Below, piece after piece: positions 1 through 64,000 of a stretch of 64,000 nt of DNA. The notes under the pieces were generated by a model. That model did no database searches and was not told the DNA's origin. It saw only the letters and a program-made list of their open reading frames with translations. Every line of letters starts with the position of its first letter. Position 1 is the stretch's first letter. The DNA lies in contig JALHLV010000009.1 of NCBI GenBank assembly GCA_022844405.1, forward strand, positions 5,001 to 69,000, read 5' to 3'. Made by a program: the position numbers and the translations under genes. Origin of the DNA: Sphingomonadales bacterium. Lineage in GTDB: Bacteria; Pseudomonadota; Alphaproteobacteria; SMXS01.

Positions 1-37
1 GCGTGCGCGTGAGGGAGAAACACCCGGGAAAGCCCCG

Positions 38-469
38 TCAGTTGGCGGCGATGTATTCCTTGAGGGCGCTGGCCTCCAGTTCGGCCTCGGCGATACGGGC
101 CTTCACCGCGTCGCCGATGCTGACGATACCCAGCAGCGCACCGTTCTCGATCACCGGAATGTGCCGGATGCGCCGGCGGGTCATCATCTCCATCACCTCG
201 TTGACGGTATGGCCGCGGGTGCAACTGTGGATGACCATGGTCATCACCTCGCTGACCGGCTGCTCGAGCACGCGCGGACCGATCTCCGCGATGCCGCGGA
301 CCAGATCACGTTCGGAGAAGATACCCAGGGCGCCGTTGTCCGATCCCATGATGACCACCGCGCCGATGCGGCGCTTGTGAATCACATCCACCGCCTCGGC
401 GACCGTGACGGTGGGAGCAAGGGTGATGACATCGCGCCCCTTGCCCTGGAGTACAGCTTCAACTTTCAT
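38..469 (-). CDS. CBS-domain protein (two CBS motifs)
   Basis: A 143-residue cytosolic protein made almost entirely of a CBS pair, at about residues 6-65 and 72-130. The second motif shows the typical RRIRHIPVIENGALLGIVS strand-helix pattern. CBS pairs bind adenosine nucleotides such as AMP, ATP or SAM and usually regulate a partner. No catalytic domain is attached, so this is a stand-alone sensor. The start at 469 gives MKVEAVLQGKG, the usual opening for small proteins of this family. It stands alone on the minus strand, 168 bp from the rightward gene that begins at 638. The partner and ligand cannot be read from the sequence. Confidence 0.9.
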   Translation of the reverse strand: MKVEAVLQGKGRDVITLAPTVTVAEAVDVIHKRRIGAVVIMGSDNGALGIFSERDLVRGIAEIGPRVLEQPVSEVMTMVIHSCTRGHTVNEVMEMMTRRRIRHIPVIENGALLGIVSIGDAVKARIAEAELEASALKEYIAAN

Positions 470-637
470 CGCCGCATTCCCCGTTCGCTGGAAGGGACAT
501 TAGTGTGAACTCGATTATCGCCAAGCGCAAGGCACCGGCTCGATGGTGCCGGTCAGGCGCCGGACCGGCAAAACGCCCCTATCGCGCCCGCCTCCAGTGG
601 CTAGAATAGCGCCTCTGACCAAGGGGAGAGCCACCGC

Positions 638-1453
638 ATGGAGCCAGCCGGCACCGTTCCGCCGCCCACCACGTCGCCGCCGTCCCTATCGCTGGCGGCG
701 CGCATGGCCGGCTGGTTCGCGGTGGGCGCGCTGTTCTTGCTGCTGGGCGCGCCGTTCTCGTACCGGATCGGCCTGCTCGGCGAGCTGATCTCGATCGCGC
801 TGTTCATTGTCGGCGCGACGCTGGCGCTTTGCGCGTTCGCCGCCGGGCTGGTGGGCATCGTCCGCGCGCTGACTCCCTCGGCCAAGGTCAAGGGCGGCCT
901 GAACTCGGTGTTCAGCGCGCTGATTGGCGGCGCGGCACTGGTGGCCATCCTGCACTTTATGGTGTTGCCCGGCTGGGACGCGCCGCGAATCCACGATGTC
1001 ACCACCTCGCCCATGGATCCGCCGGAGTTCGACGTGACGCGTGTCGCGCACTATGCCGGGCGCGACTACAGCACCTACCGCGACTATGACGCGATGATGA
1101 AGGGCAAGGTTTCGTCGGCCTATCCGGAGCTTCGCACCCTGGTCTTCGACAAATCGCTGCGCCAGGTGTTCGTGGCGGCCGAAGCCGCGGCCAAGGACCT
1201 GAACTGGACGGTGTTCGCCGCCGATCCGGCCCGCGGACGCATCGAGGCCGGCGACTGGGCGACCATCTTCGGCTTCGTCGACGACATCGTCATCCGCGTG
1301 CGGCTCAATGCAGCGGGATACACCGTGCTGGACATCCGGTCGGCATCGCGCACCGGCACCGCCGACCTGGGCCGCAACGCGAGGCGCATCCAGCGCTTCA
1401 CCGAGGCCCTGAAGAACCAACTGCCGCAGTATTCTTCGACCAGGACCCCATAG
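638..1453 (+). CDS. DUF1499 membrane protein
   Basis: A 271-residue protein with three hydrophobic segments at about residues 21-40, 45-75 and 88-110. They are followed by a soluble DUF1499 domain at about 125-262, recognised by IHDVTTSPMDPPEF and the closing DIRSASRTGTADLGRNARRI. The function of DUF1499 is unknown; in bacteria it often sits on membrane-anchored proteins. The ATG at 638 follows AGGGGAGAG at a good distance. It ends 12 bp before the alcohol dehydrogenase and may be co-transcribed, though no shared function is evident. Confidence 0.85.
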   Translation: MEPAGTVPPPTTSPPSLSLAARMAGWFAVGALFLLLGAPFSYRIGLLGELISIALFIVGATLALCAFAAGLVGIVRALTPSAKVKGGLNSVFSALIGGAALVAILHFMVLPGWDAPRIHDVTTSPMDPPEFDVTRVAHYAGRDYSTYRDYDAMMKGKVSSAYPELRTLVFDKSLRQVFVAAEAAAKDLNWTVFAADPARGRIEAGDWATIFGFVDDIVIRVRLNAAGYTVLDIRSASRTGTADLGRNARRIQRFTEALKNQLPQYSSTRTP

Positions 1454-1465
1454 GGAGAGGCACCG

Positions 1466-2581
<1,116 letters not shown>

Positions 2582-2591
2582 GGAGTACAAC

Positions 2592-3518
2592 ATGAAGATC
2601 GCCATCATGGGCTCGGGCGGCGTCGGCGGCTATTTCGGCGCCAAGATGGCGCTGGCCGGCAACGACGTCACCTTCATCGCCCGCGGCGCGCATCTCGACG
2701 CCATCCGCAAGAACGGCCTGCTGGTGAAGACCGACACCAGCGAGCTGAAGATCGACCCGGCCAAGGCGACCGACGACCCGGCCACCATCGGCCCGGTCGA
2801 CGTGGTGCTGTTCACCACCAAGCTCTACGACACCACCGAGGCGGCCGCGCAGCTCGCGCCGGTGATGGGACCAGGCGCCTATGTCGTCACCGTCCAGAAC
2901 GGCGTCAGCGGCGCCGACCTGATCGGCGCGGTGCTGGGCCGGGACAGGGTGCTGGCCGGCTCGACCTACATCATCTCGCATCTGGAAGGTCCCGGCGTGA
3001 TCCGCCACATGGGCACGTTCCAGCGGATCGTGTTCGGCGAAATGGACGGGTCCATGAGCGCCCGCGGCAAGGCGTTCGAGCAGCTCTGCAAGGAGTCGGA
3101 CATCGACGTGGAGTTCAGCGACAAGGTGCTGACCACCATGTGGGAGAAGTTCATCCCGCTCACCGTGATGAGCGGCATGACCTCGCTGATGCGGCTGCCG
3201 ATCGGCCCGATCCTGGCCGACCCGGACCTGTCGGCCATGGTCGATGCCGCCGTCGAGGAAGCGGTCAGCGTGGGCCGCGCCAAGGGCGTCGAGCTGCACG
3301 AGAATGCCGCGTCACGGGTGCAGAAGGGCGTTCGGATGGCGCCTTATGAGACCAAGGCCTCGATGCTGATCGACCTGGAGCGCGGCAAGAAGATGGAGCT
3401 GCCCTGGCTGAGCGCCAGCGTCGCCAAATGGGGCGAGGAACTGGGCATCCCGACGCCGACCCACAAGTTCATCGCCACCGCGCTGAAGCCCTACGCTTCG
3501 GGCGCGCCCAAGGCATGA
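2592..3518 (+). CDS. Ketopantoate reductase family protein (2-dehydropantoate 2-reductase-like)
   Basis: A 308-residue NAD(P)-dependent reductase with the N-terminal Rossmann motif MGSGGVGGYFGAKMALAG and an all-helical C-terminal half of ApbA/PanE type. True PanE makes pantoate for coenzyme A, but many alphaproteobacteria carry several paralogues acting on other 2-oxoacids. Here the gene is enclosed in an apparent catabolic operon, so biosynthetic PanE is less likely. GAGGAG at 2581-2586 gives the ATG at 2592. Its stop overlaps the next start (ATGA at 3515-3518), indicating translational coupling to the VOC protein. Confidence 0.85.
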   Translation: MKIAIMGSGGVGGYFGAKMALAGNDVTFIARGAHLDAIRKNGLLVKTDTSELKIDPAKATDDPATIGPVDVVLFTTKLYDTTEAAAQLAPVMGPGAYVVTVQNGVSGADLIGAVLGRDRVLAGSTYIISHLEGPGVIRHMGTFQRIVFGEMDGSMSARGKAFEQLCKESDIDVEFSDKVLTTMWEKFIPLTVMSGMTSLMRLPIGPILADPDLSAMVDAAVEEAVSVGRAKGVELHENAASRVQKGVRMAPYETKASMLIDLERGKKMELPWLSASVAKWGEELGIPTPTHKFIATALKPYASGAPKA

Positions 3519-4282
3519 TCATGGCCGGCAACGGCTACAAGCTGCGGCAGCTTGCCCTGGTGGCGCGCGAGCTGGCGCCCGTGGAGGAGGACCTGCTCGC
3601 CATTTTCGGTCTTGAGGTCGCCTACCGCGATCCGGTCGTCGGCACCTGGGGGCTTGAGAACATCGTCGTGCCGGTCGGCAACCAGTTCCTCGAAGTCGTC
3701 GCGCCCACGCAGCCCGGCACCACCGCCGGACGCTACCTGGACCGGCGCGGCGGCGACGGCGGCTACATGGTGATCCTGCAGACCGAGGACCCGCGCGGCC
3801 GTGACGCCCGCGTAAAGCAGCTCGGCATCCGCACGGTGCACCAGAGCCTGCACGGCGACTATGACGGCCTGCAGATGCATCCGCGCGACACCGGCGGCTC
3901 GTTCCTCGAGGTCGACTGGGCGCCAGGCTTCGACCAGCCTGACGGCTCGTGGCGCCCGGCCGGCGACCACTGGCGCCCTGCCCGCCGCACGGAAATCGTG
4001 ACCGGCCTGCTCGCCGCCGAGATCCAGACGCCGGATGCCGGCGCACTGATGGCGCGCTGGTCGGCCATCCTCGACAGGCCGAGCAAGGGCAACGCCATTC
4101 CGCTGGACCTGGGCACGATTCGCTTCGTGGCGGCCGAGGACGGACGCGGCGAAGGGCTTGCCGGCATCGACATCGCCGTCGCCGACTGGGCGCATGTGCT
4201 GCGCGAGGCCGAACGGCGCGGCCGGGTCGCGGGCGAGAACCTGCTGCTGATCGGCGGCACCCGTTTCAATCTGATCGCATGA
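3515..4282 (+). CDS. VOC-family (glyoxalase-like) protein
   Basis: A 255-residue protein with two glyoxalase/VOC-like halves. The first runs from RQLALVARELAPVEEDLLA to the acidic FLEVVAPTQPG strand; the second includes the conserved GGSFLEVDW metal-ligand strand. Members bind a divalent metal and include lyases, dioxygenases and isomerases, and this branch has no defined substrate. The start is the ATG at 3515, overlapping the upstream stop; a second in-frame ATG at 3521 is possible. It in turn overlaps a possible start of the next gene (ATGA at 4279-4282), so all three genes appear translated in series. Confidence 0.8.
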   Translation: MIMAGNGYKLRQLALVARELAPVEEDLLAIFGLEVAYRDPVVGTWGLENIVVPVGNQFLEVVAPTQPGTTAGRYLDRRGGDGGYMVILQTEDPRGRDARVKQLGIRTVHQSLHGDYDGLQMHPRDTGGSFLEVDWAPGFDQPDGSWRPAGDHWRPARRTEIVTGLLAAEIQTPDAGALMARWSAILDRPSKGNAIPLDLGTIRFVAAEDGRGEGLAGIDIAVADWAHVLREAERRGRVAGENLLLIGGTRFNLIA

Positions 4283-4299
4283 GCAAAAGGACACGAGGG

Positions 4300-5139
4300 A
4301 TGTATCAGGAGATTCTGTATTCGGTGACCGGCTCGGTCGCCGAGATCCGCTTCAACCGGCCCGACCGGCTGAACGCGCTGACCCGCCGCATGCTGACCGA
4401 GATGAAGCACGCCGTCGCCCAGGCCGAGAGGGACGACGCGGTCATCGGCATCGTCATCACCGGCGAAGGCCGCGGCTTCTGCGCCGGCATGGACATGCAG
4501 GCGCTGTCGGCGCTGGGCGCGGCGGGCGGCACCGGCAGCCGGGTCGATGAGGACTACGGCCTCGACGCCCAGCCGGGCGACCCGGAGATGGGCGAGGAGT
4601 TCCTGAAGGGTCACTCCTACCTGATGGCGGTGCGCAAGCCGATCATCGCCGCGGTCAACGGCCCCTGCGCCGGGCTGGGCTTCGTGCTCGCCATGCTGTG
4701 CGACATCCGCTTCATGGGCCAAGAGGCGGTGCTGACCGCCTCGTTCTCCCAGCGCGGGCTCGTCGCCGAGTACGGCGTGAGCTGGATCCTGCCGCGGCTG
4801 ATCGGCGTGTCGAAGACCCTCGACCTGCTGTGGACGTCGCGCAAGATCAAGGCCGATGAGGCCAAGGAAATGGGCCTGGTCGACAAGATCTTCCCCGCCG
4901 CTGACGTGGCGGCGCAGGCGCGCGCCTATATCGAGGACCTGGCGGCCAAGGCCGCGCCCTATTCGCTGATGATGATGAAGCGCCAGGTCTACCGTCACCT
5001 CGCGATGCCGCTGGGCGAGGCGGTTGCCGAGACGACGCAATGGATCGCCGAGAGCACCGCGCGGGACGATTTCAAGGAAGGCGTGAAGGCCTATCTGGAG
5101 CAGCGCCCGCCCCGCTTCAGCCGCGTCAAGGTGGACTGA
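4300..5139 (+). CDS. Enoyl-CoA hydratase/isomerase family protein
   Basis: A 279-residue crotonase-fold enzyme. The oxyanion-hole strand GRGFCAGMDM, the second oxyanion segment NGPCAGLGFVLAMLCDIRF and the catalytic-glutamate region RGLVAEYGVSWILPRLIG are all present, so the enzyme should be active. It would hydrate or isomerise an acyl-CoA intermediate. Two starts are possible: ATG 4279, overlapping the upstream stop, or ATG 4300 with AAAAGG nine bases upstream. I chose 4300 because the homologous core begins at MYQEILYSV. It is the last gene of the run that starts with the alcohol dehydrogenase at 1466. Confidence 0.88.
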   Translation: MYQEILYSVTGSVAEIRFNRPDRLNALTRRMLTEMKHAVAQAERDDAVIGIVITGEGRGFCAGMDMQALSALGAAGGTGSRVDEDYGLDAQPGDPEMGEEFLKGHSYLMAVRKPIIAAVNGPCAGLGFVLAMLCDIRFMGQEAVLTASFSQRGLVAEYGVSWILPRLIGVSKTLDLLWTSRKIKADEAKEMGLVDKIFPAADVAAQARAYIEDLAAKAAPYSLMMMKRQVYRHLAMPLGEAVAETTQWIAESTARDDFKEGVKAYLEQRPPRFSRVKVD

Positions 5140-5350
5140 AGCGGTCTTTTGGCGCGACGGCGGGCGGTCCGCGTTTGGGCGACCCGCCTAATGCTTGATC
5201 TTTCTGGCCAATCATGCGTCACAATGAGGACGGGACAGCGCCTCGAAAGCGCCCGTTTTGCTGGACTTTTTCCGCTGGCACGGAGCTTGCTTCAACGGGT
5301 CAGGGACGCCGGACCACAGGGGCCGATCAAGAGGTGACCGACAAAATCGC

Positions 5351-6769
5351 ATGACCAAACCGCCTGCCTTCGATGAAATGACCCTGCCGGACGGGTCGGT
5401 GCGATCGGTCTACGACCACGTCGACAAGTGGCTCCGCGGTGCGGCGGCCGACAGGCTGGACCTGAAACGGCGCGAGGCCGACACCATCTTCCGGCGCCTC
5501 GGCATCACCTTCTCGGTCTATACCGAGGGCGGCGACCCGGAACGCCTGATCCCCTTCGACATCATCCCGCGGGTGTTCGGCGCCGAGGAATGGGCCCGGC
5601 TGTCGCAGGGCGCCATCCAGCGCGTCAAGGGCATCAACGCCTTCATCCGCGACATCTATCACGACCAGGAGATCCTGCGCGCCGGCGTGGTGCCGTCGGA
5701 ACAGGTGCTGAAGAACGACCAGTTCCGGCCGGAGATGCGCGGCATCGACGTGCCGCGCGACATCTATGCCCACATCGTCGGCATCGACATGGTGCGCACC
5801 GGCGAGAACGAGTTCTACGTGCTCGAGGACAACGCCCGCACGCCGTCCGGCGTGGCCTACATGCTGGAAAACCGCGAAGTGATGATGCGGCTGTTCCCCG
5901 AGCTGTTCGCCGCCCAGCGCATCGCTCCGGTCGACACCTACCCGACCGAGCTGCTGCGCACCCTGTCGAGCGTGGCGCCGCCGGGCGCATCCAACCCGAC
6001 CATCGCGGTGCTGACTCCGGGCATCTTCAACAGCGCCTATTTCGAACATGCCTTCCTGGCCGAGGGTATGGGCGTCGAGCTGGTCGAGGGCCAGGACCTG
6101 TTCGTCGACGACAGGACGGTGTACATGCGCACGCCCGCCGGACCCAAGCGGGTCGACGTGCTGTACCGCCGCATCGACGACAGCTTTCTCGATCCGCAGG
6201 CGTTCCGGCCGGATTCGGTGCTCGGCGTGCCCGGGCTGATGAGCGCCTACCGTGCCGGCAACATCAACGTCGCCAACGCCGTCGGCACCGGCGTCTCGGA
6301 CGACAAGTCGATCTACACCTACATGCCCGAGATCATCCGCTTCTACCTGGGCGAGGAGCCGATCCTCAACAATGTGCCGACCTGGTCCTGCCGCAACGAC
6401 GACGACTGCAAATACGTGCTCGACCACCTGGACGAGCTGGTGGTGAAGGAAGTCCACGGCTCCGGCGGCTACGGCATGCTGATCGGCCCGACCGCCACAA
6501 AGGAGCAGCGCGACGAGTTCGCCAAGCGGATCAAGGCGACGCCGCATGTCTACATCGCCCAGCCGACGCTGGCGCTGAGCACCTGCCCCACCTTCGTCGA
6601 GAGCGGCGTGGCGCCGCGCCACGTGGACCTGCGGCCGTTCGTGCTGTCTGGCGACCAGGTGCGCATGGTGCCCGGCGGCCTGACCCGCGTGGCGCTGCCC
6701 GAAGGCTCGCTGGTGGTCAATTCCAGCCAGGGTGGCGGAACCAAGGACACCTGGGTGCTGGAGGGTTGA
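5351..6769 (+). CDS. Circularly permuted ATP-grasp family protein (Anbu-linked)
   Basis: A 472-residue protein of the circularly permuted type 2 ATP-grasp family. Hallmarks are FYVLEDNARTPSGVAYMLEN near residue 160, VVKEVHGSGGYGMLIGP (lysine and glycine-rich ATP loop) and RHVDLRPFVLSG. The C-terminal GGLTRVALPEGSLVVNSSQ follows. Such proteins are predicted amide-bond-forming ligases, repeatedly found beside alpha-E proteins, transglutaminase-like proteins and the Anbu peptidase. Here an alpha-E gene follows 2 bp downstream and Anbu closes the set. The ATG at 5351 gives MTKPPAFDEM; an upstream in-frame extension lacks family similarity. The 211 bp before it hold no gene. Confidence 0.92.
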   Translation: MTKPPAFDEMTLPDGSVRSVYDHVDKWLRGAAADRLDLKRREADTIFRRLGITFSVYTEGGDPERLIPFDIIPRVFGAEEWARLSQGAIQRVKGINAFIRDIYHDQEILRAGVVPSEQVLKNDQFRPEMRGIDVPRDIYAHIVGIDMVRTGENEFYVLEDNARTPSGVAYMLENREVMMRLFPELFAAQRIAPVDTYPTELLRTLSSVAPPGASNPTIAVLTPGIFNSAYFEHAFLAEGMGVELVEGQDLFVDDRTVYMRTPAGPKRVDVLYRRIDDSFLDPQAFRPDSVLGVPGLMSAYRAGNINVANAVGTGVSDDKSIYTYMPEIIRFYLGEEPILNNVPTWSCRNDDDCKYVLDHLDELVVKEVHGSGGYGMLIGPTATKEQRDEFAKRIKATPHVYIAQPTLALSTCPTFVESGVAPRHVDLRPFVLSGDQVRMVPGGLTRVALPEGSLVVNSSQGGGTKDTWVLEG

Positions 6770-6771
6770 CC

Positions 6772-7809
6772 ATGCTGAGCCGCACCGCCGACAACCTTTA
6801 CTGGATGGGCCGCTACATCGAGCGGTCCGAGAACAACGCCCGCATCCTGGACGTGGCCCACCGCATGTCGCTGCTGCCGTCGCTGAGCGGCGAGCACCGC
6901 ACGGAATGGCAGTCGGCGATCACCATCTCGGGCGGCGAGGCGCATTTCGCCGAGCATTACGGCACGCCCAACGAGACCAACGCGGTCTATTACATGGCGC
7001 TCGACCGCGACAATTCGTCGAGCATCTATTCCTGCCTGCGGGCGGCGCGCGAGAACTGCCGCGCCATCCGTCACGCTGTGCCGACCGAGGTTTGGGAAGC
7101 GGTCAACACCACCTGGTTCGAGATTCGCGACATGACCCAGAACCGGCTGCTGAGCCGCGGCGCCCAGCAGTTCTACGACTGGGTCAAGGAACGCTCCAGC
7201 CTGTTCCGCGGCGTGACCGTCGGCACCATGCTGCAGGACGATTCGTTCCATTTCTCGCGGCTGGGCACCTTCCTCGAGCGCGGCGACAACACCGCCCGCA
7301 TCCTCGACGTGAAGTTCCACATCCTGCTGCCCATGGGCGAGCAGGTCGGCGGCGCGCTGGATTACTACCAGTGGACCGCCCTGCTCCGCTCGGTGTCGGC
7401 GCTGCGCAACTACCGCCGGGTGTTCGGCTCGGAGGTGGTGCCGTCGCGGGTCGCCCAGCTGCTGATCCTGATGGAAGCCATGCCCCGCTCGCTCCATCAC
7501 TGCCAGGCCGAGATCGTCACCCACCTGGACGCGCTGGGCGTGGCCTATGGCAAGCGGCACGAATGCCACCGCATGGCGGGCGAGGCCCACGCCAGGCTGC
7601 GCTTCGGCAAGATCGAGCACATCTTCGACGTGGGCCTGCACGAGTACCTGACCGACTATGTCGAGCGGAACGCCAATCTGGGCGTCCAGATCGCCCGGGA
7701 CTTCCTGCTGACCCGCGAACCGGTGGCCGCCGCGACGCCCGCCCAGGGCCAGACGCCGGGCATGCAGACCCAGACCATGGGCGGGATGACCCAGACCCAG
7801 TCCGGATAG
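6772..7809 (+). CDS. Alpha-E domain protein
   Basis: A 345-residue all-helical protein of the alpha-E family, opening with MLSRTADNLYWMGRYIERSE and repeating the pattern at RLGTFLERGDNTARILDVK. These proteins are constant partners of circularly permuted ATP-grasp enzymes; the biochemical role is unknown, but they are thought to act in the same peptide ligation or modification process. The last 30 or so residues are a low-complexity tail rich in Gln, Thr and Met (TPAQGQTPGMQTQTMGGMTQ). The gene starts 2 bp after the ATP-grasp stop, so they are co-translated. Confidence 0.92.
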   Translation: MLSRTADNLYWMGRYIERSENNARILDVAHRMSLLPSLSGEHRTEWQSAITISGGEAHFAEHYGTPNETNAVYYMALDRDNSSSIYSCLRAARENCRAIRHAVPTEVWEAVNTTWFEIRDMTQNRLLSRGAQQFYDWVKERSSLFRGVTVGTMLQDDSFHFSRLGTFLERGDNTARILDVKFHILLPMGEQVGGALDYYQWTALLRSVSALRNYRRVFGSEVVPSRVAQLLILMEAMPRSLHHCQAEIVTHLDALGVAYGKRHECHRMAGEAHARLRFGKIEHIFDVGLHEYLTDYVERNANLGVQIARDFLLTREPVAAATPAQGQTPGMQTQTMGGMTQTQSG

Positions 7810-7888
7810 TCGCGGCGTCCCACGGATTGCGCGCTGCAGCATGGCGCGGCATAGTCTGTGCTCACCACCGCGCCGAGGAGTAATCCCT

Positions 7889-8641
7889 TTGACCTATTGC
7901 GTCGGCATGCTGCTCTCGACGGGCATGGTGATGGTGTCGGATTCGCGCACCAATGCCGGCATGGACCACATCTCGACCTTCCGGAAGATGCATGTCTGGG
8001 AGAAGGCCGGCGAGCGGGTGATCATGCTGATGACCGCCGGCAACCTGTCGATCAGCCAGACCGTGGTGAACCTGCTGAAGGAAGGCATCGCCGATTCGGA
8101 CGGCACCAGCGAGACGCTGCTGAGCGTGCCGTCCATGTTCCGCGCCGCCCAGCTCGTCGGCGCGGCGGTGCGCCAGGTGCACACCATGTATGGCGAGGCG
8201 CTGGAGGCGGAGGCGCGCACCTTCAACGTCTCGCTGATCCTGGGCGGCCAGATCGCCGGGCGCGGCCTGCGGCTGTTCCAGATCTATTCGGCGGGCAACT
8301 TCATCGAGGCGACCGTCGAGACGCCCTATTTCCAGATCGGCGAGACCAAGTACGGCAAGCCGATCCTCGACCGGGTGCTGAACTACGATACGCCGCTGAC
8401 CGGCGCCATGAAGATCGGGCTGATTTCCATGGATTCGACGCTGCGGTCGAACACCTCGGTCGGCCTGCCGCTCAACCTGGCGGTCTATGAGCGCGACAGG
8501 ATCGCGCTGACCATCAACCGCACGATCCGCGAGGACGACCCCTACTTCAACACCATCCGGCACATGTGGTCGAACGCGCTGCACAACGCCTATGTTGACC
8601 TGCCCGAGCCGGACTGGCGCCAGACGACGCTTCAGGTCTGA
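7889..8641 (+). CDS. Anbu / proteasome-type peptidase
   Basis: A 250-residue Ntn-hydrolase of the Anbu (ancestral beta-subunit) type. The start is a TTG at 7889, preceded by GAGGAG with 8-base spacing. It yields MTYCVGMLLSTGMVMVSDSR, which matches the family N-terminus. After Met removal the nucleophile is Thr1, with Asp17 (SDSRTNAG) and a lysine at about position 32 (TFRKM) completing the usual triad. An ATG at 7841 would add 16 unrelated residues and bury the threonine. Anbu forms open helical assemblies; its substrate is unknown. It ends the ATP-grasp/alpha-E operon, 79 bp after the alpha-E gene, and no transglutaminase gene lies between. Confidence 0.9.
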   Translation: MTYCVGMLLSTGMVMVSDSRTNAGMDHISTFRKMHVWEKAGERVIMLMTAGNLSISQTVVNLLKEGIADSDGTSETLLSVPSMFRAAQLVGAAVRQVHTMYGEALEAEARTFNVSLILGGQIAGRGLRLFQIYSAGNFIEATVETPYFQIGETKYGKPILDRVLNYDTPLTGAMKIGLISMDSTLRSNTSVGLPLNLAVYERDRIALTINRTIREDDPYFNTIRHMWSNALHNAYVDLPEPDWRQTTLQV

Positions 8642-8750
8642 GCCGGCAGTGCCTTTCCGGTTCATCCCGGAGCGGCGCGGCGAACCATGGAAAAAGGGTT
8701 CTTCACGGATCAACCAAAAATCAGGGTTGGATGCAGATCCCCCTGTATCC

Positions 8751-8820
8751 GTGTCCCTGAGCCTGTCGAAGGGCCTTGCTCGGGCGCTCGTGCAAGGCCC
8801 TTCGACAGGCTCAGGGACAC
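8751..8820. repeat. Perfect inverted repeat, 29-bp arms
   Basis: The arms 8751-8779 and 8792-8820 are exact reverse complements separated by 12 bases. The core is the well-known dispersed CCTTCGACAGGCTCAGG element found between genes in many alphaproteobacteria. It lies in the 321-bp gap between the Anbu gene and the giant repeat protein, both of which transcribe towards it. It would form a long stable hairpin in RNA from either strand. No T-run follows, so it is a dispersed palindromic element rather than a classical terminator. Confidence 0.9.
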
Positions 8821-8911
8821 GGTGAATTTTATGACCTGCACCATGAAAGCTGGCAAACAACCAAGCCGATCATCAGATCACCCCTGCTAATCCGCGATGA
8901 ACCAAAGAAAA

Positions 8912-8939
8912 AGGGCCGGAACCCTGGGGTTCCGGCCCT
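8912..8939 (-). terminator. Rho-independent terminator of the giant repeat-protein gene
   Basis: A 13-bp GC-rich stem (AGGGCCGGAACCC with its exact complement) and a minimal loop. On the minus strand it is followed by TTTTTCTTT. It begins 24 bp past the stop of the leftward gene that ends at 8963 and has the layout of a strong intrinsic terminator for it. Confidence 0.88.
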
Positions 8940-8962
8940 GACTTTTGGCTCGCGGAAAGCGC

Positions 8963-11900
8963 TTAGTCGCCAGCGCGGATGATATTGACCGCACTGTTGC
9001 CGATCGCCGAAGCACCGATGCTGTTGCCGCGGACGCTGAGCGAACTGTTGGTGCTGGCGGCGCTGATGGTGGTGATGCCGCCGATGCCGATGGCCACGCC
9101 GTCAACCGACGCGGTCACCGGAGTGCCCGTGTTGGTCTGCAGGTTGGAGATGGTGGCCGTCGGATGCTGGAAGGTGCCGGTGTTCAGCACCAACTGATTG
9201 ATGGTCTCGTTGCCAACCGCCGAGGCGAGAACCTCGTTGCCTTCCACGCTGAGCAGGCTGCCGTTGACGCCCGTCGTCGCCTCCAGGCCATCGATGCCGA
9301 TGCCCACGAAGCTGATCGACGCGGTCACCGAACTGTCATCCATGCTCTGCGCATTCAGGATGGCGTAGTCGGAGTTGGTCACGTCGATGTCGCCATCGAC
9401 CGTCACACCCGCGCCGGCATTGGCGGCCATGACGGCACCCGCAGTGCTCTCGAGCAGGTTGGTGGACTTGTTGCCCGATGCCAGAGCCTCGACGGTGTTG
9501 CCACCGACCAGCAACGCGCTGTCGGTCGCACCCTCGTCGATGTTGCCCGTGAGGATCGCCACGCCGGTCACAGTAGCCAGCGCATCGCTCGAGGTCTGGT
9601 CCTGCAGGTTCGACAGCACCGCGGTGGCGTCGCTCGCCGCACCGGCATCCAGCTCGAGGATGTTGGTGGCGACCAGACCACGCGCCTCGGCCTGGACCAG
9701 GTTGTCGGTCACGGTCACGACGTCGTTGAGATAATCCTCGAGGCTGCCCGCCGCGATGCCGACGTTGGTCACCGAAGCGGTGAAGGTCGCATTGTCCGCC
9801 ACCTGCGCGTTCAGCACGGCGAAACCGGCTTCGGTGGTCACCACCCCGGCCACGATGCTCTGGTCGTTGTTGCTGCCAACGTTGAGGCTGGCGCCGGCGT
9901 TGGCCCGCAGCGTGTTGTTGGCCGTGCCGCCGACGGCGGAGGCGATGATGTCGTTTCCGGTGGCGGTCATGGAGACGCTGCCGAGGGTGCGGACGTCGTC
10001 GGCGATTGCGCCGATGCCGGCAAGCTCGATGCTGGCGCTCGTGACGCTGCCATCGCCGATCAACTGCAGCGACACCACGCTGGCGCCCGGGGACTCGTCA
10101 TTGCCGTTCGACGAGATGTTGGCCGAGGCCGTGACGTTCAGCGTGTTGCTGGCGTTGTGCTGGGTGGCCTGGGCGGTGATCAGGTTGTTGGAAGCCGTGA
10201 CCGAGCCGTCCAGGATGTCGCCCGCCGCCACCGCGCCGATCAGTGTATTGTCTACATCCGCACTGACCAGCACGGCGTTGGCGAGAGTGCCCTGGACGTT
10301 CACCAGTGCCAGCGAGGCATCGGTCTCGATCTCGGGACCACCCGCCGGGTCGTAGATCGACTCGTTATCGCCGTTGTTGAAGTCGACGTTGGTGCCGCCG
10401 CTGTTCAGCACGTTGTTGGCGCGGTTGCCCGAGGCCAGCGCGCCGACAGCGTTGCCGCTGGCGGTCAGGGTGCTGCCGCTGGTCGTATCCGCGTCCGACA
10501 GCGCCGAAATCGTGGTGGCGTTGACTGTCGCCGTGTACGAAACCCCACCACCGGACTGCTGGACGTTAACCACGGTGGCCTGGGCCTGGTTCAGCACGTA
10601 GTTGATCGACGCGGTGCTGGCGGCATCGTTGCCGCGGGATTCGGCGACGACGACGTTGCCGTTGGCGGTCAGGGTCGAGTCGGTAAGGCTGCCATCCAGC
10701 GCACCGGAGGTGAACGAGCCGGCCTCGACGGAGATGGCCGTGCCGATCACGTCGGAGTCGATATTCACCGAGTTCACCTGCCGCGAGGCGATCGCGAAGG
10801 TGCTGCGCTCGACCAGCACATTGTCGCCGTCAACCTCGATGACAGGGTCGTCGAATGCATCGTTCGGGGCGACATTGCCGCTGGCGGTCAGCACGTTCGA
10901 GACATTGTTCGACCGTGACAGGGCGCGGACGCTGTTGCCGTCGACGCTGAGCGAGCTGCTGATGACGTCGTTGGTACCGGCAACGCCACTATCGGCGTCG
11001 ACGGCGATCGTCGCGCTGGTGATCAGGGTCGAGAACCCATCGGTGCCCTGGGCGCCGCCGCCGATACCGGTCTGGTTGTTGGCGATGGTGGCCACCGGAC
11101 CGTTGGTGGTTGCCGAGCCGGCGATGTCGCCGTCGCTGAGATCGAAGTTGGCGACATCATAGGTCAGCGTGTTGGCGGCATCGTTGCCCGCCGCGATCGC
11201 GTTCATGGCATTCTTGTCGGCTTCGATGGTGCTGGAAACCAGGTCCTGATCGCCAATCCTCAGGTTGACGGTGATGTCGTTGTCGAACATCTGCACGAGA
11301 ACGCCGCCATCGGCCAGGTCCTGGAACGACTGGTCGTTGACCAGCAGCGTCTCGCCCTGGGCATGGGTGCTGCCGTCCTTCAGCGTCGCGCTGTCGACGC
11401 CGTTCAGCGACGCGCTGTCGATGACGCCGTCGATCTCCTGGGTCTGGGCCTTCACGCTGACGGTGTTGGTCGCCAGGTTGATGCGGGCCGATGCCAGTTC
11501 CTTGTTCTCGCTGGCGGTCACGGTCGAGCTGTCGATGTCGCCGATGATGGCGAACACGTCGATGGTGATATCCAGATTCTGCTGGTCGACCAGGATCGCG
11601 GCCGAGCCGAGCACGCCGTCCTGATCGGCGAGGGTCTGGACGTTCACCAGGCCGCTGGATGCGGCCAGCGTCGTCGCGTCGATGCCGATGGAGTTGGTGG
11701 CCTGGTTGAGCGTCGCGCTGGTGGTCGCGGCGTTCTTGTCGGCCGAGATGTCGCTGTCGCTCACCAGCGCGCCGCCAACGACGACGTTGATCAGGTCGCC
11801 GGTGATCTGTGCCGTCACCACGGCGCCGTTCAGGTCCTCGACCGACTGGTCGTTGACCAGCGCATAACCCGAGTCGAGAGCGACGAAGGTCAGGCCGCTC

Positions 11901-13984
11901 GCCGCCCGGGTTACCTGGGTGGCCGACTGGAAGAGCTGCGCGTCGGAGACGGTGGTGCCCTTGACGTCGATGGAGTTGGTGGTGGCGTCGGCCAGGTTGC
12001 CCCAGACGCGCGCGTCGAAGGTGTTGCTATCGACGTCGATCGAGGACGAGGTGACGTCGCCACCGCCGGCATCGGCCGTGATGATGGCGCTATTGCCCCC
12101 GGACGGCGCCAGCGTCGCGGTCAGCTGGGTGTCGTCTTCGACCGTCTGCGAGTTCACGACGCCCGCCGAAGCCAGGATCGTGTTGCCGTCGAGGCTGATG
12201 CTGGCTTCCGTCGACAGGTTGCCGATGGCACGGGCCAGGAAATCGTTGGTCGAGACGCTGAGATCCGAACTGATGAAATCGTCGGCGGCCGCATTCGCGT
12301 CGATCGCGGCGAGAACGTTGGCCACGGCGCTGCCGCCATCGAGAACCTGGGCGGTCAGAACGCTGAAATCGGCCGAAACGCTGCCGGTTTCCGCGGTACG
12401 ATCGAGCAGGATCGGGTTCAGGACCAGGCTGCCGGCACCGTCGATGGTGGTGGCGGACACGTCGATCCGCGACGACTGGCTGTTGCCGGTGGCCTCGCCG
12501 AACGCGCTGTTGCCTTCGACCGAGATCGAGCTGTTGACGACGTCCTTGGTGGTGCCCTCGGTATAGGCGGCGGTGACGGTCAGCAACGTGTCGGTGGACG
12601 CGGTCTGCGTGCCCTCGTTGTACTGCACGGAGTTGATGGCGACGAGCTCGTTGGCGACCGTGGCGTCATCGACGACGATGGCGTTGGACACGATCGAGCC
12701 GTTGGCGATCGCGCCGGCGGCGTTGTCGTCGGCGGTCACCGAAGAACCGGTCACGTCCTCGACCAGCACGTTGAAGTCGCCTTCGTCCACCGTGGCGGAA
12801 ACCGCGACATCGGTGTACTGGCCGCTGGCGATGAACAGGTCACCGTTCACGTTGCTCGTGTCGATACCGGCGAAGCTCACATTGTTCAGGCGGGCGCTCG
12901 GCACGCCGATCTGGCTGATGCCGTCGAGGTCGACCGAGTTGGTCGCGTTGTTGCTTGTGGCCGAGGCGGTGATCTCGTTACCCACGACGACCAGATCGCT
13001 GCCGGCCAGATCGGCCATGTATTCGTCGGTGGGATAATTCTGCGTGTTGCCCGCTTCGATGACCACGTTGCGCACCTCGGCAGAAACCACGCCGCCGGTG
13101 TTGAGCTGGGCGTTCGCGACGCCTGCCGTGCCCACGAGCGAGACAGCTCCACCATCCGTCAGGGCGACGGTGTTGGTGGCGGTGTTGCCGATGGACTCGG
13201 CATCGACGGTGTTGTCGGTCACGTCGAGCGTTTGACCGGTGAGCGCCGTCACCTCGACTTCGTCGGTGCGCACCAGCAGGCCGACGCGCGAGTCGCTGAC
13301 CAGCGAGGTCACGTCGGAGCCGGCGTTGACCTGGGCGTTGCCGACGAGCGCGGTGGCGCCCGCGTCGATGACCGGCACGCCATTGGTCAGCGTCGCCTGG
13401 CCCAGCTCGGTGCTGTTCTGCAGGATGTTGACCGCGCCGGCGATGGTGTTGACGCCGATATTGGCCGTGCTGGTCGCCGACAGGCTGTTGTTATCGACGA
13501 TGGACGAGCTGCCCGGCCCCAGGTCGATGAAATCGATCTGGACGTCGGTGTTGTCGACCAACGAGGTGATGTCGCGCAGTTCGTTGATCTGCAGCGAACC
13601 GAGGGTCGAGGCCGCGTTGGCGCCTGCAATGCCGCCGTTTTCCGCGAGGAAGAAATCCTGGAAATTCTTGACGTCGTTGCCCTCGGCAACCGCGAACACT
13701 TCGTTGTCGCCCACGAACACCGTGTCGGTGCCGCCGTTGACGTCGTGGCTCGCCAGCGTGTTGTTGGGCGCGGCCAGAATGATGTTGATCGTCTGCGCAC
13801 TGGACAGCGCGCCCGTGTTGTACTGCTCGCTGGCGATCGCCTGGTCGCTGGAACCCGCCGCGACGGTGATCGAGCCAGGAGGCGTGATGTCGATCTGCAG
13901 GTTATCGGCCTTCGCGCCAACAACGCCGAATGCGGTGGCGAGCGCAACAGCGCTCACGCCCGTGAGTACGCGCAACTTAAGCAT
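8963..13984 (-). CDS. Giant secreted beta-strand repeat protein
   Basis: A 1673-residue protein with a Sec signal peptide (MLKLRVLTGVSAVALATAFG, cleavage expected after AKA at residue 26). The rest is about twenty degenerate units of roughly 80 residues. Each carries a pattern like S-L-S-V-x-GN-x-V-x-A-x-A-x-GN-x-x-x-N-x-L followed by a short V-x-N-x-Q strand, for example GNAVGALASGNRANNVLN. It is rich in Ser, Thr, Asn, Ala, Val and Asp, poor in Lys and, by eye, free of cysteine. This suggests an extended beta-solenoid at the cell surface. I see no autotransporter barrel, LPXTG or RTX motif. The ATG at 13984 has GAGGGGG 8 bases upstream. Adhesin, matrix or fibre roles are guesses. Confidence 0.8.
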   Translation of the reverse strand: MLKLRVLTGVSAVALATAFGVVGAKADNLQIDITPPGSITVAAGSSDQAIASEQYNTGALSSAQTINIILAAPNNTLASHDVNGGTDTVFVGDNEVFAVAEGNDVKNFQDFFLAENGGIAGANAASTLGSLQINELRDITSLVDNTDVQIDFIDLGPGSSSIVDNNSLSATSTANIGVNTIAGAVNILQNSTELGQATLTNGVPVIDAGATALVGNAQVNAGSDVTSLVSDSRVGLLVRTDEVEVTALTGQTLDVTDNTVDAESIGNTATNTVALTDGGAVSLVGTAGVANAQLNTGGVVSAEVRNVVIEAGNTQNYPTDEYMADLAGSDLVVVGNEITASATSNNATNSVDLDGISQIGVPSARLNNVSFAGIDTSNVNGDLFIASGQYTDVAVSATVDEGDFNVLVEDVTGSSVTADDNAAGAIANGSIVSNAIVVDDATVANELVAINSVQYNEGTQTASTDTLLTVTAAYTEGTTKDVVNSSISVEGNSAFGEATGNSQSSRIDVSATTIDGAGSLVLNPILLDRTAETGSVSADFSVLTAQVLDGGSAVANVLAAIDANAAADDFISSDLSVSTNDFLARAIGNLSTEASISLDGNTILASAGVVNSQTVEDDTQLTATLAPSGGNSAIITADAGGGDVTSSSIDVDSNTFDARVWGNLADATTNSIDVKGTTVSDAQLFQSATQVTRAASGLTFVALDSGYALVNDQSVEDLNGAVVTAQITGDLINVVVGGALVSDSDISADKNAATTSATLNQATNSIGIDATTLAASSGLVNVQTLADQDGVLGSAAILVDQQNLDITIDVFAIIGDIDSSTVTASENKELASARINLATNTVSVKAQTQEIDGVIDSASLNGVDSATLKDGSTHAQGETLLVNDQSFQDLADGGVLVQMFDNDITVNLRIGDQDLVSSTIEADKNAMNAIAAGNDAANTLTYDVANFDLSDGDIAGSATTNGPVATIANNQTGIGGGAQGTDGFSTLITSATIAVDADSGVAGTNDVISSSLSVDGNSVRALSRSNNVSNVLTASGNVAPNDAFDDPVIEVDGDNVLVERSTFAIASRQVNSVNIDSDVIGTAISVEAGSFTSGALDGSLTDSTLTANGNVVVAESRGNDAASTASINYVLNQAQATVVNVQQSGGGVSYTATVNATTISALSDADTTSGSTLTASGNAVGALASGNRANNVLNSGGTNVDFNNGDNESIYDPAGGPEIETDASLALVNVQGTLANAVLVSADVDNTLIGAVAAGDILDGSVTASNNLITAQATQHNASNTLNVTASANISSNGNDESPGASVVSLQLIGDGSVTSASIELAGIGAIADDVRTLGSVSMTATGNDIIASAVGGTANNTLRANAGASLNVGSNNDQSIVAGVVTTEAGFAVLNAQVADNATFTASVTNVGIAAGSLEDYLNDVVTVTDNLVQAEARGLVATNILELDAGAASDATAVLSNLQDQTSSDALATVTGVAILTGNIDEGATDSALLVGGNTVEALASGNKSTNLLESTAGAVMAANAGAGVTVDGDIDVTNSDYAILNAQSMDDSSVTASISFVGIGIDGLEATTGVNGSLLSVEGNEVLASAVGNETINQLVLNTGTFQHPTATISNLQTNTGTPVTASVDGVAIGIGGITTISAASTNSSLSVRGNSIGASAIGNSAVNIIRAGD

Positions 13985-14294
13985 CAGGTATCCCCCTCTA
14001 TGCGTAATGCTCGCCGAAAGCCCTTCGGCGTAGCCCCCTTCAAAACGCCATGTGGCGCCGCCCACCCCGGCCGCCCTCCCAATCCGGGACGGCCGTGTCA
14101 GGCATTACGATGCTCGAAACCTACCCCAATCCTCCGGGGGCGTCCAGCCGTAAGTGCTGCAAAAGCTTCGGAAAAACATGTCACCTATGTGACGGCGCCG
14201 CGCGGTCCGGGCCGGCGCGAAAGACCCACGGCGTCGATACGATGCCGTTATGATCCGCCGGTAATGTTTTTAGCCCGCAATTTTAGGCAAATCG
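13985..14294 (-). promoter_or_regulatory. 310-bp upstream region of the giant repeat-protein gene
   Basis: A non-coding gap between the AAA+ ATPase stop and the giant gene. It ends in a clear ribosome-binding site (GAGGGGG) and holds a 14-base palindrome, listed separately. Base composition is less GC-rich near 14255-14290, where a promoter could lie, but I cannot assign -35 and -10 boxes with confidence. No open frame with coding character is seen. Confidence 0.4.
14180..14193. promoter_or_regulatory. Palindrome GTCAC-ctat-GTGAC, candidate operator
   Basis: Perfect 5-bp arms with a 4-base spacer, about 195 bp upstream of the giant repeat-protein start. The form resembles sites for dimeric helix-turn-helix regulators, though not a standard CRP/FNR site. 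No regulator gene is adjacent, so this is a candidate only. Confidence 0.3.
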
Positions 14295-15755
14295 TCACGC
14301 AACCGCCGCGAGTCGGCGCGCGTCGTCGGCGTTCGACGACAGGTTGCGCAGCGCGTAGAGCACGAATTCCTTCTTCAACTCCGTTGGCACGCCCATGTAG
14401 CGGCAGAGGTCCTGCACCCGCTCGCAGATGAATTTGGGATGGTGGGAGGCGAGCGGCTTGCCGTTCCGGGTGTAGTAGACGTCGTGGATGAACGGGATGA
14501 GGTCGTCCGGCAGCGCCAGCTTGAAGTTGCGGCAAACCAGCTTGAAGATGTCCTCGTACATGCGCCGCGACGGGTGGTCGATCTCGATCTTGTAGGGAAT
14601 ACGGCGCAGGAACGCGTCGTCCATCAGGCTCTCGGGGTTGAGGTTGGTCGAGAACACCAGCAGCTCGTCGAACGGAATCTGGAAGGTCTTGCCTGTGTGC
14701 AGGGTCAGGTAGTCGATCCGCTTCTCCAGCGGCACGATCCAGCGGTTGAGCAGGTCCCTGGGCTCGACCCGCTGGCGGCCGAAATCGTCGATCAGCAGGA
14801 CGCCGTTGGTCGCCTTCATGTGCAGCGGCGCCTCGTAGAACCTGGCGATGGTGTTGAACGACATGTCCAGCATGTCGAGCGACAGCTCGCCGCCGGCCAC
14901 GATCATCGGCCGCCGGCACGCCACCCAGCGGGCGTCGAGGGTTTCGGTGCGGCGCCTGATCAGGCCCGACGCGGCGGCCGGCGCGACCTCCTCGGACGAC
15001 GCCTTGTGCATGGTGGCGTCGTACATCTTGATGACCTGGCCGTCGACCTCGATGCTGTAGGGAACGAACACCACGCTGGCGAAGGCGGCGCCGATGGCCT
15101 CGGCCATGGTGGTCTTGCCGTTGCCGGGCGGACCGTAGATCAGGATCGACCGGCCCGAGTTCACCGCCGGGCCGATTTCGTCGACGAAGCCGTCGGGCAG
15201 GATCATGTGGGTGAGATTCGCCGCCAGCACCTCGCGGTTGATCGACTCGCCCAGAATCGACTGCTTGCGCACCTGGGCGATCCAGTGGTCGAGCGTCACC
15301 GGGATCGGCCCCACATAGGAGCATTGCTCCAGCGCCTCGATCGCCAGCTCGCGTCCCCGCGTGGTCAGGGTGCTGCGGATGTCCGGCCCGGCGCCGCCGG
15401 TGCCGAGCACCTGGACCAGGCCGCGTTCGCGCATGAGGTCGAGCAACTGGCCGCAGAGCAGCGTCGGCAGCTTGATGGCGTCGGTCAGGTCGTTCACCGT
15501 CTCGAGGCCCAGCGAATGGAACACCTTGATGGCGTGGTTGAGGATGAACGTGGCGCCGAGACCGGTGTCCTCCAGCGTCCGCGGCGGCTGCGGAAAATAG
15601 TTGAGCGCGTCGAACAGCTGGTCGTGGGTGATCGCACCGATGGCGATCAGCTTCTCGCCGATCTGGCCGCCCTGCGCGCGTTGCAGCGACAGCGCCTGCT
15701 GCACCTGCTCCTCCGTGATGATACGGCGGGCAACGAGGAATTCTCCCAGCTTCAT
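14295..15755 (-). CDS. AAA+ ATPase with GspE/MshE-type N-terminal domain
   Basis: A 486-residue protein. Residues 1-55 (MKLGEFLVARRIITEEQVQQ onward) resemble the N-terminal domain of type II secretion/type IV pilus ATPases, a fold that in MshE binds cyclic di-GMP. The rest is a different, AAA+ type motor: Walker A GPPGNGKTT at 208-216, Walker B VLLIDD at 319-324, sensor-1 FSTNLNP near 368, and an arginine-finger-like FLRRIPYKI near 382-390. GGGAG precedes the ATG. The giant secreted repeat protein lies downstream on the same strand, 310 bp away, which hints at but does not prove a link. No pilin or secretion genes are nearby. Confidence 0.75.
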   Translation of the reverse strand: MKLGEFLVARRIITEEQVQQALSLQRAQGGQIGEKLIAIGAITHDQLFDALNYFPQPPRTLEDTGLGATFILNHAIKVFHSLGLETVNDLTDAIKLPTLLCGQLLDLMRERGLVQVLGTGGAGPDIRSTLTTRGRELAIEALEQCSYVGPIPVTLDHWIAQVRKQSILGESINREVLAANLTHMILPDGFVDEIGPAVNSGRSILIYGPPGNGKTTMAEAIGAAFASVVFVPYSIEVDGQVIKMYDATMHKASSEEVAPAAASGLIRRRTETLDARWVACRRPMIVAGGELSLDMLDMSFNTIARFYEAPLHMKATNGVLLIDDFGRQRVEPRDLLNRWIVPLEKRIDYLTLHTGKTFQIPFDELLVFSTNLNPESLMDDAFLRRIPYKIEIDHPSRRMYEDIFKLVCRNFKLALPDDLIPFIHDVYYTRNGKPLASHHPKFICERVQDLCRYMGVPTELKKEFVLYALRNLSSNADDARRLAAVA

Positions 15756-16034
15756 GCGGCGCTCCCAACAGGCGGCATGCGATCACGGCCGGCGCCCGCG
15801 CGGGCGCCGGGCGAAACATCGGGTTCCAGGCCGATCCTGGCAGCGGGTGACTCGCCGCCGCGGCCTGCCGCAACGGTTTGTTGCTGGATGTCGTCGTACT
15901 CGGGCATGCCCCGGACTTCGCGATTGACCATCTGTAGCCCCGATCGTCTGATACGGGCGAACCCCGGCCGACGCTGTTCGGAAAGTGTAACCCGGTCCGG
16001 CGGTCCGGCCAACCCGCCGAGTGTTTCGACCGCT

Positions 16035-17420
16035 TCAGGCGCCGAGGAACTTCTCCAGCGTCTTGTGGATGCGGCGGATGCGGATTTCCTGGTAGTTGCC
16101 CAGCGTCTCGCCCTGCTTGCCCAGGCCGTAGCCGGCGCCCTGGAAGCCGCGCTGCTGCATCTCCAGGTTGCCGGTGTCCTGGTCGTAGACGGTGGCGAGG
16201 CCCGGATCGAGGCCGGGCGTCGTGGTGTAGCTCTCGCCCGGCTTCAGGTAATGGGTCTCGGCCGCGTCCGGCGCCTCGCCGTTTTCCGGGATGGGCCGCA
16301 GCACCAGGATGTCGAAGATGGTGCTGTTCACGTCCATGCCGTTGGGCCGGAACCGGTAGATCAGCGGCAGCACCACGCCCGAATGCAGGTAGGTGTTGGG
16401 GAACAGGTGGTACTGGATGGAATCCATCAGCTCGGACGGGCTGACGCCGGCCAGGTCGATACCGTAGGCTTCGCTCAGCGCCGAGCGCAGATGGTCGGCG
16501 ACCACCGAACGGGCCGTGCCGCCCTCGGGAATGTCCATGCCGCCCTGCCCGCCGCGCATGCGGCTCAATATGTCCTGCTCGCTGACCTGCTCGGTGACGT
16601 GCGGGCTGGGGATACCGACGGTATGGATGAACCGGCTGGTGCGTTCGCCGAACACGTCGTACTGGGCGTTGGCGTCGCTGGCGGTGTAGAGCGCCTGCGA
16701 GTGGGTCTCCAGCACGTGGTAGGCCTCGGCGAAGGCTTCCTGGGTCGCCTTCCAGTTGGCAGGCAGCACCTTCTGCACATGCACCGCCGTGTAGCGCTTC
16801 TCCAGCGGCCAGTTGGCGAAGTGTTTTGGCAGCACCTCGAGCCATTCCTCCAGCGGGCCGGCGTTCTCGTCCATGTTGATCCAGACGAAGCCGCCCCAGC
16901 GCGCCACCTTGACCTCGGGCAGCCTGAAGGCCTCGTCGGTGACCTTGGGAAAATCCCAGCGGCAGGGGATTTCCTTCAGCGAGCCGTCCAGGTTCCAGGT
17001 CCAGCCGTGGAACGGGCAGCGGAAATGCTGAACGCTGCCGGTCGAGTCGGACGGGCGCAGCTGGGTGCCGCGGTGCAGGCACGAATTGACGAACGCCTTG
17101 ATCTCGTCCGGCGCGACGCGGGCCACCAGGATGGAATAGGGGCCGATGTCGTAGACGTGATAGTCGCCGACCTCGGGAATCACTTCCTCGCGGCAGGCCC
17201 ACTGCCAGGCTTTCGGCCACAGCTTGCGCATCTCCAGCTCGAAGATCTCCTTCGAGGTGTAGCGCTCGAACGGGATGTCCTCGTCGCCCAGGAACTCGTA
17301 GCTCTCGGTGACCAGCTCGGCCGGCACGTCCCAGCCGTCGCGCAGGATCAGGTCGCGGGTGCTGGGGCCGGGGCAGCGGGCTTCGCCGGGCTTCAGCTTA
17401 TCCGGGTTCTGGACGTTCAT
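16035..17420 (-). CDS. Rieske aromatic ring-hydroxylating oxygenase, alpha subunit
   Basis: A 461-residue oxygenase subunit. The Rieske [2Fe-2S] ligands are CLHRGTQL and CPFHGW, correctly spaced. The mononuclear iron site is seen in EAFAEAYHVLETH, with two histidines five residues apart. The start is ATG 17420 with GGGGAA just upstream; the frame stays open to 17585, but that extension lacks a Shine-Dalgarno sequence and overlaps the opposite gene. It would hydroxylate or demethylate an aromatic or steroid-like substrate. Electrons may come from the [2Fe-2S] ferredoxin encoded at 18443, since no reductase gene is nearby. It is divergent from the LLM oxidoreductase across 127 bp. Confidence 0.9.
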   Translation of the reverse strand: MNVQNPDKLKPGEARCPGPSTRDLILRDGWDVPAELVTESYEFLGDEDIPFERYTSKEIFELEMRKLWPKAWQWACREEVIPEVGDYHVYDIGPYSILVARVAPDEIKAFVNSCLHRGTQLRPSDSTGSVQHFRCPFHGWTWNLDGSLKEIPCRWDFPKVTDEAFRLPEVKVARWGGFVWINMDENAGPLEEWLEVLPKHFANWPLEKRYTAVHVQKVLPANWKATQEAFAEAYHVLETHSQALYTASDANAQYDVFGERTSRFIHTVGIPSPHVTEQVSEQDILSRMRGGQGGMDIPEGGTARSVVADHLRSALSEAYGIDLAGVSPSELMDSIQYHLFPNTYLHSGVVLPLIYRFRPNGMDVNSTIFDILVLRPIPENGEAPDAAETHYLKPGESYTTTPGLDPGLATVYDQDTGNLEMQQRGFQGAGYGLGKQGETLGNYQEIRIRRIHKTLEKFLGA

Positions 17421-17547
17421 GGCAGTTCCCCATTCACATGCGCTTATTTTGCAGAATGGCAGGAAAGGCGCGGCTTTGCCAGACGGCACGTTTACCAGAC
17501 GGGATGGGGGATTCCGGCTATCCTGAAGAAAATCCCGGGGAGGATGC

Positions 17548-18441
17548 ATGAAGCTAGGCGCCGTGTTCCCGTTCACCGACATCAACGACGATCCGTATGC
17601 GATCCGCGATTTCGTCCAGGCGATCGACGACCTGGGCTACGACCATATCGTCGTCTACGACCACGTGCTGGGGTCGAATCCGGCCAGCCGGCCCGGTTTC
17701 GACATGCCGTTCACCCACCTGTCGCCGTTCTACGACCCGCTCACCCTGTTCGCGCACATGGCGGCGATCAGCCGGCGGCTGGAGTTCTTCTCGGCGGTGC
17801 TGATCCTGCCGCAGCGACAGGCGGCGCTGGTCGCCAAGCAGGCGGCCATCTGCGCCGTGCTGGCGGGCGGCCGGATCAGGCTGGGCGTCGGCAGCGGCTG
17901 GAACGAGGCCGAGTACGAGGCGCTGGGCGCCGACTTCGCCAACCGCGGCGCGGTGATGGACGAGCAGATCGAGCTGATGCGCGCGCTGTGGTCGGACAGC
18001 GCCGTCAGCTTCAAGGGCCGGTTCCACACGGTGACCGACGCCGGCATCTGCCCGCTGCCGCCGAACCGCGTCATCCCGATCTGGATCGGCGGCACGAGCG
18101 CGCCCGCCATGCGCCGCGCCGCGCGCACCGGCGACGGCTGGATTCCCTACGCGCCGGCCGTGGAAGCACCGGCGATGATGGACGCCTTCCGCAAGGTGAT
18201 GGAGTACGAAGGCCGCTCCATGGACGGCTTCGGCATGGAGGCGGTCGTCTTCACCCATCCCGCCGACCGGCCCGACTTCGGCGGCCGGGTCTCGACCCTC
18301 GACGACGCCTTCCACGACATCGAGGTCTGGCGCGCCGAGGGCGTCACCCACGTGTCGCTGCACTCCATGGCGACCGGCGCGAAAGACGTGCCCGGGCACG
18401 TCGCGTTCCTGGAAAAGGTGATCGCCGGTCTGGACCGATAG
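17548..18441 (+). CDS. LLM-class (luciferase-like) flavin or F420 oxidoreductase
   Basis: A 297-residue TIM-barrel protein of the luciferase-like monooxygenase superfamily. It shows the typical N-terminus MKLGAVFPFTDINDDPYAIR, the VLILPQRQAALVAKQAA strand-helix and the GVGSGWNEAEYEALG phosphate-binding segment. This subgroup is usually described as F420-dependent, but FMN cannot be excluded. The ATG follows GGGGAGG. Together with the neighbouring Rieske oxygenase, ferredoxin and thiolase it suggests catabolism of a ring or branched compound through CoA intermediates. Confidence 0.88.
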   Translation: MKLGAVFPFTDINDDPYAIRDFVQAIDDLGYDHIVVYDHVLGSNPASRPGFDMPFTHLSPFYDPLTLFAHMAAISRRLEFFSAVLILPQRQAALVAKQAAICAVLAGGRIRLGVGSGWNEAEYEALGADFANRGAVMDEQIELMRALWSDSAVSFKGRFHTVTDAGICPLPPNRVIPIWIGGTSAPAMRRAARTGDGWIPYAPAVEAPAMMDAFRKVMEYEGRSMDGFGMEAVVFTHPADRPDFGGRVSTLDDAFHDIEVWRAEGVTHVSLHSMATGAKDVPGHVAFLEKVIAGLDR

Positions 18442-18442
18442 G

Positions 18443-18769
18443 CTATTCGGTGTGCTGGCGGATGGGCGTGCGGGCGACGAAGCCGTCCATGTCGGCGGTC
18501 ACCGTGATCTGGCAGGCGAGCCGGCTGTTGGGCCGCCGGTCGACGGCGTATTCCAGCATCATGTCCTGGCCCTCGTCGAGCGCCGGCAGGCGGCCGAGCC
18601 AGCGCTCGTCGGCATAGATGTGGCAGGTGCCGCAGGCGCATGAGCCGCCGCAGTCGCCGAGGATGCCGGGTATGCCGTTCCTCGAGGCGCCTTCCATCAG
18701 CGACCAGCCGACCGGCACCTCCTGCTCGTGCTCGGTGCCGTCATGTTCGATGTAGAGGATGCGCGGCAT
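18443..18769 (-). CDS. [2Fe-2S] ferredoxin (adrenodoxin type)
   Basis: A 108-residue vertebrate/putidaredoxin-type ferredoxin. The cluster ligands are in GDCGGSCACGTCHIYADE (C-x5-C-x2-C) and in the later RLACQI. Such proteins donate electrons to P450s or Rieske oxygenases; the nearest is the Rieske oxygenase at 16035 and another candidate is the P450 at 28544. The start is ATG 18769, giving MPRILYIEHDG. The gene is convergent with the LLM gene, only 1 bp apart, and lies downstream of the thiolase on the same strand (74 bp), so they probably share a transcript. Confidence 0.93.
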   Translation of the reverse strand: MPRILYIEHDGTEHEQEVPVGWSLMEGASRNGIPGILGDCGGSCACGTCHIYADERWLGRLPALDEGQDMMLEYAVDRRPNSRLACQITVTADMDGFVARTPIRQHTE

Positions 18770-18843
18770 CCGTGTTCTCCGGCCTTGTTGTTCGGACCAC
18801 CGGGTACCGGCCCGTTCGCCAAAGCGCAACCCCTTATGGCGGC

Positions 18844-19989
18844 TCAGACCTGCAGCACGGTGCAGGCCGACACGCCCGGGCCGCCATAGACGTGGGTGTA
18901 GCCGGTCTTGGGGCTGTTCGGGACCTGGCGGGCGCCGCCTTCGCCGCGGAGCTGCAGCACCACCTCGTAGACCTGTCGCAGGCCCGACGCGCCGATGGGC
19001 TCGCCATTGGCGATGCAGCCGCCGTCGGTGTTGACCGGCATCTTGCCGCCGATTTCGGTGTGGCCTTCCTGGATCAGCTTTTCCTGATCGCCGTCGCTGC
19101 AGAAGCCGTTCTCGGCCATGTGCATGATCTCGGCGCCGGATTCGGTGTCCTGGATCTGGATCACGTCCATGTCCTCGGGACCAATGCCCGCCATCTCGAA
19201 CGCGGCCTTCGAGGCGAACACGGTCGGGCTGGGCGCGCGCTCCAGCGCCAGGTAGGGGCTGAACACCTCGAACGCGCCGTAGTGGCGGGTGCGCAGGGTG
19301 CAGGCGCGTAGCTGCACCGGCCGGTTGGTGTAGCGGCGCGCGGCCTCCTCGCTGGCCAGGATCAGCGCCACGCCGCCTTCGGCCGGCGAGCAGAACATGT
19401 ATTTGGTGAGCGGATAGGACAGCATCTCCGAATTCAGCACCGTGTCGAGATCGACCGGCTCGCGGCGCCAGGCGTTCGGGTTGAGCGCGCCGTTGCGGAA
19501 CGCCTTTTGTGCCACCATACCGAGCGTCTCGTGCGAGATGCCGTAATCGGCCATGTAGCGGTTGATCTTCATGGCGAAGAACTGGGTGGTGAGGCTGAGG
19601 CCGGTGTCGCCGTACCAGTGCTCGAGGCCGCGGCTGGCCGGGTCCGAATTGAACGCGCCGCGCGGATGCTTGTCGAAGCCGACGGCCACCCCGAGATCGT
19701 ACTGGCCCGACTTGATCGCCGTGTAGGCCGAGATCAGCGCGCTGCCGCCGGTGGCGCAGCCGTTCGACACATTGACGAACTGCACGCCCGTGAGGCCCAG
19801 CTCGTTGACCAGCGAATCCGCGTTGCCCGAGGCGGCCGAGCCGCCGAAGGCGAACTGCATGTCGGCCCATTCGAGGCCGGCGTCCCGCAGCGCGTCGCGG
19901 ACGGCATGGGCGCCCTGCTGGCGGCCCGACTTGCCGTCGGTGCGCCCGAACTTGTGGATGCCGATACCGATGATGCAGACCTCGGTCAT
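18844..19989 (-). CDS. Lipid-transfer-type thiolase (SCP-x / Ltp-like)
   Basis: A 381-residue thiolase-fold protein. The nucleophile-loop cysteine lies in NVSNGCATGGSAL. The usual GHP histidine motif near the C-terminus is instead GEPIGASG, with Glu in place of His, in NTDGGCIANGEPIGASG. This is the pattern of Ltp-type thiolase relatives, some of which are retro-aldolases in steroid side-chain degradation rather than true thiolases, acting with a DUF35 partner. No DUF35 gene is visible in the window. It is followed by the ferredoxin gene and preceded by a 74-bp gap after the methyltransferase stop. Confidence 0.83.
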   Translation of the reverse strand: MTEVCIIGIGIHKFGRTDGKSGRQQGAHAVRDALRDAGLEWADMQFAFGGSAASGNADSLVNELGLTGVQFVNVSNGCATGGSALISAYTAIKSGQYDLGVAVGFDKHPRGAFNSDPASRGLEHWYGDTGLSLTTQFFAMKINRYMADYGISHETLGMVAQKAFRNGALNPNAWRREPVDLDTVLNSEMLSYPLTKYMFCSPAEGGVALILASEEAARRYTNRPVQLRACTLRTRHYGAFEVFSPYLALERAPSPTVFASKAAFEMAGIGPEDMDVIQIQDTESGAEIMHMAENGFCSDGDQEKLIQEGHTEIGGKMPVNTDGGCIANGEPIGASGLRQVYEVVLQLRGEGGARQVPNSPKTGYTHVYGGPGVSACTVLQV

Positions 19990-20063
19990 GTGCCGTCTCC
20001 CCGTGGTTCGAGCGCGCAGATTAAGCGCGCGTGCGGAAAATCCTTATGCACCATTCCGCGGCG

Positions 20064-21248
20064 TCAGTCGAGTTGCAGCACCAGGCACTTCAGGTAAGCG
20101 CTTTCGGGCAGCAGCGGGTGCACCGGATGGTCCGGGCCGGCGCCCGCCGAGCGCAGGATGCGGCCGCCGCGGCGCGCGTCGCCCAGGCCGCGCGCCACCT
20201 CCTCGGCGAAGGCCTCGGCGCTGACATTGTGGCTGCACGAGGCGACGAGCAGCACGCCGCCCGGGCGCACCAGCGGCGCGGCCAGCTTGACCATCTTGCG
20301 ATAGCCCTTCAGGCCCGGCTTCAGGTCCTTCTTCGACTTCACGAAGGCGGGCGGATCGGCGATCACCACGTCGAACTTGCGGCCGCCCTGGCCCATGCTC
20401 TCCATCGCCTCGAACGCCTCGGCGCGGCGGATATCCATGATCCCGGCGACGCCGTTCGCCTCGGCCGCCTGCCTGGCCAGCGCCAGCGCCGGCTCCGACC
20501 GGTCGATGGCGACCACTTCCTTCGCGCCCGCCGCAGCGCACTGCACGCCGAACGCGCCGGCGAAGGTATAGAGGTCGAGCACCTTGCCGCCCTTCGCGAA
20601 TTTCGACACGAACGCCCGGTTGTCGCGGTGGTCGTAGAACCAGCCGGTTTTCTGGCCACCGGCGAGGTCGGCGAAGAAGGCGGCGCCGTTCTCCTCCAGC
20701 CGCACCGGGCCATCGACCTTGCCGTGGACCACGCGGACTTCCTGGCCCAGCCCTTCGGTCTGGCGGGCGGGTGTGTCGAGGCGCAGCACGATCGCGTCGG
20801 GCTTCACCGTTTCCTTCATCGCGGCGAAGACGGGCTCGATCAGCGCGTCCATGCCCGCTGTGTTCGCCTGGACCACAACGACACCGCCGAAGCGGTCGAC
20901 GATCAGGCCGGGCAATCCGTCGGCCTCGGCATGGACCAGCCGGTAGAACGGCCTGTCGAACAGCTTGTCGCGCAACGCCAGCGCCGCGGCGAACCGGGCG
21001 CGGAAGAACGCCGCGTCGACCTGCTGCTCCGGGTCGCGGGCCAGGATGCGCCCGGCGATCAGCGTGTGCGGGTTGAAATAGCCGGTGCCGAGCGCCCTGC
21101 CCTCGGCCGACTGGAACCGCACGATGGACCCCGCCGGCAGCGACCGGATGGCCGCGTCCATGCCGATCTCGTTGGAATAGATCCACGGATGCCCGGACAG
21201 CACCCGCATATGCATGCGCGGATTGAGGCGGATGGCGGGTGCGGTCAT
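20064..21248 (-). CDS. Class I rRNA methyltransferase, RlmI-like
   Basis: A 394-residue protein of the RlmI/RlmK family: a PUA-type N-terminal RNA-binding domain (residues 1-75, with HPWIYSNEIG), a central linker domain, and a SAM-dependent fold with LDLYTFAGAFGVQCAAAGA and DPPAFVKSKKDL. LLVASCSHN holds a likely catalytic cysteine. In E. coli RlmI makes 5-methylcytosine at position 1962 of 23S rRNA, and the same target is inferred here. It is a housekeeping gene, unrelated in function to the neighbouring thiolase. Confidence 0.85.
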   Translation of the reverse strand: MTAPAIRLNPRMHMRVLSGHPWIYSNEIGMDAAIRSLPAGSIVRFQSAEGRALGTGYFNPHTLIAGRILARDPEQQVDAAFFRARFAAALALRDKLFDRPFYRLVHAEADGLPGLIVDRFGGVVVVQANTAGMDALIEPVFAAMKETVKPDAIVLRLDTPARQTEGLGQEVRVVHGKVDGPVRLEENGAAFFADLAGGQKTGWFYDHRDNRAFVSKFAKGGKVLDLYTFAGAFGVQCAAAGAKEVVAIDRSEPALALARQAAEANGVAGIMDIRRAEAFEAMESMGQGGRKFDVVIADPPAFVKSKKDLKPGLKGYRKMVKLAAPLVRPGGVLLVASCSHNVSAEAFAEEVARGLGDARRGGRILRSAGAGPDHPVHPLLPESAYLKCLVLQLD

Positions 21249-21318
21249 GGGATTCCGTTCGATTGGTTGTTGTGTCGCTAGTGCCTAACTGGATTCACGC
21301 CACCCGCCAAGTTTTCCT

Positions 21319-21418
21319 CGTCATTGCGAGGAGGCGAAGCCGACGCGGCAACCCAGGCGCTGGTGTAGCTTCGCCGTTGTTTCTGGGTTGCCGCGTCGCT
21401 GCGCTCCTCGCAATGACG
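21319..21418. repeat. Imperfect inverted repeat (CATTGCGAGGAG family)
   Basis: The arms 21319-21356 and 21383-21418 match in the flanking CGTCATTGCGAGGAG and CGCGGCAACCCAG blocks, with a few mismatches between. This is a dispersed palindromic element common in alphaproteobacterial intergenic DNA. It lies between the RlmI-like gene and the truncated glutathione-transferase remnant, close to the point where that gene loses its 5' part. Confidence 0.88.
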
Positions 21419-21449
21419 GCGGTTTCTTGCGATTGAACGCCGATGCTGA

Positions 21450-21719
21450 CTGTCGGATAGTCCCTCCCCGCAACTGGCCGGCAGGACCTGGGCCATCGGC
21501 GATGCGTTCTCCATCGCCGATTGCGCCGCCGCGCCCGGCCTGTTCTACACGTCCATGCTGGAGCCGTTCGGCGCCTTCCCGAACCTGGACGCCTATTTCG
21601 AGCGGCTGCTGGCGCGGCCGTCCGTCGACCGTGTCCTCAGGGAAGCGCAGCCGTTCTTCCAGTACTTCCCGTACTACAAGGCGATGCCGGACCGGTTCCG
21701 CAACTGGGGGATCAGTTGA
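21450..21719 (+). pseudogene. Glutathione S-transferase 3' remnant
   Basis: The frame from 21450 to the TGA at 21717-21719 reads LAGRTWAIGDAFSIADCAAA, then PFGAFPNLDAYFERLLARPS and ending QYFPYYKAMPDRFRNWGIS. This is the typical C-terminal helical part of a glutathione S-transferase. The N-terminal thioredoxin-like domain and any plausible start codon are missing: an in-frame stop lies at 21447-21449 and upstream is the inverted repeat. About 60% of the gene is gone. Its last 8 bases overlap the small leftward gene ending at 21712. Confidence 0.82.
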
Positions 21720-21942
21720 CCGGCGACAGTCGCGTGCTTTTCACGCTGGCGAGGATGCGGCCCAGCGTCGCGCGGACTTCCGGACGCAGCTTCTCGTCGT
21801 CGGTGGCGAGGCGGATGTCGCTGCTCCACTGGTCCTGGTCCAGCACCCCCTGCTTGACCAGCGTGCGCACGAGAATGGTGTGGGCGAGCAGCAGGGCTTC
21901 GAACTCGTCATAGAAGTCGTCCATTTCCCGCTCGGTCCACAT
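21712..21942 (-). CDS. Small hypothetical protein (76 aa)
   Basis: A 76-residue acidic, probably helical protein (MWTEREMDDFYDEFEALLLA onward) with a strong GAGGAGA ribosome-binding site 6 bases before ATG 21942, which sets the start. No family recognised and no membrane segment. It lies 94 bp downstream of the VOC gene on the same strand and may share its transcript. Its 3' end overlaps the end of the dead glutathione transferase by 8 bp, so it could have taken over sequence exposed by that decay. Confidence 0.6.
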   Translation of the reverse strand: MWTEREMDDFYDEFEALLLAHTILVRTLVKQGVLDQDQWSSDIRLATDDEKLRPEVRATLGRILASVKSTRLSPVN

Positions 21943-22036
21943 CAGGTCTCTCCTCGTTTGCCGGGCCACGCAGCCTAACGGTCCCGCGTGACGGTTCAAC
22001 GCGAGTGGATATGGGACGCTTCGAAGAAATTTCAGC

Positions 22037-22447
22037 CTATTCCGGCCGGTGGCACACCGCCTCGATGTGGTGGCCGTCGGGGTCGAGCAGGAACGCCGCG
22101 TAGTAATCGGCATGGTAGTGCGGGCGCAGCCCCGGCGGCCCGTTGTCGGTGCCGCCCGCCGCCAGCCCGGCCGCATGGAACGCATCGACCATGGTCCGGC
22201 TGCGCGCGGCGAATGCGATGTGCTGGCCATCCGGCGTCACCGGCTTGGACACGCCGTCCACGGTCGGCCCGCCGATCCAGAACGGCGGCTCGCCATCGGG
22301 ATCGTCGCCGAAGCCGAACGCCGAATAGCCGTCGAACAGTTGCGCCTGCAGCGACAGATAGCCGAGCGCGCCCAGCACCGCCTCGTAGAACGGCTTGGAT
22401 TTCCTCAGGTCGCTCACGGGAAGCGAGAAGTGGTCGATCATGGTCAT
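22037..22447 (-). CDS. VOC-family glyoxalase-like protein
   Basis: A 136-residue single-module VOC protein with IDHFSLPVSDLRKSKPFYEA at the N-terminus and the closing DPDGHHIEAVCH, whose Glu and His are usual metal ligands. This size class includes lactoylglutathione-lyase-like, bleomycin-resistance-like and dioxygenase-like members, and the substrate cannot be told. AGGGA five bases upstream favours ATG 22447; ATG 22441 is an alternative. It is divergent from the aldo/keto reductase across 141 bp. Confidence 0.85.
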   Translation of the reverse strand: MTMIDHFSLPVSDLRKSKPFYEAVLGALGYLSLQAQLFDGYSAFGFGDDPDGEPPFWIGGPTVDGVSKPVTPDGQHIAFAARSRTMVDAFHAAGLAAGGTDNGPPGLRPHYHADYYAAFLLDPDGHHIEAVCHRPE

Positions 22448-22588
22448 GCCATCCCTGTTGTCCGCCTATGAAAAGTAAGGGCGCGGCCGTCTGATGACCA
22501 GCGCTTGACCGGTCGCCAAACCGATGATTTTGGACGAAGATGTCGGTCCACGGCCCATGCGCCGCCAAAACGGGAACAGGGGAAGCAG

Positions 22589-23593
22589 ATGGACTTCGTA
22601 AGACTGGGGGCGACCGGGACGCAGGTTTCGCGCCTGTGCCTGGGGGCCATGAGCTTCGGCAGCATGGCGGACTGGATGATCCCGGAGGAGGCCAGCTTCG
22701 CCATCGTCAAGCGGGCGATCGAAGGCGGCATCAACTTCTTCGACACCGCCGACGTCTATTCGCGCGGCGAGAGCGAGACCATCCTGGGCAAGGCGCTGAA
22801 GGAATACGCCCGCAAGCGCGAGGAAATCGTGGTCGCGACCAAGGTCTACATTCCCATGGGCAAGGGCCCGAATCGGGGCGGCCTGTCGCGCAAGCATATC
22901 CGCCACTCCATCGACGACAGCCTGAAGCGGCTGGGGATGGACTATGTGGACCTCTACCAGATCCACCGGTTCGACTATCACACGCCCATCGAGGAGACCA
23001 TCGAGGCGCTGGACGAGGTGGTGAAGGCGGGCAAGGCGCTCTATGTGGGCGCCAGCTCCATGCTCGGCTACCAGTTCGCCAAGTATCTGAACAAGGCCGA
23101 CAGCCTGGGCAAGTCGCGCTTCGTCACCATGCAGAACCAGTACAGCCTGCTCTACCGCGAGGAAGAGCGCGAGATGAACCCGCTGTGCGCCGAGGAAGGC
23201 GTCGGCCTGATCCCGTGGAGCCCGCTGGCCGGCGGCATCCTGGCCGGCAGCCGCGAGGCCGGCACCACCCGCTCCAGGTCCAACATGGGCGGCGGCGCGC
23301 GCTACAACCGGCCCGCCGACCATGCGGTGCTCGACGCGGTCAAGCAGGTCGCGGCCGCGCGCGGCGAAACCCCGGCGCAGGTGGCGATCGCCTGGCTGCT
23401 GTCCAAGCCGGGCGTGACGGCACCGATCATCGGCGCGACCAAACTCGGACAGCTCGAGGACCCGCTCAAGGCAGTGGGGACGAAGCTGTCAGCCGAGGAG
23501 ATCGCGATCCTGGAAGCGCCCTACGTGACCCAGCCGGTAACCCACATCCCCGGCCCCAACGATCTGGCCCCCGGCGCGCCGCGTCCGGACTGA
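22589..23593 (+). CDS. Aldo/keto reductase
   Basis: A 334-residue NADPH-dependent TIM-barrel reductase. The catalytic tetrad is visible as Asp and Tyr in FFDTADVYSRG, Lys in VVATKVY and His in YQIHRFD. The C-terminal coenzyme site is represented by PIIGATKLGQLEDPLKA. ATG 22589 follows GGGGAAGC. It resembles the YajO/tas-like branch that reduces aldehydes or ketones, with unknown physiological substrate. It is convergent with the methyltransferase, 4 bp apart. Confidence 0.92.
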   Translation: MDFVRLGATGTQVSRLCLGAMSFGSMADWMIPEEASFAIVKRAIEGGINFFDTADVYSRGESETILGKALKEYARKREEIVVATKVYIPMGKGPNRGGLSRKHIRHSIDDSLKRLGMDYVDLYQIHRFDYHTPIEETIEALDEVVKAGKALYVGASSMLGYQFAKYLNKADSLGKSRFVTMQNQYSLLYREEEREMNPLCAEEGVGLIPWSPLAGGILAGSREAGTTRSRSNMGGGARYNRPADHAVLDAVKQVAAARGETPAQVAIAWLLSKPGVTAPIIGATKLGQLEDPLKAVGTKLSAEEIAILEAPYVTQPVTHIPGPNDLAPGAPRPD

Positions 23594-23597
23594 CGGA

Positions 23598-24221
23598 TCA
23601 GGCCCGCGCCGCGACCATGGCATAAAGCGGGTCCGATCGCCCCGGAAACGGCGATATGTCGACGAACTCGGCCGGGCCGAAGCCTTCAGATAGCCTGAAA
23701 TAGAGGTTCACCAGCCCACCATGCTGCTGGTCGTCCAGCGCCCGCCAGATAGCCACGGCCTTGGTGGGAAACATGCGGTTGGAGAACGACAGGATGAACG
23801 GCGCGCCCGGCTTCAGGATGCGCGCCACCTCGGCGAAGATTTCCACCGGCCTGGTCATGTACTGCACCGATACGGCGGCGGTGCAGCCGTCGAAGGTCGC
23901 GTCGGCGAAGGGCAGCGCCGGGCTCTTGTTGAGGTCCTGGACGAAGCCGCCGGTGAGCTGCGGATTGGCGTTGAGTTCGGTCACGTTCATGCCGTGGCCG
24001 ATCACCCTGTCGTAGACCACATCCGTCGGCAGGTGCGACACGCAGGACGACATCAGGTCGAGGATGCGTCCGCTCGCCGGCAGCCGTTCCCGGTAGAACA
24101 GCGCCAGCGCCGCGCAGGCCGGCTCGTCGATATGGGTGACGATCCGCGGCGGCTGGTAGAACCAGGTATCCGGCGTTTCGTCGACGCGGGCGAAGTGATG
24201 CGGCAGCAGCGGGTTTTCCAT
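23598..24221 (-). CDS. Class I SAM-dependent methyltransferase
   Basis: A 207-residue methyltransferase. The SAM-binding strand is weak but recognisable (GRILDLMSSCVSHLP), followed by VIGHGMNVTELNAN and the post-motif strand FDGCTAAVSVQYMTRP. The C-terminal LKPGAPFILSFSNRMFP is typical of small-molecule methyltransferases. The start is ATG 24221; a TTG two codons upstream is possible. Substrate unknown. It is divergent from the patatin gene over 100 bp. Confidence 0.8.
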   Translation of the reverse strand: MENPLLPHHFARVDETPDTWFYQPPRIVTHIDEPACAALALFYRERLPASGRILDLMSSCVSHLPTDVVYDRVIGHGMNVTELNANPQLTGGFVQDLNKSPALPFADATFDGCTAAVSVQYMTRPVEIFAEVARILKPGAPFILSFSNRMFPTKAVAIWRALDDQQHGGLVNLYFRLSEGFGPAEFVDISPFPGRSDPLYAMVAARA

Positions 24222-24321
24222 GCGCAAAGAGATTAGCCACGCGAGGGACCTACATCCAGTGCGGCGGCGTTAGTCGCGGTAACATGGTCCGCACCACTCC
24301 CCACGGCCGGAAAGAGCACTC

Positions 24322-25440
24322 GTGAAAAACAGCTTCGGACGAATTGCGATCCTTGCCGTGGCGCTTGGCCTCGCCGCCTGCGCGTCGCGCCCCAAGGACA
24401 CCGGCGACGACCTGACCCTCGCGTTGTCGGCCAAGGTGGCGGTCAACCGCGGCGACGGCACGCCGCTTCCCGTGGCGCGCGATCTGGCGCCCGAAGCGGT
24501 GCCCGGGCGAAACCAGCAGGTGCTGCTGCTGTCGGGCGGCGGCTCCCACGGTGCGTTCGGCGCCGGCGTGCTGGTGGGCTGGACGGCGTCGGGGCAGCGT
24601 CCGCAGTTCGATATCGTCACCGGTGTCTCGACCGGCGCGCTGATGGCCACGTTCGCCTTCCTCGGCACCGAGTTCGACGGCGCGCTGCGCCACCTCTACA
24701 CCAGTGTGGAGAATGGCGAGATCTACAAGGAGCGCGGGCTGGGCGGCCTGCTGAAGGGAGCGGCGTTCGACCAGAAGCCGCTGGCGCGGCAGCTCGAGCA
24801 GGAGATCAGCGACACGGTGCTCGCCCGGGTCGCCGGGGAATGCGCGAAAGGCCGCCGGCTGTTCATCGCCACCACCAATCTGGACAAGGGCCTGCAGGTG
24901 GTGTGGGACATGTGCGGCATCGCCGAAAGCCCGTCACCCGGCAGGGCGGCGCTCTACCGCAAGATCCTGCTGGCGTCGGCCGCCATCCCGGGCCTGTTCA
25001 GGCCGGTCTACATCCAGAGCAACAGCCGGATGCCCTCGCTGCACGTCGACGGCACCATCCACTCGTCGATCCTGTTCCACTCGTTCATGCTGGCCAAGGG
25101 CGGCAGCCAGGACGTGTGGACCATCATCAACGGCAAGATCGACTATGCCCGCCGCGACGGAATCGCCGACGCCAACCTCACCAGCACCGTGCCCCGCGCG
25201 ATCCTCGAGATGATGAAGGCGAACACCAACGCCAGCGTCTACCGCACCTATGTGCGCGCCCGGCAGGCCAAGGCCCGGTTCCACCTGGCCTTCGTGCCGG
25301 ACGACATGCCCGACACCAGCCCGATCGAATTCAAGTCGGACGAGATGGGACCGCTGTTCGAGGCGGGAGAGGAATTCGGCCGCGCCGGCCGCTGGGCCGA
25401 AGAGCCGCCGAGGCTGGAGACGCTGGACCGGTTGCCGTAA
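24322..25440 (+). CDS. Patatin-like phospholipase lipoprotein
   Basis: A 372-residue exported lipase. A lipoprotein signal ends in LGLAAC, with lipidated Cys20. The patatin motifs follow: oxyanion loop LLSGGGSHGAFGAGV, nucleophile elbow GVSTG with the catalytic Ser, and the DG dyad in HVDGTIH. The start is a GTG at 24322 with GGAAAGAG upstream; the signal peptide begins exactly there. It should act on phospholipids or acyl esters in the periplasm or outer membrane. The active-site residues are complete. Confidence 0.9.
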   Translation: MKNSFGRIAILAVALGLAACASRPKDTGDDLTLALSAKVAVNRGDGTPLPVARDLAPEAVPGRNQQVLLLSGGGSHGAFGAGVLVGWTASGQRPQFDIVTGVSTGALMATFAFLGTEFDGALRHLYTSVENGEIYKERGLGGLLKGAAFDQKPLARQLEQEISDTVLARVAGECAKGRRLFIATTNLDKGLQVVWDMCGIAESPSPGRAALYRKILLASAAIPGLFRPVYIQSNSRMPSLHVDGTIHSSILFHSFMLAKGGSQDVWTIINGKIDYARRDGIADANLTSTVPRAILEMMKANTNASVYRTYVRARQAKARFHLAFVPDDMPDTSPIEFKSDEMGPLFEAGEEFGRAGRWAEEPPRLETLDRLP

Positions 25441-25474
25441 GTCGGTTCAGCATTCGTGGTCGCGGCTTTCGGAC

Positions 25475-25496
25475 GCCAAGGCGCTTCCGCCTTGGC
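25475..25496. terminator. Hairpin between convergent genes
   Basis: A perfect 9-bp stem (GCCAAGGCG) with a CTTC tetraloop, placed between the patatin stop at 25440 and the HAD stop at 25507. No T-run follows on either strand, so termination activity is uncertain, but the position fits a shared stop signal. Confidence 0.45.
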
Positions 25497-25506
25497 CAAA
25501 AGCGCT

Positions 25507-26148
25507 TCAGGACAGCGGGAAGCCGACGATGTCCTGTAGCTCCCGGAGCGCCACGTCCGGCTCGATGACCTTGATGGTCCGCATGCCCAGCGCCCTGGCG
25601 GGCTTCAGGTTGATGCCCAGATCGTCCAGGTAAACGGCTTCCGAAGGTTCGATCTCAAGCGCGTCGCACGCCATCCGGTAGATTTCCGGGCTTGGCTTGC
25701 GCACGCCGACCTTGGAGCTTTCGATCACCACCTTGAACAGGCCCATCACCTGCTGGACGGCGGCGGCCTTGTCCTCGGTGCGGGCCATCCCGGCGCCGGC
25801 ACCGTGGCGGACGTTGTTGGTGATGCAGCCGGTAACCAGCCGCTCGCTGATCCGGCGCAGCGCCTCGACCATCTTCGGCCGCAGGTCGCCCGACAGCAGC
25901 GCGACCACATCCTTGCCCGGCAGGTGATAGCCGCGCTGGTGCGCCTCCAGGTCGAACAGCCGGTCGAACTCGTCGATGCTGACCTCGTTGCGCTCGAACA
26001 GCGCCCAGGCGTTGGTGTCCGGATTGGTGGCGTTGATGGTGCGGATCAGGTCGGGCGGCAGGCCGCGTTCGGCCTCGTAGCGGCTGAACGCCTCGAACGG
26101 GCTCGTCGTCAGCACCCCGCCGAAATCCCAGATTACCGCCTTGATCAT
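25507..26148 (-). CDS. HAD-superfamily hydrolase
   Basis: A 213-residue HAD-fold phosphatase-like protein. Motif I is VIWDFGGVLT, motif II is in CITNNVRHG, and motifs III and IV are KPSPEIYRMAC and VYLDDLGINL. It resembles the N-terminal phosphatase-like domain of epoxide hydrolases; the second aspartate of motif I is replaced by Gly (DFGG), as in that branch. GGAGG six bases upstream selects ATG 26148. Substrate unknown. It is divergent from the MFS carrier across 164 bp. Confidence 0.85.
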   Translation of the reverse strand: MIKAVIWDFGGVLTTSPFEAFSRYEAERGLPPDLIRTINATNPDTNAWALFERNEVSIDEFDRLFDLEAHQRGYHLPGKDVVALLSGDLRPKMVEALRRISERLVTGCITNNVRHGAGAGMARTEDKAAAVQQVMGLFKVVIESSKVGVRKPSPEIYRMACDALEIEPSEAVYLDDLGINLKPARALGMRTIKVIEPDVALRELQDIVGFPLS

Positions 26149-26312
26149 CAACCGCCTCCGTTTTCGTCGTCCGGCGCATATACTTGGGAAGCCGCGCCCG
26201 GTCTACCGGAAAGGCCCGCTTCCAGCAGCCGTGCCGAATGTGGTTGACCGCGCCCTCCGGCCCGCTAGGCTTGCACGAAACCGGCCAACGGGAACCAGGG
26301 GAGCCAGCGTCA

Positions 26313-27662
26313 GTGAGCAGTCAGGCACAAGGCGCGGGCGCGTCCAGGGGCAGCAACGCCTATCTCGTGTGGGTGGTGTTCATGCTCACCCTCGCGTCGA
26401 CGTTCTCGATCATCGACCGGCAGATCCTCAACGTCATGATCGGTCCGATCAAGCGCGACCTGCAGATCAGCGATTCCCAGGTCGGTCTGCTGATGGGCCT
26501 GGCGTTCGCCGTGCTCTACAACCTGATGTCCTATCCGGCGGGCTGGATCGCCGACCGGTATAACCGGCGCAACCTGATGGCGGCGGGCATCGCCTCGTGG
26601 AGCCTAATGACCATGCTCTGCGGCATGTCGCACTCCTACTGGACGCTGTTCGCCGCGCGCATGGGCGTGGGCGTCGGCGAGGCGGCGCTGGCGCCGGCCG
26701 CGTACTCGACCCTGTCGGACACCTTCAAGGCCGCCCGGTTGCCGCTGGCCATCGGCGTGGTCGGCGCGGCACCGTTCCTGGGGCAAGGGCTGGCGGGCCT
26801 GGTCGGCGGGCCGCTGATCGATTACCTGGAAGCCCGGCCGCACATGGACGTGCCGGTGCTGGGCGACATCTATTCCTGGCAGGCGGTGTTCTGGATCGTT
26901 GGCCTGCCCGGCTTGCTGGTGGCGTTGCTGTTCTTCACCCTGCGTGAACCCAAGCGCCACGGCAAGACCGAGGCCGAAGGTGCCGGAATCCCGTTCAGCG
27001 TGGTCTGGAGTTTCATCAAGAGCCGCGGCGCGTTCTTCGCGCTGATCTTCGGCGGCTATCTCTGCCTTTCGACCCAGGGCTGGTCGCTGATGCTGTGGAT
27101 CTACGAGTTCTTCATCCGCCAGCACGGCTGGACGCGGACCGAATTCGGCCTGACCTACGGCACCATCTCGATGGTGGCCGGCATCATGGGCAGCGTGTTC
27201 GCGGGTGGCTTCGCGGGTTACTGGATCGGCAAGGGGCGCAAGGACGGCACGTTACGGCTGGTATTCATCGGCACCTGCCTGCTCGGACCCAGCGCGGTGG
27301 CGCTGACCCTGCTGCCGAACGCCTGGGCCGCCATCGCCCTGCTGGTGCCGGTGACGTTCATGATGGCCATGCCGCCGGGGCTGATCTCGTCGGCGCTGCA
27401 GGCCATCGCGCCCAACGAGCTGCGCGGCCAGATGATCGCGTTCTACATGATCGCGGTGAACTTCATCTCCTATGCCATCGCGCCGTCGCTGCCGCCGGCG
27501 CTCGACCTGCTGATCTACGGCCGCGAGGATACGCTGGGTGTGTCGATCTCGATCCTCGCCGCCATCAACTACTCGATTGCCGCGATCTGCCTCGGTTTCG
27601 GCCTGCGCTATTTCCGCCGGGCGCTGAAGGATGCCGAAGCCTGGCAGGACAAGCTGCTGTAG
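26313..27662 (+). CDS. MFS transporter (spinster-like)
   Basis: A 449-residue carrier with about twelve hydrophobic segments. The MFS signature between helices 2 and 3 is seen as GWIADRYNRRNLMAAG, and the N-terminal FSIIDRQILNVMIGPIKRDL is typical of the spinster-like branch. The start is a GTG at 26313, preceded by AGGGGAG with 9-base spacing; an upstream ATG at 26184 would add 43 residues of non-family sequence. Substrate not predictable; members move lipids, sugars or organic acids. Confidence 0.87.
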   Translation: MSSQAQGAGASRGSNAYLVWVVFMLTLASTFSIIDRQILNVMIGPIKRDLQISDSQVGLLMGLAFAVLYNLMSYPAGWIADRYNRRNLMAAGIASWSLMTMLCGMSHSYWTLFAARMGVGVGEAALAPAAYSTLSDTFKAARLPLAIGVVGAAPFLGQGLAGLVGGPLIDYLEARPHMDVPVLGDIYSWQAVFWIVGLPGLLVALLFFTLREPKRHGKTEAEGAGIPFSVVWSFIKSRGAFFALIFGGYLCLSTQGWSLMLWIYEFFIRQHGWTRTEFGLTYGTISMVAGIMGSVFAGGFAGYWIGKGRKDGTLRLVFIGTCLLGPSAVALTLLPNAWAAIALLVPVTFMMAMPPGLISSALQAIAPNELRGQMIAFYMIAVNFISYAIAPSLPPALDLLIYGREDTLGVSISILAAINYSIAAICLGFGLRYFRRALKDAEAWQDKLL

Positions 27663-27670
27663 GAATCGAA

Positions 27671-27698
27671 AAGGCCGCGCCTCCGCCGGCGCGGCCTT
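27671..27698. terminator. Hairpin, candidate bidirectional terminator
   Basis: An 11-bp stem, AAGGCCGCGCC with its exact complement, around a 6-base loop. It lies between the convergent MFS and TetR genes. Only weak T content follows on the minus strand and none on the plus strand, so strength is uncertain. Confidence 0.6.
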
Positions 27699-27717
27699 CG
27701 ACTCCGTTCGGGCCGCC

Positions 27718-28362
27718 CTAGCGGATGCGGACCTTGTCGCCCTGCTTCTCCCACACCTCGTGCAGCTCCTTCTTCATCCAGTCGAGCTGCACCTTGATGC
27801 GCTTTTCGCGGTCGTGCACGATCGTCGAGTTCTTCATGCCCTCGGCAACGAACTCCAGCGTGTCGCGCCAGCGCTCGAACACGTCGCGCAGGGCGAGCGC
27901 GTAATCCGGATAGGCGCGGCGGCCGGCCTCGAGGCGGGCCCGCTCATATTCGGCCGCCGCCGGCTCGACGATGGCGCGCAGCTCGGCGTCGGTGCGCGAG
28001 GCCGCGATCAGTTCACGCCAGGCGGCCGACAGGCGGCAGTTGACCAGCTCCCACATGTTGTCGACGGCCTGGTCGATATAGTCCTTGCCGACGGGCGTCC
28101 GGTGCGCGCCCTCGAAATAGCGCTCCAGCCACTGTTCGCGAAGATAGTCGATCGACGCCTCGAGCACATGCTGGGTGGTCGGGAAATAATGCTGCACGGC
28201 GCCGCGGGTGACGCCGGCCTTTTTGGCGATCTCGGTCGTGGTGGTCCGGAAATAGCCGATGTCGACGAAGCACGAAATCGTCGCCTCGATGATTTCCTGC
28301 CGGGTCGCCAGACTGCGTACCCGTCTGCGGCGCGCGCTGGACAGTGCCACTGAAGTCGCCAT
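27718..28362 (-). CDS. TetR-family regulator
   Basis: A 214-residue regulator with a TetR DNA-binding domain at about residues 15-65 (RQEIIEATISCFVDIGYFRT, then KKAGVTRGAVQHYFP). The C-terminal ligand domain is unassigned. The start is ATG 28362; the frame remains open further upstream but without a better start. It is divergent from the P450 gene, and a palindrome between them (28392-28407) is a likely operator, so it probably represses the P450 and possibly the operon behind it. It resembles the TetR at 52533 in layout and N-terminal sequence. Confidence 0.88.
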   Translation of the reverse strand: MATSVALSSARRRRVRSLATRQEIIEATISCFVDIGYFRTTTTEIAKKAGVTRGAVQHYFPTTQHVLEASIDYLREQWLERYFEGAHRTPVGKDYIDQAVDNMWELVNCRLSAAWRELIAASRTDAELRAIVEPAAAEYERARLEAGRRAYPDYALALRDVFERWRDTLEFVAEGMKNSTIVHDREKRIKVQLDWMKKELHEVWEKQGDKVRIR

Positions 28363-28391
28363 ATGTCTTGAACCCACTCCCTGCCGTTCGC

Positions 28392-28407
28392 CTGACTCAA
28401 AAGTCAG
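28392..28407. promoter_or_regulatory. Palindrome CTGACT-caaa-AGTCAG, candidate TetR operator
   Basis: Perfect 6-bp arms with a 4-base spacer, 30 bp upstream of the TetR start and 137 bp before the P450 start. The region just to its right (28408-28440) is the most AT-rich of this gap and could hold the promoter. Inferred from position and symmetry only. Confidence 0.5.
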
Positions 28408-28543
28408 ACTCGACTTTATCTTAACTGAATTGGGGGCTAATTTATCGTGCATCGAGCGCGCACGGCAACCGCCAATCTGTCACATTCGCAACGACTCTCG
28501 CGAGCGACCTGCAGGGCGACCGGACACGGGGGAGAGCGAACCG

Positions 28544-29791
28544 ATGAGCGAAGCACTCGAGAAACTGAGCCTGTTCGATCCGGCGGTTCAGGAGGACTGG
28601 TACTCGGCCTACGAGATCCTGCATGACGAAGCACCAGTCTATTGGTGCGAGGAAGGCGGCTTCTTCGTCGTCACCAAATATGCCGACATCCAGGCCGTTT
28701 CGCGCGAGCCCAACCTGTTCTCGACCTTCGCGACGCGCCTGAGTTCCGACCCGCTGATCAAGTTCCCCGAGGCGGTGGAGATCTACGAGACGCGGGGTTG
28801 GCCGCGGTTCCAGCCCATGGTCACCGACCCGCCGATCCACAAGCAGTACCGGCGCAACTTCGACCACTATTTCAGCCCCAGCGGCGTGAAGGTGATGGAG
28901 CCGTTCATCCGCCAGTTCATCAATGGGCTGATCGACGGCTGGATCGGCCGGGGCGAGTGCGAGTTCGTGCGCGACTTCGCCATGCCGCTGCCGATGAACG
29001 TCATCACCAAGATGCTGGGCTTCCCCATGGAGGACCTGCCGCGGCTGAAGCACTGGTCGGAGGTCTGGGTGCGGCCGTTCGCGCGCGGCCTGAGCCTGGA
29101 GCAGGAAAAATACGTCGCCGAAATGGGCGTCGAGTTCCAGCACTACATCCACGAGCAGGCACAGGAGCGCCGCCGCAGCCCGCGCGACGACGTGCTGACC
29201 GCGCTGGTCAGCGGCACCGTCGGCGAAGGCGCCGACAAGCGGCCGCTGACCGACAACGAGATCATCGGCATCACCGACAATCTGCTGATCGGCGGCAACG
29301 AGACCACCACCTTCGCGCTCACCTCGGGTGTCTGGCTGCTGTTCCGCTTCCCCGGCATCTACGAGGAACTGAAGGCCGACCGGTCGAAGGTGCGCAACTT
29401 CGTCGAGGAGGTGCTGCGGATGGAGAGCCCAACCATGGGGTTGATGCGCTGCGCCACCGCGGACACCGAGATCAGGGGCGTCAAGATCCCCAAGGGCTCG
29501 GTGCTGAACCTGCGCTTCGCCGCCGGCAACCGGGACGAGGAGCAGTTCCCCGACGCCGCCTGTCCGCACCTCGACCGCAAGAACGCCGCCGCGCACCTGG
29601 CGTTCGGCCAGGCCGAACATCACTGCCCCGGCGCGGCGTTGTCGCGGCTGGAGCAGCTCTGCACGTTTGAAATCCTCCTCGACCGGCTCGACAATATCCG
29701 ACCGGCGCCCGGCAGGAACGACTACAGCCACCTGCCCGGCTTCACCCTGCGCGGCCTGAAACAACTCCATATCCATTTCGACAAGGTGTGA
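28544..29791 (+). CDS. Cytochrome P450
   Basis: A 415-residue soluble bacterial P450. The I-helix oxygen-activation motif is LIGGNETTTFAL, the ExxR motif is EEVLRME, and the haem-ligand loop is LAFGQAEHHCPGAALSRLE with Cys in place. The usual fourth residue Gly of FGxGxHxCxG is Ala here. ATG 28544 follows GGGGGAGAG. Redox partner is not adjacent; the ferredoxin at 18443 is a candidate. It stands first in a rightward run with the CphA-like protein, glycosyltransferase, alkaline-phosphatase-like protein and TonB receptor. It may tailor the product of that cluster, or be a stand-alone catabolic P450. Confidence 0.92.
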   Translation: MSEALEKLSLFDPAVQEDWYSAYEILHDEAPVYWCEEGGFFVVTKYADIQAVSREPNLFSTFATRLSSDPLIKFPEAVEIYETRGWPRFQPMVTDPPIHKQYRRNFDHYFSPSGVKVMEPFIRQFINGLIDGWIGRGECEFVRDFAMPLPMNVITKMLGFPMEDLPRLKHWSEVWVRPFARGLSLEQEKYVAEMGVEFQHYIHEQAQERRRSPRDDVLTALVSGTVGEGADKRPLTDNEIIGITDNLLIGGNETTTFALTSGVWLLFRFPGIYEELKADRSKVRNFVEEVLRMESPTMGLMRCATADTEIRGVKIPKGSVLNLRFAAGNRDEEQFPDAACPHLDRKNAAAHLAFGQAEHHCPGAALSRLEQLCTFEILLDRLDNIRPAPGRNDYSHLPGFTLRGLKQLHIHFDKV

Positions 29792-29837
29792 TAATACAGC
29801 CCACCAAGTCTGGCGCACGACACGAACCCAACCGACG

Positions 29838-31643
29838 ATGCCGCATGAATCCGATCAACCCGGAATAAGACTCCCTTCGCCCTGGAGGGTCAGGCCGGGG
29901 TTCCTGTACGGTGTCAGGCAGGCAACCTTGACGGGCAGGTTCCATATCCGGATCGCGCCGGATTACTCCTTCGAGGCGCTGGATTCGGTCGTGGCCTCGA
30001 CCCTGGACGATACGCGCTACGAACCGCCGACGGCGCCTTCCGCCGTTGCGGGACTGGCAGACCGGGCGCTCCGGTGGATGACCGCCCTGCAGGTTCTCCA
30101 CAACATCCCGGTTTCGGACGTCCACCGGGTCGGCACGCCCGCCATGGTCGAGGACGGCTGGAGCGAGGTGGCCATCGCCGCGCCGTGCTACGCGAGGGGG
30201 GCGAGCGACGGCTGTCTCTCGCGGGTGATCGCGGCGATCAACGCCATTCTCGCCGCCTCCGAGAATACCGAAAGCATTCGCACCGTGCTGGACCTGGAGG
30301 ACCTCAAGGTCGCCTTCAAGCCCTATTCGGTGGGCGGAACCAACATGTTCCATTTCCTCCAGGCCGCCCTCGACATGGACGTTCCCTTCAGCGGTCTGGT
30401 ATCGAACATCTTCAGCTTCGGCATGGGCGCCGGCACGCGCTGGCTCAACAGTACGATCACCGACCAGACGCCCAACCTCGGCGTCAAGATCGCGCACGAA
30501 AAAATGTCGACGGCGGTCATGTTGCGGCGCGCCGGCCTGCCCGCGCCGGTTCACATGCTCGTCGCCGATGGGGCCGCGGCCGTCCGGGCGGCCGAAACGC
30601 TTGGCTATCCGGTCGTCGTAAAGCCGACCGATCAGGAACAGGGGCGCGGCGTTGCGGCCAATTTGGGCACCGCCGACGCGGTCCTCGCGGCGTTCGCCGA
30701 GGCCCAGACGGTTTCCAAGAGCTTGTTGGTCGAGAAACACTTTCACGGCAAGGACTACCGCCTCACCGTGGCGCGAGGCAACGTCATCAAGATCGAGAAC
30801 CGCATCGCCGGCGGTGTCGAGGGGGACGGCGTTTCCACGATCGAGGCGCTGGTGCGCGCTGCGCTGGACACGCCGCGCTTCCGAAAGTTTCTTCGCGACA
30901 GCGGCAAGGTACCGCTCAGCCTCGACGCCGAAGCCCTGGGCCTTCTGGGCGAATCCGGCCTGACACCGCAAAGCATTCCACCCGCGGGTGATTATGTGGT
31001 GCTTCGGCGCAAGAACAATGTGTCGACGGGCGGACTACAGATCAGGATCGGCGTCGACGACGCGCATCCGGACAATGTCTCGCTGGCGATCAGGGCGGCC
31101 GAGATCCTCCGGCTCGATTTCGCCGGGATCGACCTGCTCATCCCTGATATCAGGAACTCCTGGCTGGAGACGGGCGCGCTGATCTGCGAGGTGAACGCCC
31201 AGCCCCAGATCGGCGTCCGCACCACCCCGGAAATCTACCGCGAGGTGCTTTCCGGGCTGGTAGCCGATGGCGGCCGCATCCCGGCCCATCTCGTCGTCGC
31301 CACATCGGGAACCGAGATCGATCACGCCGACGCGGTTCGCGGCGCCAGCGCACTGGGGTGCCACGGGCTTTCGACGCGTTCAGGCGTCTGGATCGATGGC
31401 CGGCGCATCGTCGGACAACCCGGCGACGCGTACCATGCCGCGACGATCCTGCTCAGCGAACGGACCGCCCGGTCGGCGCTCTGCATCGTCTCGGCACAGG
31501 ATGTGATCGACAAGGGCCTGCCCGCGAGCCGTTTCCGGTCCATCCGCGTCTTCGGCCGGGACAGCAGCGCGGACACCCACAAACGCGAGCTCGCAACGCT
31601 TGTCCCCATGATAAAGCCCCATGCCGAACAGTTGGTGACCTGA
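29838..31643 (+). CDS. CphA-like ATP-grasp ligase with degenerate Mur domain
   Basis: A 601-residue relative of cyanophycin synthetase. Residues 70-145 match its N-domain. Residues 215-470 form an ATP-grasp domain, with VVVKPTDQEQGRG, LLVEKHFHGKDYRL, NNVSTGGLQI and ICEVNAQPQIG holding the ATP and metal ligands. Residues 480-580 still resemble the Mur-ligase domain (STRSGVWIDGRRIV), but the P-loop GTNGKTT is replaced by SGTEIDH and the rest of that domain is missing. It should form amide bonds only through ATP-grasp, as the cyanobacterial CphA2 type does. A GFLYGVRQ motif near residue 21 is shared with the homologue at 58334. ATG 29838 lies 46 bp after the P450. The substrate is unknown. Confidence 0.8.
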   Translation: MPHESDQPGIRLPSPWRVRPGFLYGVRQATLTGRFHIRIAPDYSFEALDSVVASTLDDTRYEPPTAPSAVAGLADRALRWMTALQVLHNIPVSDVHRVGTPAMVEDGWSEVAIAAPCYARGASDGCLSRVIAAINAILAASENTESIRTVLDLEDLKVAFKPYSVGGTNMFHFLQAALDMDVPFSGLVSNIFSFGMGAGTRWLNSTITDQTPNLGVKIAHEKMSTAVMLRRAGLPAPVHMLVADGAAAVRAAETLGYPVVVKPTDQEQGRGVAANLGTADAVLAAFAEAQTVSKSLLVEKHFHGKDYRLTVARGNVIKIENRIAGGVEGDGVSTIEALVRAALDTPRFRKFLRDSGKVPLSLDAEALGLLGESGLTPQSIPPAGDYVVLRRKNNVSTGGLQIRIGVDDAHPDNVSLAIRAAEILRLDFAGIDLLIPDIRNSWLETGALICEVNAQPQIGVRTTPEIYREVLSGLVADGGRIPAHLVVATSGTEIDHADAVRGASALGCHGLSTRSGVWIDGRRIVGQPGDAYHAATILLSERTARSALCIVSAQDVIDKGLPASRFRSIRVFGRDSSADTHKRELATLVPMIKPHAEQLVT

Positions 31644-31706
31644 TGGAGCCGACCGTCTCCCATCTAATGGTTCCAGGACCCCGGCGGCGCGCCGCGAAGC
31701 TCGCCC

Positions 31707-32633
31707 ATGCTTGATATTGGACTGTGCATGACCGTCAAGGACGAGGTGGACAACCTCGCCGACTGCCTGATGGACATTGTCGACCTGTTCGCGCAAGTGG
31801 TGATCATCGACACGGGCTCAACCGATGGGACAAGGGAACTTCTGCGCGACCGCCTCGGCATCGAGCCGCTGTTCATGCCGCTCGACCCCAACGATTGCTG
31901 CGCTCTGTCGAGCCCGCGCAATCTCGGCTTCGAGCGGCTCGCGACGCCCTGGCTGATGACGCTCGACGCCGATGAGCGGCTCGACCGCGCGGAGCTGGAG
32001 GCGGTGATCGCGCTCGACGACAGCGACCTGCCAGCGGGCATCATCTTCGCATGGGATACCGAATTTGGGCCGGACCGGATCGTGGAGGATTACAAGCTCA
32101 TTCTGTTTCGCCAGCATCACCGCCACCGCGGTCTGGTTCACGACACCGCGCAACCGAGCCTCCGGGAGACCGGAGAGTCGGCTTGCTGGTCATCGCTGCT
32201 GCGCATCCGGCATTATCCAAGCCTGCCGGGCATACGGCAGAAGGACGATTGGTACGCCTGGCGCCTCGACTGCGCGCGCCGCCGCGAGCCGGACTGGCTT
32301 CGCTACCACTGGTTCAGCGGTTACATGGCGTACCGGCTCGGGCGCATCGCCGAGGCCGAGGCACTGATGCGGACGGTGCATGAGGGGCGTCCGGCACTGT
32401 TCCCCACCGAGTCGCTGAACGCATCGATGATCCTCGCGTCGATCCACGCCGCGCGCGGCCAGCGTGCCGAAACGCAAGCGGTCGTCGAGAACGCGCGGCA
32501 ATATCACCGCCAGGTCGCCGACGACTTCGAGATGAGGGTCAACTTTCGCCTGAAACCCTGGCTTGAAAGCGCCGCGGACAACGCCGCCCGTGGTAGCCTC
32601 GATGCCATAACACCTTACCTGTTTCCCTACTGA
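31707..32633 (+). CDS. Family 2 glycosyltransferase
   Basis: A 308-residue GT2-fold protein: MLDIGLCMTVKDEVDNLADC, then the nucleotide-binding strand VVIIDTGSTDGT and the DxD-like motif MTLDADERLD. It resembles SPASM/TPR-linked GT2 enzymes, with a helical C-terminal half that may be TPR-like. Sugar and acceptor are unknown. It starts 63 bp after the CphA-like gene and 16 bp precede the next gene, so an operon is likely. It could glycosylate the CphA-like product. Confidence 0.82.
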   Translation: MLDIGLCMTVKDEVDNLADCLMDIVDLFAQVVIIDTGSTDGTRELLRDRLGIEPLFMPLDPNDCCALSSPRNLGFERLATPWLMTLDADERLDRAELEAVIALDDSDLPAGIIFAWDTEFGPDRIVEDYKLILFRQHHRHRGLVHDTAQPSLRETGESACWSSLLRIRHYPSLPGIRQKDDWYAWRLDCARRREPDWLRYHWFSGYMAYRLGRIAEAEALMRTVHEGRPALFPTESLNASMILASIHAARGQRAETQAVVENARQYHRQVADDFEMRVNFRLKPWLESAADNAARGSLDAITPYLFPY

Positions 32634-32649
32634 CGTCGGAGACCCGCGC

Positions 32650-34239
32650 ATGCCAGCCCCCGTGATCGCAATCGGCCTCGATGCCCTGGCGCCCGGCCTG
32701 CTGGAAGCCTGGACCGCCGAAGGCAAGCTGCCAACCATGGCCAAGCTCATGGCGCAGAGCCTCTATGCAAGGCAGCGGAACTTCGGCCTTTACCGGACCG
32801 AGAACAGCTGGCTCACCCTGCTGCATGGCTGCTCGGCCGAGACGAGCCATGAATGGGGCCATCAGGACTACGATGAGGGCAACTACGAGTTCACGGAAAG
32901 GGCGAGCTACGCGTTCAAGCGCTACCCGCCCTTCTACGCGCTGGGCGACCAGAAGCGGGTCGCGGTTTTCGACGTGCCGCTGACCGGACTGGTCGAGGGC
33001 GTCAATGGAGTCCAGTTGCTGGGATGGGGCACCGAGGTCAACCAGATCCTGCGCGAGTCTTCGCCGCCGGACCTGATGGCGCGAATGATCGAGCGCCACG
33101 GACGGCACCCGCTCTACGATACGATCACCAACGCCGATGACGGCACTGAAACCCTGTCCTACCGCATCCCTTGCCTTTACGACATGGACGCGCAGCGGGC
33201 GACCCGCGACAAGCTGATCGCGGCAACCCATCAGCGCACCGCGATGATCCGCGACCTGATGTGGCAGGGGCGCTGGGATTTCCTGATGGCGGTGTATGCG
33301 GAAATCCACACCGCCGGCCACATGTTCTGGCACCTCAGCCAGCCTCACCCGCTCCATGACGCCGTGCAACCGCTGGCCGGCGGCGACTTCCTGCTCGACA
33401 TTATGCAGGCCATCGATGCCGATCTGGCGCTGCTGATCGACGAGATGCCCGAGGATACGCAGCTGTTCCTGTTCTCGCCCCATGGCATGCAGGCGAACTC
33501 CATCGACCTCTATTCCATGTTCTTCCTGCCCGAGCTGCTCTACCGCTGGAGCACCGGGGAGGCTGCGTTCCGTGGCCGGGCGTCGGGCGGCGCCGTCCCG
33601 GCGCCTCAGCTCGACTTCCGGCGTCACTGGAGCGAGGAAATCTGGGACCTGAGGTCGGCACATGGCGACGCGGTGCTCGAGTCTCCCGCCGAGCAGGAAG
33701 CACGGCGCGATCCGCTGGACTGGGATCCGGGCAACTGGTATCGGCGCGTCTGGCCGATGATGCGCGCCTTCACCATGCCCGGCTATTCCGAGGGCCTGAT
33801 CCGCGTCAACGTCGCAGGACGGGACGGCCCCGACGGCATCGATCCCGCCGACTTCGACAAGGTCTGCGGCGAGATCGAACAGCTCGTCTCCGAAGTCGTC
33901 GACCCGAGAACCGGGCGGGCCGTCGTCGAGCAGGTGCTGAGGGTGCGGTCGACGCCCTGGGAAGATGCTGCGGACAGGTCGCCCGCCGACCTGATGGTGC
34001 TCTGGCATGACGACCTCACGGCCGATTCGGTCCAGCATCCGCACCTGGGCCAGATCGGCCCGATCCCCTATTTCCGCAGCGGCGGCCACGCCACCGAAGG
34101 CTTCGTGATTGCCCGCGGCCCGGGGTTCACGCCCGGCCTTCGCCTGGACGGCATCAGCACGCCGGATGTCACAGCGACGATCCTCGAACGGCTCGGTGTC
34201 GCCCGCCCCGACCATGTCGAAGGCCGCCCTATCGCCTAG
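32650..34239 (+). CDS. Alkaline-phosphatase-superfamily protein (phosphodiesterase-like)
   Basis: A 529-residue protein of the type I phosphodiesterase / nucleotide-pyrophosphatase group. The first metal aspartate is in IAIGLDALAP (Asp11); a likely nucleophile is Thr50 in YRTENSWLTL. Later metal sites appear as EIHTAGHMFWHL, SPHGMQAN and GGHATEGFVIARGPGF. Two usual aspartates are changed (AEIH where D is common, SPHG for SDHG), so metal use may differ. There is no signal peptide, so it acts in the cytosol, perhaps on a phosphorylated or nucleotide-activated intermediate of the cluster. It begins 16 bp after the glycosyltransferase. Confidence 0.8.
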   Translation: MPAPVIAIGLDALAPGLLEAWTAEGKLPTMAKLMAQSLYARQRNFGLYRTENSWLTLLHGCSAETSHEWGHQDYDEGNYEFTERASYAFKRYPPFYALGDQKRVAVFDVPLTGLVEGVNGVQLLGWGTEVNQILRESSPPDLMARMIERHGRHPLYDTITNADDGTETLSYRIPCLYDMDAQRATRDKLIAATHQRTAMIRDLMWQGRWDFLMAVYAEIHTAGHMFWHLSQPHPLHDAVQPLAGGDFLLDIMQAIDADLALLIDEMPEDTQLFLFSPHGMQANSIDLYSMFFLPELLYRWSTGEAAFRGRASGGAVPAPQLDFRRHWSEEIWDLRSAHGDAVLESPAEQEARRDPLDWDPGNWYRRVWPMMRAFTMPGYSEGLIRVNVAGRDGPDGIDPADFDKVCGEIEQLVSEVVDPRTGRAVVEQVLRVRSTPWEDAADRSPADLMVLWHDDLTADSVQHPHLGQIGPIPYFRSGGHATEGFVIARGPGFTPGLRLDGISTPDVTATILERLGVARPDHVEGRPIA

Positions 34240-34371
34240 GCAGCCGCACGGACCATTTCGCCCCGCGGCCAGTTTCCCGCGAGTCCGAATGACCGGCCGG
34301 TAACCGGGCGTGTGCCTTGACACCTTTTAGTCCGTCCCCTTAACTCTGCGCCAACGAATGGGGAGCGGAAC

Positions 34372-36465
34372 ATCAAGCAGGTCCTGGGATCGATCGTAAC
34401 GGCTGCCGTCATGGCGGCGCTGGCTCACGGCGCCTTCGCCGACGAGCCGACGGCGCCGGACGCCAGACCCGCCGCCTCCCCGCCCGCGCCCGCCGAGCAG
34501 GTCGTTGTCACCGCCACCCGCGAGGCGACCAAACGCACGAACGTGCCGGAAAACACCGGCGTGATCGACGACAAGGCGCTGGCGGAAGCCCATGTGGTGC
34601 ATCCGTCCGAGATCATGGGGCGCATTCCCGGTGTCTACCAGGCCTGGCTGAGCGGCAACCACCACGTCACCGCGATCCGCCAGCCGATCAATTTCAACCC
34701 GCTCTATCTCTACCTGGAGAACGGTATCCCCAAGCAGGCGCCGGGGTTCTTCGAGACCAACGCCATGTTCGACATGAACGTGTCGCAGATCTCGCGCATG
34801 GAGGTCACCAAGGGACCCGGCACGGCGCTCTACGGCTCGGACGCCGTCGCCGGCGTCATCAGCGTCTTCACCCTGCCGCCGCCCGAGGATTTCTCCGGCA
34901 GCGTCCAGCTCCAGGGCAGCACCCGGGGCTTCAAGCAGGCGCTGATCTCGCTGGGCGGCACCACCGGCGCCCACGGGCTGCGCGCCGACATCAACCTGGC
35001 GCACGACAGCGGCTGGCGCGACCAAACCCAGGCCGACCACCAGATGGGCACCCTCACCTGGAACGTCGACAATGGCGGCAAGCTGACGGTGCGCAACACG
35101 CTGATCCTGACTCGCGTCAACCAGGATTCGCCGGGCTCGAACCTGAATCGCACGGAATACAAGAACACGCCCAAGATCAACCTGTCGCCCATCGACTTCC
35201 GGCTGGTCGAGGGCGTGCGGTTCCATAGCCGGATCGACTATGACCTGGGCGACAGCCTGCTCAGCTTCAACCCCTATGTACGCTGGGGTCGGACCAAGCT
35301 GATGCCGTTCTTCCAGCTGGCGTTCGATCCGGCCTATTTCGACCAGAACGCCACCTCGGTCGGCGCCCAGCTCAAGTTCCGCCACGACTTTTCGGATCGG
35401 CTCCGGCTGATCGCCGGCAGCGATGTGGACTACACCACCGGCAGCCGGGTCGACACCCAGATCCGTCCGGTACGCAACGGCCGGTTCTTTGTCTCCTTCA
35501 CCGAACTGGGCACCATCTACGATTTCAAGGCCAAGGCGCTGACCTTGTCGCCCTACGTTCACGGCGAATGGCAGATCACCGACCGCCTGCGCGCCACCGC
35601 GGGCGTGCGCTACGACTACACCCACTACGACTACACCAACAACCTGTCGACCGTGGTCAACCCGCGCGCCCCGCACAACCGGCCGCCCAGCCAGAGCTTC
35701 CACTACAACAACTTCACCCCGAAGGCCGGCGTCACCTACGACATCACCGACGGATTGAACGCGTTCTTCTCGTACCGGCAGGCGTTCCGGGTGCCGACCA
35801 CGACCCAGCTGTTCCGGCCGGGCACTTCGTCGCGCTCGACCGACCTGAAGCCGGTAAAGGCCGAGAGCTTCGAGCTGGGCCTGCGCGGCGGCTGGGAGCG
35901 CGTCAGCTTCGACCTGTCGGTCTACACCATGCAGATCAAGGACGACATCCTGGTGTTCACCAACAACGCCACCGGCGTCCGCGACATCCAGAACGCCGGC
36001 GACACCAGGCACAAGGGCGTCGAACTCGGCGTCAGCGTCGATATCACCGACACGCTGAGCGCCTCGGTGTCCTATGCCCGCACCGACAACCATTTCATCG
36101 AGTGGTTCCCGGTGGCGACCGCCGACCTGTCGGGCAACAAGATCAACCGGTCGCCGAGGGACGTGGGCAACGCCCGCGTGGTCTGGCGCCCGTCCTTTCT
36201 CAATGGCGGCCGGTTCGAGGTGTCGTGGGAACACGCGGGCAAGTACTTCATGGACGACGACAACACCCAGGTCTACGAAGGCCACGACCTGATGCATCTG
36301 GCCGCCAACATGTTCGTGGTGAAGAATGTCGAGGTGTTCGTGCGCCTGCACAACGTGACCAACGAACGCTATGCGACCAACAGCCGTTACACCGCCTTCG
36401 GCGGTCAGGAGCTGAAGCCCGGTCTGCCAAGGACGCTGTTCGGCGGCGTCGGGTTCAGCTTCTAG
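34372..36465 (+). CDS. TonB-dependent outer-membrane receptor
   Basis: A roughly 697-residue receptor: TonB box-like EQVVVTATREATK, plug domain with MEVTKGPGTALYGSDAVAGV, and a 22-strand-type barrel closing in LPRTLFGGVGFSF with terminal Phe. The first standard start, ATG 34411, would cut the signal peptide to ten residues. The frame is open upstream and encodes KQVLGSIVTAAVMAALAHG with an AFA cleavage site, beginning at an ATC (34372) six bases after GGGGAG. I place the start there as a rare ATC start or a changed ATG. It lies 132 bp after the phosphodiesterase-like gene. It may import a product or precursor of the cluster, or iron chelates. Confidence 0.85.
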   Translation: MKQVLGSIVTAAVMAALAHGAFADEPTAPDARPAASPPAPAEQVVVTATREATKRTNVPENTGVIDDKALAEAHVVHPSEIMGRIPGVYQAWLSGNHHVTAIRQPINFNPLYLYLENGIPKQAPGFFETNAMFDMNVSQISRMEVTKGPGTALYGSDAVAGVISVFTLPPPEDFSGSVQLQGSTRGFKQALISLGGTTGAHGLRADINLAHDSGWRDQTQADHQMGTLTWNVDNGGKLTVRNTLILTRVNQDSPGSNLNRTEYKNTPKINLSPIDFRLVEGVRFHSRIDYDLGDSLLSFNPYVRWGRTKLMPFFQLAFDPAYFDQNATSVGAQLKFRHDFSDRLRLIAGSDVDYTTGSRVDTQIRPVRNGRFFVSFTELGTIYDFKAKALTLSPYVHGEWQITDRLRATAGVRYDYTHYDYTNNLSTVVNPRAPHNRPPSQSFHYNNFTPKAGVTYDITDGLNAFFSYRQAFRVPTTTQLFRPGTSSRSTDLKPVKAESFELGLRGGWERVSFDLSVYTMQIKDDILVFTNNATGVRDIQNAGDTRHKGVELGVSVDITDTLSASVSYARTDNHFIEWFPVATADLSGNKINRSPRDVGNARVVWRPSFLNGGRFEVSWEHAGKYFMDDDNTQVYEGHDLMHLAANMFVVKNVEVFVRLHNVTNERYATNSRYTAFGGQELKPGLPRTLFGGVGFSF

Positions 36466-36491
36466 GCTTCCGCTTCCCGCTTCCACCGGCT

Positions 36492-36514
36492 AATTTGAAC
36501 TCTGTTCCAAATTT
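36492..36514. promoter_or_regulatory. Inverted repeat with GAAC-tct-GTTC core
   Basis: A near-perfect inverted repeat (AATTTGAAC against GTTCCAAATT) in an AT-rich stretch between the TonB receptor and the SDR, 10 bp before the SDR start. It reads like an operator for a dimeric regulator of the SDR gene. It does not match the alphaproteobacterial LexA direct repeat. Confidence 0.4.
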
Positions 36515-36523
36515 GGGGAGAAC

Positions 36524-37288
36524 ATGATGGGACGCTGCGACGGGAAGGTCATCTACATCACCGGCGGCTCGTCGGGCATCGGCAAGGAGTCCGCGGCGTG
36601 GCTGGTGCGCGAGGGCGCACGGGTCGCCCTCGCCGACATCAACGAGGCCGCGGGCCGGGAAGCCGCCGCGCCGTTCGGCGACAAGGCCATCTTCCTCAGG
36701 CACGACGTGACCAGCGAAGCCGACTGGGCCGCCAACCTGGAAGCCGCCCGCAGCCACTTCGGCCGGCTCGACATCGTGGTGAACTGCGCCGGCGTGGTCG
36801 TCACCGGCAATCCGGTCGACATGCCGCTGGAGGACTGGAACCGGGTATTCCGCATCAATGTGGACGGCAGCTTCCTCGCCGGCAAGTACAGCATTCCGCT
36901 GCTGGCCAAGCACGGCGGCGGCCAGCTCATCCAGTTCTGCTCCATCGCCTCCTATTCGGCGTCGCCGGGCCTCGTCGGCTATTGCGGGTCGAAGGCGGCG
37001 GTGCGCTCGCTGATGCGCTCGCAGGCCAAGTACTGCAAGGAGGCGGGCAACGGCGTCCGCGTGAACGGCATCTTCCCGGGCCCGATCCTGACGCCGATGA
37101 CCAACAACGTGCTCGACGGCGCCATGGGCCAGGGCGCCCACACCCAGTTCAAGCCGGGCCAGGTCAGCCCGTTCGGCGTGCTGGGCGCCGCCGAGGACAT
37201 CGCCGCCGGCGTGCTGTTCCTCGCCTCGGACGAGTCCCGCTACGCCAACGGCACCGAGCTGGTGCTGGACGGCGGCACGACGCTCTGA
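36524..37288 (+). CDS. Short-chain dehydrogenase/reductase (SDR)
   Basis: A 254-residue classical SDR: cofactor motif ITGGSSGIGKES, NAG-type NCAGVV, catalytic Ser in CSIASYS and YCGSK for the Tyr/Lys pair. The Asp after the second strand (ALADINEA) suggests NAD(H). GGGGAGA precedes ATG 36524. The gene follows the TonB receptor after 58 bp that include a palindrome, so it may have its own promoter. The substrate is unknown. Confidence 0.92.
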   Translation: MMGRCDGKVIYITGGSSGIGKESAAWLVREGARVALADINEAAGREAAAPFGDKAIFLRHDVTSEADWAANLEAARSHFGRLDIVVNCAGVVVTGNPVDMPLEDWNRVFRINVDGSFLAGKYSIPLLAKHGGGQLIQFCSIASYSASPGLVGYCGSKAAVRSLMRSQAKYCKEAGNGVRVNGIFPGPILTPMTNNVLDGAMGQGAHTQFKPGQVSPFGVLGAAEDIAAGVLFLASDESRYANGTELVLDGGTTL

Positions 37289-37289
37289 C

Positions 37290-37805
37290 CTACAGTGCGA
37301 CGGCCATGATCACCCGCGCCTCCATGTCGAGGCCCATGGCCGCCTCGTTGCGTCGCACCTGCCATAGCGGTGGCGTCCACTCGCTTTGGGCGATGACGGT
37401 GAAACCCAGCTTCTCGTAAAACGGCCGGTTCCACGGCAGGTGGGAGAAGGTCGATAGCGTCATGCGCCGGTAGCCGCACCGTCGCAGCGCGTCCATGACC
37501 GCCACCAACAGGGTGGTGCCGACGCCCTTGCGACCCGCGGCCCTGCGCACGGAGATTTCCTCCAGATGCGCAATACCTCGGTGATCGAGCACCTGCGCCA
37601 TACCCAGCAATGTGTCATCCGGTCCGCAGGCGACCCACAGCAACCCCGCGGCGATGGCGTCGTTCAGTTCGGCGGCGCCCTTGGGCGGATTGTCCGCCAC
37701 GTCGTCCATGCCGACCGACCGGAACAATTCGCCCGCGTCCAGCTGCAGCCCCTGAAGCAGCGGCGCTTCGCCCTGCCGGGCCTTCCTGATGGTGATCATG
37801 GTCAC
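37290..37805 (-). CDS. GNAT-family N-acetyltransferase
   Basis: A 171-residue GNAT-fold protein. The acetyl-CoA pyrophosphate loop is GRKGVGTTLL and the C-terminal strand RPFYEKLGFTVIAQSEW is typical. The start is probably GTG 37805, with AAGGGG six bases upstream; ATG 37799 is the alternative. The acceptor is unknown. It is convergent with the SDR, one base apart. Confidence 0.88.
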   Translation of the reverse strand: MTMITIRKARQGEAPLLQGLQLDAGELFRSVGMDDVADNPPKGAAELNDAIAAGLLWVACGPDDTLLGMAQVLDHRGIAHLEEISVRRAAGRKGVGTTLLVAVMDALRRCGYRRMTLSTFSHLPWNRPFYEKLGFTVIAQSEWTPPLWQVRRNEAAMGLDMEARVIMAVAL

Positions 37806-37876
37806 CGCTATCCCCTTCGCCGGTGTCCTGGCCTATCCTGCGCGCAAGAAGAAACCGGAACCTGGGGAGGATGCCA

Positions 37877-38374
37877 GTGGAAACCACGTTGTTCGATGGC
37901 CTTGCGGCCAGGCTGGAGCCTCTTTGCGACGTGTCCATCGACCTGGCGCCGAACACGGTCGGGCTGACAACCACTGGCCCGTTCGCCACCCGCTCGGTGT
38001 TCCATATCGGCGGCGGGCGATTCGACGGTCCGCGCCTCGGCGGCACGGTGCATTCCGGAAGCGACTATCCCATCACCGCGCGCAACGACACCACGACCGT
38101 CGCGCTGGACGTCCGGTCGGTCTGGCAGGCCGACAATGGCGACCTTATCTATGTGTATTACTTCGGCCGCCTGGTGACGCCGCCACATCTGAAACAGGTC
38201 CTGTTCGACCCGGCGCGCAACCATGCGGTGGATCCGAAGGACTATTACTGGCGGGTCGCGCCGGTGTTCGAGACCGCGTCGCGGGAGTTTGGCTGGCTGA
38301 ACAATCTGGTGGCCGTCGGCGCCGGGCGCTATACCGAAACCGGGCTGGCCTACAGGATGTATGCCGTAACCTGA
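37877..38374 (+). CDS. DUF3237 protein
   Basis: A 165-residue protein of the DUF3237 family (UPF0311), recognised by GGGRFDGPRLGGTVHSGSDY and DVRSVWQADNGDLIYVYYFG. The function is unknown; the fold is an antiparallel barrel. GGGGAGG lies 6 bases before GTG 37877, which I take as the start; an in-frame ATG at 37871 abuts the Shine-Dalgarno sequence and is unlikely. It is divergent from the GNAT gene and 11 bp ahead of the membrane protein. Confidence 0.82.
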   Translation: METTLFDGLAARLEPLCDVSIDLAPNTVGLTTTGPFATRSVFHIGGGRFDGPRLGGTVHSGSDYPITARNDTTTVALDVRSVWQADNGDLIYVYYFGRLVTPPHLKQVLFDPARNHAVDPKDYYWRVAPVFETASREFGWLNNLVAVGAGRYTETGLAYRMYAVT

Positions 38375-38385
38375 AGCCGAGGACG

Positions 38386-39117
38386 ATGACCAAGCCACTG
38401 CCAAAGTTCCTTCCCATCGTCGCGATCCTCGGCGAGGTGTTTCAACTCCATTGGCGGCACGTGCTGATGCTGTTCGCCATGACCGCGGCCTACGCGCCGC
38501 CGCTGATCTTCGGCCTCGGCCCGGCGATGATCGAGATTTCGAAGATCCCGCCCGAGCGCATGCAGGAAATCGACGGCGCGCTGCGCGGCAGTTTCATGGC
38601 CAGCTTCGTCGCGGTCATCGTCCTCAGCGCGGCGATCTTCGTGCTCTGGGTCCGCGTGACCCTGATCGGGGCGCGCGCCGCGCTGCTGGGCGATCCGGCG
38701 AGATGGCCGATCCGCATCCTCCGGGTCATCGGGCTGTTCGCGGTCGCCAGCCTGGGCGGCGTCGTCGCGCTGTTGCCGCTCGGCATGTTCACGCAGCTGC
38801 TGGCGACGCTGGCGATCTCGTTCCTGTTCGCGCTGCTGTCGCGGCGGCTGGTGGTCGCCTCCATGGATATTCCAAAGGGACAGGGTCGAACCGCCGTCAC
38901 CATGGAGGACCACTTCCGCCTCGCCGCGCTTCTCGCCGCCGCGAGTTTCCTGCTGCTGCTGGTCCAGACGGTGGTATCCGGCGGGCTTGCCCTGGTCGGC
39001 GCGACGCTGACGGCGAAGGTGGCCGCCGGGCTGTTCTCGGTGCTTGCGATCACGGTGATGGCGTCGCTCCACGCCGTCGTCTACCGGTTGCGGACGATGG
39101 CGCCCACGGTTCCCTAG
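38386..39117 (+). CDS. Hypothetical membrane protein
   Basis: A 243-residue protein with about five hydrophobic segments (near residues 25-45, 70-95, 122-150, 183-205 and 208-228) and no recognised domain. CGAGGACG precedes ATG 38386. It follows the DUF3237 gene by 11 bp. Its stop overlaps the stop of the leftward DUF4231 gene (39114-39117), so it is convergent with the TIR/SLATT-like pair and probably unrelated to it. Confidence 0.75.
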   Translation: MTKPLPKFLPIVAILGEVFQLHWRHVLMLFAMTAAYAPPLIFGLGPAMIEISKIPPERMQEIDGALRGSFMASFVAVIVLSAAIFVLWVRVTLIGARAALLGDPARWPIRILRVIGLFAVASLGGVVALLPLGMFTQLLATLAISFLFALLSRRLVVASMDIPKGQGRTAVTMEDHFRLAALLAAASFLLLLVQTVVSGGLALVGATLTAKVAAGLFSVLAITVMASLHAVVYRLRTMAPTVP

Positions 39118-39584
39118 GTCGCTTTCGTCACGGCCGCCGAAGTCTCGTGGTCGGCGTCCTGGTCCCGAGGCTTCTGCTCGGACTCGCGCCGGCCCTGCAT
39201 CCATGACGCGTTGTCGTCGGAAACCAGCGCCTCGACATTCTCCACCAGCAGCCGGAGCGCCTTGGCCTCGGGCAGGTTGTAGCTGCCGGTACGACCCATA
39301 TAGAGGAACTTCTCGCGCCGGAGCTGCTCGCAGGTCTGCCGGTACTGGACCCAATAGCGGTGATGCTGGTTCATCTGCTGCAGCCCCTCGACGATCACCA
39401 CGACGACGCCGAGCGCGCCGGGGATGAAGGGCCAGTCCGTGACCGCCGCCGTCAGCGGCACCAGGGCCGCGGCCACCATGCTGATGACCTTGAGTATCTT
39501 GTATTGGGCCTGGTGCCACAGGCTTTTGCGATCGTACCAGGCGATCTGGTCCTCAAGCCGCTCGTAGCCGCTATCCATGGTCAT
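39114..39584 (-). CDS. SLATT-like / DUF4231 membrane protein, TIR partner
   Basis: A 156-residue protein with two adjacent hydrophobic helices at about residues 31-49 and 52-68, after the conserved YERLEDQIAWYDRKSLWHQ stretch. A helical tail includes QQMNQHHRYWVQYRQTCEQL. This is the DUF4231/SLATT layout: short, two membrane helices and a cytosolic helical segment. SLATT proteins are predicted pore-forming effectors of nucleotide-signalled immunity. Its ATG (39584-39582) overlaps the TGA of the TIR gene as ATGA, so it depends on translation of that gene. The DUF4231 match is by eye. Confidence 0.75.
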   Translation of the reverse strand: MTMDSGYERLEDQIAWYDRKSLWHQAQYKILKVISMVAAALVPLTAAVTDWPFIPGALGVVVVIVEGLQQMNQHHRYWVQYRQTCEQLRREKFLYMGRTGSYNLPEAKALRLLVENVEALVSDDNASWMQGRRESEQKPRDQDADHETSAAVTKAT

Positions 39585-40240
39585 TTCGCCCTCAGGCCCA
39601 TGACGAACAGGCACACCGACAATCCCAGTAAGAACAGCGCGCCCAGCAGGGTTTCCGAATCGCCTGTCGACATCACCTCGACGCAGCTTCCGAGCGAGAA
39701 CAGCAGGCTGGCGGCGGCACCGATAAGCAGCCAGGTCTTCTTGTTGCCCTTGCGCACGGGCGGCGGCGTGGGAGTGGGAGTGGGAGTGGGAGTGGGAGCC
39801 GGTGTTGGGGTAGGCGTGGGCGGCGGCTGTGGCGGACGGGGCTGCTTGAGTATAGCCGCGACGGCGTCGACCAGCTGGTTGAAGGATTCGTTCCGCGCCG
39901 ACGGTTCCCAGCCGATCAGGTCGGCGGCCTGGATGCGGCGGAACTCGAACGGAATGTCGGTCTGCGTGATCAGTGCCGGTACCAGGATGCCCCGGTCGGC
40001 GGCGGCGCCAGCCTCGTTCACCACCCAGCGCGACGCGGCGGAATCGGTCGACCAGAGCACGATGACGCAGCGCGCGCTGTTCAGTGCGTTCTCGATGACC
40101 CTGGCATAGTCCTGTCCGGGCGGGATGCGCCGGTCCCACCAGGTCGTCCAGCCGAAGGCCTCGAGCCGGCGGGCGAGCTTTTCCGCCTCGCCGCGATCCT
40201 CGCTGGCATAGCTGATGAAGATGTCCGCCGCACCCGTCAT
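39581..40240 (-). CDS. TIR-domain membrane protein
   Basis: A 219-residue protein with a TIR domain at residues 5-133: FISYASEDRGEAEKLARRLE, the WWDRRIPPG loop, and SRWVVNEAGAAADRG. Glu76 sits where the NAD-hydrolysing glutamate of SARM1-type TIRs lies, so NADase or cyclase activity is plausible. A Pro/Thr linker (136-161, mostly TP repeats) leads to two membrane helices at about 169-187 and 198-215. The start is ATG 40240; an upstream in-frame ATG at 40270 lacks support. It is coupled by ATGA overlap to the SLATT-like gene and divergent from the CoxL-like gene over 208 bp. There is no nucleotidyltransferase nearby. Confidence 0.85.
   Translation of the reverse strand: MTGAADIFISYASEDRGEAEKLARRLEAFGWTTWWDRRIPPGQDYARVIENALNSARCVIVLWSTDSAASRWVVNEAGAAADRGILVPALITQTDIPFEFRRIQAADLIGWEPSARNESFNQLVDAVAAILKQPRPPQPPPTPTPTPAPTPTPTPTPTPPPVRKGNKKTWLLIGAAASLLFSLGSCVEVMSTGDSETLLGALFLLGLSVCLFVMGLRAK
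39768..39797 (-). repeat. Hexamer tandem repeat, (GTGGGA)x5
   Basis: Five perfect copies of GTGGGA on the plus strand inside the TIR gene, encoding Thr-Pro repeats of the linker. Being a multiple of three, slippage would change linker length without breaking the frame. Imperfect copies continue to about 39835. Confidence 0.9.
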
Positions 40241-40448
40241 ACGCCGCGCCCCCCGCGCTGAGCGCCCCAAGCGAACCGATAGTAACGCAAGGGCACCGGA
40301 ACTCGCAAAGCATTCGGCGCGCTCGCTGATTCCCGTGCGAAAACGCGGAACCGCCGTTCAAAGGAATACTTGGCAATCCGCCTGCGCGCGGGGCAAACTA
40401 CGCACCAACGGCTCAGGCCGCTTGATACCTCCAGGGGAGCACTTCGAC

Positions 40449-42812
40449 ATGCAGAAATTCGGCATCGGCCAGCCGGTCCGCCGCACCGAGGACGTCCGTT
40501 TCGTCACCGGCAACGGCGCCTACACCGACGACATCAACATCCCCGGGCAGGCGCATGGCTATGTGCTGCGGTCGCCCTATGCCCATGCGCTGATCACGTC
40601 GATCAACACCGCGGACGCAAAGCGCGCGCCCGGTGTCATCGGCGTGTTCACCGCCGCCGACCTGGCGGCGGCGGGCGTCAACGACATCCCGTGCTTCGCC
40701 GGCGGCTTCATCAAGAACAAGGACGGCAGCGACATCTTCGCGCCCGGCCGTCCCGCGCTCGCCAAGGACCGCCTGCTCTATGTGGGCGACGGCATCGCCT
40801 TCATCGTCGCCGAGACCGTCAACCAGGCGAAGGACGCCGCCGAGCTGATCCAGGTCGATGTCGTGGACCTGCCGTCGGCCGCCAATTTGAAGGACGCCGT
40901 CGCGCCGGGCGCACATACCATCTGGGACGGCGCGCCGGGCAACCTGGCGTTCGATTGGGAGATGGGCAACGACGCAGCCTCGCAGGCGGCGTTCAAGGGC
41001 GCCAAGCACGTCACCAGGATCGACCTCGTGCACAACCGCATCGCCACCAACGCCATGGAGCCGCGCGCGGCCATCGGCGAGTTCAATACCGGCGAGGACC
41101 GCTACGTGCTGCGCACCTGCACCCAGGGCGCCAACGGCATGCAGGCCGGCATCGCCGGCGCGGTGTTCGGCATCGATCCGTCCAAGCTGCGCATCTTCAC
41201 GCCCGACGTGGGTGGCGGATTCGGCATGAAGACCTTCATCTATCCCGAGCATGTGCTGGTGCTGTTCGCCGCCAAGGCGCTCGGCCGGCCGGTGAAATGG
41301 AACGGCGAGCGCATCGAGGCCTTCACCAGCGACACCGGCGGCCGCGACATGTTCACCCATGCCCAGCTCGCCATCGACGCGAACAACCGGATCACCGCGT
41401 TCCGCGTCGTCAACGAGGCCAACATGGGCGGCTACATGTCGGCGAACGGCCCGTTCATCCCGACCATCGCCCACGCCCGCATCCTGGGCGGCGTCTACAA
41501 CATCCCGAACGTCTACGTGAACGTGAAGGGCTACATGTCCAACTCGGTGCCGGTGGACGCCTATCGCGGCGCCGGACGCCCCGAGGCCGCCTATATCATC
41601 GAACGCGCCATGGACCAGGCGGCGCGCGAGCTGGGCGTGGCGCCGGACGAATTCCGTCGCATCAACTTCATCACGCCCGAACAGATGCCCTACCAGCATC
41701 CGTTCGGCTTCGTGTTCGACAGCGGCGAGTTCGAGCGCAACATGGAGGACGCCAAGCGCAATGCCAAGTGGTCGACGCTCGCCGAGCGCAAGGCGGCGTC
41801 CCGCGCCAGGGGCAAGGCCCGCGGCATCGGCATGGCCTATTACATCGAAACCACGCTGGGCATGCCCACCGAGGCGGCCGAAATCCTGTTCCTCGAGGAC
41901 GGTACCGTCGAGATCGTCACCGGCACCATGTCCAACGGCCAGGGCCATGAGACGGCCTGGGCGCAGGTCGTCTCCGAGCAGCTCGGCGTGCCGTTCGAGA
42001 ACATCCGGCTGGTCCAGGGCGACACGGACCGGGTGAAGTCCGGCCAGGGCACCGGCGGCTCGCACTCGCTCTACATGGCGGCGGGCGCGTTCCAGGAGAC
42101 ATCCAACGTCGTCATCAAGAAGGGCAAGATCATCGCCGCGCTGATGCTGGACGACCAGCCGCAGAACATCGACTTCAACGAGGGACTGTTCCGCGTCCCC
42201 GGCACCAACAAGTCGGTCGGCATCATGGACGTGGCGGCCAAGGCCCGCCGGGCGAACGAACTCGACCTGCCCGCCGAGACCAGGGAAATGTTCGTCAACG
42301 GCCTCAACAGCGCCGCCAGCTACAAGTACAACAACTCCACCTTCCCGAACGGCTGCCATATCTGCGAGGTCGAGGTCGATCCCGACACCGGCAAGGTCGA
42401 CATCGTCGGCTACACGGTGGTGGACGATTTCGGCAAGCTGGTGAACCCGCTGCTGGTCGCCGGCCAGGTGCATGGCGGCGTGGTGCAGGGCATCGGCCAG
42501 GCGCTGACCGAGGACTGGCTCTACGACAGCGACAGCGGCCAGTTGATCACCGGCTCGTTCATGGACTACGGCATGCCGCGCGCCGACGACATGTGCCACA
42601 TCGATTTCTCGTACAACGAGATCCTGTGCAAGACCAACCCCTACGGCATCAAGGGTTGCGGCGAGGCCGGCACCATCGGCGCGTGTCCGTCGCTGATGAA
42701 CGCCATCGTCGACGCGCTGCTGCCCTACGGCGTCACCGCCATGGACATGCCGGCCACGCCGCTGCGGGTGTGGAAGGCCGTCCAGGCCGGCACGCGGCAG
42801 GCGGCGGAGTAG
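40449..42812 (+). CDS. Form II CoxL-like molybdenum hydroxylase large subunit (1)
   Basis: A 787-residue molybdopterin-binding subunit of the xanthine dehydrogenase / CO dehydrogenase superfamily. The active-site loop is [13 protein letters not shown], the form II signature; true aerobic CO dehydrogenases have AYRCSFR. The catalytic glutamate is in KGCGEAGTIG, and GGGFGMKTF and NGQGHETAWAQ bind the cofactor. CCAGGGGAG nine bases upstream fixes ATG 40449. No FAD or iron-sulphur subunit lies in this direction; it is followed after 10 bp by an XdhC-type maturation gene. It is closely similar to the protein at 45572. Substrate unknown. Confidence 0.9.
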   Translation: MQKFGIGQPVRRTEDVRFVTGNGAYTDDINIPGQAHGYVLRSPYAHALITSINTADAKRAPGVIGVFTAADLAAAGVNDIPCFAGGFIKNKDGSDIFAPGRPALAKDRLLYVGDGIAFIVAETVNQAKDAAELIQVDVVDLPSAANLKDAVAPGAHTIWDGAPGNLAFDWEMGNDAASQAAFKGAKHVTRIDLVHNRIATNAMEPRAAIGEFNTGEDRYVLRTCTQGANGMQAGIAGAVFGIDPSKLRIFTPDVGGGFGMKTFIYPEHVLVLFAAKALGRPVKWNGERIEAFTSDTGGRDMFTHAQLAIDANNRITAFRVVNEANMGGYMSANGPFIPTIAHARILGGVYNIPNVYVNVKGYMSNSVPVDAYRGAGRPEAAYIIERAMDQAARELGVAPDEFRRINFITPEQMPYQHPFGFVFDSGEFERNMEDAKRNAKWSTLAERKAASRARGKARGIGMAYYIETTLGMPTEAAEILFLEDGTVEIVTGTMSNGQGHETAWAQVVSEQLGVPFENIRLVQGDTDRVKSGQGTGGSHSLYMAAGAFQETSNVVIKKGKIIAALMLDDQPQNIDFNEGLFRVPGTNKSVGIMDVAAKARRANELDLPAETREMFVNGLNSAASYKYNNSTFPNGCHICEVEVDPDTGKVDIVGYTVVDDFGKLVNPLLVAGQVHGGVVQGIGQALTEDWLYDSDSGQLITGSFMDYGMPRADDMCHIDFSYNEILCKTNPYGIKGCGEAGTIGACPSLMNAIVDALLPYGVTAMDMPATPLRVWKAVQAGTRQAAE

Positions 42813-42822
42813 GCAACCTGCC

Positions 42823-43785
42823 ATGTCCATCGAGGTCCTCAAGACCGCGCGGGACTGGCGCAAGCAGGGGCGCGGCGTCGCCATCGCCACCGTATCGAGC
42901 ACCTGGGGCTCGGCGCCCTTTCCTGTCGGCAGCCAGCTCGCCGCCGACGACCAGGGCAATTTCGTCGGCTCGGTCTCGGGCGGCTGCATCGAGGGCGCGG
43001 TGATCGGCGAGGCGCGCAAGTCCATCAGGGACGGCCGAATCCGCAACCTGGAATTCTCCGTCTCCGACGACCAGGCCTGGGAAGTGGGCCTGGCTTGCGG
43101 CGGCACCATCCGCGTGTTCGTCGAGCCGGCCCCCGCCGAGATCGACACGGTGCTCGACGCCGCCGACCGCAAGCAGTCGGTGGCGTTGACCACCGACCTG
43201 GAGACCGGCGCCCACCAGATTTTCGACACGGCCAGCGCGACCGAGCCGATCCGCGACGCCATGCGCGACGACAGGAGCCAGAAGCTAGACGAACACGGCT
43301 TCGTCCGCGTGTTCAACACGCCGCGCCGCATCGCCATCGTCGGCGCGGTGCATATCGCCCAGGAGCTGGTCCCGATGGCGACACGCGCCGGCTTCGACGT
43401 GACGGTGATCGACCCGCGCCAGGCCTTCGCCAGCCCGGAGCGCTTCCCAAACGTGAAGCTGTCGACCGAATGGCCCGACAAGGCCATGCGCGACCTGGAG
43501 ATCGACCCGCGCACCGCCATCGTCACCCTGACCCACGACCCGAAGCTGGACGATCCCGCGCTCGACGTGGCGCTGGCGTCGGATGCGTTCTATGTTGGCG
43601 CCTTGGGCTCGACGCGCACCCAGGCGAAACGGGTGGCGCGGCTGACGCAGGCCGGTTTCACCGACGCGCAGATCGGCCGCATCCACGGCCCCATCGGCCT
43701 CGACATCCGCGCCCAGTCGCCCGCCGAGATCGCCGTCTCCATCCTCGCCCAGATCATCGCCGTCCAGCGCGGCGCGATGAAATGA
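42823..43785 (+). CDS. XdhC/CoxI-family molybdenum hydroxylase maturation protein
   Basis: A 320-residue XdhC-family protein: N-terminal domain with STWGSAPFPVGSQLAADDQG and SVSGGCIEGAV, and a Rossmann C-terminal domain with RIAIVGAVHIAQELVP and GALGSTRTQAKR. XdhC proteins bind molybdenum cofactor, promote its sulphuration and pass it to the apo-hydroxylase. It sits 10 bp after the CoxL-like gene and before the MoeA/MocA-type fusion, which fits a maturation role for all the hydroxylases in this region. Confidence 0.9.
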   Translation: MSIEVLKTARDWRKQGRGVAIATVSSTWGSAPFPVGSQLAADDQGNFVGSVSGGCIEGAVIGEARKSIRDGRIRNLEFSVSDDQAWEVGLACGGTIRVFVEPAPAEIDTVLDAADRKQSVALTTDLETGAHQIFDTASATEPIRDAMRDDRSQKLDEHGFVRVFNTPRRIAIVGAVHIAQELVPMATRAGFDVTVIDPRQAFASPERFPNVKLSTEWPDKAMRDLEIDPRTAIVTLTHDPKLDDPALDVALASDAFYVGALGSTRTQAKRVARLTQAGFTDAQIGRIHGPIGLDIRAQSPAEIAVSILAQIIAVQRGAMK

Positions 43786-43821
43786 GGCCGATCCGGACAG
43801 GTTTGTCCCGGCCGAGGCACA

Positions 43822-43922
43822 CCCCTCACCCTACCCTCTCCCACAAGGGGAGAGGGGAAGAAGGTATCCGCCTCAATGCCGGCGCCCCCTCTCCCCTTGT
43901 GGGAGAGGGTTGGGGTGAGGGG
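43822..43922. repeat. Inverted repeat, about 36-bp arms (CTCTCCCACAAGGGGAGAGG family)
   Basis: The arms 43822-43857 and 43886-43922 are near-perfect reverse complements with a 28-base loop. Each arm is itself partly self-complementary. This is a widely dispersed palindromic intergenic element in proteobacteria. It fills the 166-bp gap between the XdhC-like gene and the MoeA/MocA fusion and could form a hairpin in their shared transcript, possibly lowering expression of the downstream gene. Confidence 0.88.
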
Positions 43923-43951
43923 CCGCCGCGCAAGCGGCAACGGAAGACCCC

Positions 43952-45568
43952 ATGATCTACGCCGACATGCCTGTCGACGAGGCCGAGGGTGCCATTCTCG
44001 CCCACGGCCAGTTCGCCGGTTCGCGCAAGCTTCAAAAAGGCCACAGGGTCTCCGCCGCCGACATCGCCGCGCTGAAGGCGGCCGGCATCGTCTCGGTGGC
44101 CGGGTTCCGGCTCGAGCCGGGCGATGTGGGCGAGGACGAGGCCGCGGGCCGGGTCGCCGCGATCAGCGCCGGCGCGCTCATCCGGCAAAGCGCCGCGTTC
44201 ACCGGCCGCTGCAACCTGTTCGCCGAGGCCGACGGCGTGCTGGTCTATGACCGGGACAAGCTGGATCAGCTCAACCTGCTCGACGAGGCGGTGACCATCG
44301 CCGCGCTGCCGCCCTACGATCCGGTGCGCAACGGCCAGATGCTGGCGACGGTCAAGATCATCCCGTTCGCCGTGCCGCGGGATGTGCTGGCCCGCAGCAT
44401 GGACCTGCTGGCCGATGGCGACCTCTTCTCGGTCGCGCCCTACAAGGGCCTGCGGGCCGGGCTGATCGAGACGATCATTCCCGGCGGCCGGAACAAGCCG
44501 TCGGACAAGCTGGTGAAGGTGACGCGCGAACGGCTCGAAGGCGTCGGCGCCAGCCTGCTCGGGTCGGCGCAATGCTCGCACGATGCCGGCGACGTCGCGG
44601 ACAACGTCAGGCTGCAACTTGAGTCGGGCTGCGACCTCGTCCTGATCGCAGGCGCCAGCGCCACCACCGACCGGCGCGACGTGGTGCCGGCCGGCATCGT
44701 CGCGGCGGGCGGCGTGATCGACCATTTCGGCATGCCGGTCGATCCCGGCAATTTGCTGCTGCTTGGCCATATCGGCGACGTGCCGGTGATCGGCCTGCCC
44801 GGTTGCGCGCGGTCGCCGAAGGTCAACGGCTTCGACTTCGTGCTGCAGCGGCTGGCCGCCGGGCTGACGGTGACGCCGCGCGACATCATGCGCATGGGCG
44901 CGGGCGGTCTGCTGAAGGAGATCGGCGTGCGCCCCCTGCCCCGCGCCCAGGCGACCGGCGACGCGCCCACCACCGGACGGGCGCCGCGCATCGCCGCCGT
45001 GGTGCTGGCGGCAGGCATGTCGAGCCGCATGGGCGGCCGGAACAAGCTGCTGCGCGAGATCGGCGGCATGCCGATGATCCGCCGGAGCGTGGACGCGGTG
45101 CTGGCCAGCGGCGCGCGCCCGGCCACCGTGGTGACCGGCCGCGACGAAGCCGAAATCAGGGCGGCGCTCTCTGGCCTCGACGTGAGCTTCGTTCACAATC
45201 CGCATTTCGCGGCGGGCATGGCCGGCAGCCTGAAGGTGGGCATCGTTGCGGTGCCGGACGACGCCGACGGCGTCGTGGTGGCGCTGGGCGACATGCCGTT
45301 CGTCACCGCCCATCACATCGACCGGCTGATCGCCGCCTATGACGAAGATGAAGGCCGGACGATCTGCGTTCCCACCCATGACGGAAAATGGGGCAACCCG
45401 GTGTTATGGTCGCGACGCTATTTCGCGGAAATGCTGGCCATCACCGGCGACAAGGGCGCCCGCGAGCTGCTGCACACCTACGCCGACAAGCTGTGCGAGG
45501 TGCCGATGGAAGACACCGGCATCCTGCGGGACTTCGATACGCCCGAAGCGTTCGAGGAATCGGACTGA
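43952..45568 (+). CDS. MoeA-like / MocA-like fusion (molybdenum cofactor enzyme)
   Basis: A 538-residue two-part protein. Residues 1-330 resemble the molybdopterin-binding MoeA/CinA type (LKAAGIVSVAGFRLEPGDVG, IIPGGRNKPSD, GLPGCARSPKVNGFDFVL). Residues 345-530 are an NTP-transferase of MobA/MocA type, with AAVVLAAGMSSRMGGRNKLL and the metal motif VVALGDMPFV. MocA makes molybdopterin cytosine dinucleotide, the cofactor of CoxL-type enzymes, so this fusion likely supplies that cofactor to the local hydroxylases. ATG 43952 follows GGAAGACCCC. It is convergent with the second CoxL-like gene, 3 bp apart. Confidence 0.87.
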   Translation: MIYADMPVDEAEGAILAHGQFAGSRKLQKGHRVSAADIAALKAAGIVSVAGFRLEPGDVGEDEAAGRVAAISAGALIRQSAAFTGRCNLFAEADGVLVYDRDKLDQLNLLDEAVTIAALPPYDPVRNGQMLATVKIIPFAVPRDVLARSMDLLADGDLFSVAPYKGLRAGLIETIIPGGRNKPSDKLVKVTRERLEGVGASLLGSAQCSHDAGDVADNVRLQLESGCDLVLIAGASATTDRRDVVPAGIVAAGGVIDHFGMPVDPGNLLLLGHIGDVPVIGLPGCARSPKVNGFDFVLQRLAAGLTVTPRDIMRMGAGGLLKEIGVRPLPRAQATGDAPTTGRAPRIAAVVLAAGMSSRMGGRNKLLREIGGMPMIRRSVDAVLASGARPATVVTGRDEAEIRAALSGLDVSFVHNPHFAAGMAGSLKVGIVAVPDDADGVVVALGDMPFVTAHHIDRLIAAYDEDEGRTICVPTHDGKWGNPVLWSRRYFAEMLAITGDKGARELLHTYADKLCEVPMEDTGILRDFDTPEAFEESD

Positions 45569-45571
45569 TCC

Positions 45572-47872
45572 CTACCGGGCGGCGCGCAACGCCTGCCAGA
45601 CCCTGAGCGGCGTTGCCGGCATGTCGAGTTCGGTCACCCCGCGCTCGGCGAGGGCATCGAGGACCGCGTTCATGATCGCCGGACAGGCGCCGGTGGTGCC
45701 GGCCTCGCCGCAGCCCTTCACGCCATAGGGACTGGTGGTGCAGGGCACCTCGTTGTAGCTCGACTCGATGGTGCACAGATCGTCGGCGCGCGGCAGGGCG
45801 TAGTCCATGAACGAGCCGGTGATCAGCTGGCCGGTTTCCGGATCATGCAGGCTGTGCTCCATCAGCGCCTGGCCCAGACCCTGGACGATGCCGCCATGGA
45901 CCTGGCCGTCGACCACCATGGGGTTCACGATCCGGCCGAAATCGTCGACCACCAGATACCGGACGACCTCGACCTTGCCGGTGTCCGGATCGATCTCGAC
46001 CTCGCAGACATGGCAGCCGTTCGGAAAGGTCGAAATGTCGTGGTTGAAGGTAGCGCCGGAACCCAGCCCCTCGCCGTCACGGCGCGCAGCGGCGGCCGTT
46101 TCCATGATCGACAGGGACTTGTTCGAGCCGGCCGACCGGAACATGCCGTCGGAGAATTCGATGGCCTCACGCGGTTCGCCGAGCAGTTCCGCGACGAGCG
46201 TCTTGCCCTTGTCGATGACCTGATCCGCCGAGAGCCGGAATGCGCCCGCCACCATGTAGGTGGAGCGCGAGCCGGCGGTGCCGCCGCCGGTCTTCACCCG
46301 GTCGGTATCGCCCTGGACCAGCCGGATCGCCTCGAACGGCACACCGAGCTGGTCGGTGACGATCTGGGCCCAGACGGTTTCGTGGCCCTGCCCGGCCGAC
46401 ATGGTACCGGCGACGATCTCGACCGTTCCATCCTCGGGAAAGCGAATCTCGGCCGCTTCGTAGCCGAAGCCGACCGAGCTCTCGATGTAGGTAGACATGC
46501 CGATGCCCCGCAGTCTGCCGCGTGCGTGCGCCGCGGCTCGGCGCGCGGGAAAGGATGTCCAGTCCGCGAGCCGCATGGCCTCGTCCATGTTCGCCTCGAA
46601 CGCGCCGCTGTCGAAGACGAAACCCAGCGGATGGCGGTAGGGCAGCACATGCTGGCCGATGAAGTTGCGGCGCCGGATCTCGTCAGGGGCCAGCCCAAGC
46701 TCTCGCGCCGCCTTGTCCATCAGCCGCTCGATCACGTAAGCCGCCTCCGGCCGGCCTGCGCCCCGATAGGCATCGACGGGCACCGAGTTCGAATAATAGC
46801 CGGTGACGCGGACGCTGATCGCCGGGATGGCGTAGACGCCACCGGTCAATCGTGCGCCGCCCAGCGTCTGGATTCCCGGCCCGAACAGCGACACATAGCC
46901 GCCCATGTTGGCCCGGTTATGGACGCGCATGGCCGTGGCGCGGCCGTCGGCATCGAACGCGATTTCGGCATGGCTCATCACGTCCCGACCATGCAGGTCG
47001 CTCTGAAAGGCCTCCGAACGGTCGCCTGTCCACTTGACCGGCCGACGCAGCCTTTCCGCGGCGAACAGCACCAGGATGTGCTCCGGATAGATGAACTCCT
47101 TCATGCCGAAGCTGCCGCCGACGTCGGCGGTGACGATGCGCAGGGAGTCCTGGTCGATCCCCAGCACGGGAGCGATCACCCGCTGGAACAGGTTGGCGCC
47201 CTGAGTCGAGGTGCGTAGCACATGGCGCCCGCCCTCGTGCTGGCCCAGCGCGGCGCGTGGCTCGATCGGGCTGGGTGCCAGGCGGTTGTGGACCAGATCG
47301 ATGGCGGTCACATGCGCCGCCCGGGCGAAAGCGGCCTCGACCGCGGCGGCATCGCCCCCTTCCCAGTCGAAACAGATATTGCCGGGCGCGGAGTCGCGAA
47401 GGCGTGGCGCGGACTCTCGCACCGAATCGGCAAGATTCGCGGCGGCCGGCAGTTCCTCGGCGTCGACGGCGATCAGCTCGGCGGCGTCCTTCGCCTGCGC
47501 CAGGGTCTCGGCGACGATGAACGCCAGGCCATCGCCGACATGCATCGCCCGGTCGCGGACGAGGACCGCGCGGCCGGCGACGTCGAGCACCGATCCGTCC
47601 CGGTTCCGCAGCACACTGCTGATCGCGCAGGGAAGATCGCCGATGCCGGCGGCGGCAAGATCGGCTCCGGTCCAGATGCCGAGCACACCATCGGCGGCAA
47701 GAGCGGCGGAGACATCGATCGACCTGATTACGGCGTGCGCCCAGGGCGACCTCAGCACGCAGCCGAAAGCCTGCCCGGGCAGAGTCAGATCATCGGTATA
47801 GGCACCCGCGCCGGTGAGGAACCGTACGTCCTCCACCCGGCGCACCGGCTGGCCGATACCGAACTTCCGCAT
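45572..47872 (-). CDS. Form II CoxL-like molybdenum hydroxylase large subunit (2)
   Basis: A 766-residue molybdopterin-binding subunit. The signature loop is [15 protein letters not shown] (form II), with VGGSFGMKEF, SAGQGHETVWAQI and KGCGEAGTTG holding the usual cofactor ligands and catalytic Glu. Its N-terminus (MRKFGIGQPVRRVEDVRFLT) is strikingly like that of the subunit at 40449, so the two arose by duplication. It is the last gene of the leftward CoxG-S-L-M operon, 38 bp after CoxM. It may share CoxS and CoxM or replace the large subunit at 48708 under other conditions. Confidence 0.9.
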   Translation of the reverse strand: MRKFGIGQPVRRVEDVRFLTGAGAYTDDLTLPGQAFGCVLRSPWAHAVIRSIDVSAALAADGVLGIWTGADLAAAGIGDLPCAISSVLRNRDGSVLDVAGRAVLVRDRAMHVGDGLAFIVAETLAQAKDAAELIAVDAEELPAAANLADSVRESAPRLRDSAPGNICFDWEGGDAAAVEAAFARAAHVTAIDLVHNRLAPSPIEPRAALGQHEGGRHVLRTSTQGANLFQRVIAPVLGIDQDSLRIVTADVGGSFGMKEFIYPEHILVLFAAERLRRPVKWTGDRSEAFQSDLHGRDVMSHAEIAFDADGRATAMRVHNRANMGGYVSLFGPGIQTLGGARLTGGVYAIPAISVRVTGYYSNSVPVDAYRGAGRPEAAYVIERLMDKAARELGLAPDEIRRRNFIGQHVLPYRHPLGFVFDSGAFEANMDEAMRLADWTSFPARRAAAHARGRLRGIGMSTYIESSVGFGYEAAEIRFPEDGTVEIVAGTMSAGQGHETVWAQIVTDQLGVPFEAIRLVQGDTDRVKTGGGTAGSRSTYMVAGAFRLSADQVIDKGKTLVAELLGEPREAIEFSDGMFRSAGSNKSLSIMETAAAARRDGEGLGSGATFNHDISTFPNGCHVCEVEIDPDTGKVEVVRYLVVDDFGRIVNPMVVDGQVHGGIVQGLGQALMEHSLHDPETGQLITGSFMDYALPRADDLCTIESSYNEVPCTTSPYGVKGCGEAGTTGACPAIMNAVLDALAERGVTELDMPATPLRVWQALRAAR

Positions 47873-47910
47873 GCTGCCTCCCTCGCGGCGTCCGGGAAGC
47901 GGCGGGAGAG

Positions 47911-48705
47911 CTATGCGATCTCCGCCACCGCCCGCTTCGCGCCGACGACGACCAGGCTGGCCCGGTATTCGGCCGAGGCGTGGATATCCTCGTTCAGGCC
48001 GTCGGCCTTCTGGCTGATGCCGGACAGCGCGTCGGCGCTGAAGTTGCCCGACAGCGCGCGTTCCATGTCGGGCTGGCGGAACACGCAGGGTCCGGCGCCG
48101 GTCACGGCGACGCGGATGCCGCCCGCGGTCTTGGCCACCATCACGCCGACCACCGCGTAGCGCGACGCCGGATTGGGGAACTTGAAATAGGCCGCCTTCT
48201 GCGGCACGGGAAAGCGCACGGCGGTGACGATCTCACCGTCGTCCAGCGCGGTCTCGAACATGCCGGTGAAGAAGTCGTCGCCGGCGATCTCGCGCTTGTT
48301 GGTCACCACCGTGGCACCCAGGCCGACGACCGCCGCCGGATAGTCGGCCGCCGGGTCGTTGTTGGCGATGGAGCCGCCGATGGTGCCGCGGTTGCGCACG
48401 GCCGGATCGCCGATCAGGCCCGCCAGCTTCGCCAGCGCCGGGATCGCCTGCTTCACCTCGGCCGAGGCCGCCACGTCGGCATGCCGCGTCATGGCGCCGA
48501 TGGTGACCGTGCCGCCCGCTACCGTGATGCCGTTGAGCCCGGCGATCTCGTTGAGGTCGATCAGGTCGCTGGGCTGGGCCAGCCGCTGCTTCATGGTGGG
48601 CAGCAGGGTCATGCCGCCGGCCAGCAGCTTGGCATCGCCGCTCTCGGCCAGCTTGGCGGCCGCCGCGTCGACGCTTCCGGCCCGGTGATAGGTGAAGTTG
48701 TACAT
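47911..48705 (-). CDS. CoxM-like FAD-binding subunit
   Basis: A 264-residue medium subunit of the xanthine dehydrogenase family. The FAD sites are LLAGGMTLLPTMKQ near residue 30 and GTIGGSIANNDPAADYPA near residue 100. GGGAG precedes ATG 48705, giving MYNFTYHRAGSVDAA, the family start; the frame is open upstream into the CoxL-like stop but without similarity. It passes electrons from the iron-sulphur subunit to an acceptor. It starts 2 bp after the CoxL-like stop at 48708. Confidence 0.92.
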   Translation of the reverse strand: MYNFTYHRAGSVDAAAAKLAESGDAKLLAGGMTLLPTMKQRLAQPSDLIDLNEIAGLNGITVAGGTVTIGAMTRHADVAASAEVKQAIPALAKLAGLIGDPAVRNRGTIGGSIANNDPAADYPAAVVGLGATVVTNKREIAGDDFFTGMFETALDDGEIVTAVRFPVPQKAAYFKFPNPASRYAVVGVMVAKTAGGIRVAVTGAGPCVFRQPDMERALSGNFSADALSGISQKADGLNEDIHASAEYRASLVVVGAKRAVAEIA

Positions 48706-48707
48706 TC

Positions 48708-51080
48708 TCAGCTCCCTTTGGCGGCCGCGCTCCCGGCCTGCAATGCGGTCCATACTTTAAGCGGTGTGGCGGGCATGTCGAGTGTCCGAACACCGATGGC
48801 GTCGGTAATGGCGTTGATCACAGCGGGCGGCGAGCCGATGGCGCCCGCCTCGCCGCAGCCCTTCGCGCCCAGCGGATTGTGGGTGCAGTCGGTGCGCACC
48901 ACGTCCAGGTCGAAATTCACCAGGTCGTCGGCGCGCGGCATGGCGTAATCCATCATGGAGCCGGTCAGCAACTGCCCGCTCTCCCGGTCGTAGCGGCAGG
49001 CTTCCAGCATGGCCTGGCCGATGCCCTGGGCAATGCCGCCATGCACCTGGCCCTCGACGATCATCGGGTTGATGACCTGGCCGAAATCGTCAACGGCGGT
49101 GAACTTGACGATTCGGGTGACGCCGGTGTCCGGGTCCACCTCGACCTCGCAGACATAGGCGCCGGCCGGATAGGTGAAGTTCTGCGGATCGTAGAACGCG
49201 GTCTCCTGCAGGCCCGGCTCCAGTTCCTCCAGTGGATAGTGATGCGGCACATAGGCGGCGAAGGCGATCTCGCCGAAGCTCTTGGCCTTGTTGGTGTTCC
49301 TCACGCGAAAGACGCCGTCCTCGAAATCGATGTCCTCGGGCTTGGATTCCAGCAGGTACGCCGCGATCTTCCGCCCCTTGGCGATGATCTTGTCGCTGGC
49401 CTTCATCAGCGCCGAACCGCCCACGGCCAGCGAGCGCGAGCCGTAGGTGCCCAGGCCGAACTGGCCCTGCGACGTGTCGCCATGCACCACCTCGATCTGG
49501 TCGAGACCGATGCCCAGCCGACTCGACACCACCTGCGCGAAGGTGGTTTCGTGGCCCTGGCCGTGGCTGTGGGTGCCGGTGAAGACGGTGACATTGCCGG
49601 TGGGGTTGACCCGGATCTCGGCGGACTCGTAGAGGCCGACACCCGCGCCGAGCTGGCCCGCGAGGCGCGACGGCGCCAGGCCGCAGGCCTCGATGTAACA
49701 GGACAGGCCGATGCCGCGGAGTTTCCCGCGCGCCTTCGCCGCCGCCCTGCGCGCCGGAAAGCCGGCATAGTCCGACAGCGCCAGCGCCTTGTCGAGGCAC
49801 GCCTGGTAGTCGCCCGTATCGTAGACCAGCGCCACCGGCGTGGCGTAGGGAAAGGCGTCCTTGGGTATCATGTTCTTTCGCCGCAGCTCCGCCGGGTCCA
49901 TGCCCAGCTCGCGCGCCGCCGTCTCGACGATGCGCTCCAGCAGGAACGTGGCCTCCGGCCTGCCCGCGCCGCGATAGGCATCGACCGGCGTGGTGTTGGT
50001 GAACACCGAGCGCACCTCGACGAAGATCGCCGGCGTGGTGTACTGGCCGGCCAGCAGCGTGCCGTAGAGATAGGTCGGGATCGACGACGAGAACGTCGAC
50101 ATGTAGGCGCCCAGATTGGCGACGGTCGACACCTTCAGGCCAAGGAATTTTCCACCCGCATCGAGCGCCAGCCGAGCCTTCGTCACATGGTCGCGCCCGT
50201 GCGCGTCGTTGAGGAAGGCTTCCGAGCGGTCCGCCGTCCACTTCACCGGCCGGCGCAGCTTCTTCGACGCCCAGCCGCAGACCGTCTCCTCGGAATAGAT
50301 AAAGATCTTCGAGCCGAAGCCGCCGCCTACGTCGGGCGACACCACCCGCAGCTTGTGCTCCGGCGCCAGGCCGACGAACGCCGACAGCACGAGGCGCGCC
50401 AGATGCGGATTCTGGCTGGTGGTGTAAAGCGTCAGCATGTCGGTGCCGGCGTCGTAGTCGCCCAGCGCCGCGCGCGTCTCGATGGCGTTGGGGATCAGCC
50501 GGTTGTTGACGATGTCGAGCTCGACAACGTGCGCCGCCGACGCCAGCGCCGCATCGGTGGCCGCCTCGTCGCCGAGCGTCCAGTCGTAGCAGAGATTGTT
50601 CGCGATCCCGTCATGGATCGGCGCGACGCCCTGCGCCGAGGCGGTGTCCACATTGGCGGGCAACTCCTCGAAATCCGGATCGAGCAGGTCGGCGCCTGCC
50701 TGCGCCGCCTCGCGGGTCTCGCCGATCACCACGGCATAAGGCTCGCCCACATAGCGCACGGTGCCCTGCGACAGCGCCGGATGGGGCGGCTGCTTCATCG
50801 GCGATCCGTCGCGGGAATGGATCAGCCAGCCGCAGGGCAGCGGACCGATGCCGTCGGCGGCCAGGTCGGCGCCGGTCAGCACCGCGACCACGCCGGGCGA
50901 GGCTTCCGCCTTAGTGATGTCCAACGATCCGATGCGGGCATGGGCATGGGGCGAACGCGCGAACACCGCATGGAGCTGGCCGGGACGGTTGATGTCGTCG
51001 GTGTAGCGCCCGCGCCCGGTGATGAACCGCACGTCTTCCTTGCGCCTGACCCGCGCGCCGATTCCGGTCTGTACCGTCAT
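48708..51080 (-). CDS. Form II CoxL-like molybdenum hydroxylase large subunit (3)
   Basis: A 790-residue molybdopterin-binding subunit, flanked by CoxS and CoxM as in complete heterotrimeric hydroxylases. The loop is [14 protein letters not shown] (form II), not the AYRCSFR of true CO dehydrogenase. [20 protein letters not shown] and [10 protein letters not shown] are present. It diverges from the other two large subunits ([20 protein letters not shown] insertion). Likely oxidises an N-heterocycle, aldehyde or similar compound. The start at 51080 gives [19 protein letters not shown]. Confidence 0.92.
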
Positions 51081-51150
51081 CGCCCGCTCCCCGTTTGAGT
51101 CTTCGGCCCAGTTTCAGGCTTCGGCGAAACTCCGGTTCGCCGTCCGGTGC

Positions 51151-51621
<471 letters not shown>

Positions 51622-51659
51622 ACTGTCCCCGAATTCCCTGAGAAAGTCCCCGAATCCCG

Positions 51660-52256
51660 TCACGTTACCAGAAAGTATATCACCAGAATCGCGGCGATCA
51701 CGAGGATGCCGATGGTGAGCGGCGAGGCCCAGCTTTTCTTCGCCGCGGGCGGCGCCGGGACCGCGGGCGCGACCTCGGCAGCCGGCGCCGGCTGCGACTG
51801 GGATTGAACCTGCGGCGCGCCGCCAACGATCTGCGTGAAGGTGCCGAAGAACTCGTCGGCCATCTTCCTCACGGTGCCCGCGACCAGCCGCGCGCCGACC
51901 TGAGCCAGCTTGCCGCCGACCTGCGCCTCGACCGCATAGGTCAGCAGCGTGCCGTCGCCGTCGTCCGCCAACGCCACTCTGGCGGTTCCCTTGGCGAAGC
52001 CGGCCACGCCGCCCTTGCCTTCGCCGCGGATGGTGTAGCCGTTGGGCGGGTCGATGTCCTCGAGCGTCACGTCGCCGGTGAACCTGGCGCTGACCGGCCC
52101 GACCTTGGCCTGGACCACCGCCGACAGGGCGGTATCGGACGTCTTCTGGATCGATTCACAGCCCGGAATGCACCGCCCAAGCGTCTCCGGATCGTTGAGC
52201 GCTTCCCACACCCGTTGGCGCGGTGCCGGGATGCGGTATTCGCCGTTCATATCCAT
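51660..52256 (-). CDS. CoxG-family SRPBCC protein with C-terminal anchor
   Basis: A 198-residue protein: an SRPBCC (START-like) domain at residues 1-145 with [21 protein letters not shown], the CoxG hallmark, then a Pro/Ala linker and a C-terminal membrane helix ([20 protein letters not shown]). CoxG is thought to tether the hydroxylase to the membrane so electrons can enter the respiratory chain. ATG 52256 gives [10 protein letters not shown]. It is the first gene of the leftward operon and divergent from the TetR gene over 276 bp. Confidence 0.9.
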
Positions 52257-52485
52257 GCCGGAATGCTCTCCAATGACATGCGCCGGGCCGCGTCGCGCCG
52301 CCATCGTGGGAAACTAGAGCCTCGGACATTGATGTCCAAGAGTTTTGTTCTGGGTCCTGCACCGCCGCCCCCGCACATTAACCGTGCTGTCATGCGTGAC
52401 GGCGATACTTCAACACAGCCATGCGCATGGACCGGCATGTTTTGCTGGTCGAGCGCACCGGAAAAAGCTACATTCTCGTTAGATT

Positions 52486-52500
52486 GTCTTTTTTAGACAT
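52486..52500. promoter_or_regulatory. Palindrome TGTCT-ttttt-AGACA, candidate TetR operator
   Basis: Perfect 5-bp arms around a T5 spacer, 33 bp before the TetR start at 52533, in the most AT-rich part of the CoxG/TetR gap. Position suggests control of the regulator itself and possibly the cox-like operon. Inferred from symmetry only. Confidence 0.45.
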
Positions 52501-52532
52501 TCCTGACGGATTTGTTTGAATGGAGGGCCCAG

Positions 52533-53207
52533 GTGCCCGTGATGAGACGAGCCCGCCGGCGCGACCTTGATCTGGACAATGGCCAGTCGGCCACCCTGGG
52601 TTGGCAAGCGCAAAAGAGCGCAGCGACCCAACGCCGTGTCCTGGAAGCCGCGATCGCATGTTTCATCGAAGTGGGCTACGCCCGGACGACGACGACGCTG
52701 ATCGCCGACCGCGCCGGTCTGTCGCGCGGCGCCATGCTGCATCATTTCCCGTCCAGGAACGAGGTGGTGAAGGCGGCGATCGACTATTTGCACACCAAAC
52801 GTCTGCGGGCCTTCCGCAAGGCCATCGCGGCGATCCAGCCGGGCAACGACCGGCTGCGCAGGGTGCTGCGAGTCTACTGGGCCGACGTCATCCACCCGCT
52901 GTTCTTCGCCTTCGTCGACCTGAAGGTAAACGCCCGCACCGATCCGGAACTGGCCGATATCCTCGACCCGGCCCAGGCCGCGTTCGACGGGGAGTGGACC
53001 GGCACGGCCCGCGAGCTGTTCCCAGACTGGCATGACGAACCCGAACGCCTGGAGATGGCGCTGGACCTGCTGCAGTACACGCTCGACGGCATGGCCCTGA
53101 ACCTGGCAGACCGCCGCCCGAACGAACACAGCGAGCGGATGCTGGACTATCTCGAGACCCGGCTTCGCGAGTTGCGCCCGGTGATGGCGCCCCGCGCCGC
53201 GGAATGA
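52533..53207 (+). CDS. TetR-family regulator
   Basis: A 224-residue TetR-type regulator. The DNA-binding domain at about residues 30-80 contains RRVLEAAIACFIEVGYARTT and DRAGLSRGAMLHHFPSRNEV. GGAGGG five bases upstream selects GTG 52533; ATG 52542 is too far from it. The C-terminal half is helical with unknown ligand. It is divergent from the cox-like operon and is the natural candidate for its regulator. It resembles the TetR at 27718 in the helix-turn-helix. Confidence 0.88.
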   Translation: MPVMRRARRRDLDLDNGQSATLGWQAQKSAATQRRVLEAAIACFIEVGYARTTTTLIADRAGLSRGAMLHHFPSRNEVVKAAIDYLHTKRLRAFRKAIAAIQPGNDRLRRVLRVYWADVIHPLFFAFVDLKVNARTDPELADILDPAQAAFDGEWTGTARELFPDWHDEPERLEMALDLLQYTLDGMALNLADRRPNEHSERMLDYLETRLRELRPVMAPRAAE

Positions 53208-53222
53208 CGTCCTGGCGGCGGG

Positions 53223-53825
53223 TCACACCCCTGCCGCGTCGATTGCCTGGGCCCGCTGCCACGCGGGCCTTTGCATGCAGCGGTCCAGGTATTCGACGAA
53301 CACCGGCCGCTTGTCGATAATGTTGAACAGTCTCACGCCGAAGTGCAGGTCCGTGCCGATCATCACGTCGGCGGCGCTGAAGCGGTCGCCCAGCACCCAC
53401 GGCCCTTGCCTCAGCCAATCCTCCAGCACGTCCATCACCCGGTCGAAGCTGCCCCATCCCGCCTGCAGGGTCGGGATCTGAATATTGCCGAACTTTTCGG
53501 CGAACGCGCCTTCGATGCAGCCGGCGGCGAAGAACAGGGCGTGCAGATAGCGGGCGCGCTGCGGGCTGCCAACCGGCGGCGCCAGGTTCGCGCCAGCCGC
53601 CTTCTCGGCCATGTAGGCACAGATGGCGCCGGACTCGGCCATGCTGACGTCACCATCGGACAGCGCCGGAACCTTCATCATCGGATTGATCTTCGCGTAA
53701 TCCGCCTTGGACTGGTCGCCGGAGCGGATATCGACGAGCACCCGTTCATAGGGCAGCCCGGCTTCTTCCATCATCCACAGCGCCCGCACCGCGCGGCTCT
53801 GCGGAGCCCAGTAGAGTTTAAGCAT
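53223..53825 (-). CDS. Glutathione S-transferase family protein
   Basis: A 200-residue full-length GST: thioredoxin-like N-terminal domain (LYWAPQSRAVRALWMMEEAG, with Ser in the active-site loop, and MAESGAICAYMAEK, the glutathione-binding Glu-Ser) and helical C-terminal domain with WVLGDRFSAADVMIGTDL. AAAGGAAA precedes ATG 53825. The substrate is unknown. It is convergent with the TetR gene, 15 bp apart. It is complete, unlike the remnant at 21450. Confidence 0.92.
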   Translation of the reverse strand: MLKLYWAPQSRAVRALWMMEEAGLPYERVLVDIRSGDQSKADYAKINPMMKVPALSDGDVSMAESGAICAYMAEKAAGANLAPPVGSPQRARYLHALFFAAGCIEGAFAEKFGNIQIPTLQAGWGSFDRVMDVLEDWLRQGPWVLGDRFSAADVMIGTDLHFGVRLFNIIDKRPVFVEYLDRCMQRPAWQRAQAIDAAGV

Positions 53826-53920
53826 CGCGTTTTCCTTTCGCCCCACCCGAATCGGAACATAACAGGAACATATCTCCCTGTCATCTCGCGCGTCTGCAGG
53901 GTCGCGGGTCAATGATGCGT

Positions 53921-54679
53921 TCAGGAGTCCCTGGCGCCAATGTCGCAGGAAACGATGCGGTAGCCCAGATCCAGCGCATCCAGCGCCAGAAGATGGCCAT
54001 TGCGCTCGGCCCAGCGCCCGCTGGAAAGGTCGGCGCGAAGCCTTGCCAGGCCGGCTTCGGCGTCGATCCGCGCGAAGCTCGACATGGCGCTGCGCACGTC
54101 GGCGCTGAGGTAGGATTCCGGCCTGCGCCAGTACGCGCAGAGGAAGCCGTCGGTGCAATCATGGGGAATGGGAACCGGCTCCAGATGCACCCGTCCGATC
54201 GTGCGTTCCAGCATCGCGACTAGGGCGGTCGAATCAGGAAAAACCCTACGGTCGTAGGCTGCAATCTCCGGAAAATAGTCCTCCGTCAGCCAGAATTGCG
54301 GGCGATCGGGAACCCACGTCAGCAGAACGGCGCGCCTGCGCGCGACCCGCGCCATCTCGGCGAGCCCGCGTGCCATGTCTGTCCAGTGATGTGCGCTGAG
54401 AACCGCCATCGCCGCATCGACGGAGGCGGTTTCCAGGGGTAGCGCCTCCGCGGACCCGCGCAGGCAGGGCGCGGCGTCCGCCGGACGCTGCCGGATCATC
54501 ACGTCGGATGGCTCAACCGCCAGTACGATCCGGTTCTTCGGCTCATACGAGCCCGTTCCGGCGCCGATGTTGACCACGCTCGCAGCGTCTCCGAGCGCCG
54601 CATCGATCGCAGCGGCGATCCGGTGGTCCGGACGGCGAAGTCCCGCGTAGCCGCGTCCAATATCGTCGTAAAGCGCCAT
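53921..54679 (-). CDS. Class I SAM-dependent methyltransferase
   Basis: A 252-residue methyltransferase of the UbiE/SmtA type: SAM loop VVNIGAGTGSYEP, acidic strand VLAVEPSDVM and post-motif SVDAAMAVLSAHHWTD. The N-terminus YDDIGRGYAGLRRPDHRIA is typical for small-molecule methyltransferases. ATG 54679 is chosen for this; the frame is open further but without similarity. Substrate unknown. It lies 66 bp downstream of the glycerate-kinase stop on the same strand. Confidence 0.85.
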   Translation of the reverse strand: MALYDDIGRGYAGLRRPDHRIAAAIDAALGDAASVVNIGAGTGSYEPKNRIVLAVEPSDVMIRQRPADAAPCLRGSAEALPLETASVDAAMAVLSAHHWTDMARGLAEMARVARRRAVLLTWVPDRPQFWLTEDYFPEIAAYDRRVFPDSTALVAMLERTIGRVHLEPVPIPHDCTDGFLCAYWRRPESYLSADVRSAMSSFARIDAEAGLARLRADLSSGRWAERNGHLLALDALDLGYRIVSCDIGARDS

Positions 54680-54745
54680 GCATCCACCCGTCCAGCAGCG
54701 CCAGCATCTCCGATATCCGCGCTGGCGGTCAATCCGGCGCGACAC

Positions 54746-55978
54746 TCAACCTGGCCCGCCACCGTCGATCAGGATCACCCGCAGGTCGTTGACGTTGGTG
54801 CGCGTGGGGCCGCTGACGATCTGCCGGTCGATGGCCTCGAAGAATCTGCCCGTATCGTTCCGCCGGAGCGCCTCGGCCGGATCGACGCCGGCCGAGGCCG
54901 CGCGCGCCAGCGTGCCGCCATCGAACCAGGCACCCGCCGCGGCGGTGCCGCCGTCGATCCCGTCCGTGTCGCCGGCCATGCCCGCCAGCGCCGGATCGCC
55001 GCCGCAGGCCAGCATCAGCGCCAGGACATATTCGTGGCTCGGACCGCCTATGCCGCCATCCGCGACGGCGACCGTCAACTCGCCGCCGGAAATCAACGCC
55101 ACCTTCTCGCCGCGCGCCAGGACGTCTTTCGCGAGGGCAGCGTGCGCCGCCGCCACGTCGCGCGCCTCACCCTCGACCGCGTCGCCCAGCAGTACCGGCC
55201 TGTAGCCCGCTTCGGCGGCGACCGCGGCCGCCGCGGCCAACGCATCGGCCGGCCTGGCGACCAGCACATAGTCGCCCCAGCGTTCGACGGACAGGTCGCG
55301 GCCCGCCTCGAGGTGACGGCGGACCGCGGCCGGCGCTTTGATCCGGTAGCGGTCGAGCATCCCGCGCGCATCGGCGAAACTGGAGGGGTCTGGCACCGTC
55401 GGCCCGGACGCGATCACCAGCGGATCGTCGCCGGGCACGTCCGATATGGCGAGCGTCAACAGCCGCGCGGGCCTGGCCGCCTGTGCCAGCTTTCCGCCCT
55501 TGATCGCCGACAGGTGGCGGCGGACGCAGTTGATCTCGGCGATGCTGGCCCCCGCCTTCAGCAGCGCCGCCGTCACCGCCTGCTTGTCGGCCAGCGTCAG
55601 GCCGGGCGCCGGCAGCGGCAGCAGCGCCGATCCGCCGCCCGACAGCAGGCAGATGACCAGATCATCGGCGGTCAGCCCGCTCACCATGTCGAGAATGCGC
55701 CGCGCCGCCCGCCCGCCGTTGGCGTCGGGCACCGGATGGCCCGCCTCGACCACCTCGACGGCCCGCGTCGGCGCCCCGTGGCCGTAGCGGGTGACGACCA
55801 GGCCCTCTCCCGCCGCGGGATAGTGCGCTTCCAGCACCCGCGCCATCTCGGCACTGGCCTTGCCGGCGCCGACGATGACAGTACGCCCCGCGGGCGGAGG
55901 CGGCAGATGCGGCGGCAGGCAATGCGCCGGCTGCGCGGCCGTGACCGCCGCATCGAACATGCGCCTGAACAGGTCCAT
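54746..55978 (-). CDS. Glycerate 2-kinase, MOFRL/GckA family
   Basis: A 410-residue kinase of the MOFRL/DUF4147 type: VIVGAGKASAEMARVLEAHY at the N-terminus, CLLSGGGSALLPLPAPGLTL and INCVRRHLSAIKGGKLAQ in the middle, and the MOFRL domain LISGGELTVAVADGGIGGPS with DTDGIDGGTAAAGA. It phosphorylates glycerate to 2-phosphoglycerate. Its ATG overlaps the stop of the reductase gene (TGATG, 55976-55980), so the two are translationally coupled: together they turn tartronate semialdehyde into glycerate and then 2-phosphoglycerate. Confidence 0.9.
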   Translation of the reverse strand: MDLFRRMFDAAVTAAQPAHCLPPHLPPPPAGRTVIVGAGKASAEMARVLEAHYPAAGEGLVVTRYGHGAPTRAVEVVEAGHPVPDANGGRAARRILDMVSGLTADDLVICLLSGGGSALLPLPAPGLTLADKQAVTAALLKAGASIAEINCVRRHLSAIKGGKLAQAARPARLLTLAISDVPGDDPLVIASGPTVPDPSSFADARGMLDRYRIKAPAAVRRHLEAGRDLSVERWGDYVLVARPADALAAAAAVAAEAGYRPVLLGDAVEGEARDVAAAHAALAKDVLARGEKVALISGGELTVAVADGGIGGPSHEYVLALMLACGGDPALAGMAGDTDGIDGGTAAAGAWFDGGTLARAASAGVDPAEALRRNDTGRFFEAIDRQIVSGPTRTNVNDLRVILIDGGGPG

Positions 55979-56862
55979 CAGTCGCGCCGGGTCAGCGCCT
56001 CGAGCCGGGCGAGCAGGCTGGAGGTGTCCCAGCGGCCGCCGCCCAGGCCCTGCACCTCGCCGTAGAACTGGTCGACCAGCGCGGTGAGCGGCAGGTGGGC
56101 GCCGTTGCGCCGCGCCTCCTCGAGCGTCATGCCCAAATCCTTGCGCATCCAGTCGACGGCGAAGCCATGGTTGAAGCGGCCGTCGGTCATGGTCTCGTAG
56201 CGGTTCTCCATCTGCCAGCTCTGCGCCGCGCCGTGGCGGATGACGTCGACGACGGCGCGCGGATCCAGGCCCGCCTGCCTGGCGAAATGGATGCCCTCCG
56301 ACAATCCCTGCACCACACCGGCGATACAGATCTGGTTGACCATCTTGGTGAGCTGGCCGTGGCCCGCAGGCCCCATCAGCCGCACCGCCTTGGCAAACAC
56401 GGTCATGGCGGCCTCGGCCCTGGCGAACACCCCCGGATCGCCTCCGACCATCACCGTCAGCTTGCCGTTCTCGGCGCCGGCCTGGCCGCCCGAGACCGGC
56501 GCGTCGAGCACGCCGATGCCGCGCGCCCTGCCCGCCTCGTCGAGTTGCCGCGCCAGCATGGCCGAGGCCGTGGTGTGATCGATCAGGATGCTGCCCGGTT
56601 TCATGGCGGCGAACGCGCCGTCCGGCCCCAGGATCACCTGGCGCACGTCGTCGTCGTTGCCGACGCAGGAGAACACCATGGCGCAGCCCTCGGCCGCCTC
56701 GGCGGGCGTTGCCGCGGCGCGGCCGCCATGCTGCGCCACCCACGCGTCGGCGCGGGCGGCCGTACGGTTGTAGACGGTGACGTCATAGCCCGCCGCCCTG
56801 AGATGCCCGGCCATGGGATAGCCCATCACGCCCAGGCCCAGAAATGCTACCTTTTCCGTCAT
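55978..56862 (-). CDS. Beta-hydroxyacid dehydrogenase (tartronate semialdehyde reductase-like)
   Basis: A 294-residue NAD(P)-dependent beta-hydroxyacid dehydrogenase: VAFLGLGVMGYPMAGHL Rossmann motif, substrate loop VLDAPVSGGQAGAENG, and KMVNQICIAG with the catalytic Lys, then the family C-terminus. It could be 2-hydroxy-3-oxopropionate reductase or 3-hydroxyisobutyrate dehydrogenase; coupling to glycerate kinase favours the former. The start is ATG 56862, MTEKVAFLGLG. No glyoxylate carboligase is present nearby. Confidence 0.88.
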   Translation of the reverse strand: MTEKVAFLGLGVMGYPMAGHLRAAGYDVTVYNRTAARADAWVAQHGGRAAATPAEAAEGCAMVFSCVGNDDDVRQVILGPDGAFAAMKPGSILIDHTTASAMLARQLDEAGRARGIGVLDAPVSGGQAGAENGKLTVMVGGDPGVFARAEAAMTVFAKAVRLMGPAGHGQLTKMVNQICIAGVVQGLSEGIHFARQAGLDPRAVVDVIRHGAAQSWQMENRYETMTDGRFNHGFAVDWMRKDLGMTLEEARRNGAHLPLTALVDQFYGEVQGLGGGRWDTSSLLARLEALTRRD

Positions 56863-56953
56863 TGCCGTTTTCCCTCCGAGCGAACGCGGCGCCAGCATAG
56901 AAATCTTCCTATCCGGAGGGAAGGCTGTCACCCGCCCGTCATGAAAGGCCGCC

Positions 56954-58330
56954 ATGGTGCAGGTCATGAATCAGGAAAGCCCCGCCGGGAGCACGCCCGG
57001 GACGCCCCGCGTTTCCTTCGGCGAGCTGCTCCGCACCTTCGGCAAGATCGGCCTGCTGAGCTTCGGCGGGCCCGCCGGGCAGATCGCGCTGATGCACCGC
57101 TTGCTGGTGGACGAGAAGAAGTGGATCGGCGAAGGCCGGTTCCTGCACGCGCTCAACTACTGCATGCTGTTGCCCGGCCCCGAGGCGCAGCAACTCGCCA
57201 CCTATATCGGCTGGATGATGCACCGGACGCCGGGCGCCCTCGCCGCCGGGCTGCTGTTTATCCTGCCGGGCTTCTTCGTCATCGTCGCGCTCAGCACGGT
57301 CTACATGCTGTTCCACCAGACCGCGTGGCTGGATACCGTGTTCTTCGGGCTGAAGGCCGCCGTGCTCGCCATCGTCGTCGAGGCGCTGCTGCGGGTGGCC
57401 CGGCGGGCGCTGGGAACACGCCTGATGGTGGCGGTGGCGGCGCTGGCGTTCCTGGCGCTGTTCCTGTTCCAGGTGCCGTTCCCGCTGGTCATCGCGGCGG
57501 CGGGTCTGGGCGGCTTCCTGGTGGCGCGGGTCAGGCCGGACCTGCTGGCACCGGCAACCCCGCACGGCGAGCCTGCCGCGGCCGAAATCGTAGACGCACT
57601 TGCGCCCGTCCTGCCTACCTGGCGGCGGGCGCTCGGCATCACCGCCGTGTGGATCGGCATATGGGCCAGCCTGCCCCTGCTGCTGATCGTCCTGTTCGGC
57701 TGGGACAGCGACTTTACGCCCATCGCGCTGTTCTTCTCCAAGATGGCCGTGGTCACCTTCGGCGGCGCCTACGCGGTGCTGAGCTATGTGGCGCAGGAAG
57801 CCGTCGGCACCTATGGCTGGCTGCGCCCCGGCGAAATGCTCGACGGCCTGGCGCTGGCCGAGACCACGCCCGGGCCGCTGATCATGGTGCTGACCTTCGT
57901 CGGTTTCATCGCCGGCTTCCGCGATGCGTCGGGCCTCGATCCGCTGACCGGCGGGCTGCTGGGCGCGCTGCTCGCCACCTGGGTCACCTTCGCGCCGTGC
58001 TTCCTGTGGATCCTGCTGGGCGCGCCGCATGTGGAGCGGCTGCTGGCAAACCGCGCCCTGGCGCTGGCGCTGGGGACGGTGACCGCGGCCGTGGTCGGCG
58101 TGATCCTCAACCTGGCGCTGTGGTTCGGCCTGCACGTGCTGTTTGCCGCGCACGCGCCGGTGGCATTGGGTCCGCTGGCCCTGGAGCTTCCAGTTCCCGC
58201 GTCGCTGGATCCGCTCGCACTCCTGCTCACCGCCGCAGCCATGATCGCGCTGCTTCGTTTCAAATGGGGCGTGCTGCCGGTTCTCGCGGGATGCGCCGGC
58301 GCCGGCGCGGCGCTGCGGCTGCTGGCGTAG
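56954..58330 (+). CDS. Chromate transporter (ChrA) family protein
   Basis: A 458-residue membrane protein with two homologous halves, each opening with the family motif: KIGLLSFGGPAGQIALMHRL near residue 31 and KMAVVTFGGAYAVLSYVAQE near residue 257; each has the LPGPEAQQLATYIG or AETTPGPLIMVLTFVGF segment. This is the long ChrA type. It may export chromate, though many homologues have no proven substrate. The start is ATG 56954; ATG 56969 is an alternative. It is divergent from the reductase gene and convergent with the CphA-like gene, 3 bp apart. Confidence 0.9.
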   Translation: MVQVMNQESPAGSTPGTPRVSFGELLRTFGKIGLLSFGGPAGQIALMHRLLVDEKKWIGEGRFLHALNYCMLLPGPEAQQLATYIGWMMHRTPGALAAGLLFILPGFFVIVALSTVYMLFHQTAWLDTVFFGLKAAVLAIVVEALLRVARRALGTRLMVAVAALAFLALFLFQVPFPLVIAAAGLGGFLVARVRPDLLAPATPHGEPAAAEIVDALAPVLPTWRRALGITAVWIGIWASLPLLLIVLFGWDSDFTPIALFFSKMAVVTFGGAYAVLSYVAQEAVGTYGWLRPGEMLDGLALAETTPGPLIMVLTFVGFIAGFRDASGLDPLTGGLLGALLATWVTFAPCFLWILLGAPHVERLLANRALALALGTVTAAVVGVILNLALWFGLHVLFAAHAPVALGPLALELPVPASLDPLALLLTAAAMIALLRFKWGVLPVLAGCAGAGAALRLLA

Positions 58331-58333
58331 CCG

Positions 58334-60448
58334 TCAGGCCGCAGCGCCCGCCTTGGTCAGGTTCACGTCTGCAAGACCACGGCGGATGACGTCGGCGCCA
58401 TAGCCCATGCTGAAGGCCGCCGCCGCGGCGAGGGCGGCGTCCTCCGGCGCGCAGTCGATGCGCTGGCCACCGTCGCGCGCCAGGCTCGCGAGGTCGATGG
58501 CTTCGCCGCCCACCAGGAGCCGGTAGCCGCCGTCGCTCCGGTCGACGACCACAGCGTCATGCCCCGCGCCGACATGCTCGCGGACCGCCGCCATCTCGGC
58601 GCCCGCCGACGACAGCACGACGCGGGCATTGCGCAGCGAACCAGCTACGCGACGCCATGCCGTCTGGCGGGAATCGATGACCACGCCCTTGAGGCTGACC
58701 GGCAACAGCATGCGGACCAGGTGGTTGAATGTTGCCTCGCTGCCGTCGTCGCCCTCGAACCGGGTTCCCTCCAGCACGATCGTGGTACAGCGGTCGAACG
58801 GCAGGCACCTCGTCAGGACCGAGCGGTGCGACACGGCGACCACCAGCGCATCGGTGGCGCGGTCGATCAGCGCCCAGCGCGCCGCGTCGAAGAAGTCCTC
58901 GGATCTACCCCGCGACGGCACGACCGCGGTGCGCAACCCGGCGGCGGTCAGTATCCGGCCGACCAGCACAGGCACCGGCGAACCCTCGTCCGCTCCCGCC
59001 ACCACGGCGATGGGAATGCGGCCATCCTCCTGGACCAGCCGCTTCAGAATCTGGCCGTACAGGTGTTTGGAAGTGGTATTGCCGATGGTCGGCTGGGCGT
59101 TCACCTCGCAGATCGCCGCGCCGGTTTCCTTCCACGAGCGCGAAATGTCCGGGATCAGCAGATCGATGCCGGCCAGGTCGAGCCGCAGCGCGTTGGCCGC
59201 CCGTTCGGCCAGGCGGGCGTTATCGGGATGCACCTGGTCGAAGGCCGCCTCGGGCGTACCGCCGGTGGCGACGTTGGCCGCCCGGCGCAACCGGACACGA
59301 TCGCCCGCCGCCGGCACCGATTGCACGGTCATGCCGTAGCCCGACAGAAGCTCGGCGGCCTCTCGATCGAACACCACCGGCTTGAGCGGCGCATCGGCCC
59401 GCTTGGCACGGGCCGGCTCCTGGTTGAGGCGTTCGACCAGTTGCGCCACGGTACTGACGCCGTCGCCGGTAACTCCGCCGGGAACCCGTTCGAGCGCCCA
59501 GATCATCCTTCCGTCGTGAACCACGAGCCGGTAGTCGCGCCCGTCGACATGCTTCTCGACCATGACGTTGGTCGAGAACTGCCGCGCCGTCTCATACGCC
59601 TGGACGACGCCCGCGTCGTCCACCAGCCCCGCCGCCACCGCGACGCCGCCGTCACGGTCCGCCGGCTTGACCACCACGGGATAGCCGATGCGGGACGCGG
59701 CGGCCACCGCCTCGCTGGCTGACCGTGCCAGCTCATGCTTCGGCACCGGCAACCCAGCCTGGCGGAGGAGGTCGGCCGCCGCGATCTTGTTGCGCGCCAG
59801 GCGCATGGAAATCGCCGGCGTCACGTCGGTCAGCGTGCTTTCGATCCAGCGGGCCCTGGAGCCCATGCCGATCTGGAAGACCTCGGCGGTAAGCCTGAAC
59901 CATGGCAGTTTCCTGTCATAAGCCGCTCTCAGGAAGTGTGGGGTGTTCGACCCGCCGGTGCGGACGCTGGCATGACGCGCGACAAATTCGTCCACCTTTT
60001 TCCGGGCCTCCTCTACGATCCGCGCCGCCGCAACGCCATCGTCGAGGACGTCGGCGATCAGGTCGGCGACGATCAGCAACGCCTCGCTGGCCGCCTCCAC
60101 ATTGATAGCCGGCAGGGCCAGGACGTAGCGTCCGGGGCCTCCCATTCCCACGACCCGTCCCCGATCGAACACCGGTTGGCCGGCGGCGCGCTGGAGCTCC
60201 GCGGTCCAGGCTACGAGCCGCTCGGGCAACGTCGAGAGTTTCCCCGAATCCGCGTCGCTCCGCGGAATCGCGGCTGATAGCGCCGCGTCGACGGCGGACA
60301 GCGCCATATCTGGCGGCGCCGCCACGCTCACGACGGCCCGCACGAACTCCTGCCTCAGGCCGTAGCCAAATCCGCCGGCGGAGAACTTCCTATGGTTCAC
60401 CGTCACAGCGCGGCCCAAGGGCTTGCCTGCCTTTGAAGGATCGGTCAT
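58334..60448 (-). CDS. CphA-like ATP-grasp ligase with degenerate Mur domain (second copy)
   Basis: A 704-residue relative of cyanophycin synthetase. An N-domain (residues 26-140, with GFGYGLRQEF and RLVAWTAELQRAAGQPV) leads to an ATP-grasp domain at 215-470 with VVVKPADRDGGVAVAAG, MVEKHVDGRDYRLVV, ANVATGGTPE and ICEVNAQPTIG, all needed for activity. Residues 475-700 align with the Mur-ligase domain, but its P-loop GTNGKTT reads GADEGSP, so the second ATP site is dead; the Mur closing motif (AALAAAAAFSMGYGADVIRR) remains. It should ligate by ATP-grasp only. It starts 9 bp after the methyltransferase stop, an evident operon. Homologous throughout to the protein at 29838. Confidence 0.82.
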   Translation of the reverse strand: MTDPSKAGKPLGRAVTVNHRKFSAGGFGYGLRQEFVRAVVSVAAPPDMALSAVDAALSAAIPRSDADSGKLSTLPERLVAWTAELQRAAGQPVFDRGRVVGMGGPGRYVLALPAINVEAASEALLIVADLIADVLDDGVAAARIVEEARKKVDEFVARHASVRTGGSNTPHFLRAAYDRKLPWFRLTAEVFQIGMGSRARWIESTLTDVTPAISMRLARNKIAAADLLRQAGLPVPKHELARSASEAVAAASRIGYPVVVKPADRDGGVAVAAGLVDDAGVVQAYETARQFSTNVMVEKHVDGRDYRLVVHDGRMIWALERVPGGVTGDGVSTVAQLVERLNQEPARAKRADAPLKPVVFDREAAELLSGYGMTVQSVPAAGDRVRLRRAANVATGGTPEAAFDQVHPDNARLAERAANALRLDLAGIDLLIPDISRSWKETGAAICEVNAQPTIGNTTSKHLYGQILKRLVQEDGRIPIAVVAGADEGSPVPVLVGRILTAAGLRTAVVPSRGRSEDFFDAARWALIDRATDALVVAVSHRSVLTRCLPFDRCTTIVLEGTRFEGDDGSEATFNHLVRMLLPVSLKGVVIDSRQTAWRRVAGSLRNARVVLSSAGAEMAAVREHVGAGHDAVVVDRSDGGYRLLVGGEAIDLASLARDGGQRIDCAPEDAALAAAAAFSMGYGADVIRRGLADVNLTKAGAAA

Positions 60449-60457
60449 GGATCCGCT

Positions 60458-61243
60458 CTAGCGCCCGGCCGCCGCTGGCGTCGCCGCCACCATGAACAAC
60501 TCCCACCGCATGCCGATACCGCCAGGCAAGGCATCGACCCCCAGTTCGGCGGCGATGGTGCGCGCGGTTTCCGCAGGTGTCGAGCTGCGCAGATCGAACA
60601 GGCGGTGGGCGAACTCCCCCATATCGTCGAGATTGGAGAACCGCCAATGGAACGGCACCCGTTCGGCCGAGACGACGTCGAACCCGGCCCGTTGCAACTC
60701 GTCGATCGTGTGGTCGCCCAGATAGCTGCCGACGTGGCCGGTGCTGTTGTGCCGGTCGACCCAGCCGTCGAGGAAGCGGGAAACCGCCGATGCCTCGTGG
60801 ACGTCGGCCAGCACCAGCCGGCCGCCCGGCCTGATGACCCGGGCCAGCTCGTTGAACAGCGGCATCTTGTCGTCGAGATGGTGGACGCCGGCGATGGAAA
60901 GCGCCGCGTCGAGGCTGGCACCGCCCCAGGGCAGCGGCAACAGGTCGCGGTCCTGTCCGGAGGCGCCGTGACCGAACGACGAACAGGGTTCGTGGCCGAG
61001 CCAGGTGCAGCCCTGCGGCAGGTATCTCGCCAGGTAGCCACCACCGGCCGGCACGTCGCCGACCAGCGCGCCTTGCGGCAGGTTCGCACGGGCGATGGTG
61101 TTGAGGAATTCCTCGCGCCGCGCTTCGGGGAAGCGGGTCATGGCGCCGTCATAGGGGGCGCCGCGGAGCTGGAACAACTCTTCGTAGTTGGCGGGAGCCG
61201 AACCGGCGTCGATCGCCAACTTGGTATTCTTGCGTTCGACCAT
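60458..61243 (-). CDS. SAM-dependent methyltransferase (CphA-like operon)
   Basis: A 261-residue class I methyltransferase. The SAM loop is GALVGDVPAGGGYLARYLPQ, then DAALSIAGVHHLDDKMP and RVIRPGGRLVLADVHEASAV. It resembles small-molecule O/N/C-methyltransferases. It precedes the CphA-like gene by 9 bp, with no other gene in the unit, so it probably methylates the ligase substrate or product. The start is ATG 61243, MVERKNTKLAID. It is divergent from the SDR over 186 bp that hold no other gene. Confidence 0.85.
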   Translation of the reverse strand: MVERKNTKLAIDAGSAPANYEELFQLRGAPYDGAMTRFPEARREEFLNTIARANLPQGALVGDVPAGGGYLARYLPQGCTWLGHEPCSSFGHGASGQDRDLLPLPWGGASLDAALSIAGVHHLDDKMPLFNELARVIRPGGRLVLADVHEASAVSRFLDGWVDRHNSTGHVGSYLGDHTIDELQRAGFDVVSAERVPFHWRFSNLDDMGEFAHRLFDLRSSTPAETARTIAAELGVDALPGGIGMRWELFMVAATPAAAGR

Positions 61244-61429
61244 TGCGTCAACCGTCCTTCAGGCTCTCGGTACAGCATGGCCTGACCCTGCCCGTCGGCC
61301 GTTCCGAGAGGATAGTAGAGCAAGTGCGCGGCCGAAGCCACGCCCGGCGGAGCGCCCGTTACAGCCATATCGACATCAGGCGCTGGCGGTTCTACGCTGC
61401 CGCCCGCATCCATTGGACAGGAGGGAATC

Positions 61430-62197
61430 ATGGGACGTCTTGAGGGCAAGGTCGCGGTCATCATCGGCGCATCGGGCAAGGGCAGCATGGGTCAGGCTAC
61501 CGCCCGGCGGTTCGTCGAGGAAGGGGCCTCGGTCGTGGTCGCCGCGCGCCGGCTGGGGCCGCTCGCGGCGTTGGCGGCCGAGATCGGCGCCACCGCGGTC
61601 GCCTGCGACATCGCGCAGGAGGATCAGATCGCGGCCCTCGCCAAGGCGGCCGTGGACAAGTTCGGCCGAGTCGATATTGCGGTGAACTTCGCCGGCATCA
61701 ACGTGCAGTCGCCCATCGCCCAGATCGACGCCGCCAAGCTGAAGGACGCCATCGACATCCAGTTCACCGGCGCCATCCTGTTCATCAAGCACATGGCGGC
61801 GGCCATGCCGGAAACCGGCGGCTCGATCATCATGACCTCGTCGCTGACGGCCACGCTCCATCCGCAGGGCATGACCGCCTATGCGGCGACCAAGGCGGGT
61901 GTCGACCATGTGGTGATCATCGCCGCCAACGAATACGGCAAGCAGAACATCCGGGTGAATGCAATCACGCCGGGCTTCATCCCGACCGAAATGACCAACG
62001 GCATCATCGCCGCCGCGCCCGTCGTCCCGAAGGCGTTTCTGAAAGAGACCAGGCTGCCGCGGCTGGGCACCGTCGACGACATCGCCAACGCCGCGCTGTG
62101 GCTGGCCAGCGACGAGGCCTTCGTTACCGGCATCAACCTGCAGATCAGCGGCGGCGCCCAATTGGGCAAGTTCCCGTCGGCCGAGGATTTCGGCTAG
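61430..62197 (+). CDS. Short-chain dehydrogenase/reductase (SDR)
   Basis: A 255-residue SDR with a slightly divergent cofactor loop IIGASGKGSMGQATARRF (extra residue, no TGxxxGIG), NFAGINVQS, catalytic Ser in MTSSLTATLHP and Tyr/Lys in YAATKAG. Basic residues AARR after the second strand suggest NADP(H). It is convergent with the chorismate-binding gene, 7 bp apart, and divergent from the methyltransferase/CphA-like operon. It may act in the same pathway, or be an unrelated reductase. Confidence 0.9.
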   Translation: MGRLEGKVAVIIGASGKGSMGQATARRFVEEGASVVVAARRLGPLAALAAEIGATAVACDIAQEDQIAALAKAAVDKFGRVDIAVNFAGINVQSPIAQIDAAKLKDAIDIQFTGAILFIKHMAAAMPETGGSIIMTSSLTATLHPQGMTAYAATKAGVDHVVIIAANEYGKQNIRVNAITPGFIPTEMTNGIIAAAPVVPKAFLKETRLPRLGTVDDIANAALWLASDEAFVTGINLQISGGAQLGKFPSAEDFG

Positions 62198-62204
62198 GAA
62201 CGGA

Positions 62205-63428
62205 TCAGTCCGCCAGCACCAGGCCGACCTCGCCCAGCTTGATCAGGGTTTCGGCCCACTCTCCATCGGGTGTGGACTGGCTGGTCACCGCGGCGCCGAC
62301 CCAGGAGTAGTATTCGCCGCCTGAGCGATACGCCGTCCGCAGCACCTGCGTCATCGACGCGCCGCCGTCAGGCTTGACCAGGCCGACAAGTCCATAGAAC
62401 GGTCCGCGGTCGCCCGTCTCCAGGGCCAGCAGCGCCTGGTAGCCGCCTGCCGCCGGACTGACGCCCAGCGGCAGCACCGCGCGGATGCCGTCGGCGACGC
62501 CGCGGCCGGGTCCGTAGGCGACCGTGAACCGGGTCATCATGTGGCGAAGCTGGCGCAGATCGAGGATTTCCGGGCCGACCGACGTAACCGTCCCAAGCCG
62601 CGACAGCGCGGCCCCGAACGACGCGGCCGAATTGGCGTGCTCGGCCAGGTTCTTCGCGTCGGCCGCGAAGCGGCGCCGCAGCTCGGCGTCGGCCTCGGGG
62701 TCGGCATCCCGCGCAAAGGTGCCGGACAGCTTGTAGGACACGAAGCCGTCGCGGTCTCCGACCATCAGCACTTCCGGACACTGGCCGGTCAACCCCGCCG
62801 CGCCGAGATCGAGATGAAAGCTGCGGCTGTGGGCGCTCGCCGAGGGCAGGCAGGACACCGAGCGCAGCATGTCGATCGCCGGCAGCTCCAGTCGCCGGGC
62901 CACGGTCATGCGCCTGCGGGGGTCACCATCGACCCAGGCAAGCGCGGCGTCAACCGTCCGGCGGTAAGCGTCCGGCGCCGACCGGTCGAGTGCCGTGGCG
63001 AGATGGACCGGCCGGTCGCCGCAGGTGCAGGCGGGCGCGGACACATCAGGCAGCGTGCCCGCGGCGATGGTCCAGGAATCGGGACCGACATCGAGCGCGA
63101 CCTCGGCGGTGCCGAGCCAGCAGTCCGGAAAGACCGAGGGACGCGCATCTTCGGTCCGCCCGTTCAGGCCGAACCCGAAGAAGCCGAAGATATAGCGGTC
63201 CTGGTGAGCGGCAAGGAAATCCCCCACCGCCGCCCAAACCTCACCCCGATACTCGGGCTCCAGCACCAGGCGCGCCTCCGCGCCGGCGCAGGCGATCGCC
63301 GCCCCCTCGTTGCCGTAGAGGAAATACGGTCCCGCGATGCCGGCGGCCTGCAGCCCCTTCAGCAGCCTGGCGCCGTTACACCGCGCATCGCCGCGCCTGC
63401 AACGGAGATGCCTGGGGCCAGCCGCCAC
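62205..63428 (-). CDS. Chorismate-binding enzyme family protein, divergent
   Basis: A 407-residue protein whose C-terminal 250 residues match the anthranilate/isochorismate/aminodeoxychorismate synthase fold: CPEVLMVGDRDGFVSYKLSGT, DAKNLAEHANSAASF, ALETGDRGPFYGLVGLVKPD and STPDGEWAETLIKLGEVGL. The loop usually FPxGTxTGxPK reads LPLGVSPAAGGYQ, so specificity or activity may be changed. The start is likely GTG 63428, 2 bp after the upstream stop; no ATG fits. No glutamine-amidotransferase partner is visible. It would convert chorismate or a relative to an aromatic building block. Confidence 0.75.
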   Translation of the reverse strand: MAAGPRHLRCRRGDARCNGARLLKGLQAAGIAGPYFLYGNEGAAIACAGAEARLVLEPEYRGEVWAAVGDFLAAHQDRYIFGFFGFGLNGRTEDARPSVFPDCWLGTAEVALDVGPDSWTIAAGTLPDVSAPACTCGDRPVHLATALDRSAPDAYRRTVDAALAWVDGDPRRRMTVARRLELPAIDMLRSVSCLPSASAHSRSFHLDLGAAGLTGQCPEVLMVGDRDGFVSYKLSGTFARDADPEADAELRRRFAADAKNLAEHANSAASFGAALSRLGTVTSVGPEILDLRQLRHMMTRFTVAYGPGRGVADGIRAVLPLGVSPAAGGYQALLALETGDRGPFYGLVGLVKPDGGASMTQVLRTAYRSGGEYYSWVGAAVTSQSTPDGEWAETLIKLGEVGLVLAD

Positions 63429-63430
63429 GG

Positions 63431-64000
63431 TCAGGCCCGCGACGGGGTCTGGCCGAAGGCCCGCAGATAGTCGAACGGCAGCGGATCGCAGGCACCTGAC
63501 GTGATGGCCGCCAGCCGATCGGACGCCACCGGCCCGGAGAACTGGGCGTTGCGCATGACGACCCGGTGCCGCAGCTGTTCCTCGACCAACCCGCCCAGCG
63601 TCGACCATTCGGCCTCGGACAGGGAATCGACCGAGCCGGCCAGATCGGCGATGCCGCGCAGCATGTGCCCGAATTCGTCGTTGAACACCACGGAACACGC
63701 CCTGGCGATCATGCCGTCGATGCCGTCGCGCGAGGCCAGCTTCATGCCTTCGGAATAGAGCGTGCAATAGCCGCCCTCGGTGAACCGCTGCGCGCGCAGC
63801 CCGAGCACGCCGTGTTCCTGCCGGTGCCGGGCGCGCAGCGCCTGCAGCCGGTCGTTCTCCGGCCACGCGCCGAGGTCGCGCAGGGCGTCGGCGCTCGGCG
63901 TCGTCCCGGACAGCGCCTCGAACACCTCGGCGAAGCCCATATAGTGGATGAACTCCTCGCGCAGCACGTCGACTTCCTCGAGGAACTCGGCCCGGCTGCC
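63431..64000 (-). CDS. Possible di-iron (ferritin-like) oxygenase, partial
   Basis: Reading leftward from the window edge, 189 codons remain open with no start, so the 5' end lies outside. The protein is helical with LREEFIHYMGFAEVFEAL, RFTEGGYCTLYSEGMKLA and VVFNDEFGHMLRGIADLAG. ExxH- and DExxH-type pairs suggest a non-haem di-iron four-helix enzyme, perhaps an N-oxygenase or desaturase-like protein. I do not recognise a specific family. It ends 3 bp before the chorismate-binding gene, so the two are co-transcribed. Confidence 0.5.
   Translation of the reverse strand, partial: GSRAEFLEEVDVLREEFIHYMGFAEVFEALSGTTPSADALRDLGAWPENDRLQALRARHRQEHGVLGLRAQRFTEGGYCTLYSEGMKLASRDGIDGMIARACSVVFNDEFGHMLRGIADLAGSVDSLSEAEWSTLGGLVEEQLRHRVVMRNAQFSGPVASDRLAAITSGACDPLPFDYLRAFGQTPSRA

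Follow-up and report, generated by a model that had tools for sequence, protein, structure and literature searches.

The described enzymes closest to the gene studied here are the cyanophycin synthetases CphA1 and CphA2, and for CphA1 several residues of the ATP-grasp (G) domain have assigned roles. H267 is described in PMC9262961 as a stabilizer of the acyl phosphate, its Ala mutant being inactive in SuCphA1, and in PMC9427784 and PMC9262961 G456 is given as an oxyanion residue, R458 is placed near the alpha-carboxylate of the incoming Asp, and E215 is described as touching an Arg side chain of the polymer. Another described system is the Campylobacter capsule, where, as reported in PMC11800379, the TupA-like ATP-grasp domain of Cj1438 amidates glucuronic acid with an amine phosphate, the phosphatase Cj1435 strips the phosphate and chain extension is the work of a GT2. 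Amino-acid-decorated polysaccharides are known, for example from Vibrio alginolyticus (PMC4663550).

Here we describe a CphA-derived ligase (the target) encoded in a 64,000-nucleotide stretch of DNA from a Sphingomonadales bacterium, hereafter the window. The ligase-GT2 gene order is conserved in three other genomes (G001, G003 and G006), and the features on which the analysis draws are as follows.

28544..29791, plus strand: cytochrome P450, 46 bp upstream of the target; in the same place in G003 and G001, not in G006
29838..31643, plus strand: CphA-derived ligase (the target), 601 aa, assigned by profile and PDB sequence matches
29838..30317, plus strand: N-domain, about residues 1-160, carrying GF-x-YG-x-RQ
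30318..31271, plus strand: ATP-grasp (G) domain, about residues 161-478, compared with TeCphA1 in a residue table
30621..30650, plus strand: P-loop(G) KPTDQEQGRG, residues 262-271, in which CphA1 His267 is replaced by Gln268
31182..31214, plus strand: ICEVNAQPQIG, residues 449-459, with Glu and Asn retained, Gly456 replaced by Gln457 and Arg458 by Gly459
31272..31640, plus strand: putative Mur core remnant, about residues 479-601, where the ORF ends
31305..31325, plus strand: SGTEIDH, residues 490-496, replacing the Mur P-loop GTNGKTT in the TeCphA1 alignment
31707..32633, plus strand: GT2 glycosyltransferase, with GmaR as nearest PDB sequence (3.3e-8) and weak matches to TagF and SunS
32650..34239, plus strand: type I phosphodiesterase / nucleotide pyrophosphatase family protein
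34411..36465, plus strand: TonB-dependent receptor, within the run in G003 and G001 and about 7 kb off in G006
36524..37288, plus strand: SDR oxidoreductase, the final gene of the run
58334..60448, minus strand: second CphA-derived ligase, 704 aa, 40% to the target over residues 20-580, without a Mur P-loop
60458..61243, minus strand: methyltransferase, in one run with the second ligase

The target ORF contains no internal stop. Its N-domain motif reads GFLYGVRQ (residues 21-28), in which G21, G25 and Q28 are invariant across 16 relatives, and a motif search of this domain did not find the Cx19HxxEH hydrolase motif, which is weak evidence because, when 10 long CphA-type rows were tested, the same crude pattern turned up in only 1. 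EKHFHGKDYRL occupies residues 299-309, and STRSGVWIDGRRIV, in the Mur segment, residues 512-525. The profile PRK14016 matched with 254.8 bits (E 1.7e-75), reaching profile position 562 of 871, and TIGR02068 with 229.9 bits, reaching position 544 of 862; neither approached the curated CphA1 cut-offs (877 bits for PRK14016, 850 bits for TIGR02068). Pfam RimK scored 33.3 bits, above its cut-off of 21. By sequence the closest PDB entry was CphA1 (7lgm, 4.5e-50), followed by the CphA2 entries 7ta5 (1.8e-29) and 8fxh (5.8e-27).

A reading made from the sequence alone had described a Mur-like segment with SGTEIDH in place of GTNGKTT and an early stop, and the alignment with TeCphA1 bears this out: GTNGKTT, from TeCphA1 residue 495, falls on the degenerate loop, and the match runs to TeCphA1 residue 569 by sequence and to about residue 617 of 877 by structure. 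That reading also named two outcomes that would count against it, an ordinary CphA1 with a functional P-loop and a frameshift concealing the rest of the Mur domain. Profile scores far under the cut-offs, the degenerate P-loop and the altered residues rule out the former, and the latter is ruled out by the gap of 63 bp to the downstream GT2 gene together with the equal length of the closest complete orthologue (L045, 601 aa, 77% identity).

We then mapped residues onto TeCphA1, taking their functions from the accounts in PMC9427784 and PMC9262961 and leaving a weak match (L094_-_1209) out of the residue table. TeCphA1 K220, K261, R309, R323, N394, S396, D431, E450 and N452 are all retained in the target (K222, K262, R308, R322, N394, S396, D432, E451 and N453), so that the two ATP lysines (K222, K262), the Mg ligands (D432, E451, N453) and the acyl-phosphate Arg (R308) that characterize the RimK/GshF/CphA branch of the ATP-grasp superfamily are present. 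Across 16 relatives K222, K262, R308, N394, D432, E451 and N453 do not vary, and R322 is nearly invariant; in the wider family, the group that includes the second window copy has Ala for S396, and L049 has Lys for R323. In contrast, H267, G456, R458 and E215 of TeCphA1 are replaced, by Q268, Q457, G459 and K217, respectively. In both CphA2 sequences position 267 is Lys, preceded by His at 266, G456 is retained and position 458 is Phe or Tyr, indicating that the target fits neither family at these positions. The CphA2 G-loop KPVxGHKGIG and tail NAAPG(I/V)(F/Y)MH likewise differ from KPTDQEQGRG and NAQPQIGVR in the target, which lacks the G-loop and tail residues common to 7ta5 and 8fxh. The earlier claim of a complete cyanophycin synthetase motif set therefore stands for the ATP and Mg residues but not for the four replaced positions, while its view of a ligase with the ATP-grasp as sole remaining site agrees with the retained ATP and Mg residues and the dead Mur P-loop. 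These comparisons suggest an intact ATP site and a substrate that probably differs from those of the cyanophycin enzymes, and the target probably joins an acid and an amine other than those of cyanophycin, in line with the product other than cyanophycin that had been anticipated.

An AlphaFold2 model built with ten sequences was of medium quality (pLDDT 67.5, pTM 0.45), and outside residues 93-480 its fold assignment depends on the CphA rows alone. In a Foldseek search the top match was TeCphA1 (E 1.1e-34), with CphA2 lower (8.6e-27). VIA-align matched model residues 10-601 to TeCphA1 1-617 (526 aligned, Z 21.7), with an rmsd of 16.6 that indicates displaced domains and with the TeCphA1 N-domain span known from the first and last aligned residues only, and residues 7-601 to 6-583 of CphA2 7ta5 (475 aligned, Z 18.9). 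Because both alignments extend to residue 601, we read the C-terminal part as a Mur-core remnant, and by the model the protein lacks the lid and the remainder of that core. Comparison of the target with L045 gave a dN/dS of 0.28 overall, 0.31 for the N part, 0.25 for the G-domain and 0.32 for the Mur remnant. All three parts are under purifying selection, and the Mur remnant is constrained despite its absent P-loop. One of the three closest orthologues, that of G001, is interrupted, through either a biological change or an assembly fault.

Trees were built on 272 G-domain columns with NAGGN synthetase rows as outgroup, and for a second tree 11 near-duplicate or long-branch rows were removed. 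One group united the target with its orthologues and with the paralogues on contigs C1, C18 and C16 (SH-aLRT 96.9 / UFBoot 97 in the first tree, 66.4/90 in the second), and the main type of phage homologue, described below, joined it with moderate support in the second tree (85.9/80). CphA2 lay outside the group in both trees, its own position shifting between them. Forcing CphA2 into the target clade cost 27 log-likelihood units (AU 0.0139, SH 0.289), a clade without CphA2 was compatible with the data (AU 0.617), and grouping CphA2 with the paralogues on C3, C6 and C8 was not rejected (AU 0.522, in a test that also forced out phage and other rows). A separate origin for the single-site types of the target and of CphA2 is thus favoured, though not proven. 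As a precedent, CphA2 holds for the architecture but not for the residues, and the trees place it elsewhere, though the topology tests disagree.

The host genome (3.78 Mb, 41 contigs) carries eight CphA-like genes, one of them the second copy in the window; at the aligned position all eight lack a Mur P-loop, and none reaches the CphA1 cut-off. The copies on C3, C6 and C8 are more CphA2-like, that on C3 matching 7ta5 at 1.5e-49. Six other genomes of the genus have 2-6 CphA-like loci each among the candidates scored (E < 1e-20), and no such locus turned up in three genomes representing two further genera of the family. Relatives that may be Mur-competent do occur in the genus: one homologue in G001 (L088) is longer and contains GSMGKT, which resembles a P-loop, and in G004 the same gene is present as a fragment (L091) cut before the P-loop position. 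The cyanophycinase profile TIGR02069 had no match at E <= 0.001 in the seven genus genomes (two of them 78% and 84% complete), which extends to the genus the absence of a cyanophycinase noted earlier for the neighbourhood; the same profile, one of several cyanophycinase types, matched in 5 of 14 control genomes and exceeded its cut-off in 2. A profile of the target group, which also finds ordinary CphA1, had matches at E <= 1e-60 in 22 of the 385 class genomes sampled and in 33 of the 398 sampled from the phylum. Short P-loop-less homologues occur in several other lineages (L156, L157, L159, L160, L162, L166 and others), and the plasmid relatives listed are mostly annotated as CphA1, NAGGN synthetase or GshF, with some unannotated.

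The target lies in a run ordered P450, ligase, GT2, phosphodiesterase, TonB receptor and SDR. The run in G006 is ligase-GT2-phosphodiesterase; G005 and contig C1 share the order ligase-phosphodiesterase-GT1, to which C1 adds a sulfotransferase. Within the genus the phosphodiesterase has seven close copies (at least 38%), of which six adjoin a ligase gene, four of the six being orthologues of one locus, and the seventh has GT1 and methyltransferase partners instead; evidence for a ligase-phosphodiesterase association within the genus is good. The phosphodiesterase family seems to be multiplied in the host genome too, with three neighbouring copies at L198 (G000:C11:20000-39000). In the alignment of the 32650-34239 product, the residue near the expected nucleophile position of this family, between the invariant Glu51 and Trp54, is Ser in orthologues and Cys in two relatives, possibly reflecting an altered active site.

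Elsewhere in the family, a methyltransferase precedes the ligase at the second window copy, L156, L157 and L043 (assigned at L043 through a BLAST match to the second copy's methyltransferase), and the ligase at L162 is followed by GT25, nucleotidyltransferase and sugar-dehydratase genes. A group-transfer enzyme (methyl-, sulfo- or formyltransferase, or the GT25, nucleotidyltransferase and sugar dehydratase set) shared a strict operon with the ligase at 12 of 16 loci tallied post hoc, or 12 of 26 when ten further dead-P-loop loci that by eye lack such a partner are counted. As a rough expectation, chance would give 3.9 of the 16 at 10% per gene (P=4.5e-6), the rates of 6, 10 and 15% being assumed post hoc. 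In a pooled control comparing 97 genes within two of a ligase with 97 genes at least five away, methyltransferases numbered 5-7 near versus at least 2 far, and Glycos_transf_2 genes fewer than 2 near versus 4 far, without enrichment of glycosyltransferases; L163, with poor gene calls, was left out of this control and of the tallies. The association between ligase and methyltransferase is suggestive, whereas a general link between ligases and glycosyltransferases is unsupported by the control. TonB receptors beside two of the ligases share 21-23% identity, and on this ground we reject a ligand common to the two operons.

The region of the second ligase (58334-61243 and 62205-64000, both minus strand; L044) also has chorismate-binding and AMP-binding-type enzymes close by and looks like an aryl-metabolite locus, its order of gene families being identical in four genus genomes. 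In G006 a ligase of another branch (L087, G006:C40, 5185-7005) is divergent from a contractile injection-type operon that starts at 7384 and has tail sheath and baseplate domains. Further features of the window include a TIR-domain protein overlapping a small SLATT/DUF4231-type membrane protein (39114-40240, minus strand), likely a defence or signalling pair, and a 1673-aa protein (8963-13984, minus strand) that looks exported by eye and has no Pfam match at E 0.001. Three large ORFs of one BLAST family within 11 kb (40449-42812, 45572-47872 and 48708-51080) look like xanthine/aldehyde dehydrogenase large subunits, and MoCoBD domains were found in a pooled scan containing the first of them. 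Rfam had no match within the window, and a promoter scan of it gave chance level only.

Relatives of the target are also carried by phages. Scanning virus contigs with the profile yielded 35 candidate stretches, of which 14 encode relatives, and the main type comprises nine loci (L172-L179 and L183), one of them cut off. The copies read are 584-599 aa long, with an earlier start possible for one ORF, and their alignment to the target begins in the G-domain and continues through the Mur remnant. A rescan with a phage protein as query recovered seven main-type loci, including that on its own contig, and in our gene set this protein was closest to the target's orthologue in G006 (33% over 571 aa). 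Three of five main-type contigs searched carry the T4-type major capsid protein gp23, as does the one contig searched of a second type (L180), which has a sulfotransferase near its ligase. On the contigs read, the main-type ligase is flanked by a 309-aa ORF and a Methyltransf_24-type gene (Pfam was run on two), with long repetitive tail-fibre-like ORFs nearby, and at L178 a TPR/GT9-type gene precedes these genes. The 309-aa ORF had no match in Pfam, PHROG or the PDB and its model had a pLDDT of 42; we accordingly dropped a by-eye call of it as a glycosyltransferase. Annotated phage records in INPHARED gave no full-length match to the ligase and eight partial ones, covering residues 203-464 at most. 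Literature search results showed no report of Mur-dead CphA-derived ligases in phages or glycan cassettes.

We propose that a CphA-like ancestor gave rise to the target as a working ATP-grasp amide ligase. The G-domain would use ATP to phosphorylate one carboxylate and the acyl group would then be handed to an amine, forming an amide; with the Mur site lost, one kind of bond would be made per cycle, and the product would not be cyanophycin. The likeliest role, judging by the gene neighbours, is to place an amino acid or other amine on a carboxyl of a glycan or glycosylated small molecule, with the adjacent GT2 building the glycan and the phosphodiesterase-family protein trimming that glycan, in the manner of Cj1438 and Cj1435, and the paralogues in the genome and the T4-like phage copies may perform the same chemistry on other partners. 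We hold this reading, of a one-site ATP-dependent amide ligase decorating a glycan or glycosylated small molecule, tentatively and at slightly less than an even chance, and we are less confident of the acceptor than of the amide-bond reaction. The reading is consistent with the retention of the ATP, Mg and Arg309 residues beside the loss of cyanophycin-related ones, with a model that matches CphA1 and CphA2 to residue 601, with dN/dS values of 0.25-0.32 in all parts, and with a genome that has no match at the CphA1 cut-off in a genus without TIGR02069 matches. The phosphodiesterase adjoining the ligase in six of seven cases with a GT2 or GT1 in the same run, and the group-transfer enzymes at 12 of 16 loci, likewise favour it, and a glycan-directed combination of ATP-grasp amidoligase, GT2 and phosphatase has a precedent in the system described in PMC11800379. 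However, His267, inactive as Ala in CphA1, is Gln in the target, the pooled control lacks glycosyltransferase enrichment while the partner tally falls to 12 of 26, the target operon shows no carboxylated-sugar pathway, one orthologue is interrupted, and the model is mediocre.

The P450, TonB receptor and SDR would equally fit a diffusible metabolite, and the ligase might instead form an amide in a metallophore or signal that the P450 and SDR tailor, the GT2 glycosylates, an MFS protein exports and the TonB receptor re-imports. Genes for a P450, SDR, TonB receptor, TetR and MFS protein do surround the ligase in G000, G003 and G001, and close to the second copy are methyltransferases together with a chorismate-binding and an AMP-binding-type enzyme. 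We nevertheless find such a product doubtful, as the P450 and TonB receptor fall outside the ligase-GT2-phosphodiesterase run kept in G006, the low identity of the TonB receptors at two ligases marks them as generic, and no such genes were seen adjoining the phage copies on the contigs read. GmaR and SunS glycosylate proteins or peptides. Their standing as the nearest PDB sequence of the GT2 and a very weak further match, respectively, would suit a ligase whose substrate is a protein or a ribosomal peptide, the GT2 then glycosylating protein, as would the fold shared with RimK and LysW ligases and the tail-fibre-like ORFs as possible targets near the phage copies; yet this fold match is common to all ATP-grasp enzymes, and the gaps of 46, 63 and 16 bp around ligase and GT2 are too short for a precursor gene, making a protein or peptide substrate quite improbable.

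We give little credence to a CphA2-type enzyme that rebuilds cyanophycin or a similar polymer from dipeptides. Although the target shares the N, G and truncated Mur core without P-loop and lid described for CphA2 in PMC9427784, and Arg458 is missing in CphA2 too, its G-loop and tail residues are unlike both CphA2 structures, the AU test speaks against CphA2 inside the clade (0.0139, though p-SH is 0.289), and none of the seven genomes has a TIGR02069 cyanophycinase to furnish dipeptides. An inactive relic or scaffold protein appears just as improbable: the Gln at catalytic-loop His267, whose Ala mutant is reported as inactive in SuCphA1 (PMC9262961), and the interrupted orthologue would fit decay, but the seven invariant ATP-site residues with R322 nearly so, the G-domain dN/dS of 0.25 and the published activity of CphA2, which has Lys at the aligned place and His one residue earlier, argue for a functional enzyme.

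By its sequence, the target is a genuine and conserved CphA relative with a dead Mur site, set apart by its residues from both CphA1 and CphA2; such relatives have multiplied within one bacterial genus and also occur in T4-like phages. The best profile name, "cyanophycin synthetase", would predict a storage polymer in a genome that has neither a CphA1 above cut-off nor a TIGR02069 cyanophycinase. To our knowledge, few ligases are known that attach amino acids to polysaccharides; if glycan decoration is correct, these ligases would fill that gap, and the phage-carried ligase would offer a testable route by which viruses alter surfaces. That Mur-dead CphA-derived ligases form an unrecognised class amide-linking amino acids or amines to glycans, and serve bacteria and T4-like phages (in the latter next to tail-fibre-like genes) as exchangeable modules of decoration cassettes that alter the surface of cells or virions, we regard as a rather unlikely generalization. 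The selected Mur remnant also raises the question of what role the fold has without its P-loop.

Compared with known systems, the target resembles CphA1 in its N-G-M order, its ATP and Mg residues and its fold match over residues 10-601, and differs in having no Mur P-loop, in ending ahead of the lid, in the replacement of H267, G456, R458 and E215, and in a genome without a TIGR02069 cyanophycinase. With CphA2 it shares a truncated Mur core without a P-loop, a length of about 600-640 aa, an ATP-grasp site alone and no Arg458, but not the G-loop or the tail residues, and probably not the tree position. N-acetylglutaminylglutamine (NAGGN) synthetase (TIGR03103) and GshF have a homologous ATP-grasp domain, with N-terminal parts that differ from that of the target, and no Mur remnant was seen in the NAGGN synthetase rows. 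The Campylobacter pathway, compared by description, is a mechanistic analogue that likewise combines an ATP-grasp amide ligase, a GT2 and a phosphatase, although the C-terminal amidoligase of Cj1438 is TupA-like and Cj1435 is a HAD-type phosphatase, where the target has a phosphodiesterase-family neighbour. With a phosphodiesterase-family gene alongside its GT2 and ATP-grasp ligase, the target operon would resemble Cj1438 and Cj1435 in function rather than in membership.
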